37,184 nucleotides of DNA. It comes from a virus. The translations under genes were made by a program, and so were the position numbers. Of this stretch, positions 1 through 37,184 are shown piece by piece (position 1 is the first letter of the stretch; each line of letters starts with the position of its first letter). Where the stretch lies: positions 1 to 37,184 of IMG/VR virus record IMGVR_UViG_3300025151_005402; one strand, 5' to 3'. The notes beneath the pieces were generated by a model. That model had not been told where the DNA came from. It ran no database searches and saw only the letters and a list, made by a program, of their open reading frames with translations.

Positions 1-1574
1 AAGCTGTTGCTGAAGCGTTGCCGCTGGAGAGCGAGTTTGGCGTTACGTTGCGACCGGGTCAGCGGATTGGCGAGGCGGATAAAACGGTAGCCCAACGCGA
101 AGACTTAATAATGGGCGGTGATGATCGCGCTGCTGCTACGCTGCGCGGTGACGGGCCTAATCCCCTACCGGCGAGTGTTGAGGGGCAAAGACAGGCAGCG
201 GTCACAGCCCTGCGGGAGACGCAGGAAGAGGTGTCAGGTGTGCCGAATGTTGACGCTGACATAACGCGCCGAACCGACATCATCGACGACATTGCAGTCG
301 GTCTGCAGACAGGACGAGAGGCTGCGAAGGACGCTGAACAGGTCGCATGGGAAGCCGCGAAACCTATGATGAACGGCGTCCAAATTCTGTTCGAAGGCGT
401 CAAACAGATTAAGCCCTTCATTCGACGTGGATTGGACGAAAAAGACTTTCTGGGTGTGGTAACAAAAGCTAACACCCCCGAAGCGTTCGACCTGTTAAAA
501 AACCTCAATAAACAGATTAGAGTGTATCAAAGAAGGGCGGATCGTGGCGACGTAAGCAACATTCGCGTCAACATGAAAACTATCGAGATGATGCGCCGCA
601 GTATCGTTGCGCGTCTCGGTCAAAAAAATATCGGAGACACGGATTTCGCAGCACTGGTTACGATTAAAAATTCATTCGATGACTGGATGGATGACGTTTT
701 TTCGAGCGCCCTTGTCAAAGGAGATGCCGCAGCACTGGACGCGCTAAAACAGGCGAGGAGTGCAAGTCGCGCTTTCAATCAAAAATACACGGCCAACAAA
801 ACCATCGAGCAAATCACACGCGAGGAGATGGACCCGCGCACGGTTGTACAGGCGCTAGGGCTGATGAACCAAAAAGGCTTCGGACCGAACGCGCTGAAGG
901 TCGTTCGGCATATCAAAAATAATTTTGACGACGACGCTGTGGGGAACGAGACACTCCAACGTCTTAAAGCAGCGACGTTTATGAGCTTCCACGAAAACGC
1001 GATCAAACCGGTAGAGCGTGGTGGTGAGACGGTCTTTTCCCTGACAGGGCAAACCGTGTCTAACAATATCAATCAAATCCTGCGCCAGAATAAACGCTAC
1101 ATGGAAGAGCTTTTCACGCCGGGAGAGATCAACAAATTGCGGCGCTACGCTACGATGCTTCGGCGCGTCAGTTATCTGCCGCAGCGTGATCGATCTAATC
1201 CATCACAATCTGGAACCACCCTTCTTCGAGCTTTGAAAAACCTGACCACTGGCGGCGGTGGTGGCGCTAGTACTGGACTGTTTGGTTACGCCTTATTGTC
1301 TCAATTAGGTGTGACTGACATGGGAGCAATTGCTGCCGCATCGGTTGCCGCTAGTGGCGGTGCAGCACTGGGCAAAAGGCAGGGTGATCGCCTCGCCGAT
1401 ATTCTGCGCAACATGCGCGTAGGGAATGACCTGACGCGCAGACCACTAATCGATAAGCCCCTGAGTGCAACCGCACCGGCGGCAATCGGAGCTGACGTGT
1501 CACAAGTGCCGGTGACCGGGCCAGACATCGAGGCGGCACAAGAGCAAATCCCGACACTCGGCATTTTCCAGTAG
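1..1574 (+). CDS. Ejection (internal virion) protein, C-terminal part
   Basis: The reading frame is open from the first bases (codons start at base 3), so the true start lies before the window. About 523 residues are visible. The middle is helical and charged. Residues near the C-terminus are glycine-rich (a run of five Gly) followed by Ala/Gly-rich hydrophobic stretches, typical of phage ejection proteins that enter or cross the host envelope with the DNA. The early segment (LPLESEFGVTLRPGQRIG) resembles the middle of podovirus ejection proteins and should follow an N-terminal part like the one encoded from 36343 to the window end. It lies directly upstream of the tail-fibre gene, as expected. 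The family is assigned by composition and context; there is no catalytic motif. Another virion protein is possible. Confidence 0.65.
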   Translation, partial: AVAEALPLESEFGVTLRPGQRIGEADKTVAQREDLIMGGDDRAAATLRGDGPNPLPASVEGQRQAAVTALRETQEEVSGVPNVDADITRRTDIIDDIAVGLQTGREAAKDAEQVAWEAAKPMMNGVQILFEGVKQIKPFIRRGLDEKDFLGVVTKANTPEAFDLLKNLNKQIRVYQRRADRGDVSNIRVNMKTIEMMRRSIVARLGQKNIGDTDFAALVTIKNSFDDWMDDVFSSALVKGDAAALDALKQARSASRAFNQKYTANKTIEQITREEMDPRTVVQALGLMNQKGFGPNALKVVRHIKNNFDDDAVGNETLQRLKAATFMSFHENAIKPVERGGETVFSLTGQTVSNNINQILRQNKRYMEELFTPGEINKLRRYATMLRRVSYLPQRDRSNPSQSGTTLLRALKNLTTGGGGGASTGLFGYALLSQLGVTDMGAIAAASVAASGGAALGKRQGDRLADILRNMRVGNDLTRRPLIDKPLSATAPAAIGADVSQVPVTGPDIEAAQEQIPTLGIFQ

Positions 1575-1583
1575 GAGAAAAAC

Positions 1584-2363
1584 ATGGTAACCGACATCAA
1601 AAACTGGTCGACCACGGCCAGTAACAATACCTCTTTGAGCGGCGTCAGCGCGGCAGAGGGTATGGCCCCATCACTGGTCAACGACCTGATCCGTGGCGTG
1701 GCTTCAGACGTGCGCGAATGGTACGAGGACGCCGAATGGATTGACTTCGGCAACACGCCGACCAGAACAGCGGCGACCACTTTCACCGTCGCCGGTGATT
1801 TGACTGCGCGGTATCACGCTAACCGGCGTATTCGAGCGACTGACAGCTCAACGCTTTATGGAACCATCGCCTCGTCGAGCTACAGTTCGCCAAACACGAC
1901 CGTCACTGTCACACTCGACAGCGGGTCGTTGTCGGCGTCGCTTACTGCCGTGGCGGTTGGCGCACCGGCAACGAACGACGCCCAGCCGCGCGGTATTTTT
2001 GAGGGGGCTGATGCCGACATCCTCAAGGCAGATACGACTGACGAGCTGACCGCCGGGTTCACCGCTGCGGTTCACTCTGCCGGGACCAAGTCATCCGGCA
2101 CTTATACGCCTGACCCGGCAGACGGCAATTTCCAACATGCAACGAATGACGGCGCTCATACGCTGGGCGTCCCGGCGTCCAACTGCACGATGGTAGTCCT
2201 ATACAAGAATGGATCGTCTGCCGGGGCGGTGACCACCTCCGGGTACACGGTGGTAGAGGGATCGTTTAGCACGACATCGGGTGACGAGCATATGGCGTTC
2301 ATCACGCGCATAAACGATGGGTCGAACACCTTTTCACTGCTGACGATTAAGGCGCTGCAGTAA
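1584..2363 (+). CDS. Tail fibre or appendage protein
   Basis: 259 residues. The N-terminus reads DIKNWSTTASNNTSLSGV followed by EGMAPSLVNDLIRG, the pattern seen at the start of many podovirus tail-fibre proteins, where it attaches the fibre to the virion. The rest is Ser/Thr/Gly-rich and predicted to be mostly beta structure. The C-terminal 80 residues look like a small beta domain. A Shine-Dalgarno (GTAGGAGAAAAAC) overlaps the end of the ejection-protein gene. It is followed within two bases by the glycine-rich adhesin gene, so the two products probably form one receptor-binding appendage. The N-terminal motif is visible; the adsorption role is inferred from it and from position. Confidence 0.7.
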   Translation: MVTDIKNWSTTASNNTSLSGVSAAEGMAPSLVNDLIRGVASDVREWYEDAEWIDFGNTPTRTAATTFTVAGDLTARYHANRRIRATDSSTLYGTIASSSYSSPNTTVTVTLDSGSLSASLTAVAVGAPATNDAQPRGIFEGADADILKADTTDELTAGFTAAVHSAGTKSSGTYTPDPADGNFQHATNDGAHTLGVPASNCTMVVLYKNGSSAGAVTTSGYTVVEGSFSTTSGDEHMAFITRINDGSNTFSLLTIKALQ

Positions 2364-2364
2364 G

Positions 2365-3111
2365 ATGTTGATGCCGCTGACACACGGCGCTCATTCTGTC
2401 ACCGCCGTAACCCTCGATATAAATTCGAACACGTCGAATTATAACATTCTAACGGCGGCGACGGCGGCGGGGTATTCGGCAGCAGACGATACCACCGCGA
2501 TCATCGTAAACATCGCCTCCGGCGTATCAGTTACCGCGTCTGGCGCTCCAGCTATTCGCACAGGCGCATTAAATGCCGCTTCAAATTTAACGATTAACCT
2601 TGCAAGTGGCGCATCGGTGTGCGGTGCAAACGGCGCTCAGGGCAGTAACGGCGGGACGAATACTGCCGGGGGTGCCGGAGGCAATGGCACGGCCGCCATC
2701 CTGTTTGAGATTTCGTCAGGCACCGGCACATATAAGGTCGTGAATAACGGCTCTCATATCGGGGGCGGGTCCGCCGGGGGCGGGGGAGCCGGGGGAGCCG
2801 GGAGTGCAGGGGCGCGACTGACCGATTACGGCAGTGGCAAGGGCGGCGGATGCGACGTGCCGAATGTGTACGGATCGGCCGGGTCGAGCGGATCGGCTGG
2901 GTCGTCTGGCACAAGTTGCCGCGCCGAAAGTGGGACCGCTGGAACTGCAGGGACTGGCGGCGGATATCCGTCGGGTAGTTGCTCAATATCTGTCGGGGCC
3001 GGGTCAGGCGGGGCCGGGGGATCGGCTGGATCGCCCGGTAAGGCTGTCGATTTCGGCGGTCTGACCGTGACCACGTCTGGTACGGGCACATATTATGGAG
3101 CGACGAGCTGA
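2365..3111 (+). CDS. Glycine-rich tail adhesin (gp38-like in style)
   Basis: 248 residues, low complexity. Residues 1-80 look like a short beta domain. Residues about 85-230 are dominated by Gly, Ser and Ala with repeated GGxGG, GSAGS and GTAGT blocks. T-even gp38-type adhesins have glycine-rich stretches that fold as packed polyglycine-II helices carrying receptor-binding loops; the composition, length (about 250) and location just after a fibre gene fit that type, although I see no convincing linear homology. Five Cys in the C-terminal half are unusual for such a protein. The start ATG lies one base after the fibre stop codon with no good Shine-Dalgarno, suggesting translational coupling. 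It may instead be a structural fibre tip. Confidence 0.5.
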   Translation: MLMPLTHGAHSVTAVTLDINSNTSNYNILTAATAAGYSAADDTTAIIVNIASGVSVTASGAPAIRTGALNAASNLTINLASGASVCGANGAQGSNGGTNTAGGAGGNGTAAILFEISSGTGTYKVVNNGSHIGGGSAGGGGAGGAGSAGARLTDYGSGKGGGCDVPNVYGSAGSSGSAGSSGTSCRAESGTAGTAGTGGGYPSGSCSISVGAGSGGAGGSAGSPGKAVDFGGLTVTTSGTGTYYGATS

Positions 3112-3932
3112 TGGCAAAAATTCTCATTCCGTTCAGTGGTGGGATCAACAGCACCTATGCCTTGTGGCGTTACCTCAACGAGACTGATAACGAAATACAC
3201 AGCTATCGGCACACGGAAACATTTGAGGCACAGGACCGAAAGCGCACCGCTGCATTAGAAATGGTCGATTGGTTAAAAACCAACATTCGCGATTTCAACT
3301 TTTGGGAAGAAAGCGAAGTTCTGTCAGAAGGTGGATCGCGTTTTATGGCACCGCGCTTAGGCTCTTCCACAGAATTTAATGTTGGTTACATTATGCCACG
3401 CTGGGAAAAACAGGCGGCGATACTCGACACAGTTCAGCCTGACGCTGTGGTGCGCGGATACAGCTTAGAGCAATGGACGTTCGACCTAACGCCTGTTCGA
3501 ATGCCAGAAATTCGCAATCGTCTTTTTGACCGAGACGTGAAGACATACGCGGCCGGGCACCCCACCCTCGAAACAGAAATTGATTTTATGAACCCGGTTG
3601 ATCCGGCTGAGTGGATGGCGCAGGTCTGGCGGCCGTTAGGACAGGTTGTAACCGGTCGATTTGAACAGTTAGAGGCGTTGCCTCAACCACTACAAGACCT
3701 GCGTGAAAAAGAGTGTGACGAGTACCATCCCCCGGATGTAAACGGTCGCCGCTGCCGAGAATGTTTGTATGAAGACCTGCTAGAGCGGCGCCCCGATCTG
3801 ACAGGGCGGGAGAAAGATCAAGAACTCGCGCGACTTGGACAATATGGCGCTAATTTTGCTGACGCCGACCTAGACACCTATCTGCCGGTCTCGGCGATCT
3901 GCAGTGCGTTGATGGAACTCTGTGGTCATTGA
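3111..3932 (+). CDS. PP-loop ATPase-like protein (QueC/adenine nucleotide alpha-hydrolase superfamily)
   Basis: 273 residues. The N-terminus ILIPFSGGINSTYAL carries the PP-loop motif (residues 9-15, SGGINST) used by QueC, ThiI, GuaA and sulfurylase/PAPS-reductase relatives to bind ATP pyrophosphate; the usual Asp of SGGxDS is Asn here. A C-terminal C202-x12-C215-x2-C218 set could bind zinc, as in QueC, though QueC normally uses four Cys. Family members adenylate a substrate; the substrate here is unknown. No QueD, QueE or DpdA partner is visible, so DNA deazaguanine modification is not established. It starts on the last base of the adhesin stop (TGATG) and overlaps the dioxygenase by 11 bases, so it is co-translated within the late block. 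Confidence 0.6.
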   Translation: MAKILIPFSGGINSTYALWRYLNETDNEIHSYRHTETFEAQDRKRTAALEMVDWLKTNIRDFNFWEESEVLSEGGSRFMAPRLGSSTEFNVGYIMPRWEKQAAILDTVQPDAVVRGYSLEQWTFDLTPVRMPEIRNRLFDRDVKTYAAGHPTLETEIDFMNPVDPAEWMAQVWRPLGQVVTGRFEQLEALPQPLQDLREKECDEYHPPDVNGRRCRECLYEDLLERRPDLTGREKDQELARLGQYGANFADADLDTYLPVSAICSALMELCGH

Positions 3933-4716
3933 GCGGCTGCACGACAGCCTTGCGGCAGAAGTCAAAGGAATTGATCTGCGGAAGCCGCTCGGCTTTTGCG
4001 ACCGATCCACGCTCTACAACGCATGGCTAGAGCATCTTGTCCTTGTATTCAGGGATCAAGAGCTGACCGAAACGCAGCAGGTTGAGTTTTCCAAGATTTT
4101 CGGCACTCCACGCCGTCAGGACAAGCCGCGCACGGACAGTCAGCCTGATAAACGGCCCGAAGTGATGCTGGTCGCTAACGTAGAAAACGGGGCGCTGGGC
4201 AATGGGCCAGTCCCGTTTCATTCGGACAGCTCGTTCAAAAAGCAGCCGTTGAAAGCAACGGCGTTGTATGCCCTTGAAGTACCGCCTGAAGGTGGCGACA
4301 CGCTTTTCGTCAACATGTATGACGTTTACCAGCGCCCGGAAATTTATCACGACCGTGACCGCTTGAAGAAGAACGGTCGCACCGCGCTGTTCAGTTACAC
4401 CCGCGCGTTCGATGGCGTCGAGTTATCTGCGCGTCATCCCATCGTACAGCGTCACCCCGAGACAGGTCGTGAACTAATCTATCTGAACCGTCTGCATTCA
4501 AAAGAAATTGAGAGCTTCGGCGTGTCTCACGAAACCGATATCTGCGTCGATTGTTATCTTCGCGACATCCTTGATTGGATCGAGGAAGCGCCGTGCTATC
4601 GCCACAGGTGGCGTCCCGGCGATCTGATCGTCTGGGACAATCGATGCACCCAACACGCGCGAACCGATTTTTCGCCAACACACCGCCGACTTCTGCGGCG
4701 AGTTGGTCTTACTTAG
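3922..4716 (+). CDS. TauD/TfdA-family Fe(II)/2-oxoglutarate dioxygenase
   Basis: 264 residues, close to the usual 270-300. The iron facial triad is visible: H100-x-D102 in PFHSDSSF and H245 in WDNRCTQHAR. The paired Arg in THRRLLRRVG would bind the 2-oxoglutarate carboxylate. The family signature ARHPIVQRHPETGRELIYLN is intact. Family members hydroxylate small substrates such as taurine, sulfonates, carnitine precursors or chloro-aromatic acids in the cytoplasm; the substrate cannot be read from sequence. The GTG start with GGAA upstream overlaps the PP-loop gene by 11 bases. The next gene, a periplasmic receptor, begins 11 bases after its stop. All catalytic residues are present, so it is probably active. 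A role in virion or nucleic-acid modification cannot be excluded. Confidence 0.88.
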   Translation: MVIERLHDSLAAEVKGIDLRKPLGFCDRSTLYNAWLEHLVLVFRDQELTETQQVEFSKIFGTPRRQDKPRTDSQPDKRPEVMLVANVENGALGNGPVPFHSDSSFKKQPLKATALYALEVPPEGGDTLFVNMYDVYQRPEIYHDRDRLKKNGRTALFSYTRAFDGVELSARHPIVQRHPETGRELIYLNRLHSKEIESFGVSHETDICVDCYLRDILDWIEEAPCYRHRWRPGDLIVWDNRCTQHARTDFSPTHRRLLRRVGLT

Positions 4717-4727
4717 AGGAGAAAAAA

Positions 4728-5753
4728 ATGAAAAAGGTTTTAACGGCTCTGTTTGCCGCGACTATTGCATCATCGGCAGCCCACGCATCGCAGCCGGTTA
4801 ATGTTTGGGTGGGGTTTAATGTCGGCGGGGGCTACGACGCTTCAGCCCGTGTTTTTGCTAAGTATTTCGGTAAGCACCTGCCCGGTAATCCAGACGTGGT
4901 TGTCAGAAATAAACCGGGGGCGGGGACGGCTAAATTGGTCGGCTATGTTTACAAGTCTGTACCACTCACGAAATTTGATGTGAGTTTCTTTCATCCTGCC
5001 GTCATGCAAATGGCTATTTATGGAAAACGAAAAATACGATTCAAACCGTCCGAGTTTAACTACATAGGCAATATGTATACCGACGTTAATTCATGCGGCC
5101 TATGGAAAGGGGCAGGGCGGTCAATCAAGTCGTTTGCTGATCTACGGTCTACAAAACAGCCTGTAATTTTTGGCGCGGCCTCGCCCAACTCGACCATGTC
5201 CACCTATCCGCTGTTCCTCAAGAATGTCCTCGGCGCAAACATCAAAGTGATCCAAGGATATCGCGGCACCCGAAAAGCGATGAGAGCGATGCAAAGCGGC
5301 GAAATTCACGGCGCGTGTGGGTTTTATGTCAGCAGCATCAGTTCGAGTTACGCGAAACACTGGAAATCAGGCGACTTAAATTCTGTCGTGCAGTTGGACA
5401 TCAACGGCAAAGCGAAGATGTTTGAAAAAGCCACGCCTTTATCTGAGTTGCTTCAGACAGACGAACAAAAGCAAATGGCAAAATTTGTGTTTGGCGTTGA
5501 TGTTTTGTCCCGCCCGGTGTTGGCATCGCCGCGGCTAAAACCGGCTGATGTGAAACTTTTGCGCCGCGCATTTATCAACACCATGCGCGACCCCGGTCTT
5601 CAGGCTGACATGGCAGAACGGTTTAAGGTCAAAACCAATCCAATGCGCGGAGAAGACGTTCAAAGGTTTTTTGCCAACATGGAGGCTACCCCTCGACATA
5701 TTGTCGAAAAGGTCTGGCAAATGACACGACCGAAAAAAAGCAATGATCGGTAA
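4728..5753 (+). CDS. Bug/TctC-type periplasmic solute-binding protein
   Basis: 341 residues starting at the ATG preceded by AGAGGAGAAAAAA, a strong Shine-Dalgarno. A Sec signal peptide is clear (MKK, hydrophobic stretch, AHA-S cleavage near residue 20), so the product should be exported to the periplasm. The mature start (PVNVWVGFNVGGGYD, then VVVRNKPGAGTAK) is the hallmark of TctC/Bug receptors, which bind carboxylates for tripartite tricarboxylate transporters. No TctA or TctB membrane gene is present, so it would have to work with host transporters or act alone. It lies between the dioxygenase and the lysis genes and overlaps the next gene by 11 bases. The family is well supported; the ligand is unknown. 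Confidence 0.85.
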   Translation: MKKVLTALFAATIASSAAHASQPVNVWVGFNVGGGYDASARVFAKYFGKHLPGNPDVVVRNKPGAGTAKLVGYVYKSVPLTKFDVSFFHPAVMQMAIYGKRKIRFKPSEFNYIGNMYTDVNSCGLWKGAGRSIKSFADLRSTKQPVIFGAASPNSTMSTYPLFLKNVLGANIKVIQGYRGTRKAMRAMQSGEIHGACGFYVSSISSSYAKHWKSGDLNSVVQLDINGKAKMFEKATPLSELLQTDEQKQMAKFVFGVDVLSRPVLASPRLKPADVKLLRRAFINTMRDPGLQADMAERFKVKTNPMRGEDVQRFFANMEATPRHIVEKVWQMTRPKKSNDR

Positions 5754-6072
5754 GCGGCGCTGCCAGTCTGCCCTGCTTTTTTTTCTGGCGGTCTTTGCGG
5801 CCGCTTTTTTTATACGCCCCGCTATTGCGCATGAACTGCCGTGTTTTTCCGTAGAGCAAGGTGCGCTGTTTCAGCCTAGGGGGCTGTTGCGGGGCTATGG
5901 CACAACGGAAGAGGGGCTGGTGAAATTGTCAGTTACGAGTGCCGGAAATTGGATGCTTACGTTTAGCCCCCCAAGTCTTAACGGGGGACTATGTATCGTC
6001 TGGATGGGCGAAAATTGGGAGTGGATTGTTCCCAAAAATCCCGGCCGAAAAGTGCAACGCGATGACTCCTGA
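5743..6072 (+). CDS. Small exported protein with two conserved-looking Cys
   Basis: 109 residues with a signal peptide (basic start, long Leu/Phe/Ala stretch, AIAHE cleavage region near residue 29). The mature part is about 80 residues: Cys, a helix, a turn containing GYGTTEEG, beta strands with NWMLTF, then GGLCIVWMGENWEW. I recall this Cys...Gly...Trp...Cys...Trp layout from small exported proteins next to lysis genes in other phages, but I know no function. The two Cys could form a disulfide in the periplasm. It overlaps the receptor gene by 11 bases and the putative holin by 11 bases, so it belongs to the lysis cluster. A role in envelope modification or lysis is possible but unproven. 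Confidence 0.6.
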   Translation: MIGKRRCQSALLFFLAVFAAAFFIRPAIAHELPCFSVEQGALFQPRGLLRGYGTTEEGLVKLSVTSAGNWMLTFSPPSLNGGLCIVWMGENWEWIVPKNPGRKVQRDDS

Positions 6073-6226
6073 AACAAAAATCGCAATAGACGCTGCCGCG
6101 CTGGGAACGGGCTTTGGTTCTTGGTTGGCGTTGCTGCCAGACATAGCGGCATTGTTCTCGATCATCTGGATTGCAATCCGCATCTGGGAGACACGCACCG
6201 TAAGGCGGTGGACAGGACGTGATTAA
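6062..6226 (+). CDS. Small membrane protein, probable holin
   Basis: 54 residues. A single hydrophobic segment (WLALLPDIAALFSIIWIAIRIWET) is followed by a basic tail (RTVRRW). This is the style of short phage holins found before endolysin genes in many podoviruses: an amphipathic N-terminal helix, one membrane helix, and a positively charged cytoplasmic end. Holins form membrane holes that trigger lysis. ATG at 6062 is chosen because it overlaps the preceding gene by 11 bases and gives the family-like length; longer in-frame extension upstream is unlike a holin. The next gene starts on its last stop base (TAATG). A second, unrelated holin-type gene lies at 7329. Confidence 0.6.
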   Translation: MTPETKIAIDAAALGTGFGSWLALLPDIAALFSIIWIAIRIWETRTVRRWTGRD

Positions 6227-6564
6227 TGGAACTTGGGGTTCGCGAAATTGTTACTTTTCTTGGGATGGCCGTCAGTGTCGGAGCGTCCCTGAGTATTGTT
6301 AAAACAAAATTGCAGGGGACTATCGAAAAGCTCGACGACATTGAAACGCGTCTTCGACAGATCGACCGGGAAACTGATCAGCAGGAAGTCGTTCTGCAAA
6401 CACACGAGCAAAAGCTCGATGTCATGTCGTCAATGCTCTCGCCATCGGAGCGCGAAAAACGCGCGAGAGAGACCGCGACAATTTTGGTGGAACTGGCAAA
6501 CCTACGCCGCGATCTCGACCATCAGATGAGCATTCACAACGGGCGGCACATGCCCGTTAAATGA
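6226..6564 (+). CDS. Membrane-anchored coiled-coil protein in lysis cluster
   Basis: 112 residues. A weakly hydrophobic N-terminal segment (residues 8-25, VTFLGMAVSVGASLSIV) could anchor it in the inner membrane. Residues 28-65 form a heptad-rich coiled coil (KLDDIETRLRQIDRETDQQ), and a second helix spans about 75-100. Such anchored coiled coils are common beside phage holins and endolysins and may act as lysis accessory proteins or inner-membrane spanin-like proteins; no lipoprotein partner is seen. It starts on the stop codon of the holin-like gene and ends with an ATGA overlap into the nuclease-like gene. Function is not established. Confidence 0.55.
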   Translation: MELGVREIVTFLGMAVSVGASLSIVKTKLQGTIEKLDDIETRLRQIDRETDQQEVVLQTHEQKLDVMSSMLSPSEREKRARETATILVELANLRRDLDHQMSIHNGRHMPVK

Positions 6565-6893
6565 AGACGCTCAAAAAAGGGCATTACGCCGAGCTGATGG
6601 CTGCGGCGATTTTAACGCGCAATGAATATGACGTGTTCCACCCGCTGCAAGGACACGGCCCCATCGATTTGATTGCAGTCAAAGGCGATCAGGTCATGTT
6701 GCTCGATGTAAAAGTTGATCAACACACTCAGCGCCGAGGTCGATCAAAACCGACGCGCATTCATCGAACTCGAAAACCTCACCAGAAGATGCTGGGTGTT
6801 CGATTGGCATATCTCAACATCAATGCACAGCAGTTGCACATCACTGATCACGCCGCAGATTGTCAAGATGCGCAGCCACTGGTGCTGTCGTAA
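6561..6893 (+). CDS. PD-(D/E)XK-type nuclease-like protein
   Basis: 110 residues. The core fits a small PD-(D/E)XK fold: E11 in an N-terminal helix (GHYAELMAAAIL), then GPIDLIAVKGDQVMLLDVKVD with D36, D49 and K51 in the D-x(12)-D-x-K arrangement. Relatives include intron-associated and Holliday-junction-type endonucleases. The C-terminal half is basic (QRRGRSKPTRIHRTRK), suitable for binding DNA. It starts at an ATGA overlap with the coiled-coil gene. A nuclease gene inside the lysis cluster is unusual but seen in other marine-type phages. Activity is inferred from the motif. Confidence 0.6.
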   Translation: MKTLKKGHYAELMAAAILTRNEYDVFHPLQGHGPIDLIAVKGDQVMLLDVKVDQHTQRRGRSKPTRIHRTRKPHQKMLGVRLAYLNINAQQLHITDHAADCQDAQPLVLS

Positions 6894-6902
6894 AATTTGG
6901 AC

Positions 6903-7325
6903 ATGAGTAGCGACCGCATCTTTCAAATCACTAAAGACATCGACGCGATGGCCCGGACGATCTGGGGCGAAGCGCGAGGCGAAACCGAAGACGGTCGTCT
7001 GGCAGTCGGTCATGTGATTAAGAACAGAGCCGATCGTGGGGGCTGGTGGGGCGACACCATTTACGAGGTCTGTCACGCGCCGTGGCAGTTCTCATGCTGG
7101 AACGAAATTGATCCAAACAGATCAAAGATGCTTTTGCTTACGGGAAAAGATGAGATGTTTGTCGAGTGCATCTGGACAGCTCTGTCGGTCATCCTTGGTA
7201 AGCACAAGGACAATACTTCCGGGTCATGTCACTACCACGTCGTCGGCCTGACACCTGACTGGTCGGAAGGCAAAACGTCCATCGGCCGCATCGGCCACCA
7301 TGAATTTTATAACGATATAGATTGA
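6903..7325 (+). CDS. Endolysin, SleB-type cell wall hydrolase
   Basis: 140 residues from ATG at 6903 (an in-frame TTG six bases upstream is less likely). The protein is almost entirely a Hydrolase_2/SleB domain: IDAMARTIWGEARGE with the predicted catalytic E23, AVGHVIKNRAD, and IYEVCHAPWQFSCWNE. Family members cleave peptidoglycan as lytic transglycosylases or glucosaminidase-like hydrolases, releasing progeny. No signal peptide is present, so it needs a holin, consistent with the holin-type genes on either side (6062 and 7329). The length is typical of minimal SleB endolysins. Confidence 0.85.
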   Translation: MSSDRIFQITKDIDAMARTIWGEARGETEDGRLAVGHVIKNRADRGGWWGDTIYEVCHAPWQFSCWNEIDPNRSKMLLLTGKDEMFVECIWTALSVILGKHKDNTSGSCHYHVVGLTPDWSEGKTSIGRIGHHEFYNDID

Positions 7326-7328
7326 GAC

Positions 7329-7748
7329 ATGTTGGGAATTGCTGACAGCGTCATCGGCGTAGCGGGAAAAGTCCTAGACAAATTCGTCGAGGATAAAGAC
7401 CTGAAAACAAAACTAGAGGCCGAGCTAAAACAGCAGGTCATCAGTCTTGACCTCGCTCAGGCTCAGGCAAACGTCGAGAGCGCAAAACACTCCAGCGTTT
7501 TCGTCGCCGGGGCTAGACCCGCCATCATGTGGATTTGTGCGTTCGCGCTGGGTTGGCAATTTATCGGCCATCCGATTGTCGAGTGGGGCGTGACGATCTG
7601 GGCACCCGGCACACCAATTCCCAAGATAAATTCTGAAGGGCTGATGACCCTGACCCTGTCGCTACTCGGCCTTGGTTCGATGCGCACTGCAGAGAAGTGG
7701 AAAGGCGTAGCAAGAAACAATATGAATGCCAAAGCGCCGAAGCGGTAA
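7329..7748 (+). CDS. Three-transmembrane holin, GTA-release type
   Basis: 139 residues. An N-terminal amphipathic helical region (about 1-55) is followed by hydrophobic segments, with the signature ARPAIMWICAFALGWQFIGHPIVEW and, later, MTLTLSLLGLGSMRTAEKWKGV. This matches the holin_3TM family linked to release of gene transfer agents and phages in alphaproteobacteria. It would permeabilise the inner membrane for the SleB endolysin encoded just upstream. Start ATG lies three bases after the endolysin stop. The C-terminus overlaps the next small gene by 23 bases. Confidence 0.85.
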   Translation: MLGIADSVIGVAGKVLDKFVEDKDLKTKLEAELKQQVISLDLAQAQANVESAKHSSVFVAGARPAIMWICAFALGWQFIGHPIVEWGVTIWAPGTPIPKINSEGLMTLTLSLLGLGSMRTAEKWKGVARNNMNAKAPKR

Positions 7749-7917
7749 ACAAAAACCGATTACGTCACCGCCGCAGAAATTTTGTACCGCCTGTCTCGGA
7801 GAGCTGCCCGACTTGCATTGGGTGCCTCTTGGTGACGGCTCAGTCATTCATTACGGCGGTGATTACGCCGACCGTTGTTTCCGAAAATTGCACCACGCGG
7901 ATTCGGTGCAAAAATAA
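7726..7917 (+). CDS. Small Cys-containing protein, possible zinc ribbon
   Basis: 63 residues. It carries C20-x2-C23 (KFCTACLGELPDLHW) and C51 (DYADRCFRKLHHA) with nearby His residues, compatible with a small zinc site, and a basic N-terminus. It overlaps the holin gene by 23 bases in another frame and ends among the GGTGCAA repeats of the putative attP, so it would be the last gene of the late block. No family is recognised. The Cys pair and coherent composition argue for a real gene, but the long overlap and lack of a clear Shine-Dalgarno leave doubt. Confidence 0.45.
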   Translation: MPKRRSGKQKPITSPPQKFCTACLGELPDLHWVPLGDGSVIHYGGDYADRCFRKLHHADSVQK

Positions 7918-8121
7918 CCGCACTCCCGATGATTGCGAAAACACCGCTAATCCGGTGCAATCTTGTGGTGCAAAAAATCCCCAACCCGTTGTAAACCGGG
8001 CGGTTTAGCCCGACTACAGAAAGATCATCAATCTTGCCATATCGCCGTCTACGCAGTTGCATTAACCGACTGAAAACAAAAGTCGAATCAGTTTTTGACC
8101 GCCTAAAAGCTCGTATTAGAG

Positions 8122-8141
8122 CATTCCCAAACATTCCCAAA
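8122..8141. repeat. Tandem 10-bp direct repeat
   Basis: CATTCCCAAA is present twice in perfect tandem, followed by a partial third copy (CTATTCC). It lies in the middle of the putative attP, between the two clusters of arm-type sites, so it could be part of the integrase core region or a binding site for a directionality factor. The function is inferred only from position. Confidence 0.4.
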
Positions 8142-8146
8142 CTATT

Positions 8147-8162
8147 CCGCAGTTTTCTGCGG
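8147..8162. other. Perfect hairpin, possible end of late transcript
   Basis: CCGCAG and CTGCGG form a 6-bp perfect stem with a TTTT loop. Only a short T stretch (GGGTTTCC) follows, so it is a poor intrinsic terminator, but it lies about 230 bases after the last late gene where a transcript end is expected. It could instead be a structural part of the attachment site. Confidence 0.3.
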
Positions 8163-8228
8163 GTTTCCGTCATTGACCCATTTCGATGGTGCAAATTGGT
8201 GGTGCAAAAAATGGTGCAAAAATGACGT

Positions 8229-8454
8229 TACGGACAAGATTTACTCTTGTACCTAGTTGGCAACATACCTATATATAGTGCGTAAACGCAACAACGAGCG
8301 ACGAGACCCCAGATCGGTGCAAGGGCCGGGCCAAGAGCTGAAGCAGATGACGCTGACCAGCCAGTACAATGTCGGAGGCTGTTACCGCCTTCCTGACGAT
8401 GGCTCACGGAGAGCCGAAACATTGTCAGCCACTCAGCCACAAGGAGACGACCAA
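8229..8454 (+). promoter_or_regulatory. Leader and probable promoter of the small-gene/integrase operon
   Basis: About 225 bases with no convincing gene. An A/T-rich stretch (CATACCTATATATAGTG at 8264-8280) is promoter-like: TTGTAC at 8247-8252 and TATATA at 8270-8275 are 17 bases apart, though both match the consensus poorly. A GGTGCAA copy lies at 8316-8322 and a small hairpin (GGCTC/GAGCC) at 8401-8415. The leader ends with the AGCCACAAGGAG Shine-Dalgarno block. Some promoter is needed here because the flanking region carries the attachment site; the exact elements are uncertain. Confidence 0.3.
8435..8446 (+). promoter_or_regulatory. Conserved Shine-Dalgarno block AGCCACAAGGAG
   Basis: The 12-mer AGCCACAAGGAG sits 8 bases before the ATG at 8455 and fixes that start. 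The same block recurs at 8666-8677 and 8920-8931, with near copies at 9363-9373 and 9888-9898, always just upstream of a gene. Only AAGGAG is needed for ribosome binding, so conservation of AGCCAC suggests an extra role or recent duplication. Confidence 0.75.
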
Positions 8455-8631
8455 ATGCACACTTACAAAATCGCACTTTACTTCGAGAACCACACTTTCG
8501 CTGCCGAAGAAAGTTTCGACGCCCCACGAGGCACACCAACAGACGTGGTGCTTGACCGCGCCACTAGAGACTACGAAGGATTCACGATAAACGGTCGGCC
8601 AGTTTATGTCGGCTCCGCCTCTCCCTTTTAA
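8455..8631 (+). CDS. Small accessory protein, unknown function
   Basis: 58 residues (MHTYKIALYFENHTF...). The start is set by the AGCCACAAGGAG block 8 bases upstream; the in-frame extension further left lacks a Shine-Dalgarno. The protein looks like a small alpha/beta domain with no signal peptide or known motif; the C-terminal part reads GFTINGRPVYVGS. It is the first gene of a run of small accessory genes between attP and the integrase, each separated by a GC hairpin. I do not recognise the family. Such genes often encode host-takeover or lysogeny functions, but nothing here shows that. Confidence 0.6.
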   Translation: MHTYKIALYFENHTFAAEESFDAPRGTPTDVVLDRATRDYEGFTINGRPVYVGSASPF

Positions 8632-8636
8632 TCAAC

Positions 8637-8656
8637 GCCGGGGCTTCGGCCCCGGC
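8637..8656. repeat. GC hairpin with TTCG loop, copy 1
   Basis: GCCGGGGCTTCGGCCCCGGC forms a perfect 8-bp stem with a TTCG tetraloop. It lies six bases after the stop at 8631 and ten bases before the AGCCACAAGGAG block. No T-tract follows, so a simple intrinsic terminator is unlikely; RNA stabilisation, processing or insulation of the next ribosome site is more plausible. The identical hairpin recurs at 8892 and 9336. Confidence 0.85.
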
Positions 8657-8683
8657 ACCAACCTTAGCCACAAGGAGAGAGAC

Positions 8684-8884
8684 ATGAACATCACCGACCG
8701 CATAACTCAGATCAAAGCTAACATCGCTGACCTAGAGGCGCGGATCGCTCAAGGTGAGCGCCGCCCTAGCATGACCGACATGCATGTAGCCGCCGGACGC
8801 TTCATCCGCGACGACGAGATTGAGCGTTGCTTAAACTGGAACCGTCTTGCGCTGCGCCAATACAAAGCCAAACTTGGAAATTGA
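8684..8884 (+). CDS. Small coiled-coil protein, unknown function
   Basis: 66 residues. Start ATG is six bases after the AGCCACAAGGAG block. Residues 3-27 form a heptad-like helix (DRITQIKANIADLEARIAQ) and residues 45-64 another helix rich in Arg/Lys. This helical hairpin would suit a small dimeric protein. No enzymatic motif or membrane segment is visible. A GC hairpin lies on each side. The family is not recognised. Confidence 0.6.
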   Translation: MNITDRITQIKANIADLEARIAQGERRPSMTDMHVAAGRFIRDDEIERCLNWNRLALRQYKAKLGN

Positions 8885-8891
8885 ATTAACC

Positions 8892-8911
8892 GCCGGGGCT
8901 TCGGCCCCGGC
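8892..8911. repeat. GC hairpin with TTCG loop, copy 2
   Basis: The 20-base hairpin is identical to copy 1 and lies between the stop at 8884 and the AGCCACAAGGAG block at 8920-8931. Spacing to the ribosome site (8 bases) is nearly the same as in copy 1. No T-tract follows. Confidence 0.85.
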
Positions 8912-8938
8912 CTCACCTTAGCCACAAGGAGTTAATTG

Positions 8939-9328
8939 ATGAAACACCACATAAAAGACGATGGTGGTCGGTCGAAGTATTTCGATCACCCCTCACATTA
9001 CGGCGACTGTGTTGTCCGTGCCTGTGCCATCGCGACTGACAGGGATTACCTCGACGTGTTCAAAGACCTTTGTCAGATCGCAATCGAGATCGGCGACCTT
9101 CCCAACGCCCCTTCGGTTTATGATGAGTTTCTAACTCGTCACGGCTTCACGAAAAACAAGCCACCGAAGCGCAATGGCAAAAAGATACCGATCCGCGATT
9201 GGGTGCCAGATGCGCCGCGCGGCAACATCGTCGCAATCACGCGGCTGCACCTCGTAGCAATCGTCGACAACGTGCAACGTGACACTTGGTTAGACGAGCG
9301 TGTCGTCAACAGTTGGTATCACAAATAA
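8939..9328 (+). CDS. Papain-fold-like small phage protein (predicted Cys/His dyad)
   Basis: 129 residues from ATG at 8939, seven bases after the AGCCACAAGGAG block. HYGDCVVRACAIATDRDY places C24 at the start of a helix, and ITRLHLVAIVDNVQRDTW places H104 on a strand with D110 or D115 nearby. This order (Cys on helix, His on strand, Asp/Asn) is that of papain-like, C39 or NlpC-type cysteine peptidase folds, and similar small proteins occur in many phages. It has no signal peptide, so it would act in the cytoplasm. Peptidase or amidase activity is inferred from the dyad and unproven. It is flanked by hairpin copies 2 and 3. Confidence 0.6.
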   Translation: MKHHIKDDGGRSKYFDHPSHYGDCVVRACAIATDRDYLDVFKDLCQIAIEIGDLPNAPSVYDEFLTRHGFTKNKPPKRNGKKIPIRDWVPDAPRGNIVAITRLHLVAIVDNVQRDTWLDERVVNSWYHK

Positions 9329-9335
9329 TTACACC

Positions 9336-9355
9336 GCCGGGGCTTCGGCCCCGGC
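9336..9355. repeat. GC hairpin with TTCG loop, copy 3
   Basis: The hairpin is identical to copies 1 and 2 and lies seven bases after the stop at 9328 and seven bases before a slightly altered ribosome block (AGCCACAGGAG, 9363-9373). Confidence 0.85.
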
Positions 9356-9380
9356 ATCACCTAGCCACAGGAGATGACCA

Positions 9381-9557
9381 ATGAAAGTAAGAATAGAACA
9401 CACCTTCAACCTCGACGAACATGAGCTAGAACTGGCGCGGATAAGCTATGAGGCTTACGCCGACCCAGACGAAAGTTTTCGCGACTACATTAAGAGCAAC
9501 CTGATCAGTCAGGGGTCGTACTGGTTTCAATCTGTAGCAGATGAATTCGGAGTTTGA
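9381..9557 (+). CDS. Small acidic protein, unknown function
   Basis: 58 residues (MKVRIEHTFNLDEHELELAR...). It begins seven bases after AGCCACAGGAG, in the same setting as the preceding small genes, which is the main support. The protein is acidic, with a beta-type start and two helices (DEHELELARISYEAYA and DESFRDYIKSNLI), somewhat like a small ribbon-helix-helix or antitoxin-like fold, but no family can be named. The next gene starts four bases after its stop, without a hairpin between, so the two are probably co-translated. Confidence 0.55.
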   Translation: MKVRIEHTFNLDEHELELARISYEAYADPDESFRDYIKSNLISQGSYWFQSVADEFGV

Positions 9558-9560
9558 ATA

Positions 9561-9797
9561 ATGACTGACCAAAACATTAGTAAGGCCGTGGTGCGCGACG
9601 ACGACGGGCGCGTTCTCTTTTCAAACGTATCACTGACCGACATGGATTTGCACATGCTGCTCGAAGCCCTCGACGCAGTCTGCTGGGCTGACACCTTAGA
9701 CCACAAATGGGCCGCAGAGACTGACGCCGCCAGAGCGCAGCGCATTAAACGCAAATTGCAACGCGCCTTCGAACACACAGACACGGAGTTCGAATGA
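9561..9797 (+). CDS. Small acidic helical protein, unknown function
   Basis: 78 residues. The N-terminal part looks like two or three strands (ISKAVVRDDDGRVLFSNVSL), followed by helices rich in Leu, Ala and charged residues (HMLLEALDAVCWADTLD, then RAQRIKRKLQRAFEH). There is no membrane segment or catalytic motif. It follows the previous gene by three bases and ends in an ATGA overlap with a possible 16-residue peptide. The function is unknown; position upstream of the integrase does not make it an excisionase, as it lacks an obvious winged-helix pattern. Confidence 0.5.
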   Translation: MTDQNISKAVVRDDDGRVLFSNVSLTDMDLHMLLEALDAVCWADTLDHKWAAETDAARAQRIKRKLQRAFEHTDTEFE

Positions 9798-9844
9798 TCG
9801 ACATCGTCGTCATCATTGCCGAGCTGATCGGCATCCTATTCTAA
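9794..9844 (+). CDS. Possible 16-residue hydrophobic peptide
   Basis: A 17-codon frame encodes MIDIVVIIAELIGILF, almost wholly hydrophobic. Its ATG overlaps the preceding stop (ATGA), the coupling style used throughout this phage. It could be a membrane micro-peptide, but a frame this short can arise by chance. Confidence 0.2.
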   Translation: MIDIVVIIAELIGILF

Positions 9845-9855
9845 AAACGAAGAGA

Positions 9856-9875
9856 GCCGGGGAATGATCCCCGGC
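9856..9875. repeat. GC hairpin, diverged copy 4 with a compensated base pair
   Basis: GCCGGGGA and TCCCCGGC pair around an ATGA loop. Compared with copies 1-3 the innermost C-G pair has become A-T on both arms, preserving the stem. It precedes a small hairpin (ACTCTT/AAGAGT, 9882-9899) whose loop and right arm contain the altered block AGCCACAAGAG. Confidence 0.75.
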
Positions 9876-9935
9876 CCTCACACTCTTAGCCACAAGAGTT
9901 AACCCCCAGCGCGATGCGCGGAAGGAGATTTAGAA

Positions 9936-11249
9936 ATGGCCCAGAAAAAATCCAAAGTCCACAAGTTTCCCCTCGTCGGGAAAAAGTACCGGACGAGCTA
10001 TTACGACGAAAAAGGCAAACGCCAGTACATTAGCCACGCCGACGAACACGAGCTGATGCGCATGAAGATCGCTGCGCAGGAAGAGGTCGCGGAGGGTCGC
10101 CACACGAGCGCCAAAGAGGCCGGGACACTCGCCGAGGCGTTCAAGGCGTTCCACACGAACCGCAGCGAAAAAACGGACATCGATCCCAGCCACATTCGTC
10201 AGATCAAGAGTAAGTGGGATAACTGTCTGTCTAAGATCAGTGTCGACGGCACCCTGATCGCGACGATAAACATCAAACAGTTTTCGAAAAGAAAACTGCT
10301 TATCGCGTGTGGTGAGCAAATTGAGAGGTTCCAGATCGCGAAAGGCAACGAGTTGCGATATGCCGCTGCAAACTTCGACGTTTTGAAGGCAATCGTAAAT
10401 CACGCCGCAGCCAACGAGCTTTGCGCACCTGTAGATCGCGCAATCTGGAAGGCGGCTGAGATTGATTGGAAAGGGCGGCAAGACCTGCGTGTTAAAATCC
10501 CTCCAATCGATAACGTGCGCCGCCTGATAGAGGCTGCTGAGTTGTGGGATCGTGAGGGGCGGCAAGACAAATTGCGTTGCGAACATCCTCGGAGTATCAA
10601 CACCATCGATGTCGGCGATGGAGAGCGGTGGCGACGCCATTACGAGCGCATCGGTCACAAGCCCACGCCTTACGCACTGATCTTCCGTTGCCTTGGGCAA
10701 ATCGGTTGCCGCCCGTCAGAGTTGCGCGGTCTGCCGTTGTGCCGAGATGCCGCCGATCCAAACCAGCCGGGGCTGATAACTAACAGCAACAATCCCGGAG
10801 TAAGGTTACAGCAACGGGCGCATAGGGATGGCACTCTTGGTAAGATGAAAACCAAAAACGGTTATCGCTTCGTGCCGATTGGTCCCGATCTGGCGGCACG
10901 GCTACAGGCGCATATCGAGAAAGAAAACATCCAGCCGGGTGAACTGATTTTCTCGACGGCCACTGGCAAACCCCTCGACAGTGAACCGTGGCGCAAACGC
11001 CTCCACCAAATTTGCGAGTGGCACGACATCGGATGGTACGATGCCCTGTACACTCTCAGGCATGTCGCTGCGTCGATGTGGATTAAGCAGGGCCGTAACA
11101 TCAAATGGATTTCCGTCCGCATGGGGCATAAATCGGCTGCGTTCACCCTCGACACCTACGGCCACCTGTGGGACGAGGACGAGGAGGACGCGGCAGCAGC
11201 CGTTGATACCGAAAACATGCTGTACGGCCCTGCGGTGGCCGCTGAGTAG
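9936..11249 (+). CDS. int: Tyrosine recombinase / phage integrase
   Basis: 437 residues. The catalytic set of tyrosine recombinases is visible: R259 in QIGCRPSELRGL, a Lys on the beta hairpin (K305 or K307, MKTKNGYRFVPIG), R375 in LYTLRHVAAS, H398 in RMGHKSAAFTL and the nucleophile Y408 in DTYGHLW. The first residue of the usual HxxR box is Tyr372 rather than His, a known variation. The N-terminal 90 residues are basic and probably bind arm sites; a SAM-like core-binding domain follows. It would integrate the phage at the attP region near 7.9-8.2 kb. The start at 9936 has AAGGAG seven bases upstream. It is the last rightward gene before a strong hairpin and a convergent operon. Confidence 0.93.
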   Translation: MAQKKSKVHKFPLVGKKYRTSYYDEKGKRQYISHADEHELMRMKIAAQEEVAEGRHTSAKEAGTLAEAFKAFHTNRSEKTDIDPSHIRQIKSKWDNCLSKISVDGTLIATINIKQFSKRKLLIACGEQIERFQIAKGNELRYAAANFDVLKAIVNHAAANELCAPVDRAIWKAAEIDWKGRQDLRVKIPPIDNVRRLIEAAELWDREGRQDKLRCEHPRSINTIDVGDGERWRRHYERIGHKPTPYALIFRCLGQIGCRPSELRGLPLCRDAADPNQPGLITNSNNPGVRLQQRAHRDGTLGKMKTKNGYRFVPIGPDLAARLQAHIEKENIQPGELIFSTATGKPLDSEPWRKRLHQICEWHDIGWYDALYTLRHVAASMWIKQGRNIKWISVRMGHKSAAFTLDTYGHLWDEDEEDAAAAVDTENMLYGPAVAAE

Positions 11250-11257
11250 AAACAGCA

Positions 11258-11288
11258 AGGCCGGGGTATGATTGCTCATCCCCGGCCT
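11258..11288 (+). terminator. Strong hairpin ending the integrase operon
   Basis: AGGCCGGGG (11258-11266) pairs with CCCCGGCCT (11280-11288), and the inner ATGA/TCAT can extend the stem past a single bulged T. It lies nine bases after the integrase stop. No T-tract follows, so it may act as a 3' stabilising structure or a factor-assisted end rather than a classic intrinsic terminator. The core resembles the hairpins between the small genes upstream. Confidence 0.55.
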
Positions 11289-11384
11289 GACTTGCGCATC
11301 CTGATCGCTCTCAGGAGGTCGTTTTAGCCCCACCTTGCCTTCAAACGCGCGTTGATACTGTCTCGTGGCTAATTAGAGAAAGAC

Positions 11385-11431
11385 GAACCGGGGCGGCGCG
11401 AAAGGAGCAACGCCGTTGTGTCCCCCGGCTC
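11385..11431 (-). terminator. Long hairpin at the end of the leftward operon
   Basis: GAACCGGGG (11385-11393) faces CCCCGGCTC (11423-11431), with a second nested stem CGGCG/CGCCG (11394-11398 with 11411-11415). In the leftward RNA the single non-Watson-Crick position is a G-U wobble, whereas the rightward RNA has an A-C mismatch, so the structure favours the leftward transcript. The rest of 11289-11540 (about 250 bases between convergent operons) shows no convincing gene. Confidence 0.4.
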
Positions 11432-11540
11432 TATCGGCTGCGCTCTTCGGGCGAACTCTAAACAGCCGGTCGGCTGTGGCGGGAACCCGGTGCAGAGACG
11501 CTTCATCACTTTCGCGCCGTGAGAAAGTAACAATTCCCGC

Positions 11541-11681
11541 CTACGAACTTGCTTCGCGGATCGCGAGTCGAAGAAGACGCCGCTGCGTCTCTTCACTTAG
11601 TGCAGCGTCGGGGTTGATTGCCCTGCGGTAAGGCCGAACTTGTTCCCGTTTTTGCTGCATCCACCTAAATTTCTTTTTCAT
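11541..11681 (-). CDS. Small basic protein, unknown function
   Basis: 46 residues (MKKKFRWMQQKREQVRPYRR...). The start overlaps the end of the LexA-like gene by 17 bases and has AAGGGA about nine bases upstream. The protein is strongly basic in its first 20 residues and helical in the rest (SEETQRRLLRLAIREA), suggesting nucleic-acid binding. It would be the last gene of the leftward operon. The composition is gene-like but the short length limits confidence. Confidence 0.4.
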   Translation of the reverse strand: MKKKFRWMQQKREQVRPYRRAINPDAALSEETQRRLLRLAIREASS

Positions 11682-11943
11682 CGTCCATTCCCTTCAATCG
11701 TAAGTTTCGGTAACCCGGCCCCAGCTCGACCTCGCCCATGTCACGGAGCTTCTCGCAAATTTGCGCGATGTTCTGGCGACTGCAGCGCATACGGTCAGCC
11801 AACTGCTGCATCGTCGGCGCACGATTAAAGTGCGCATGGATGTCGGCAATGTGGTCGACGACCTGCTGCTGCCGGGAGGTCAGCTCACGCGCCGGGCGGC
11901 ATCCTCGATCACCGCCCCTTGGTTCAATTTGCTTAATTGCCAT
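11665..11943 (-). CDS. LexA-type winged-helix DNA-binding protein without peptidase domain
   Basis: 92 residues. ELTSRQQQVVDHIADIHAHFNRAPTMQQLADRM then CSRQNIAQICEKLRDMGEVEL follows the LexA N-terminal winged-helix pattern: first helix, a PT-x-x-x-L-A turn, recognition helix, and a wing ending in YRNLRLKG. The LexA peptidase domain is absent, so it cannot self-cleave. It probably regulates phage or host genes. The start at 11943 is favoured by GGGGAGGTGAAGC directly upstream; an earlier Met at 12003 would lengthen the overlap with the neighbouring gene. It already overlaps that gene by 64 bases. Confidence 0.65.
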   Translation of the reverse strand: MAIKQIEPRGGDRGCRPARELTSRQQQVVDHIADIHAHFNRAPTMQQLADRMRCSRQNIAQICEKLRDMGEVELGPGYRNLRLKGMDDEKEI

Positions 11944-12143
11944 CGCTTCACCTCCCCAAAACTTGTAACGAGCGGCGACTTTTTCTTGTGCCCGTTTTTC
12001 CAAAGCCGCAGCCCCACATCGCGAAGGCGACCGACCTTTTTATTTCGGATCGCCCCCGGCGGCATTGTCGGGAAAAGAATTTCTCCGACATCGTGCAGGG
12101 TCAGGATTTCAAGATCGCTTAAATCCCTCGACGTATCGGGCAT
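11880..12143 (-). CDS. Small DNA-binding-like protein, possible excisionase
   Basis: 87 residues from the ATG with CGGAGAG about six bases upstream (earlier in-frame Met at 12164 is possible). The sequence EILTLHDVGEILFP, then AIRNKKVGRLRDVGLRL and SFGEVKRWQ, has the helix-turn-helix-wing spacing of small excisionase or MerR-like proteins that bind DNA with a single winged helix. It lies in the leftward operon of the repressor, a common place for Xis-like factors, and overlaps the LexA-like gene by 64 bases. The assignment to a directionality factor is an inference; only a weak helix-turn-helix resemblance is visible. Confidence 0.45.
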   Translation of the reverse strand: MPDTSRDLSDLEILTLHDVGEILFPTMPPGAIRNKKVGRLRDVGLRLWKNGHKKKSPLVTSFGEVKRWQLSKLNQGAVIEDAARRVS

Positions 12144-12282
12144 ACGCATCTCTCCGTTTTCCAATTGAATTTAAATGCGGCGGCGTCGTGTCGTAGGCCA
12201 AATCTATTTCAGTCGACCATTCGTAATAGCTGAGTGGCTGCGCCCACCGCGGCTGTGGTTTTCTAAAAGGGTATTTCATCAT
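12109..12282 (-). CDS. Small protein of unknown function
   Basis: 57 residues (MMKYPFRKPQPRWAQPLSYYEW...). A GGGAGGGG ribosome site lies a few bases upstream of ATG codons at 12282 and 12279; either could be used. It overlaps the SSB gene by 20 bases. The N-terminus is Pro/Arg/Trp-rich and the C-terminus helical and basic (GKRRDAYARYVEGFKRS). I do not recognise a family. Tight coupling with ssb suggests a DNA-metabolism role, nothing firmer. Confidence 0.5.
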   Translation of the reverse strand: MMKYPFRKPQPRWAQPLSYYEWSTEIDLAYDTTPPHLNSIGKRRDAYARYVEGFKRS

Positions 12283-12622
12283 CCACCCCTCCCGCGTCTG
12301 CCGGGGCAGCAGCTTTTGCGCCCTTCGGTTTGAAAACCTCAAACGAGTTCACATCGACGTTGTGGTAGGTTTTGTCGCCCTTCTCCGTCACCGTCAGTTT
12401 CCCGGTGACCATGACCTGAGCGCCCTTCGTCAACGCCTCCAACATCCACGCGCGTTTCTCGCTGTAAAAATCGAGGCACGAGTACCAGATCGGGGCGGCG
12501 TCCCGGTCAAACGCCGGGTTACAGGCAACGCTGAAACTAAGCCTGTCCCGGTCGCCCAGCTTTTTGACTTCGGCATTTCTCGCCAGTCGGCCAGAAAAAG
12601 AAATTTGATTTAGGTCAGCCAT
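12263..12622 (-). CDS. ssb: Single-stranded DNA-binding protein (SSB-like)
   Basis: 119 residues starting after a strong CAGGAGGAAAAAA site. NQISFSGRLARNAEVK, LSFSVACNPAF, WYSCLDFYSEKRAWMLEALTKGAQVMVTGKL and KTYHNVDV follow the OB-fold order of bacterial and phage SSBs. The C-terminus ends in DDEIPF, the acidic tip by which SSBs recruit partner proteins. It would coat single-stranded DNA during replication and annealing. It overlaps the annealing-protein gene by eight bases, forming an exonuclease-annealase-SSB module. It is shorter than cellular SSB (about 178), as usual for phages. Confidence 0.85.
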   Translation of the reverse strand: MADLNQISFSGRLARNAEVKKLGDRDRLSFSVACNPAFDRDAAPIWYSCLDFYSEKRAWMLEALTKGAQVMVTGKLTVTEKGDKTYHNVDVNSFEVFKPKGAKAAAPADAGGVDDEIPF

Positions 12623-13334
12623 TTTTTTCCTCCTGTAAAATTTTGGCCCTGCACTTAAAAATTTCCTCGACCGCCGCCGCCTCGTTCTTGTTGGCGACCA
12701 CGTTCTTGCGGAACATCTGCAACTCGCTGCGCAGCCTATCGACCGAGTTTGCAGAGGTTGCTTGGATCGCACCCTGACGCACGGCGGGTAGCTGCTGCAT
12801 TTCTTGAGAGATGTTTGCATCGATCATCAGTTGCACGACGACGTTATCGGTCTGGGGGGCATTGCTCTCAGGTGTCGCCGGTTTTTTTTCCGGGGCCGGG
12901 GCAGGTTTTTCCGGCACCGCAGCAGGAGCAACCTTGTCACCGTCGCCCATCGCCATTTCTAAATCGTCAACCGACGAATAGAACGTGCCGTGGATCAGGA
13001 CAGCCTTGAGGACGGCCCGGTCGACAGCGCGTTTCTCAGCCATCGCTACCGGGTAAGCGTTTTTGTTATTGCCGGGAGCCGCCTCGCCGAACGTCACGAT
13101 CCGACGGTCCTTATATTTCGCCTCACATTTGACAACCGCGCTTTTGTCCCGCACGTCGCAGATAGTTAGATCGACAATCTCGACCTCGTTGTGTGCCGCG
13201 ATCAGTTCGACAAAGCGGTGGTACATCACCCACGTTCCGTGACAGTCCCAGACCGTGTCGCGCGGCTTTACATCTTTCGGCAACAGGTCGCGCAGTTTTT
13301 CCAAGTCTTTCTTATTCGCAGCCTTACTCGGCAT
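12615..13334 (-). CDS. Rad52/ERF-like single-strand annealing protein
   Basis: 239 residues from the ATG with TGGAGG five bases upstream. The core (residues about 30-125) reads GTWVMYHRFVELIAAHNEVEIV, TFGEAAPGNNKNAYPVAMAEKRAVDRAVL then HGTFYSS: a His-containing first helix, a beta sheet, a GEAxP loop and an MAEKRAxxR helix, typical of the ERF/Sak/Rad52-like phage annealing proteins. A Pro/Ala-rich linker (about 150-175) leads to a helical tail. Such proteins anneal complementary strands with an exonuclease and SSB, which are its direct neighbours on either side. It overlaps both (11 and 8 bases). The exact subfamily is uncertain. Confidence 0.65.
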   Translation of the reverse strand: MPSKAANKKDLEKLRDLLPKDVKPRDTVWDCHGTWVMYHRFVELIAAHNEVEIVDLTICDVRDKSAVVKCEAKYKDRRIVTFGEAAPGNNKNAYPVAMAEKRAVDRAVLKAVLIHGTFYSSVDDLEMAMGDGDKVAPAAVPEKPAPAPEKKPATPESNAPQTDNVVVQLMIDANISQEMQQLPAVRQGAIQATSANSVDRLRSELQMFRKNVVANKNEAAAVEEIFKCRAKILQEEKNG

Positions 13335-14247
13335 CTGTACCTCCATAAGCGTTTGCCCAGTGGCGCTGTGCGTCTTCCAGCACGTCCGGGTCTTCGTTCC
13401 AGTAAATGTCTTCAAAATCTGCAGGGTGACAGCGCAGCATTTTGCGCAGCCCTGCTTCGCGATCCGTAGCGGCGTTTAGGTCGACTAGTGCCTCGTGACG
13501 TTCCAGCAAAGCAGCCATCAGCTTTGCTTCGGCGGCTTTGATCTCATGCTTTGCGATTGAATATTTTCTAGCGTTGAGGCTGTTAGCGGAGATAACGTAC
13601 ACCGGGCCGCCGAAGGCTTTATGGTAAACCGTCGATTGCTTCACCCAGTTGTTGATTGGCGTCGAGGGGTTGCTGGACGTGCGCCAAGTTACTTCGCCAT
13701 CCTTGTTTCTTACCCGTCGCGGCCAACGCGTTTTAAGTTCTAAAATAATTCCGTTTTCGAGAACAAAGTCGGCAAACCCGGTGATCGGGACAGGTGCCCA
13801 ATCAGGTTGCCAGTCGGCGTATTTTTCCAGCGCAACGACATCGCTACCGAACGCGTCGATCTCCTCCATCGCGTTCGTCACCGTGTCGGCGATGCACGAG
13901 GCGTAATGGTCACGCACTTCTTTGTCGTCGTCCCAGACCTCAGTCTTTGCGACGAAGTCTTCGGCGGCCGCTATCGCATCGTCGGGCTGGAGGGGAGTTA
14001 CCTCGCGATCCCCGGCCATCTCTGCACCGCGCTCCGCATATATCATGTCGAGCGCCATGTTTACGGCGCTGCCGGAAATCATGCGCAGGTTAGCCTTCCA
14101 CAAGCGGCGTTCTGCCTGACTGTGTAGGACGTAGGAGTAAATCCATCGTGCTATTGGCAGGTTCAACTGCGACGGTGAGGTGTGATCAAGTTCAACATTC
14201 GCCCACGCCGGATGGCCTTCGTGCATCAAAACAGGTGATAGTGGCAA
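13324..14247 (-). CDS. RecB-like PD-(D/E)XK exonuclease
   Basis: 307 residues. The nuclease core is visible: D160 in ITGFADFVL, E170 and K172 in GIILELKTR, then Q204-x3-Y208 (VKQSTVYH), the QxxxY motif of RecB-family nucleases. The N-terminal SPSQLNLPIARWIYSYVL and an early helix with RMISGSAVNMALDM match the start of PDDEXK_1/Cas4-like enzymes. It would resect DNA ends for the annealing protein encoded next, as lambda Exo does for Beta. The start is a TTG at 14247 with GGGAG seven bases upstream; an ATG seven codons later lacks a clear ribosome site. No Cys cluster is seen. Confidence 0.8.
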   Translation of the reverse strand: MPLSPVLMHEGHPAWANVELDHTSPSQLNLPIARWIYSYVLHSQAERRLWKANLRMISGSAVNMALDMIYAERGAEMAGDREVTPLQPDDAIAAAEDFVAKTEVWDDDKEVRDHYASCIADTVTNAMEEIDAFGSDVVALEKYADWQPDWAPVPITGFADFVLENGIILELKTRWPRRVRNKDGEVTWRTSSNPSTPINNWVKQSTVYHKAFGGPVYVISANSLNARKYSIAKHEIKAAEAKLMAALLERHEALVDLNAATDREAGLRKMLRCHPADFEDIYWNEDPDVLEDAQRHWANAYGGTDAE

Positions 14248-14281
14248 TGTGCAACTCCCAAGATAAAAAAGGGGGGCGGCG

Positions 14282-15076
14282 TTAACTCGCCACCCCGTAA
14301 ACCGTATCGTTTGATTGGTCTTCCTCTGCCCTCAACACTTCGACGGGTTTCAGTGGAAGTCCCTGCGCCCCAAAACCGGGCGCTAACATTCCATAGCAGG
14401 GATACACCGCTTTAATGTCATCAATCGGAAACTTGAGCGGCTGAAGGTCGTCCCTCAAGCGTTCCATATAAAATTGTATCCCAATGGAAGACAAACCATA
14501 AATCTCAAGCACTCCGTTCATCAGGCGTGTGTGCCCTAGAAAAGACGACATGCCGTCGGAAACAAGGCACAAGTGACTGACGCCGGTTACTGTAAAGTCA
14601 GGATATTTTTTCACATCTACAGATCGCTGCTCATCAAAAAATATCGCCCAGTTAAAAAAACCGGGACGGTTCGCCGCTCCGGCCTTGATGGCTCGTGTCG
14701 TTTCCGTGTGGACTGTTCCAGTCCCGACGGTCACGTAGCGGTCTTGCCCACTGAGGGGCGGGGTAACAACGTATTTTGGATTCCAGCTTAAATACCCAAA
14801 GATCGGGATAGCGGTCGTTTCAACCCGACCTTCTAATTCCTGCGCTAATGCCGGGTGCGCTTCCAGAATTTTGCTGATGGTGTCCATCGACGGGCCTTGG
14901 CCGCCTCGCGAATTGACGAACCGCGTAATTGTGGTTTGGGCAACCTCTGCGCGTTCTGCAATCTCGCGCCACGACAAACCGGCCGTAACCTTGTAACGAG
15001 TCAGTGCGTCCCTAAGTTCGCGAGGCGAAATCATTGCGCTGCCTTGTGTGTTTTGATGGGGTCTAGTCAGTAACAT
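14282..15076 (-). CDS. CI-like repressor with atypical C-terminal domain
   Basis: 264 residues. Residues about 15-85 form a helix-turn-helix domain (KVTAGLSWREIAERAEVAQTTITRFVNSR). The C-terminal domain begins like alphaproteobacterial S24 repressors (TAIPIFGYLSW) and ends in strands containing FPIDDIKAVYPCYG, but no GDSM-type serine or partner lysine is seen, so LexA-like self-cleavage is doubtful. It is the first gene of the leftward operon, divergent from the Cro-like gene, across an operator-like region. The start at 15076 is supported by the AGCCACAAGG block (15086-15095, minus strand) eight to nine bases upstream; ATG at 15034, with AAGG upstream, is a good alternative. Confidence 0.72.
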   Translation of the reverse strand: MLLTRPHQNTQGSAMISPRELRDALTRYKVTAGLSWREIAERAEVAQTTITRFVNSRGGQGPSMDTISKILEAHPALAQELEGRVETTAIPIFGYLSWNPKYVVTPPLSGQDRYVTVGTGTVHTETTRAIKAGAANRPGFFNWAIFFDEQRSVDVKKYPDFTVTGVSHLCLVSDGMSSFLGHTRLMNGVLEIYGLSSIGIQFYMERLRDDLQPLKFPIDDIKAVYPCYGMLAPGFGAQGLPLKPVEVLRAEEDQSNDTVYGVAS

Positions 15077-15100
15077 TGCACCTACCCTTGTGGCTATAAA

Positions 15101-15148
15101 AAATTGTCAAGTTGCGAAGTTGCATCAAACTGGTGCATCGTGTTGCGC
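15101..15148. promoter_or_regulatory. Repressor/Cro intergenic operator region
   Basis: Between the divergent regulators lies AAATTGTCAAGTTGC (15101-15115), followed by more GTTGC/GTGC units (GTTGC at 15119, GTGCA at 15133, GTTGC at 15142). The 15-mer recurs exactly at 17847-17861 ahead of the late block. On the leftward strand the element contains TTGACA. No Shine-Dalgarno precedes the Cro-like ATG, so a leaderless rightward transcript is possible. Operator function is inferred. Confidence 0.5.
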
Positions 15149-15334
15149 ATGTCAAACAATATTTTCATCGAAGAGCTTCGTGGTCGATATCCGCTACAAG
15201 ACCTCGTGAATGAGTCAGGTGTTGCGCGGTCGACGCTTTGGCGCTGGGACCAAGGCATTCATCAACCGAACTTGCGCACGTTGAAGCGCATTGAAGCGGC
15301 TGCGCGTCGATTGGACGCTAGACGCAATGGGTAA
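15149..15334 (+). CDS. Cro-like helix-turn-helix protein
   Basis: 61 residues. EELRGRYPLQDLVNESGVARSTLWRWDQGIHQP is a compact helix-turn-helix: the motif LVNESGVARSTLWRW is the DNA-binding pair of helices, followed by HQPNLRTLKRIEAAARRL. Size, first position in the rightward early operon and divergence from the repressor match lambda Cro. The ATG at 15149 gives the natural domain length; no ribosome site precedes it. It overlaps the resolvase gene by eight bases. Competition with the repressor for the intergenic operator is inferred from this arrangement. Confidence 0.7.
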   Translation: MSNNIFIEELRGRYPLQDLVNESGVARSTLWRWDQGIHQPNLRTLKRIEAAARRLDARRNG

Positions 15335-15680
15335 GGCTTCCCGCGATAAAGGCGCACGGAACGAGCGGAAGATCGTCGAGATCATCCAGCAGCACGGGGT
15401 GGAAGCAAAGCGCGTTCCGCTGTCCGGGGCTGCGGCCGGTTTCAAGGGCGATATCCAGATGGGGTCGTGGACCATCGAATGCAAAGTCCGCGCGAACGGG
15501 TTCAAACAAATCTACGACTGGCTGGAAGGCGATTCGGATTTTCTTGTCATCGGTCGGGATCGTTCCCCGCCATTGGCCGTCCTCGACCTGCGCGACCTGC
15601 TGGACATCTTGGCCGGTCGCCACACCAAAACGATCAAACAAATGCGCAGCGCGTACGATCCGAAATGGGGCGACCGATGA
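15327..15680 (+). CDS. Hjc-like Holliday junction resolvase / PD-(D/E)XK nuclease
   Basis: 117 residues. The fold signature is clear: GARNERKIVEII with E13, then AKRVPLSGAAAGFKGDIQM with D42, and WTIECKVR with E51 and K53. The KRVPLSG segment before the catalytic Asp is characteristic of archaeal Hjc-type and related phage resolvases. Such enzymes cut four-way junctions formed during phage recombination and packaging. It starts within the end of the Cro-like gene and ends with an ATGA overlap into the next gene. Substrate specificity is inferred from similarity. Confidence 0.72.
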   Translation: MGKASRDKGARNERKIVEIIQQHGVEAKRVPLSGAAAGFKGDIQMGSWTIECKVRANGFKQIYDWLEGDSDFLVIGRDRSPPLAVLDLRDLLDILAGRHTKTIKQMRSAYDPKWGDR

Positions 15681-16171
15681 AAGTCATGTTAGCACCGACG
15701 GAGCAATTTGTAGCAGCGACAATCGGTCAGCAGCGTTACACCGCGTCTCGGATGCGCGGCCTGACGCACAAGGTATTCAACGACGACACGATGGATGTTG
15801 CGCGGCGTGACCAACATGCGGCGGGTTCTGAAATTGCGGTCGCGAAGGCATTGGGCTGCTATTGGCCCCCGTCATGGAACGCGGCGAAAAACGATCCCGA
15901 CATTCCTCCAGACATACAGGTGCGGTGGACAACCCACCATGCCGGAAAACTTATTTTGCGCGATGGTGACCCGGCGGGGCGGTATGTTCTGGTGCGAGGC
16001 ACCACGCCGGAATTTGAACTGATCGGCTGGGCGTCGAGCGACGAGGCAATGCAGCCCGATTACTTGACAAACTTCGGCCGCACGGACGCGCCGCCTTGCT
16101 ACGCCGTGCCGAACGATTGCCTTAACCCAATTCACACGCTGGAGGTTTACCAGCGCATCCCGCAGTTCTGA
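15677..16171 (+). CDS. Phage protein with putative nuclease-like fold
   Basis: 164 residues. After a basic region (YTASRMRGLTHKV), RRDQHAAGSEIAVAKALG has an Ala/Glu helix like the first helix of PD-(D/E)XK enzymes. PPDIQVRWTTHHAGKLILRDGD and RYVLVRGT supply strands, and FELIGWASSDEAM ends the core. The usual D-x(n)-ExK is replaced by D/R-type residues, so activity is uncertain. Proteins with this layout are common in phage early operons next to resolvases or replication genes. ATGA links it to the resolvase, and its stop shares a base with the next start. Confidence 0.5.
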   Translation: MKVMLAPTEQFVAATIGQQRYTASRMRGLTHKVFNDDTMDVARRDQHAAGSEIAVAKALGCYWPPSWNAAKNDPDIPPDIQVRWTTHHAGKLILRDGDPAGRYVLVRGTTPEFELIGWASSDEAMQPDYLTNFGRTDAPPCYAVPNDCLNPIHTLEVYQRIPQF

Positions 16172-16365
16172 TGCGCTGCCTGATTTGTCAAGACACCGGG
16201 CAGATCGAGCGCGAGGTGCGCGTGATCAATGAACAAGTGCGGGTGCAGAAAATTTTCGACTGGGGCGAGGACTGGGTTTACGAGGATGTCCAGACAGAGA
16301 TCGGCGGCATTGACGCCTGTCCTAGCTGCACACGCATGGCCGAAATTGAGTGGCGGGGCGCATGA
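16171..16365 (+). CDS. Small zinc-ribbon protein
   Basis: 64 residues. Two Cys pairs, C3-x2-C6 (MRCLICQDTG) and C50-x2-C53 (DACPSCTRM), flank a beta-type middle and should bind one zinc ion, as in small DnaJ-like or rubredoxin-knuckle ribbons. It lies between the putative nuclease and the replication initiator, joined to both by 1- and 4-base overlaps. Small zinc ribbons in this place often bind DNA or partner replication proteins; the specific role is unknown. Confidence 0.6.
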   Translation: MRCLICQDTGQIEREVRVINEQVRVQKIFDWGEDWVYEDVQTEIGGIDACPSCTRMAEIEWRGA

Positions 16366-17066
16366 GTATCGAGCTGATATCTAGTGCCTTAAACGACAGC
16401 AGCGCGACCGGGACGACGAAGCTCGTGCTGATAGGTCTCTGCAATCACGCAAATGCTGATGGCCTCTGTTGGCCCTCCGTAGCGCGACTGGCGGTCTATG
16501 CCAATTGCACCGAGCGGAATGTACAGCGATGCCTGTCGGAATTGATCGATCTGGGCGAGATCATTGTGATGCGAAAAGGGGGCGGTCGTTCTGCCACGCA
16601 CTATCAAATTATGTTGCAGGAACGCATTAAAACGAGGGGTGACGCCAGTGTCACCGGTGACGCCAGTGTCACCCCAGAGGTGACGCCCACGTCACCCCAG
16701 CCACGACGCCCACGTCACCCTAACCGTCATATAACCATCAATGAACCGTCATTAAGTAATACATCAAATCAGTTCGATCAGTTCTGGCAGCAATATCCGC
16801 GCAAGGTTGGCAAGGGAGCTGCACGAACAAAATTCAAGACGGCGATGAAGGCTGTCGAGTTTGACGAACTGATGGCAGGGCTTAGTCGGCTGAATGCAAA
16901 CCTGCCGAGCGATCCGAAATTCATACCGCACCCAGCGACGTGGCTACATCAGGAAAGGTGGAGTGATGAACCAGCTAACCATTCGAACCAATCCAGAGAT
17001 ACCGGAGAGGGAGCAAATCAAATCCTCACTGTCTACAGTCGGCTGCAGTCTCCGCGAGAGACATAA
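16362..17066 (+). CDS. Phage replication initiator (lambda O-like organisation)
   Basis: 234 residues. Residues 1-90 carry a winged helix-turn-helix of the HTH_36 type (TTKLVLIGLCNHANADGLCWPS, then RLAVYANCTERNVQRCLSELIDLGEI). Residues 92-120 are a Thr/Pro-rich linker encoded by four DNA iterons. The C-terminal part (QFDQFWQQYPRKVGKGAARTKF ... FIPHPATWLHQERW) is the domain found at the end of phage DnaA/DnaD-like or O-like initiators. It should bind the iterons in its own gene and start replication, recruiting a helicase with the next protein. ATG at 16362 overlaps the zinc-ribbon stop by four bases. Function is inferred from domain order and iterons. Confidence 0.75.
   Translation: MSIELISSALNDSSATGTTKLVLIGLCNHANADGLCWPSVARLAVYANCTERNVQRCLSELIDLGEIIVMRKGGGRSATHYQIMLQERIKTRGDASVTGDASVTPEVTPTSPQPRRPRHPNRHITINEPSLSNTSNQFDQFWQQYPRKVGKGAARTKFKTAMKAVEFDELMAGLSRLNANLPSDPKFIPHPATWLHQERWSDEPANHSNQSRDTGEGANQILTVYSRLQSPRET
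16638..16719. repeat. Four origin iterons inside the replication gene
   Basis: Copies 1 and 2 (16638-16655, 16656-16673) are identical: GGTGACGCCAGTGTCACC. Copy 3 (16679-16696) is GGTGACGCCCACGTCACC and copy 4 (16702-16719) is CACGACGCCCACGTCACC. Each is an imperfect palindrome with GGTGAC/GTCACC ends, the fourth degenerate at the left end. Starts are 18, 23 and 23 bases apart, and CCAGA/CCAGC spacers precede copies 3 and 4. An A/T-rich stretch (about 16720-16790) follows, suitable for unwinding, as in the lambda origin. Confidence 0.75.
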
Positions 17067-17466
17067 CGCAGATTTTGATTTCATCGGGTTCGAAGGCGTT
17101 CGTGACCTTGATGAACAGCAATTACATGCCCTTAGAGCCGAGTTAGAGGCGCACATGGCACCGGCTCAGGACGACGAGGTGTACAAAGCCCTGATGAAAG
17201 TGAAGCTCCTCACGAAGGCTCGTAAGCAGTCTGACGGGGAATTGGAAATGCAGCTCCGCACATACGCTGCCGAGCTAAAACGCTACCCAAGGGACGCCAC
17301 GCTGAAGGCACTCGACCGCATCTCCGATGACTACGAGTTTTTCCCGGCATGGAAAGAAATCAGGCTGCGGGTAGAGTTTTATTGCAGAAGACGCCAGACC
17401 TTGCTGAACGAGATTGATCGCGCGTTGCATCGCAAACGACAGGCCGAGTTGATTGCTGCATCCTGA
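16966..17466 (+). CDS. Replication-associated protein, possible helicase loader
   Basis: 166 residues from the ATG with AAGGTGGAG upstream; it overlaps the initiator gene by about 100 bases. The C-terminal half (MKVKLLTKARKQSDGELEMQ, then LKRYPRDATLKALDRISDDYEFFPAWKEI) resembles a domain found beside phage initiator genes, with the YPxDAxxxAL and FFPxWxEI pattern. It occupies the position of lambda P (helicase loader), but no ATPase motif is present and direct homology is not seen. A role with the initiator is inferred from position. Confidence 0.55.
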   Translation: MNQLTIRTNPEIPEREQIKSSLSTVGCSLRERHNADFDFIGFEGVRDLDEQQLHALRAELEAHMAPAQDDEVYKALMKVKLLTKARKQSDGELEMQLRTYAAELKRYPRDATLKALDRISDDYEFFPAWKEIRLRVEFYCRRRQTLLNEIDRALHRKRQAELIAAS

Positions 17467-17470
17467 TGTC

Positions 17471-17842
17471 ATGGAGGATTTGTTGGAAGAAGCACACCGC
17501 ACACTGCGGCGTTTGCCTTGGGCTGGTCCGAAGAAGAAACAGACATTCTGGCCGGAGGTCGTACACGACCGGAAAGAGAGTTACGGCTGGGAGGCCGCGA
17601 CCATTGTTCTTGGCCCACCGAGCGGCGATCGGATCGACAGGTTGGAGGCACTGTTGGAATGCTCTCTAACGCTCTCAGAGGCGTCTAGGATTGCGATCTG
17701 GGGACGCGCTGCTAGGGCTACATGGCGCAGTGTTGCGGCGGCTATCGGTGAGCCTCCTAGCGCGGTTAAGAAAAGACACTCCGAAGCAATAGCCGACATG
17801 ATTCTCGCATGGTCGCAAATGGACAAAAAGCCCAGAATTTAG
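17471..17842 (+). CDS. DUF6362-like HTH protein in the position of a late regulator
   Basis: 123 residues. The layout, an N-terminal EEAHRTLRRLP helix, KQTFWPEVVHD, GPPSGDRIDRLEALLECSLTL, then RIAIWGRAARATWRSVAAAIGEPPSAVKKRHSEAI, matches my memory of DUF6362 phage proteins. The last part is a sigma-like helix-turn-helix (WRSVAAAIGEPPSAVKKRH). It is the last gene of the early operon, directly upstream of the late promoter region and terminator leader, the place lambda uses for antiterminator Q. A late-gene regulator is therefore likely by context; the mechanism is unproven. ATG is four bases after the previous stop; a TTG at 17453 is an alternative. Confidence 0.55.
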   Translation: MEDLLEEAHRTLRRLPWAGPKKKQTFWPEVVHDRKESYGWEAATIVLGPPSGDRIDRLEALLECSLTLSEASRIAIWGRAARATWRSVAAAIGEPPSAVKKRHSEAIADMILAWSQMDKKPRI

Positions 17843-17846
17843 CGGG

Positions 17847-17861
17847 AAATTGTCAAGTTGC
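17847..17861 (+). promoter_or_regulatory. Operator-like 15-mer at the head of the late block
   Basis: AAATTGTCAAGTTGC is identical to the element between repressor and Cro-like genes (15101-15115), and in both places another GTTGC follows 3-4 bases later. Promoter boxes nearby are weak (TTGCAC at 17858 and CATGAT at 17882, 18 bases apart). It most likely marks a repressor- or Cro-controlled late promoter. Confidence 0.5.
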
Positions 17862-17945
17862 ACATGTTGCGTAAATCGTCCCATGATTTGCTGAGATCGG
17901 CAGCCTTATGCAACTGCTGGTCCCTTTCCTGAGTTGCGAAAAACT

Positions 17946-17976
17946 CCCCGGTGTACTCCCTGCGCCGGGGCTTTTT
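17946..17976 (+). terminator. Intrinsic terminator in the late leader
   Basis: CCCCGG (17946-17951) pairs with CCGGGG (17965-17970), followed by CTTTTT. An A-run before the stem adds pairing and makes it possibly bidirectional. It lies between the late operator-like element and the first confident late gene, so late transcripts starting near 17.88 kb would stop here unless read-through is induced. Confidence 0.7.
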
Positions 17977-17988
17977 CATGGGGGCGGC

Positions 17989-18201
17989 GTGACTGATGAC
18001 AATGGCTGGTACTCGATAACGCTCTCCGACGACGAGAGGCCCGACGTAAACCTAAAGGCCGGGGGATTTCCTGACACGCTGACGGCCCTGTGGTTTGTCG
18101 AGCAACTAGAAGAATGGATGGCTTTTTTAATCAGCCAAGTGGATCACGATAGTGAGGTAATCGACCTCCGAACCCACCGTGGAAACAAAACCATTAACTG
18201 A
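17989..18201 (+). CDS. Small acidic protein at the head of the late block
   Basis: 70 residues from a GTG (VTDDNGWYSITLSDDE...). An in-frame ATG at 17908 would place the intrinsic terminator inside the gene, so the GTG after the terminator, with GGGGGCGG upstream, is preferred. The product has a beta-rich start and an amphipathic helix (ALWFVEQLEEWMAFLISQV). No family is recognised. It precedes the small terminase-like gene by nine bases. Confidence 0.5.
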   Translation: MTDDNGWYSITLSDDERPDVNLKAGGFPDTLTALWFVEQLEEWMAFLISQVDHDSEVIDLRTHRGNKTIN

Positions 18202-18210
18202 CGGTTTGAA

Positions 18211-18633
18211 ATGGCATCAAACGATAAAAATGACAAAGCGTTAGATGCGGCTTCGCCAAAGCGCGGCAGACCGAAGAAGACGCCGCCGATGCGTTTGAAA
18301 GAGGCGTTCCAGATGCACGGGCAGGAGGCGCTGACGCGGCTGCTGCAGCTCATGCGCCAGAGCGAGGACGCGCGGGTCACACTGGCCGCGACGCAGGAAA
18401 TCCTGAACCGGGGCTACGGACGGCCGTCACAGGCCGTTGAGGTGACGCAGAACTTCCATGAGGACGTAATCGATCAGCTCCGCATGGTGCAGGACAGGAC
18501 GTTAGCGGCAGCGCGTGAGGCCGCGGCGGTGGCAGCAGAGGCAGAGGACGAACAGAAGCAATCCGAAATACTCGATGTGGTGCAAGATGATGGTGCAACG
18601 GTCATCGAAATGGCAGCAATATCAAAGGGTTAG
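18211..18633 (+). CDS. terS: Probable small terminase subunit
   Basis: 140 residues. The N-terminus is basic and AT-hook-like (SPKRGRPKKTPPMRLKE), followed by helices with ALTRLLQLMRQSEDARVTLAATQEILNRGYGRP, a pattern seen in DUF5681-like and small terminase proteins that bind phage DNA and oligomerise. The C-terminal half is an Ala/Glu-rich helix that may form the ring or contact TerL. It lies three short genes upstream of TerL on the same strand. Position and composition support TerS; sequence identity to a characterised TerS is not obvious. Confidence 0.55.
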   Translation: MASNDKNDKALDAASPKRGRPKKTPPMRLKEAFQMHGQEALTRLLQLMRQSEDARVTLAATQEILNRGYGRPSQAVEVTQNFHEDVIDQLRMVQDRTLAAAREAAAVAAEAEDEQKQSEILDVVQDDGATVIEMAAISKG

Positions 18634-18649
18634 GACGAGAAATGGCAAG

Positions 18650-18742
18650 ATGATTAGTCTCGCCGTATCGCAAAAACCGCAGATTTCCGCCAGTTTTGAC
18701 GTGCCCCACCCCCCGCACCAGATCGGCAAGGGGTGGCGTTGA
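18650..18742 (+). CDS. Possible 30-residue peptide
   Basis: A 31-codon frame encodes MISLAVSQKPQISASF..., ending in PHQIGKGWR. Its stop overlaps a likely TTG start of the next gene (TTGA), in keeping with the tight coupling here. Ribosome-site evidence is weak. It fills the gap between the terminase-type gene and the next small gene, which otherwise would be about 100 empty bases. Confidence 0.3.
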   Translation: MISLAVSQKPQISASFDVPHPPHQIGKGWR

Positions 18743-18990
18743 CTGTAACAGTCCCACCCTCTCCCCGCCGTTTCAAAATCTCAAAACCGGGTTACGCCGA
18801 TAACGGAAAAATTTTTTTCGGGGAACTGGTCGAGGTCGATGGACGCCGCTGTGTCGAGTTACAGCGCCCTGATCTCGCAGAGCAATGGATCGCCGCCGGG
18901 TGGGAGCCAACGGCGCGGCAGTCGGTTCCGACCATTACCGTCGACTTCGATTGGGTACGCCAAGTTTTTTCTGGAAAAATTGATGACTGA
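18739..18990 (+). CDS. Small conserved-looking protein before TerL
   Basis: 83 residues from a TTG with AAGGGG five to six bases upstream (a GTG at 18733 is also in frame but too close to the ribosome site). The protein is beta-rich: RRFKISKPGYADNGKIFFGELVEVDGRRCVELQ, then a helix (DLAEQWIAAGWEPT). The last eight bases overlap the TerL start (ATGACTGA), which fixes the TerL start codon. No family is recognised. It may help packaging, judging only by position. Confidence 0.5.
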   Translation: MTVTVPPSPRRFKISKPGYADNGKIFFGELVEVDGRRCVELQRPDLAEQWIAAGWEPTARQSVPTITVDFDWVRQVFSGKIDD

Positions 18991-20362
18991 GCTGAACGAC
19001 CTTGGAAAAGGTCTGGCGTTTCTGCGCGAGAACCCCATCGCTTTTATAGAGCTGATGGGTGCCACGCCAGAGCAATGGCAGCGCGAGGCGTTTGAGGCAC
19101 TGCAGTCCAATAACCGCATCAGCATCCGCTCCGGTCACGGCATTGGTAAAACGGCGTTCCTGAGCTGGGTCACGTTGTGGCAGCTCTTAACGCACTACCC
19201 GACCAAGGTCGCCTGTACTGCGAACACGTCAGCGCAGCTCTACGACGTGCTTTGGGCCGAGGTCAGCAAATGGCACCGGCGTCTGCCGCAGCAATTCCAA
19301 GACCTGCTGGAGATCAAGTCTGACCGCATCGAGCTGCGCGGTGCTGCGAATGAGAGCTTTGCGGTGGCGAAGGTCTCCCGGCGAGAAAACCCGGAGGCGC
19401 TGCAGGGGCTTCACTCGGAGAACCTGCTGTTCGTGATCGACGAGGCGTCAGGCATCGACAACGTGGTGTTCGAGGTCGCGGAGGGATCGATGTCCACGCC
19501 ACATGCGCGGACGATATTGTGCGGCAACCCCACCCGGTCGGAGGGGTATTTCTACGAGACGCACACGAAGATGCGTCACCGCTGGAAGACGATGCGGGTG
19601 CCGAGCTGGGAAAGTACGCAAGTCTCCGACGAGTTTGTCGAGGACATGAAGATCAAGTACGGCGAAGAGTCGAACGTGTTCCGCGTTCGTGTCGCTGCGG
19701 ACTTCCCGGAGGCTGACGACGATGCCGTCATGGCGCTTTGGAAGGTCGAGGCTGCGGTCGACCGGGACGTGGAGACGACCGGGTCTGTTATCTGGGGTTT
19801 GGATGTATCGCGCACCGGCAAGGATCGCTGCGCCCTCGCTAAACGCCAAGGCAATACGTTGCTGGAGCCGATCAAGTCATGGCAGCGCAATGACCTGATG
19901 GTGACGGTCGGCATGGTGGTCGACGAGTACGACGCGACGTATGGGCCGCTACGCCCGGAGGCGATCTGTGTCGACACCATTGGACTTGGTGCGGCGGTAG
20001 CGGACCGGCTGCGGGAGCTGGGCTACCCGGCCATCGATGTCAACGTGTCCGAGAACGCGGCGGTGAAGCAGCGGTTCATGCGGCTGCGCGACGAACTTTG
20101 GTGGAAGGCGAAAGACTGGTTCGACGAGATGGACTGCAAGATCGTCAGGGATGACGAGCTGATCTCGGAACTGACCATGCCGCGCTATGCGTTTACCAGC
20201 GGCGGCAAAATCAAGGTTGAAAGCAAAGACGAGCTGAGAAAACGCGCCCGGTCTCCCGACTTGGCAGACGCGTTTATTTTGACGTTCGTCGATGAGGGTC
20301 GCGGCGGCACGAGCTGGGCATCGCAGCGGCCAATCGAAATTGACACAAATTATGTGGTTTAG
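18983..20362 (+). CDS. terL: Large terminase subunit
   Basis: 459 residues. Walker A is SGHGIGKT (residues 50-57), Walker B with the catalytic acid is LLFVIDEAS (D153, E154), and the motor coupling motif follows at ILCGNPT (about 178-184). The C-terminal RNase H-like nuclease begins with WGLDVSRTGKDRCAL (D274), continues with ICVDTIGLG, and ends with SPDLADAF, giving the three metal-binding acids. It would cut and pump concatemeric DNA into the prohead through the portal. ATG at 18983 overlaps the previous gene by eight bases; upstream extension is unlikely. Portal starts one base after its stop. Confidence 0.95.
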   Translation: MTELNDLGKGLAFLRENPIAFIELMGATPEQWQREAFEALQSNNRISIRSGHGIGKTAFLSWVTLWQLLTHYPTKVACTANTSAQLYDVLWAEVSKWHRRLPQQFQDLLEIKSDRIELRGAANESFAVAKVSRRENPEALQGLHSENLLFVIDEASGIDNVVFEVAEGSMSTPHARTILCGNPTRSEGYFYETHTKMRHRWKTMRVPSWESTQVSDEFVEDMKIKYGEESNVFRVRVAADFPEADDDAVMALWKVEAAVDRDVETTGSVIWGLDVSRTGKDRCALAKRQGNTLLEPIKSWQRNDLMVTVGMVVDEYDATYGPLRPEAICVDTIGLGAAVADRLRELGYPAIDVNVSENAAVKQRFMRLRDELWWKAKDWFDEMDCKIVRDDELISELTMPRYAFTSGGKIKVESKDELRKRARSPDLADAFILTFVDEGRGGTSWASQRPIEIDTNYVV

Positions 20363-22387
20363 ATGGACAACATTCGAATAAGCAGCCTGATCGGCGCAGA
20401 GATCAATGATGCCATCGGCAATCTTGGTTCCGAGGTATCGCAGGAGCGCAAGGACGCGCTCGAATATTACCTGTCGGAGCCTTTTGGCAATGAACAGGAT
20501 GGGCGCTCAAGTGTTATTTCTTCTGATGTACACGACGTCGTTGAATGGATTTTACCTTCCCTCATGCGGACGTTCTGCAGCTCCGACCAGATTGTCCGTT
20601 TTGACGCGCGTCAGGAGAGCGATATCGAGGCTGCGCGACAGGCGACGGACTATGTAAATTTTATCATCACTCAAGACAATGAGTGGACGCAGATCGCCTA
20701 TAACTGGATGAAGGACGCGCTTATCCAGAAGGTCGGCGTAATTAAGCATCTCTATGAGACGGTCGAAGAATACGACATGGAGATGTATGAGGATTTGACC
20801 GACGCAGAGTATGCGTTGATCGCCTCTGATCCCGATTTCGAAATTCTCGAACACACTGAGAAGTCGGTCGAGCTGCAGGTCGATGTCGAGGAAGACGACG
20901 ACGCGCTGATCGAGGGCATGATGACCGGCACGTCGCATGATGTGCGTGGCCGCAGGTCTTCGGAGACTGGCTGTGTCACCATCGTTAACGTGCCGCCGGA
21001 AGAGTTTCTGATCAGCAAGGACGCGCGGACAGTCGACGATGCGACATTCGTCGCGCACCGGGTCGAGAAAAGCGTTTACGAGCTGGTGCAGATGGGCTTT
21101 GACCGCGAACAGGTCGAAGACCTGCCTAGCTATTCCAGCCTGACGACATCCGAGGAACGCCGCGCTCGATACAATCGCGATGACGACGTGGACAACGACG
21201 TGCAGTCCGATCCGATGCTGCGCAAGGTTCTGATCCACGAATGCTACATGCGGTTCGATCCCGAAGACGATGGCCGGGTGGCGCTGCACAAAGTCACGGT
21301 CGGTGGCAGCGGTCACGAAATCCTAGACATCGAAGAAGTTATGGAGGTGCCGTTCTCCACCATTTGTCCGATCCAGATACCGCACAAGTTTTACGGCCTG
21401 TCGGTCGCGGACACGGTGATGGACCTGCAGCTTATCAAGTCTACCATTATGCGCCAGACGCTCGATGGCCTGTACATGACGACAAACCCCCGGCTAGAGG
21501 TAGTCGAGGGGCAGACGAACATCGGCGACCTGCTGAACAACCGCCCCGGCTCAATCGTGCGGGTGCGTCAGCCCGGTGCGATCCGGGAGCTGAACCAGCA
21601 GGGTGTCAACGCTGCCAAGACAATCGGGATGCTCGATTATCTCGATGGCGTGAGAGAGAGCCGCACGGGTGTCAGCAAAAACTCGATGGGGCTAAACGCC
21701 GAGTCGCTGCAGAACACAACCGCGACGGCGGTGTCTGCCATGCAGAACGTGGCGCAGCAAAAGATCGAGCTGATCGCGCGGATGTTTGCCGAGACCGGCA
21801 TCAAACATTTGGCGAAATGTGTGTTGATGCTTGTCAGCCGTTACCAGTCGGACAAACGCATCATGCGCATCCGGGATAAATACATCGAGTTTGATCCCCG
21901 GATGTGGTCGAACAAGTTTGATGCCTCGATAGACATCGGCTACGGCGGCGGCATGAAAGAGGGGCAAATGCGCACCCTTGCCGTGATTGCCGAGAAGCAG
22001 GAACAGCTCCTGCAGATGCTGGGGCCAAACAATCCGCTCGTCGATATGAAGCAGTATCGCGACACGTTGGCAAAGATTGTCGAGAGCGCCGGGTTCAATC
22101 GACCGGAGGCGTTCTTTAAACCGATCACTGCCGAGCAAATCATGCAGATGCAAGAGGCGGCCGAACAACCACAACAGCCGCAGATGACGCCGGAAATGAT
22201 TGAAACACAGGCCAAGATCGAGGCCGACCGCATGAAGATGGAAGCAGAGATACAGCTGAAGCGCGAGAAACAGGAAGCCGAGCTGCAGCTAAAAATTCAG
22301 GAGCTGAACGCCGAGATCGAAATGAAACGGATCGAACTGGCAACCGAGACAGGCGATCAGCAGATCAACATTCGATCAGTCGGCTAA
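20363..22387 (+). CDS. Portal protein, P22-like
   Basis: 674 residues, near the 725 of P22 portal. The N-terminal helix region with SSDVHDVVEWILPSLMRTFCSS, the acidic middle (about 172-180), the stretch VMDLQLIKSTIMRQTLDGLYMTTNPRLEV and RESRTGVSKNSMGLNAESL match the P22-type portal family. The last 75 residues are a long Gln/Glu/Lys coiled coil, corresponding to the barrel or crown. Twelve copies form the DNA entry channel at one capsid vertex and contact TerL. It starts immediately after TerL; its stop shares a base with the next start. Confidence 0.9.
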   Translation: MDNIRISSLIGAEINDAIGNLGSEVSQERKDALEYYLSEPFGNEQDGRSSVISSDVHDVVEWILPSLMRTFCSSDQIVRFDARQESDIEAARQATDYVNFIITQDNEWTQIAYNWMKDALIQKVGVIKHLYETVEEYDMEMYEDLTDAEYALIASDPDFEILEHTEKSVELQVDVEEDDDALIEGMMTGTSHDVRGRRSSETGCVTIVNVPPEEFLISKDARTVDDATFVAHRVEKSVYELVQMGFDREQVEDLPSYSSLTTSEERRARYNRDDDVDNDVQSDPMLRKVLIHECYMRFDPEDDGRVALHKVTVGGSGHEILDIEEVMEVPFSTICPIQIPHKFYGLSVADTVMDLQLIKSTIMRQTLDGLYMTTNPRLEVVEGQTNIGDLLNNRPGSIVRVRQPGAIRELNQQGVNAAKTIGMLDYLDGVRESRTGVSKNSMGLNAESLQNTTATAVSAMQNVAQQKIELIARMFAETGIKHLAKCVLMLVSRYQSDKRIMRIRDKYIEFDPRMWSNKFDASIDIGYGGGMKEGQMRTLAVIAEKQEQLLQMLGPNNPLVDMKQYRDTLAKIVESAGFNRPEAFFKPITAEQIMQMQEAAEQPQQPQMTPEMIETQAKIEADRMKMEAEIQLKREKQEAELQLKIQELNAEIEMKRIELATETGDQQINIRSVG

Positions 22388-22500
22388 TGGCTAAAAAGGC
22401 GTCATCGCAAAAAATTGTCCTCAACGACCGCCCCCGCAAACGTCCGGGACGCCACCGCAAGACGACGCCCAAACGCGAAAAGAAACGTAATTTTTTCTAA
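22387..22500 (+). CDS. Tiny basic peptide between portal and large virion protein (1)
   Basis: 37 residues, about 40 percent Lys/Arg (MAKKASSQKIVLNDRPRKRP..., ending in KRNFF). ATG shares a base with the portal stop (TAATG). Very basic peptides of this size are frequent next to podovirus portals, probably binding DNA or the acidic scaffold, but no function has been shown to my knowledge. Confidence 0.6.
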   Translation: MAKKASSQKIVLNDRPRKRPGRHRKTTPKREKKRNFF

Positions 22501-22512
22501 GGAGATCGAGCC

Positions 22513-22608
22513 ATGCCGATGGTGAAGGGCAAAAAGTATCCGTACACGAGGGCCGGAATGAAGGCCGCTGCCAAGGCGCGTAAAAAGGGCAAGAAAAAGA
22601 AAAAATAA
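22513..22608 (+). CDS. Tiny basic peptide between portal and large virion protein (2)
   Basis: 31 residues: MPMVKGKKYPYTRAGMKAAA followed by a Lys/Arg-only tail. A strong AAGGAGATCGAGCC site precedes it. The KKYPYTxAGMxAA pattern followed by a Lys tail is widely seen in phages near portal or capsid genes. Its stop shares a base with the next start (TAATG). The function is unknown; DNA condensation or virion packaging is possible. Confidence 0.65.
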   Translation: MPMVKGKKYPYTRAGMKAAAKARKKGKKKKK

Positions 22609-25600
22609 TGCCGCACGGTCAGCCCCATGCCGCGGCGGGATTGTTAAGCGAAAATCAACCTGCCCTAAACTTTATTGATGTGCGGAGTAATCCTTACGAG
22701 CCGATCTATCCGCTTGTCGGCGATCCTAACCTTGGGACAGGCAGTTACTCTCTGCCGTACTTCCAAGGCAACGTGCCGACTGGTTCTGTCGGCGTAGACC
22801 GTAATTTCATGCGCACTACGGTGCGACCGGCGCTGGGCGTGTTGGGCGATAGCCCCGGTTTTTCGGGGCATGGCGTGGCTGACGTTGTACCGTTCACTGC
22901 CCCATTCATGGCAGCGGGTGACTATGTCGCGCGGAACATGAACCGCGAATATGTCGGACGCCCCGGCGCTCAGATTTTAGACTTGGCAATTGTAGGGGTG
23001 CCGGGTGTTCTCGATGCCGCCCTGATACCCGCCGCCCGGCGCGGCGCTTCGACGTTATTTGACCGTGCGGTCGGCGATAGATTGCCGATGACATCTGGCG
23101 AGTTGGCGGCATTGAAGTCACGCATGGACGCAGCGCGTGATGTCACGCCGCAGCCACCGGCCCAGATCGCTGCACCCGAAGCGGCAGCGCCACGTCAGGT
23201 GGAACCGCCGCCGCTATTAGCGGCAGATGAAGCGCCTTTTCCGAACAGTGGGACGTTTCAAACAACCGATAACGGAAACCTTATCGGTTACAAGGTGATG
23301 GCTGTTGAAGATGGCAAACTTGTATCAGGCGCGAATAGCCGCTTGTCTTTTGAAAATGCCGTTGGTGCAAACATATCCATGCCGGGACAAGGCGTTTTTT
23401 TCAGCAATAACCCGGAGTATGTAAAATCATACTATGCTGGTTTAGCTGATAATGAGGTTTTGCTGAAATTAGAGGTTGATCCAAAAAACATTAAGTCTGG
23501 CAACATTAACGATGTCGAGCCAGAAATTGGGGCATCAGCAGCAAAAATAGTTGGGATTGAACCAATTGAACCGCAGCCGCTGGTGATGTATGATCAAGCC
23601 CCCGTTGGCGGCAATCCGGTCGGGAACATTGCGGACCCAATCGCCCAAAAGCCAGTTTCTGGTGCTACGGTACCGGACCCCTCAACGGGGCCATATGCAA
23701 ATGAGATACCGGTAACTTATCAGGGTAAGCCTCTTGAGGTTCTTACCCCCAACGAGTTCGCAGAACTTGGGCGCTCTTATGGCGTCGACAACCTTGGGCC
23801 ACTCAGCGCCCCAGTGCGCTACGAGTATTCTGACGGTGCCAGTTTCGAAATCCCCGGTGGGGTCGATGGCGAGTTTACCTATTACGACCTGCTAAAAATT
23901 CGGTCGGACGCGATTGATCCCAGTCGCATCCCGGCTGAACTGCACACACAAATACAGCGCAAACTTATCAACACGATGACGCCTAAAGTCATCACCGATG
24001 AGCATGTTTTTAATGCCATGCTTTTCGGTATCACGTCGCCAAACCAGCCGCTGTTCGCAAACCAGTTAGCGGCAAGTCGTTTGCGAGTGCGTAACCGTGA
24101 CGACATCGAGCGCCTCGCCAGTTTCTTCAAATATCCTGTTAACGCAAAACTCGCGAAGGAGGAGAAACTTGAAATTGATCGCGAGATGGCGCGGACGTTT
24201 GGTGTACAGGCGGCGAAAGACGGCGGCTTAGGTATTAAAGGATCGGCTGACTATTCGAACATTGCGAGACTGGCAAAGCTGTTTCTAGAGCGCCCAGAGT
24301 TCTTCCGCATTGGTCCCGCTGAGAGTTGGCCGCTGTTTGTCGACCGTCTCAGCTCACAGGTGCAGGGTCTAGGCACCAAGACCGCTGCGTTCAGCGCAGT
24401 GTGGCAGAAACCAAACGTCGCCGGTATTTCTGCAATTGATCGCCACATGGCGTCGATATTCTTTGACAAGTTTTATCGCACCAAAAAGGCGAAAGCAGAG
24501 GCCGAGCGGGTGCTGTCAGATCGCTGGGGCGCAGCCATCGATCAACGCAGACAGATCGATAAGCAGTACAAAGGTCGGACGGACAGCGACGAGTACAAAC
24601 GCGCGACACAATATTTGCCGAGCGGTAGTGCAAAGAAAGTGCGGGGCAAGGCCGCGATACTGCGGGAGCCGGGTGGCGAGGGATTTTTTACTGACCACAT
24701 GTTGGCGCAGTTGAAACCGCGCAGCTCTAAACTGATGACGCCGAACCCGAATGTCGGTCGATCAGCAATGGCCTCGCTGATTAGCGGCACGGAGTTTAAT
24801 CCATCGCCTGTGATGATTAACCCGAACATCTCAAAAGAGTATGCGGGTATTAACTGGGTTGCGCAGCCCGACAATATTTTTATGGCATCGCCTCTCTACA
24901 AACGAGCCATCGAGCTGAACGTCGAAGAGGCAGAAAAAACAGGGTTGTCGGTTTTTGCCGAACAGTGGCGCAAATGGGACAGGCAGCGGCGTTCTCTGGA
25001 GCCGCACGAAAATATGTTCCCCGGCCTCGAAAAGATGCCGAAAATTAGTCACGAGCAAATGCGAAATGTTCTGGCTAAGTTTAAGCAGCAAGGCGTCACG
25101 GATCAGCAAAAAGTGGAATTTGCGGACCCGGAGACGGGCGTACTTACACAACGTCTGAAGCCTAACCGGCCTCTTGAAGGTGATCCGGCGGGTCTGGCGT
25201 ATTTCGATCAGGGACCGGGCATCTTGCGGAGCGCAGACCCGTGGGTGGACGATGCGGGTACTCCAGTGTACCCTATGTATTACAATTTTAGAGAATTGCC
25301 GGATAGCTATGCCAAAGACAAAGTCGCACAATGGTTGGGCGCAAGAGAAGGCGCTGCCGGACTCGGATGGCTCGACGACGCAGAACAAGAAGCCGCTCGA
25401 CGAGCCGACGAAAATGACCTCCTACGCAGAGACAGTGTTGCTAGGGGCGGGACGCCATCCCTCCAGTCCCGAGTGGATGAAAGACTCAAATCTGTTCGCG
25501 GATCATTAGGTGCGTGGTCCCTCGCGTTTGACGATGCAGGGCAACTCAAAAAAGAATTAAGCCGCCAAGACCTGCTAGAGATGGCAGGGGTTCTTGTCGA

Positions 25601-26429
25601 CGTTCTGCACGTCGGCGGTCGCGGAGGGATGGATACTGCCACGCGCGGTTTCCTATATTCGAACCCTAGTTTTTCTGACCCGATTAAGGTGCCTGATGAT
25701 GTTGTGCGGAAGATACCTAATTTGCTGCACTACGGCCCTGATAGTGATGATGTCGCAAAAATCGCTCCGGGTTATCGACAGATTGGAATAAACGTCGACA
25801 ATGTTCTTGCGGCGCAGGACAAGGCAAGAACTGATCCACGCTATCAAAGTTTGCTGCCCATCGAGCTTGGATTGCCTGACGGTAAACCCGAAGACCTGTT
25901 TATGTACGTTTTGACCCATGAAATGGGTCATGCCATGCACGAATCAGTGCCGCGTTTGGCGCAACAATTGCAGAATTTTCCGAATGCAGAGATTGATCCA
26001 GCGATCTCGTTGTCTCGTGTTTTGACTAATCTCGTGTCTCGTAACAGCGCGGAAGAGGGCGCAGTTTTGTCTCGATACGATGCGGTCAATTTAGGGGCAA
26101 CCATGCAGGAAGAGGCCATAAAAATTAGCAAAAAAAGACGCCCTACTGCATGGGCAAACTCTGAAATAAAAGACCCAAATTTCGGCATTCGTACAAGTGA
26201 AGCAGAGCGGATGCACCATTACCTGCACACGCCGCAGGAGCTGTTGGCAGACGTTGCTGCGACAATGTTGGAAAACCCTGCGTCAATTCGTAAGACGGAA
26301 ATTTATACGTTTTTGAAAAATCTATTCGGTAAAGGCGTCTACAAAGACGTTATCAAATTCGGTGCATTTGGTGGTCTGACGCTGCCGCAGATTTTGCAGA
26401 TGTCTGAACAGAACGAGACGCAGGGGTAA
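22608..26429 (+). CDS. 1273-residue multidomain protein: ART-like, HhH-GPD-like and zinc-peptidase motifs
   Basis: The order seen is: an N-terminal region with hydrophobic stretches (about 80-145); a possible ADP-ribosyltransferase-like domain (about 215-320, GYKVMAVEDGK, GQGVFFSNNPEYVKSYYAG, EIGASAAKIVGIE); a helical domain (about 445-640) with GLGTKTA (587-593) and AIDRHM (609-614), so K591 and D611 match the Lys and Asp of helix-hairpin-helix DNA glycosylase/AP lyases; and a C-terminal zincin with H1104-E-M-G-H1108 plus the likely third ligand E near 1209 (PQELLADVAAT). Location between portal and scaffold suggests a virion component, possibly injected. The ART call is weak, the HhH-GPD moderate, the zincin good. 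No signal peptide. Confidence 0.72.
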   Translation: MPHGQPHAAAGLLSENQPALNFIDVRSNPYEPIYPLVGDPNLGTGSYSLPYFQGNVPTGSVGVDRNFMRTTVRPALGVLGDSPGFSGHGVADVVPFTAPFMAAGDYVARNMNREYVGRPGAQILDLAIVGVPGVLDAALIPAARRGASTLFDRAVGDRLPMTSGELAALKSRMDAARDVTPQPPAQIAAPEAAAPRQVEPPPLLAADEAPFPNSGTFQTTDNGNLIGYKVMAVEDGKLVSGANSRLSFENAVGANISMPGQGVFFSNNPEYVKSYYAGLADNEVLLKLEVDPKNIKSGNINDVEPEIGASAAKIVGIEPIEPQPLVMYDQAPVGGNPVGNIADPIAQKPVSGATVPDPSTGPYANEIPVTYQGKPLEVLTPNEFAELGRSYGVDNLGPLSAPVRYEYSDGASFEIPGGVDGEFTYYDLLKIRSDAIDPSRIPAELHTQIQRKLINTMTPKVITDEHVFNAMLFGITSPNQPLFANQLAASRLRVRNRDDIERLASFFKYPVNAKLAKEEKLEIDREMARTFGVQAAKDGGLGIKGSADYSNIARLAKLFLERPEFFRIGPAESWPLFVDRLSSQVQGLGTKTAAFSAVWQKPNVAGISAIDRHMASIFFDKFYRTKKAKAEAERVLSDRWGAAIDQRRQIDKQYKGRTDSDEYKRATQYLPSGSAKKVRGKAAILREPGGEGFFTDHMLAQLKPRSSKLMTPNPNVGRSAMASLISGTEFNPSPVMINPNISKEYAGINWVAQPDNIFMASPLYKRAIELNVEEAEKTGLSVFAEQWRKWDRQRRSLEPHENMFPGLEKMPKISHEQMRNVLAKFKQQGVTDQQKVEFADPETGVLTQRLKPNRPLEGDPAGLAYFDQGPGILRSADPWVDDAGTPVYPMYYNFRELPDSYAKDKVAQWLGAREGAAGLGWLDDAEQEAARRADENDLLRRDSVARGGTPSLQSRVDERLKSVRGSLGAWSLAFDDAGQLKKELSRQDLLEMAGVLVDVLHVGGRGGMDTATRGFLYSNPSFSDPIKVPDDVVRKIPNLLHYGPDSDDVAKIAPGYRQIGINVDNVLAAQDKARTDPRYQSLLPIELGLPDGKPEDLFMYVLTHEMGHAMHESVPRLAQQLQNFPNAEIDPAISLSRVLTNLVSRNSAEEGAVLSRYDAVNLGATMQEEAIKISKKRRPTAWANSEIKDPNFGIRTSEAERMHHYLHTPQELLADVAATMLENPASIRKTEIYTFLKNLFGKGVYKDVIKFGAFGGLTLPQILQMSEQNETQG

Positions 26430-26433
26430 TCTA

Positions 26434-27705
26434 ATGGTTCAATTTTACGGCCCCGGCGCGGTCAACGATCCGTTCTATATGGCAGCGGTTGCGGCTAACA
26501 ATCCGCTTTTGTCGCTTAACAATCGGTTTTCGCCGGGTGCGCGGTATATGGAGCAATACGGTTTCCAGCCTACTGTGCCTGTAACAATTCCCCCGGCGCA
26601 ACAAACAGTAGAACCCACGCCACCACCGGAGCCTCTGGTCAACATCGAACCCCGCGTCTCTATGCGGCGACCGGATTTAGGATATCCAACAGAAGCTCCA
26701 TCGTTTACTCCGACGTATAGTTACGGTTTACCCGGATATGAGGCGGTCGACCATGCGACTAGCAGCGGTTTACTGGGTGAAAAGGATATGATGTCGACTT
26801 ATGGCGTTGAGGATTTTGGCGCTATTGGCGGGGCAAACAGGGAAGAAGCAATAGCTAGTTTAGCGCAGCAAAACGCGATGTATTCGTATGATCAAGCGAA
26901 CCCCAGCGCCGTGTCGACGCTCTCAAAAATATTTGATCAGCCGATTACGACGACAGCCAACAATTTCCTAAACGCCCAATTTAACCAACCGGCAAACCTC
27001 GTCGGCGCGGTCACCGGCAGTACAATTATGGGGCAAATTGCAGGAGAAATGGGGAGAATAAACGTCGGCAACCTAGCGTATGACCGCGCGATGGAGATGC
27101 AGGGAGTGCCGGGCTACAGCACCGGATCAATCGACGGGCAGATGTTCTCAATATCGCCTACAAGCTACGGCGCACAGGTTATGTCTGGCGTTGTCCCGGA
27201 TTGGTTCGACATTGATACGGCTGAAAAAATGAGCGCAGTTAACGCTGGTCTTGATCCTGAAAGCGGAACAGCTCTGAGCGGCTTTACTCCCGGTGTTGGC
27301 GGGTATAATGCGCAGGGTAATTTTGTCGATGCCTTCGGCAACATCAGCGCGATGGGTACTATGAGCAATCTGCAAAGCCTCGCAAATTCTGATTTTGGCG
27401 GTAGTACAACACGAGCGCGGGAAGCGTTGCTTCGCGCCCGTCAGGGAATACAGCCATTGAATCGCATTAAACGCCGGGGCTTTTTCGAAGAGTTACCAGA
27501 CATAGGTGGTGATATAGACCCTAATTCCATCCCTGATTACAGCATAACTGCCGATCCTTTAAGCGGAATGGATCGAAGTTTATCAAACTCATTAAGTGCC
27601 GGACTAAGTTTCAGTGCCGAGGGTTCTTTGAGCGGAGCGGAAGGAACTGGCGGATTTGGCGTCGGTGATGCCGAAGACGGGTCCGGTGGCGGTCTGGGTT
27701 ACTAA
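26434..27705 (+). CDS. Gly/Ser/Pro-rich protein, unknown function
   Basis: 423 residues with no recognised domain. The N-terminus (VQFYGPGAVNDPFYMAAVAANNP) and a Pro-rich part (about 45-75) lead to a low-complexity body rich in Gly, Ser, Ala and Asn. The C-terminus is Gly/Ser/Asp repeats ending in GGGLGY. The composition resembles phage structural or internal proteins that lack a stable fold. It follows the 1273-residue protein by four bases and precedes a small conserved-looking gene, so it may be a partner of the large protein in the virion. This is inference from position only. Confidence 0.5.
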   Translation: MVQFYGPGAVNDPFYMAAVAANNPLLSLNNRFSPGARYMEQYGFQPTVPVTIPPAQQTVEPTPPPEPLVNIEPRVSMRRPDLGYPTEAPSFTPTYSYGLPGYEAVDHATSSGLLGEKDMMSTYGVEDFGAIGGANREEAIASLAQQNAMYSYDQANPSAVSTLSKIFDQPITTTANNFLNAQFNQPANLVGAVTGSTIMGQIAGEMGRINVGNLAYDRAMEMQGVPGYSTGSIDGQMFSISPTSYGAQVMSGVVPDWFDIDTAEKMSAVNAGLDPESGTALSGFTPGVGGYNAQGNFVDAFGNISAMGTMSNLQSLANSDFGGSTTRAREALLRARQGIQPLNRIKRRGFFEELPDIGGDIDPNSIPDYSITADPLSGMDRSLSNSLSAGLSFSAEGSLSGAEGTGGFGVGDAEDGSGGGLGY

Positions 27706-27710
27706 TTACA

Positions 27711-27962
27711 GTGCAGAACCTGCAAAAAATTATCGGACAGGGGCATGACGCAGAGCGCCTGTTGAATGACGATCTGTTGATCGAGAGTTTTAAGGCTGTT
27801 GAACAAAGTTACATCCGCCGCTGGATAGCAGCGGAAGGTGTGGATGAACGTGAACAACTACACGCGCTAATCACCGCGTTGGGAGACGTTCAATCCCACC
27901 TAGAAGAAATCGTGCAATCAGGCGTTTTAGCCGAAGAGCAACTGCGGATATCCCGTTCGTAG
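27711..27962 (+). CDS. Small helical protein common in podovirus head modules
   Basis: 83 residues from a GTG start. The pattern GHDAERLLNDDLLIESFKAVEQSYIRRW, then DEREQLHALITALGDVQSHLEEIVQSG, is that of small helical proteins often found just before scaffold genes in P22-portal phages. It has no enzymatic motif. It is immediately followed by an intrinsic terminator. A head-assembly role is suggested by position only. Confidence 0.6.
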   Translation: MQNLQKIIGQGHDAERLLNDDLLIESFKAVEQSYIRRWIAAEGVDEREQLHALITALGDVQSHLEEIVQSGVLAEEQLRISRS

Positions 27963-27991
27963 ACTCTTCGAATTTAATGACCGCAACCCAG

Positions 27992-28012
27992 ACCGCCTTC
28001 GGGCGGTTTTTT
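27992..28012 (+). terminator. Intrinsic terminator upstream of scaffold
   Basis: ACCGCC (27992-27997) and GGCGGT (28002-28007) pair around a TTCG loop and run into six T. It is a textbook intrinsic terminator 30 bases after the preceding stop. Only 23 bases separate it from the scaffold ATG, too few for a promoter, so scaffold expression must depend on read-through or antitermination. Confidence 0.85.
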
Positions 28013-28035
28013 CGTGGACGGTCGAGGAGTAAAAA

Positions 28036-29079
28036 ATGGCTGAAGAGACCACAGAAATTGTCGACGATCTGCCAACTCGCACTCTTGATGAGCGCAGCGC
28101 AAATCAGTCGCCAAATCGTCACCCTACACTGGGTGACGCCCAAGCGTACTTCACTGAAATGCTGGACCCGGCACCCCCGGACAATTCAGAAACGAGCGAA
28201 GACGCGCCCACCGAACCGGTAGATGAGCCGGAGGCTATTGAGACGGCCACCGAGGAAACTGTCGAGTTCGAAGGATCAGACGCGGAAGAAGACGCGCCGG
28301 AGATCGAAGAGGAACCCGTCCCTGTCGAAGACGAACCGAGACACTCGGTCACCGTCAACGGCGAGGAATACGAGGTCACCCTCGACGAGCTGCGGAACGG
28401 CTACATGATGCAGTCTGATTATTCTCGCAAGACCTCCGATCTGGCCGAGCAACGCCGTGCCTTCGAAGCACAGCAGCAACAGCTAGAGATGGAGCGTCAG
28501 AGATATCTGCAAGAACTATCGCAGATGCAGCAAACTGTCGACGAGCCTGAACCCGATTGGGAAGCTCTGAAAACAGAAGACGAGCTGGAGTATGTGATCA
28601 AGCGCAACGAGTGGCGCGAGAAGCAGGAAGCGAAAACCGCAGCGCAGCAGAAGTATCAGGCCGAGATGCAACAGCAGCAGCAAATGCAAATGCAGGAGCT
28701 GCAGCAGTTTGTCGAGGCCGAAAGACAGAAGCTGCCGGAACGCATCCCTGAGTGGAAAGACGAGGCCGTCGCGAAGGCCGACCACGAAAAGATCATCACA
28801 TACGCACAGCGTTCCGGGTTCGCCCCGGAGGAGCTGCAGGGACTTTACGATAGCCGAGCCGTCAAGGTTCTGCGCGATGCGATGCTTTGGAACGAATTGC
28901 AGGAGCAAAAACCTGCAGTTCAGAAAAAAGCGCGTAACGCGCCGAAAGTTGCAAAGCCCGGAACGACAAAGTCGAAAGCCGATAGCAATCAGGCACGAAG
29001 GCGGGAACAGCGCAGTCGTCTCAAGAAGAGCGGTCGTGTCGAAGACGCGGCTGCAATTTTTTCTGAAATGTTAAAATAG
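28036..29079 (+). CDS. Head scaffolding protein
   Basis: 347 residues. Residues 1-105 are very acidic (Glu/Asp/Pro-rich). The pattern VTVNGEEYEVTLDELRNGYMMQ followed by DYSRKTSDLAEQRRAFEA is typical of phage scaffolds. A long Gln/Glu coiled coil spans about 135-240. The C-terminal 60 residues are basic, like the capsid-binding end of scaffolds. It would shape the prohead and leave before DNA packaging. A GAGGAG site precedes the start; capsid begins nine bases after the stop. Confidence 0.82.
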   Translation: MAEETTEIVDDLPTRTLDERSANQSPNRHPTLGDAQAYFTEMLDPAPPDNSETSEDAPTEPVDEPEAIETATEETVEFEGSDAEEDAPEIEEEPVPVEDEPRHSVTVNGEEYEVTLDELRNGYMMQSDYSRKTSDLAEQRRAFEAQQQQLEMERQRYLQELSQMQQTVDEPEPDWEALKTEDELEYVIKRNEWREKQEAKTAAQQKYQAEMQQQQQMQMQELQQFVEAERQKLPERIPEWKDEAVAKADHEKIITYAQRSGFAPEELQGLYDSRAVKVLRDAMLWNELQEQKPAVQKKARNAPKVAKPGTTKSKADSNQARRREQRSRLKKSGRVEDAAAIFSEMLK

Positions 29080-29088
29080 GAGTGCGAA

Positions 29089-30054
29089 ATGGCACAACCG
29101 ACTAACACTTTCGACCAGTATGACTCGGTCGGAAACAGAGAGGACTTGCTGGATACTATTTATTCCATCAGTCCCACAGAAACGCCGGTGATGAGTAACA
29201 TCGGCACGTCCAAAGCGACGAACACCTATCACGAGTGGCAGACTGACAGCCTTGCTTCGGCAACCGCTGCTAACGCCGCGATTGAAGGTGACGACGCGTC
29301 AGGTTCGTCGATCTCGGCAACCACTCGTGTCGGAAACTACACGCAGATTTCCGACAAGGTCGTGGTAATTTCTGGAACGCTTGAGTCCGTCAACAAGGCC
29401 GGGAGAAATTCCGAAATGGCCTACCAGATGGCAAAGGCTTCCAAGGAACTGAAGCGCGACATGGAAAGCGCCATCAGCCAGAACAATGCGTCTGTGGCTG
29501 GTAATGCGTCGACCGCCAGAAAGTCTGCTGGTTTCGAAAGCTGGATCACCACAAACGACGTGCGTGGTACGGCTGGTTCACCTGCGGACGGTGGTTTTTC
29601 CTCCGGCATCGTTGCCGCTCCGACCGATGGAACGCAACGCGCGTACACGGAAACCATTCTCAAGTCTGCCGTTAAAAAGGCATGGGAAGCGGGTGGCGAT
29701 CCGAGCATGTGCGTGGTTGGTCCGTTCAATAAGCAGACCATGTCCGGTTTCTCCGGCATTGCTGCAAACCGGTTTCAAGTAAATAGCCCTGAGCCGGGAG
29801 CAATCATCGGTGCGGCTGACGTGTATGTGTCAGATTTCGGTGAGCTTCAGATCGTACCTTCGCGCTTCTCGCGCGACCGGTCGGCTCTGGTCATTGATCC
29901 TGAAATGATGGCGACCAGCTACCTTCGTCCGTTCGAAACGAACGATTTGGCGAAGACTGGCGACAGCGAGAAAAAGCAAATTCTCGTCGAGTACACGCTG
30001 GAAATGCGGAACGAAGCTGCCCACGCGGTAGTTGCGGACCTCACCACTTCGTAA
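29089..30054 (+). CDS. Major capsid protein, SU10/DUF5309 type
   Basis: 321 residues. FDQYDSVGNREDLLDTIYSISPTETPVMSNIG is the N-terminus of the SU10 MCP family (HK97 fold). Further family segments are HEWQTDSLASA, TRVGNYTQISDKVVVISGT, MAYQMAKASKELKRDMESAI and FGELQIVPSRF. It would form the icosahedral shell. AGGAGTGCGAA precedes ATG. It is followed by a strong terminator, consistent with high expression of scaffold plus capsid. Confidence 0.92.
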   Translation: MAQPTNTFDQYDSVGNREDLLDTIYSISPTETPVMSNIGTSKATNTYHEWQTDSLASATAANAAIEGDDASGSSISATTRVGNYTQISDKVVVISGTLESVNKAGRNSEMAYQMAKASKELKRDMESAISQNNASVAGNASTARKSAGFESWITTNDVRGTAGSPADGGFSSGIVAAPTDGTQRAYTETILKSAVKKAWEAGGDPSMCVVGPFNKQTMSGFSGIAANRFQVNSPEPGAIIGAADVYVSDFGELQIVPSRFSRDRSALVIDPEMMATSYLRPFETNDLAKTGDSEKKQILVEYTLEMRNEAAHAVVADLTTS

Positions 30055-30061
30055 GCGTAAA

Positions 30062-30089
30062 GGGGAGGGCTTCGGCTCTCCCCATTTTT
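30062..30089 (+). terminator. Intrinsic terminator after capsid gene
   Basis: GGGGAGGGC (30062-30070) pairs with GCTCTCCCC (30075-30083), with one G-U pair and a TTCG loop, followed by ATTTTT. It lies eight bases after the capsid stop. Downstream tail genes begin 12 bases later without a visible promoter, so some transcripts must pass it. Confidence 0.85.
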
Positions 30090-30101
30090 CTGGAGACAGA
30101 C

Positions 30102-30413
30102 ATGACTGATCGCTGGACACGGCCACTCAGCTACGACCCGATGACCGGGCTGAAAGAAACTTTTCATTTCGATCACGAAAGCGACAAGTGGTGGATTGAA
30201 ACTACTCAACAGGCCACGCCGATCATCGATCAGAATAAACGCGATCAATCCATGAATGGGAAAATGGGCAGCGGTGACATGCGCCACGTCGCGCGTATCC
30301 CGATGGTTGTCTATCACCGCCTGTTGCAGGAAGGGATTACCAAAGACCCGAAAGCCCTAAAAAAATTCCTGAATGAAAACGGTTACCTGAAAACCGTCGA
30401 AGGCAATCTGTGA
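30102..30413 (+). CDS. Small protein of the head-tail region
   Basis: 103 residues. SYDPMTGLKETFHFDHESDKWWIETTQQATPI, then HVARIPMVVYHRLLQEGITKDPKALKKFLNENGY, resembles small proteins regularly found after the capsid gene in SU10-type podoviruses, with a RIPxxVxxxLxxEGI stretch. It probably takes part in capsid or connector assembly, though no experimental function is known to me. Its stop overlaps the adaptor start (TGATG). CTGGAGACAG precedes ATG. Confidence 0.6.
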   Translation: MTDRWTRPLSYDPMTGLKETFHFDHESDKWWIETTQQATPIIDQNKRDQSMNGKMGSGDMRHVARIPMVVYHRLLQEGITKDPKALKKFLNENGYLKTVEGNL

Positions 30414-31036
30414 TGGTTGCCACCTACACCGAGCTGAAAAGTCTGGTCGCTGACTATCTGAACCGCGACGACCTGTCGGCTCAGATCGATAGTTTCATCG
30501 ATCTTGCCGAGGCAAAATTTAATCGCGATCTGCGGCTGCGAAAAATGCTGAAGACGGTACAGGCGACGACGACCGCGAACGACGACACGGTGTCTTTGCC
30601 AAACGATTATCTCGAAATGAAAGAGCTGCACCTCGTGCAGTCGCCGAAAAAGATGCTGCGGTTTTTTCCGCCGTCTTCGTTTCTGCAGACATATGCAGCC
30701 CAGCAGGTCGGCACTCCCGCCGCCTTTACGATTGTTGGCTCAGACATCCGGCTGGGACCGTCGCCCTCCGGCGAGTTCACGCTGGAGATGCTCTACTTTG
30801 CAAAAATCCCTGCGCTATCCAGCAGCAATCTTGTGAACGCCGTTCTGCAGGATGCTCCCGACGCCTATCTCTACGGCGCGTTGCTGGAGGCAGAACCCTT
30901 TTTAATGAACGACGCGCGGCTGCAGACGTGGGCCTCTCTGCACAAGGCATCAATGGAAAGCCTGATCGCGAGTGACGAGAGCGGCCTAAACACATCATCG
31001 ACGCTGTCGCAGCGTCTCGATTACACGATGGCATAG
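30413..31036 (+). CDS. Head-tail adaptor protein, SU10-adaptor-like
   Basis: 207 residues. TYTELKSLVADYLNRDDLSAQIDSFIDLAEAKFNRDLRLR and SLPNDYLEMKELHL are the family hallmark of the podovirus adaptor (P22 gp4/SU10 adaptor-like). The following beta region and C-terminal helices (DAYLYGALLEAEPFLMND) also fit. Twelve copies would bind the portal and close the head. ATG at 30413 shares a base with the preceding stop; a GTG one codon earlier is possible. Confidence 0.82.
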   Translation: MVATYTELKSLVADYLNRDDLSAQIDSFIDLAEAKFNRDLRLRKMLKTVQATTTANDDTVSLPNDYLEMKELHLVQSPKKMLRFFPPSSFLQTYAAQQVGTPAAFTIVGSDIRLGPSPSGEFTLEMLYFAKIPALSSSNLVNAVLQDAPDAYLYGALLEAEPFLMNDARLQTWASLHKASMESLIASDESGLNTSSTLSQRLDYTMA

Positions 31037-31045
31037 GAGAAAAAA

Positions 31046-31432
31046 ATGTCAGCAATGTCCGACCATCTCGAAAATGAGATACTCGATCATATCCTGTCCG
31101 TTGGCAGTTATACTATGCCATCGGCGGTTTACCTTGGCCTGTCTGTCGCCTCTATGGCAGACGACGCCTCCGGCACCGAGCTGTCAGGCAGCGGCTACGC
31201 AAGACAGGCAGTGACGTTCTCAGCGGCGTCTGGTGGCACCACCTCAAACAGCGGCGCGATTACTTTCCCGACCGCGACAGGCTCATGGGGCAGTGTTGGG
31301 TACTGGTCGCTTTGGGACGCAGCGTCGTCGGGGAATATGCTGCTGCACGGTTCGTTCTCGGCGGCAAAATCTATTGCAAGTGGCGACGTGCTGCGCGTCT
31401 CGGCGGGTGATCTCGATATCACGGCTGCATAA
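31046..31432 (+). CDS. Gp80-like tail/virion protein
   Basis: 128 residues. LENEILDHILSVGSYTMPSAVYLGL, SGSGYARQAVTF, NSGAITFPTATGSWGSVGYWSLWDA and GNMLLHGSF match the common Gp80-type family found in tail modules of many phages. It is a small beta-rich structural protein, perhaps part of the tail or a decoration. Start is supported by TAGGAGAAAAAA. Its stop shares bases with the next start. Confidence 0.75.
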   Translation: MSAMSDHLENEILDHILSVGSYTMPSAVYLGLSVASMADDASGTELSGSGYARQAVTFSAASGGTTSNSGAITFPTATGSWGSVGYWSLWDAASSGNMLLHGSFSAAKSIASGDVLRVSAGDLDITAA

Positions 31433-31968
31433 TGCCTGACGTTACCGGCCCCAGCCTCGACCAGCTCGATGCGTGGTCAACGAGCGTCGATGCGCTGACG
31501 CCCAGCCTTGATGATAGTGCATGGACGACACGCACGTTATTCGAGCCGACACTTGCCGGAAGCATTGCGGTAACCGGCACGGCTACGGCGAACTTTACGA
31601 CCAATGCCGCGGCCGCTGCTACAGTTGCGATTACAGGCACCGCGTCCGCTGGTTACTTGAAAGACGTGACTGGCACGGGATCGGTAGCGGTCACTGGCAC
31701 GGCGACTGCCGAGCGAATTTTCGATGTTACTGCGGCGGCAACCATTGCCATCACTGGCACTGCCGTCAGCGGCACAATCTTGGAGATGGACCCACCGAAC
31801 GTGGCAATCGTGCGGGTAAGCGGCGTAGTGATATCAAAAATAACAGTGTCGCCATCAATCACAGCGTCGATTGCAATTACTGCAACAAACGCGAGTGAAA
31901 AACTGGGCGAGGCGTGGGCGGAAGTGGTGCGCGATGACAGCTCTGACGATTGGAAGGATGCAGCGTGA
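31432..31968 (+). CDS. Beta-repeat protein with four 20-residue repeats
   Basis: 178 residues. Residues 44-123 contain four consecutive 20-residue units beginning [ST]-[IV]-A-[VI]-T-G-T-A, encoded at 31561-31800. Regular short beta repeats suggest an elongated fibre or solenoid. A Ser/Asp-rich N-terminus and acidic C-terminus (WAEVVRDDSSDDWKDAA) flank them. It lies in the tail module and shares bases with neighbours on both sides. A structural (tail or head fibre) role is likely; the family is not recognised. Confidence 0.6.
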   Translation: MPDVTGPSLDQLDAWSTSVDALTPSLDDSAWTTRTLFEPTLAGSIAVTGTATANFTTNAAAAATVAITGTASAGYLKDVTGTGSVAVTGTATAERIFDVTAAATIAITGTAVSGTILEMDPPNVAIVRVSGVVISKITVSPSITASIAITATNASEKLGEAWAEVVRDDSSDDWKDAA

Positions 31969-33431
31969 TTATCCCTTTTCAGCAGTGGCGTCCTGATCTT
32001 CCAAACCTCGCGCCGAACAATCTTAAAACTGCGACAAACGTCATCCCTGCGCCCGGTGGTTTTACCTCGTTTGCTGGTTTGGCTGCAGCTTCGACAAACG
32101 CGCTCGACGGCACCCCGGTCGGTTTAACGGCAGGACAGGCAAAGGCGGGTGACTGGTCACTGTTTGCTGGTGATACGACAAAGCTATATCGCCTCGTTGG
32201 CGGCGCATCCGGGTCGGCGTTTGCAAACGTCAGTAAGAGTGGAAACTATACGGTAACAACCGGCAATCGGTGGGATTTTGCGCAGTATGGCGAACGCCTG
32301 ATTGCAGTCTGCATTGATGAAAACCCGCAGCAGTTTGATTTGACCGCCGGTGGTTTGTTTAGCGATTTGGCGACAACGCACAAAGCTAAATACGTCGCGG
32401 TCGTTCGCGACTTTGTATTCACCGCGCACACAACCGACACAACGGATGGGCTACAGCCGACGCGCGTCAGATGGTCGGCTATCGATGACCCAACCAATTT
32501 TACTGTCAGCTCGACAACGATGTCGGACTTCCAGAACATCGAGGGAGCCGGTCACATAAAAGCCCTATTTGGTGGCGAGTTTGCGACAGTGTTTCTTGAT
32601 CGCGGCATTGCTCGACTGAGTTTTGTTGGAACACCGATTATTTTCCAAGTCGATATGTTGAGCCGCAATCAGGGTTTAATTGCTCCGGGCGCAGCAGCGC
32701 AGTTACAGAACCAAATTTTCTTCCTCGACCACGATGGTTTTTACCGTTTTGATGGACAATCAATATCGCCTATTGGGGCAAATAGGGTTGACGACTTTTT
32801 TCTTGCCGATGCCAACGTAGGGCAACTTGAAGACATCACCTGTGTCGTCGACCCTGAGCGCCACATTGTGATCTGGTCATATACGAGCAATGGCGCGACC
32901 ACGCCTAACAAGATGCTTTGCTACCATTACCAGCTCGACGCGTGGAGCCTCGCAGAGCTGGATGTCGACATGCTGGGTTATGGCCGAGGCGTCGGGTACA
33001 CGTTGGAACAGGTTGATAATATCAATAGCTCAATCGACGGCATGACCATCAGCCTCGATAGCCCATCGTTGCAGGGCGGGGCGCGTCGGATTTACGCTTT
33101 TCAGAACAACCAGCTTTATACGTTTTCTGGTGACAATCTGGCGGCAACGCTGGAGACAGGTGACGTGCAACCGGCAACCGGGCGACGGTCAGCAATTAAC
33201 CGTGTTCGCCCTCTTACGGACGCTGGAACCTTTACCGCTCAGATCGGTTCTAAGGCCACTACAGCGGCGACAGAAACATTTACGACTGCCAGTAGCCCGA
33301 CAGCCGATGGGACGTGTCCTACGCGAACGCAGGGGCGTTATCACCGGTTTAAGGTGGAGATACCAGCCGCGACGACATGGAGCGAGGCGGTCGGCGTTGA
33401 ATTTGAGGCGGCACCCTTGGGCGGCAGATGA
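31965..33431 (+). CDS. Tail stabilisation/hub protein (P22 gp10-like in style)
   Basis: 488 residues from GTG at 31965, with GGAAGG upstream and a 4-base overlap with the previous stop. The N-terminus IIPFQQWRPDLPNLAPNNLKTATNVIPAPGGF is that of podovirus tail proteins placed after the adaptor. The body is a series of beta blades (DFAQYGERLIAVCIDENPQQ, ATVFLDRGIARLSF, IFFLDHDGFYRFDGQ), suggesting a propeller. P22 gp10-type proteins plug the portal and attach fibres. The fold is assigned by pattern and context. Confidence 0.75.
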   Translation: MIIPFQQWRPDLPNLAPNNLKTATNVIPAPGGFTSFAGLAAASTNALDGTPVGLTAGQAKAGDWSLFAGDTTKLYRLVGGASGSAFANVSKSGNYTVTTGNRWDFAQYGERLIAVCIDENPQQFDLTAGGLFSDLATTHKAKYVAVVRDFVFTAHTTDTTDGLQPTRVRWSAIDDPTNFTVSSTTMSDFQNIEGAGHIKALFGGEFATVFLDRGIARLSFVGTPIIFQVDMLSRNQGLIAPGAAAQLQNQIFFLDHDGFYRFDGQSISPIGANRVDDFFLADANVGQLEDITCVVDPERHIVIWSYTSNGATTPNKMLCYHYQLDAWSLAELDVDMLGYGRGVGYTLEQVDNINSSIDGMTISLDSPSLQGGARRIYAFQNNQLYTFSGDNLAATLETGDVQPATGRRSAINRVRPLTDAGTFTAQIGSKATTAATETFTTASSPTADGTCPTRTQGRYHRFKVEIPAATTWSEAVGVEFEAAPLGGR

Positions 33432-33748
33432 GTAGCTCAAATTTTTATCCCAGCGTCCCTCCCGGCGGAACGGATGCGCGGACAACGGCAAACGTCATTC
33501 GCAATTTGGTGGATGGCAAATCAAACAATACGGGATCGATCACGCTCACAGCGAGTGCGACAACATCAACGCTTACAGATCAACGTGTCGGCGCTAACAG
33601 CGTGATCGTTTTTATGCCGAAGACAGCGAACGCAGCCACCGCGATGACATCTCTTTATGTCAGTGCGCGGGGGACTGGGACCGCGACACTGACACACGAC
33701 AGCAATGCTGCAACCGATAGATCATTCGAATACGCAGTGGTTGGTTAG
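33428..33748 (+). CDS. Small virion-associated protein
   Basis: 106 residues. NFYPSVPPGGTDARTTANVIRNLVDGKSNNTGSITLTAS, then ANSVIVFMPKTANAATAMTSLYVS and FEYAVVG, is a recurrent pattern in podovirus tail modules: short N-terminal helix, NGKxNNxGxxTL turn and a beta domain. It is probably a tail or appendage component, function unproven. Its start overlaps the preceding stop by four bases (ATGA). Confidence 0.7.
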   Translation: MSSSNFYPSVPPGGTDARTTANVIRNLVDGKSNNTGSITLTASATTSTLTDQRVGANSVIVFMPKTANAATAMTSLYVSARGTGTATLTHDSNAATDRSFEYAVVG

Positions 33749-34106
33749 CGAGTTCTTTCGCGTAAAGCGCCACATCGACGCGGCGCTGGAATACGCGAAA
33801 GGAACGCATGAGGCCAAAGACATCCTGATGGGTGTGCAAAAGGGTTATTTCCAGTTTTTTCCGCTGGAGCAATCCGCGATTGTCACCGAGATAATCGACT
33901 ATCCGAAGGTTACGAGCTGCCGGTTTTTTCTGGCCGGTGGCGATCTGGTCGAGCTGCGTGATGCGGAACGACATGTTTGTGACTGGGCGAAAACTGTCGG
34001 GTGCAACCGAGTAGAGATAGCCGGTCGACCCGGCTGGGAACGCGCATTGCGAGGCTACGACAAAGCAGCAGTGTGGCTATCAAAGGAGCTAGAAAGCGAT
34101 GAGTAA
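33741..34106 (+). CDS. Conserved podovirus tail-module protein
   Basis: About 121 residues from a TTG at 33741 (an ORF extension to 33705 is possible; no strong ribosome site is visible at either). The core HIDAALEYAKGTHEAKDILMGVQKGYFQFFPLEQSAIVTEIIDYPKVTSCRFFLAGGDLVELR, followed by WAKTVGCNRVEIAGRPGWERAL, is widely seen in podovirus genomes next to ejection-protein genes. It forms an alpha/beta domain somewhat like an acetyltransferase-type fold, but no substrate motif is clear. It overlaps its neighbours at both ends. Confidence 0.65.
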   Translation: MVSEFFRVKRHIDAALEYAKGTHEAKDILMGVQKGYFQFFPLEQSAIVTEIIDYPKVTSCRFFLAGGDLVELRDAERHVCDWAKTVGCNRVEIAGRPGWERALRGYDKAAVWLSKELESDE

Positions 34107-34917
34107 AGGCGGCGGATCAAGACGCGAGGAAGTGCGCACGACATCTACAAGTCGTGAGCCACCGGAGTTTCAAAAACCGTTTCTTGAAGAAATTTTTGAA
34201 GGCGCACAGGCGCTTTATCAGTCTGACGTGCCGCAGTATTTCCCTGAAAGCACGGTCGTCGACTTTGCGCCGGAAACGGAACTTGCGCTGGAGGCATCTA
34301 CAAACCGCGCTTTACAGGGATCGGAGCTGCAACGCCTTGGCCGCGATCAGATGCAGTCGACCCTGCGCGGTGACTATGTCGCAGAGAACAATCCGTTCTT
34401 GGCGGCGGCATTCAACAGCGCAGCCAATCTCGTCACGCCGCGCGTAAACAGTCAATTCGCCGGGGCCGGTCGCTACGGCTCGGGTGCAGCCGCTGGAGAG
34501 ATGACGCGGCAACTCGGCGATATAGCGGCCAACATGAGCTATCAGAATTACCAGACCGAACGTAACCGCCAACAACAGGCGATGCAGTTAGCGCCGCAGT
34601 ACGCGCAGATGGATTACATGGACGCAAACACCCTCGCGCGGATCGGTAGCGCCAGAGAAGCTCAGGCTCAGGCGCAGCTACAAGACACCGTCAACCGACA
34701 TAACTTCGAACAGCAAAAAGAGGCGCAGAAACTCGGAACATATCTGGGCCTCGTCGGCGGAGGCTACGGTTTTGAACAAACTGGTCAGGAGCCGATTTAT
34801 TACAATCCGGTCGCTGGTGGCATTGGCGGCGCTCTCGCTGGTGCGCAGTTGGGCAGCTACTTCGGGCAACCGGGCATCGGAGCTGCTGCTGGTGGATTGT
34901 TAGGACTGTTGGGGTAA
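34099..34917 (+). CDS. Putative internal virion/ejection protein
   Basis: 272 residues. The N-terminus SKGGGSRREEVRTTSTSREPPEFQKPFLEEIFEGAQALY and the middle (RDQMQSTLRGDYVAENNPFLAAAFNSAANLVTPRVNSQFAGAGRYGSGAAAGEMTRQL) are typical of podovirus proteins upstream of ejection genes. A helical Gln-rich part follows. The last 55 residues are Gly/Ala-rich and weakly hydrophobic (GGIGGALAGAQLGSYF). It probably travels inside the virion and may help form the DNA transit channel. ATG overlaps the previous stop by eight bases. Confidence 0.65.
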   Translation: MSKGGGSRREEVRTTSTSREPPEFQKPFLEEIFEGAQALYQSDVPQYFPESTVVDFAPETELALEASTNRALQGSELQRLGRDQMQSTLRGDYVAENNPFLAAAFNSAANLVTPRVNSQFAGAGRYGSGAAAGEMTRQLGDIAANMSYQNYQTERNRQQQAMQLAPQYAQMDYMDANTLARIGSAREAQAQAQLQDTVNRHNFEQQKEAQKLGTYLGLVGGGYGFEQTGQEPIYYNPVAGGIGGALAGAQLGSYFGQPGIGAAAGGLLGLLG

Positions 34918-34921
34918 GCAA

Positions 34922-36343
34922 ATGGCTTTTGTTCAAAAAATAGGCGCAGCGATCAATCCCTACTCTTCGTTGCTTCCGAAAAATATGCAGCAATCTGCGC
35001 AACAACAGGCTGGGCGTCAGTTTCTTGGCGGGTTGGCGCAGAACTTTTTGGCAGCAGCAGGACCGTCAAGATATCCGATGCCGACCGTTGCCGGTTTGGC
35101 GGGAATTAACCCGGCGATACAAAGTGCCCAACAGACACAAAACGTAGCCGTTCAAAATGCCATAAACGCGCAAAACCTGCAGTCGCTGAAACAAAAACAC
35201 GCTTTTATGAAACAACTGTTAACACCGGCAGCGCCACCACGTCCGTCGGTCAATCTTGCTGCGCCGACCGGGGCGCTCCCGATCCCGCCGCAGTTAGCTA
35301 ATGCGACACTCCCGGCAACGCTCAGTTCTGCTGCAGTTAATATGCGAGGCCCCTCTATACCTGCGCTTAAATTGGCGCAGCAGCAACGCGCTACGGCACA
35401 ACCTGCGGCCTCTCGCGTGACTGGTGCCCCTACGCCCTCGATGGGTTTTAATATGTTTGGCGGTCCGCCGGGCGGCATAAATCGTCGAGCGATAGCCGCT
35501 GAATACGCAGGGCTGCCAAAACTTGCGACGGCTTTGCATCAATCTACACAGCTTTCACCCCAAGCAAAAAATGCACAGATACTTTCGCAAATGCCTGACG
35601 TTGTGCCGGGTCCGAATGGGCAACTGGTTCCAAACGCTGCAAAAGCTCAGTTTGCACAGATGATTACCCCGGTGCGACGAGTTGTTGCCCCAGCAGAGAA
35701 AAAAGCAGTTGAACAAAATTATAAGGCAATTGACAACCTGCAAACAACTTTGCGGGACAACCGCGACATCCTTAACGTGCTGTCCGCGCAAGAGGCGTTT
35801 ATCAACGCCACCGATAAAAGCGAGATGGGGCCGGGGACTGCGTTCGTTGGACGTTTGAAGGATTTCGCCGATAGTTATTTCGGGGAAGGCAACAAATTTT
35901 CTGTTGGGTTGGGTTCTACCGCTTCACAGACAGTTCGCGGCGCGATGGAATCTCTGTTTACGCAAATGATGTTCACCCAAACCCAAAAACTGAAAGGTGC
36001 GATATCAGAGAAAGAAATGACCGCCGCCGGAACAGTCGGCCCAAGCATCAATGACCCGAAAAAGGCAGCTCTCGCAAAAGTGAAGGTGCAGCGAATATTG
36101 ATGGAGAAAGCACAAAAAGTTTCAGCCGTGATGGACAAGCGGATGAGGGCAATGGGTGCCAAAAAATACAACGAGATGATTTCGACTAATCCGTTTTTCA
36201 TCGACAATATGATCGATGAAATAGGCGAACTTCCTGATTTGGATGTTACAGCAGCCATCAAGCAGGTGATTGCGGACGCAAACAAAGAACCCGCTAGTCC
36301 CGCTCCAGTAATCACCCCCGCCGGTACGACAGGATCGCGTTGA
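34922..36343 (+). CDS. Putative ejection protein
   Basis: 473 residues. The first 160 residues are Ala/Gln/Pro-rich and low complexity. Residues 230-470 are helical: PAEKKAVEQNYKAIDNLQTTLRDNRDIL, TAFVGRLKDFADSYFGEGN, then LKGAISEKEMTAAGTVGPSINDPKKAAL. This arrangement, with the KGxISxxE loop, matches internal virion/ejection proteins of podoviruses. It would be released into the host before or with DNA. It shares a base with the next start (TGATG). Confidence 0.65.
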   Translation: MAFVQKIGAAINPYSSLLPKNMQQSAQQQAGRQFLGGLAQNFLAAAGPSRYPMPTVAGLAGINPAIQSAQQTQNVAVQNAINAQNLQSLKQKHAFMKQLLTPAAPPRPSVNLAAPTGALPIPPQLANATLPATLSSAAVNMRGPSIPALKLAQQQRATAQPAASRVTGAPTPSMGFNMFGGPPGGINRRAIAAEYAGLPKLATALHQSTQLSPQAKNAQILSQMPDVVPGPNGQLVPNAAKAQFAQMITPVRRVVAPAEKKAVEQNYKAIDNLQTTLRDNRDILNVLSAQEAFINATDKSEMGPGTAFVGRLKDFADSYFGEGNKFSVGLGSTASQTVRGAMESLFTQMMFTQTQKLKGAISEKEMTAAGTVGPSINDPKKAALAKVKVQRILMEKAQKVSAVMDKRMRAMGAKKYNEMISTNPFFIDNMIDEIGELPDLDVTAAIKQVIADANKEPASPAPVITPAGTTGSR

Positions 36344-37184
36344 TGGCTGCCCCTACAATCCTCCCCGGCGTCACTGACGCGCCACCGAATACTCCAACTG
36401 TTTTTATAAAAAACGTGCCGGGCGCAAACCCGGACGCGCAGTACGTTAAGGTCGGAGAAAATCAATATCAGGTTTATTCGGGTCGCGCCGGAAAGATCGG
36501 TGATACCGCCGGGCTAATGCAGAGTATTGCGTCGGGTGACCGCGAGGTCGAGTTCCCTAACCTGCCAGAGTTCAGCTCGACAATCGGTCTCGATACGACC
36601 GACATGGGGCCAGAGGGCAGCACATCGATGGGCGATGCTGCGCGGCGTCTGGCGGCATATACGACCGGGCTGACGCGTAAGGAACAGGCGCAAATCATCA
36701 AAGGCATACCCGGTGCCTCAATGTCGCGTGACAAATTCGATAATCCTATCGTGCGATATCGCGGCGAACGGTTTTATGTGAATAAACCCGGCGCAACTGG
36801 TGCAGACTTGACGACGTTCTTTGCGACCGTCGCATCGTTTATGCCATTCGGTCGACTGGCCCGGATTGTGCAAAAGGCGACCGGAGGTGGTCGAGTTGCC
36901 GGTGTAGCCACCCAAGGCGCTGCCGGTGGTCTGCAGCAAGTTGCCCTAGATGAAGGCGGACGCGCACTCGGCGCAGATCAGAGAGCTGATCTTCTGCGCA
37001 CTGCGATCTCAACTCTAGGAGCGGGAGCTGGTGAGTTTCTTGGACAGGCGCTCAGTCGCGCATTGTCGAGCTATAAACTTGGCAACGAGGTGCGGCGTTT
37101 ACTGGGCGGTGAACGTGCATATGTAAACAAAGACGGCTCCCTGTCCGATACAGCGCGGCAGACGATGAAGGCGATGGGCGTCGA
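36343..37184 (+). CDS. Ejection protein, N-terminal part (runs off the window)
   Basis: About 280 residues are visible, with no stop before the window end. The N-terminus has PTVFIKNVPGANPDAQYVKVGENQYQVY, then RLAAYTTGLTRKEQAQIIKGIPGA. Hydrophobic/Gly-rich parts (about 165-240: TFFATVASFMPFGRLARI, GVATQGAAGGLQQVAL, LGAGAGEFLGQAL) suit membrane interaction. It ends in GSLSDTARQTMKAMGV, a motif which in podovirus ejection proteins is followed about 30 residues later by an LPLxxxVxLxxGQ-type stretch, as seen at the start of this window. It is most likely the N-terminal part of the protein ending at 1574. Confidence 0.65.
   Translation, partial: MAAPTILPGVTDAPPNTPTVFIKNVPGANPDAQYVKVGENQYQVYSGRAGKIGDTAGLMQSIASGDREVEFPNLPEFSSTIGLDTTDMGPEGSTSMGDAARRLAAYTTGLTRKEQAQIIKGIPGASMSRDKFDNPIVRYRGERFYVNKPGATGADLTTFFATVASFMPFGRLARIVQKATGGGRVAGVATQGAAGGLQQVALDEGGRALGADQRADLLRTAISTLGAGAGEFLGQALSRALSSYKLGNEVRRLLGGERAYVNKDGSLSDTARQTMKAMGV

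Follow-up and report, generated by a model that had tools for sequence, protein, structure and literature searches.

Why would a phage encode, among its head genes, a large protein that joins a DNA glycosylase-like motif to a zinc-peptidase motif? The question is raised by the window, a 37,184-nucleotide stretch of viral DNA (IMG/VR record IMGVR_UViG_3300025151_005402), in which an earlier note had singled out one long open reading frame. We find this reading frame to be real (plus strand, 1273 amino acids); it has a near full-length relative, L001, that is 92% identical, and dN/dS measured against L001 is 0.17 across the whole protein. The gene also lies where it had been placed, between the portal and scaffold genes, with one 423-amino-acid open reading frame and several small ones intervening before the scaffold. 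The following genes define its setting:

9936..11249, plus strand: tyrosine-type phage integrase (PF00589, E 1e-8)
18839..20362, plus strand: terminase large subunit, TerL (phrog_2, E 6.8e-46)
20363..22387, plus strand: SU10-type portal (PF23899, E 3.5e-201)
22608..26429, plus strand: the 1273-amino-acid multidomain protein (P0001)
28036..29079, plus strand: head scaffolding protein (phrog_3927, E 9.5e-63)
29089..30054, plus strand: SU10-type major capsid protein (PF17236, E 3.8e-104)

The record also codes for a repressor-like HTH protein and, judging by this protein and the integrase, the phage appears to be temperate. Within the 1273-amino-acid protein, the segments and motifs discussed below are:

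23250..23567, plus strand: putative ADP-ribosyltransferase-like stretch, residues 215-320
23697..25205, plus strand: HhH-GPD glycosylase-like module, residues 364-866
24036..24062, plus strand: SPNQPLFAN loop, residues 477-485, with N479 as candidate duplex-filling Asn
24366..24392, plus strand: helix-hairpin-helix GLGTKTAAF, residues 587-595
24378..24380, plus strand: codon of Lys591, the predicted catalytic Lys
24438..24446, plus strand: D611-R612-H613, the predicted catalytic Asp and phosphate-contacting His
24963..24977, plus strand: Q786-W-x-x-W790, a predicted base-contact helix
25917..25931, plus strand: HEMGH, residues 1104-1108, a candidate zincin motif
26238..26252, plus strand: ELLAD, residues 1211-1215, with E1211 as candidate third zinc ligand

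The glycosylase-like motif is exactly as first described, with GLGTKTA at residues 587-593 containing K591 and IDRH placing D611 20 residues after the Lys; in the structural model, the second hairpin helix begins at K591. Residues 364-866 form a conserved unit in 86 plus 24 distinct relatives, and loss of K591 or D611, set beforehand as the outcome that would speak against a glycosylase, was never seen among them. Both residues are invariant in the first set (86/86 each), in which 60 relatives match only the DRHM scan pattern, so that the Lys was not selected for there. The 24 further relatives were fetched with the pattern E[PT]HExM[FHN]P, which contains neither residue, and among these Lys591 is present in 22/22 and Asp611 in 23/23. 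H613, Q786, W787, W790, and D791 are likewise invariant in both sets (83/83 and 23/23 for the Q786-W790 helix). In the SPNQPLFAN loop, S477, P481, and N485 are invariant in the first set, and N479 is found there in 80/85. The module core has a dN/dS of 0.029 against L001, indicating strong purifying selection. When the protein was shuffled 20,000 times at constant composition, the pattern G[hydrophobic]GxKx[AGS]...[ILV]DxH at the same spacing arose at a frequency of 5e-5. A chance motif was thus rejected on the basis of the shuffle frequency, the invariance in independently retrieved relatives, and the predicted fold.

That fold was obtained from a template-free AlphaFold2 model of the module (pLDDT 81, pTM 0.82). 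The best 30 VIA-align structural matches are all glycosylases of the HhH-GPD superfamily, and the first unrelated structure scores Z 3.7. The other outcome named beforehand as speaking against a glycosylase, a fold other than HhH-GPD, was therefore not seen either. The highest-scoring match is SsOgg (Z 12.7, 195 residues aligned, rmsd 3.1), followed by MjOgg (12.5), TmOgg (12.4), and OGG1 (about 10), with MagIII (7.7), EndoIII and MUTYH (both 7.5), and TAG (5.0) scoring lower. The fold recurs in BFVD, in a separately predicted 614-amino-acid protein of an uncultured phage (E 1e-21, 26% identity). Foldseek alone gave a weak result for the module (E 0.95). The predicted fold, the invariant catalytic residues, and the signature of selection together strongly support the HhH-GPD assignment.

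Sequence profiles do not place the module in a known family. It has no match above threshold in Pfam, PHROGs, or NCBIfam and none that is significant in PDB profile searches, where hmmsearch returned no glycosylase; the best score to the Pfam family Ogg-HhH is E 0.0079, in one relative. When the module was aligned with bacterial Ogg2 by hhalign, the right motifs were paired, including the SPNQPLFAN loop with the TPQSKA loop of Ogg2. This match was of low probability (E 0.01-0.1), did not outscore the best of the shuffled profiles, and became weaker with a deeper module profile; because it is marginal in the shuffle control, we do not count it as evidence. A profile match is not strictly defining for HhH-GPD membership, since OGG subfamilies share little sequence outside the core (PMC3397491). 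Based on the modelled fold and residue equivalence to Ogg and OGG1, we predict that the module belongs to the HhH-GPD DNA glycosylase/AP lyases as a new subfamily.

Comparison with the closest enzymes suggests which features such a subfamily would share and which it would not. The best structural matches are OGG2 enzymes (MjOgg 3KNT, SsOgg 3FHG, and TmOgg 3N0U, Pfam PF22175; Z 12.4-12.7), which have in common with the module the hairpin Lys, the D-R-H tripeptide, the last-helix Trp, and a conserved polar residue in an N-terminal loop. However, the module is about 500 residues long with insertions, whereas OGG2 is about 207; the Lys and Asp are separated by 20 residues rather than 18; and the residue four positions ahead of the Trp is Gln instead of Asp. 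OGG1 from human and mouse (aligned over 196-216 residues) shares the K...D.H signature and the spacing of Gln315 and Phe319, which agrees with that of Q786 and W790; the structural offset also puts the module helix on these two residues, with Trp in the module where OGG1 has Phe. The module has additional insertions relative to OGG1. In OGG1 an N-terminal A-domain carries the Gly42 sensor; the OGG1 structural alignments, which compare at the level of the fold and not of single residues, start at model residues 13-23. His613, Asn479, Gln786, and Trp790 appear to fill contact positions known from OGG1 and OGG2.

In OGG2 enzymes, 8-oxoG is sensed by the carboxylate of a C-terminal Lys that is strictly conserved (PMC3397491). 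The module is internal to a larger protein, which runs about 400 residues past it to end in ...NETQG, and the C-terminal Lys sensor therefore cannot be present; a plain OGG2 enzyme was rejected for this reason. Because this sensor is impossible and no counterpart of the OGG1 Gly42 sensor was identified in the module, specificity for 8-oxoG is not supported. We considered whether the substrate might instead be a modified nucleobase, such as a deazaguanine-type conjugate or a base placed or recognised by host defence, making the module a counter-defence enzyme rather than one acting on DNA damage. The missing OGG2 sensor would be in keeping with this idea, as would the Ogg2-type lyases that rhizobial plasmids encode in TIR-Ogg-QueC operons. 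In type IV CBASS, proteins receive deazaguanine from QueC-family enzymes (PMC11996544, PMC13279940), and Ogg-like enzymes thus occur in loci of host-phage conflict. This support is purely contextual, however, as no direct tie of the phage module to any defence system was found, and we regard the idea as improbable.

The module is present in more than 110 environmental phage contigs, next to portal, terminase, or scaffold genes and also inside polyvalent proteins. In tblastn searches of 50,697 phage records with the whole protein and two divergent module sequences, it was found in none, and two segments of the window gave only chance-level partial matches there. Common in environmental phages, seen in none of the isolated-phage records searched, and matching no family above threshold, the module would be missed by annotation pipelines. 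Only one bacterial contig carries a relative; PF22175 was not found in 195 genomes from its phylum, and no cellular donor was therefore identified. The order portal-module-scaffold-major capsid protein-adaptor is kept in divergent contigs (L008, L020, L023, L032, L035, and L040); in others the module adjoins TerL or the portal (L080, L094, and L096-L099) or lies near different portal (phrog_12082) and TerL (phrog_38) families (L048, L059, and L070).

In several lineages, this position beside the portal and scaffold genes would suit a protein in which the HhH-GPD fold no longer has a catalytic function and serves the head by binding or organising DNA, perhaps close to the portal, as would the size of the module, far larger than known glycosylases, and the second hairpin glycine, which is not conserved in relatives. 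Yet a purely structural role would need none of the invariant residues Lys591, Asp611, His613, Gln786, and Trp790, and in relatives such as phiM5, Venkman, and MW202462 the same slot is empty or otherwise filled (in MW202462 by an unrelated 541-amino-acid protein), so an essential head protein was rejected. A non-catalytic role therefore seems unlikely to us.

The gene context points to the polyvalent proteins of phages, which are likewise large, multidomain, and encoded with virion genes, and which are thought to bring in effectors early in infection (Iyer et al. 2017, PMC5512222). In relatives, the module is joined to known polyvalent domains (ART-PolyVal, PBECR5, PcfJ, and LPD23) or to HExxH segments, and the multidomain protein studied here sits in a virion gene block with synteny in divergent contigs. 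Membership in this class, proposed by the earlier note, is thus supported by context and sister architectures, whereas packaging in the virion is itself inferred. The text of the polyvalent-protein survey (PMC5512222) does not mention a glycosylase, and our literature search found no paper joining the two in this way.

We favour, with some confidence, the view that this is a polyvalent protein that probably travels in the head and enters the cell together with the genome, and that its central glycosylase/AP lyase excises bases from incoming phage DNA. The helix-hairpin-helix (GLGTK) would hold the DNA backbone while a purine-like base flips out, N479 of the SPN loop would plug the gap, and Q786 and W790 would hold the flipped base. 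Lys591, activated by Asp611, would then displace the base to form a Schiff base with C1', and beta-elimination would nick the strand. The likeliest use would be early in infection, when damaged or modified bases could be cut from the phage's own DNA before phage gene expression. If so, some phages carry a base-excision enzyme into the cell along with the genome, DNA repair or processing joins the known repertoire of injected effectors, and the selective force may be damage that packaged DNA carries or the modification of bases where host and phage are in conflict. The candidate catalytic residues make the activity directly testable.

Protection or processing of incoming DNA was one of two roles proposed earlier and seems to fit better than the other, attack on host DNA. 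An injected effector might aid takeover or exclude competitors by excising bases from the host chromosome or from the modified DNA of a rival phage. Early delivery of effectors by polyvalent proteins is consistent with this, ART and PBECR domains in sister proteins modify or cut host molecules, and hosts themselves turn a DNA glycosylase against T-even phages (PMC13160076). But literature searches found no phage precedent, a large chromosome would presumably suffer little from nicks made by a few injected copies, and destroying host DNA would conflict with lysogeny; because the phage appears temperate, we consider such attack rather unlikely. A bolder reading is tentative and, in our view, doubtful: that this is the first recognised virion-delivered base-excision enzyme, which cuts one specific modified or damaged base from DNA as the phage enters, in repair or counter-defence, after a zinc protease built into the polyprotein has freed it. 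Its modelled pocket would be a hybrid, with an OGG1-like Gln, an OGG2-like Trp, and no known 8-oxoG sensor.

The ADP-ribosyltransferase-like stretch was not confirmed: a Pfam search reaching to E 10 gave no match for it, it has no H-G start motif, one stretch is alike by eye, and the seeming continuation of the L017 blast match into it proved spurious on inspection. The zinc-peptidase motif is present as HEMGH; its downstream Glu, first placed near 1209, is E1211. The region has no profile match over cutoff (Peptidase_M3, E 0.012), and its predicted structure, with a pLDDT of 37, is unusable. Most relatives of the glycosylase module lack the C-terminal HExxH region altogether; it has only two relatives in IMG/VR, and both HEMGH and ELLAD are kept in all three sequences with this region. 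The order of HExxH and downstream Glu is that of the zincin-like metallopeptidases of polyvalent proteins, and on these motifs the region is probably a zincin peptidase, which might process the polyprotein or cut a host protein. HExxH followed by ExxAD arose in 1.1e-3 of 20,000 shuffles, and HExxH alone in 1.3e-2.

The conserved unit of the 1273-aa protein encoded at 22608-26429, as delimited by alignment of its relatives, spans residues ~364-866, flanked by segments specific to its lineage (1-363 and 867-1273). The earlier note had proposed a glycosylase-like motif here, and structure prediction bears out an HhH-GPD fold. AlphaFold2, run without templates on a 14-sequence alignment of the module, returned a model with pLDDT 81 and pTM 0.82, and when candidates from Foldseek were compared using VIA-align 2, the best 30 rows were all HhH-GPD superfamily glycosylases. 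SsOgg, MjOgg, and TmOgg scored highest (Z 12.7, 12.5, and 12.4), followed by human and mouse OGG1 (about 10), MagIII (7.7), EndoIII and MUTYH (7.5), and TAG (5.0); the first row unrelated to HhH-GPD had a Z of 3.7. Foldseek's own score was weak (E 0.95), so the fold claim stands on VIA-align 2, the clean gap to unrelated folds, and the motifs. In the model, Lys591 opens the second hairpin helix and Asp611 directly precedes the next helix, as in HhH-GPD enzymes. In BFVD, one uncultured-phage protein shares this fold (E 1e-21, 26% identity). The HhH-GPD assignment is very likely correct.

The motifs match their earlier description, except that the glutamate downstream of HEMGH is E1211 rather than a residue near 1209. 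In shuffles of the protein, the spacing-matched hairpin-Lys-Asp pattern arose at a frequency of 5e-5, making chance very unlikely; the HExxH...ExxAD pair (1.1e-3) is also unlikely by chance, and HExxH by itself (1.3e-2) is only mildly unusual. Profile matches are marginal: Pfam Ogg-HhH reached E 0.0079 in one relative and >0.08 in the rest, and the NCBIfam N-glycosylase/DNA lyase model gave E 0.18. Against plasmid-borne Ogg2 proteins, hhalign correctly paired the SPN loop, hairpin Lys, and DRH, at E 0.01-0.1 and low probability, scores that did not exceed those of the best shuffled profiles. Kinship with glycosylases is therefore inferred from fold plus motifs. Rhizobial plasmids (L116, L117, L118, L119) share a gene order, TIR-domain gene/Ogg/7-cyano-7-deazaguanine synthase (QueC), in which the Ogg gene encodes an Ogg2-type N-glycosylase/DNA lyase and the genes overlap by a few bases; this set looks like a defense operon.

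For the full-length protein, IMG/VR contains a single close relative (L001, 92% identical) and one partial relative (L005). Scanning with the DNA pattern G[hyd]GxK..[AS]..17..DRH, verified on the window before use, recovered about twenty divergent relatives, and alignment-based search found 113 module relatives in viral contigs. The ORFs that carry the module are 483-2,873 aa long, and contig ends truncate some of them. Searches of 50,697 phage records gave no match, and 84,980 prokaryotic genomes yielded one, on a short contig from a Verrucomicrobiota metagenome-assembled genome.

Across 86 distinct domains, K591, D611, R612, H613, M614, W599, and V598 are invariant. Because the retrieval patterns contained K or DRH, we tested this invariance for retrieval bias. 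Sixty of the 86 match the DRHM pattern alone, and K is kept in these. A C-terminal pattern containing neither K591 nor D611, E[PT]HExM[FHN]P, recovered another 24 distinct relatives that retain K (22/22), D (23/23), and H613 (23/23), with gaps confined to truncated contigs; the loss of K591 or D611 considered earlier was thus not seen in any homologue. The hairpin's second glycine varies (G, S, K, R, A), and a Fusobacterium Ogg2 homologue has GMSYK at this site. Between the window and L001, dN/dS is 0.029 in the core (445-640), at 42% synonymous difference, and 0.057 across the entire module. Catalytic activity is probable; a remaining rival is that the fold is retained in non-catalytic form. 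Synonymous difference from L001 changes sharply along the gene (pS 0.65 for residues 1-199, 0.08 for 200-345, 0.42 for 445-640, and 0.09 for 1040-1273), which suggests mosaic segment exchange within it.

We compared the base pocket with those of OGG1, contacted through Gln315 and Phe319, and OGG2, contacted through Asp194 and Trp198; in these enzymes His270/His148 contacts phosphate and an Asn inserts into the duplex (PMC3397491). In the phage module, Q786 and W790 are invariant and spaced four residues, H613 lies invariantly two residues past D611, and N479 sits in the conserved SPN loop. The structural alignments with OGG1 terminate at residue pairs 442/325, 441/324, and 440/323, each offset by 117; if the last ten residues align gap-free, Q786 and W790, which are residues 432 and 436 of the model, would fall on Gln315 and Phe319. 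The OGG2 sensor is the carboxylate of its C-terminal Lys (PMC3397491), whereas the phage module is internal and cannot have one; therefore, we do not file it as OGG2. Since OGG2 lacking its C-terminus is reported to retain AP-lyase activity while no longer excising 8-oxoG (PMC3397491), there is a real possibility that the module is a pure AP lyase. Action on nucleobase conjugates is a further rival.

The window, a virus record of 37,184 bases, has an SU10-type head module, in which the gene lies between portal and scaffold genes, as described earlier:

3922-5753, 9936-11249, and 14282-15076, left of the head genes: TauD-family dioxygenase (E 4e-50), weak TctC match, then integrase and repressor-like HTH gene (HTH on minus strand)
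18839-20362, terminase
20363-22387, portal (PF23899, E 3.5e-201)
22608-26429, plus strand, 1273-aa protein, followed 3' by a 423-aa ORF and small ORFs
28036-29079, scaffold
29089-30054, major capsid
30410-31036, adaptor

The order portal-module-scaffold-capsid-adaptor recurs in six divergent contigs (L008, L020, L023, L032, L035, L040). The module also adjoins SU10-type terminase and portal genes in L080, L094, and L096-L099, and those of non-SU10 families in L048, L059, and L070. The portal-scaffold slot of two related phages, phiM5 and Venkman, contains nothing but small ORFs, and in L121 (MW202462.1, Manatee Spring; portal 43% identical) it holds an unrelated 541-codon proline-rich protein (8026-9648); the slot thus appears to be an interchangeable, accessory cargo position. 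In L040 (6973-8164) and L042 (4829-6020), the SU10-type major capsid gene appears as a pair of distinct open frames, arranged in the same order, possibly reflecting an intervening sequence or frameshift.

Giant module relatives carry ART-PolyVal (L109, E 6e-20; L017, 6e-13; L025, 8e-10), PBECR5 (L009, 2e-22), PcfJ (L109), LPD23 (L047), and HExxH motifs, all found in polyvalent proteins, a class for which packaging and injection have been proposed (PMC5512222); that survey makes no mention of glycosylases. Virion delivery of the module is somewhat favored. The C-terminal part of another giant module-bearing protein (L082, 5764-12789) matches Methyltransf_23 (E 3e-6), a possible modifying partner domain. 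The ART-like stretch of our protein resembles part of the L109 ART region by eye, and no profile support was found for it. The candidate zincin region (866-1273) gave no usable model (pLDDT 37) and has a Peptidase_M3 match under its cutoff; all three sequences sharing it retain HEMGH and ELLAD, so the HExxH loss considered earlier was not seen. Zincins, the commonest domain in the polyvalent survey, are proposed to process the polypeptide (PMC5512222), a role we assign here with low confidence.

Overall, we lean toward an active, probably delivered HhH-GPD enzyme whose role is the likeliest of several. In our favored reading, a delivered glycosylase/AP lyase would act on incoming DNA, a role we propose tentatively. 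The rival that the module attacks host or rival DNA remains; the encoded integrase and repressor-like HTH protein suggest a temperate phage, which weighs against destruction of host DNA by the enzyme. No tRNA genes were found in the window. The record resembles an SU10-like phage that is integrated or temperate, and its left end is possibly host flank.
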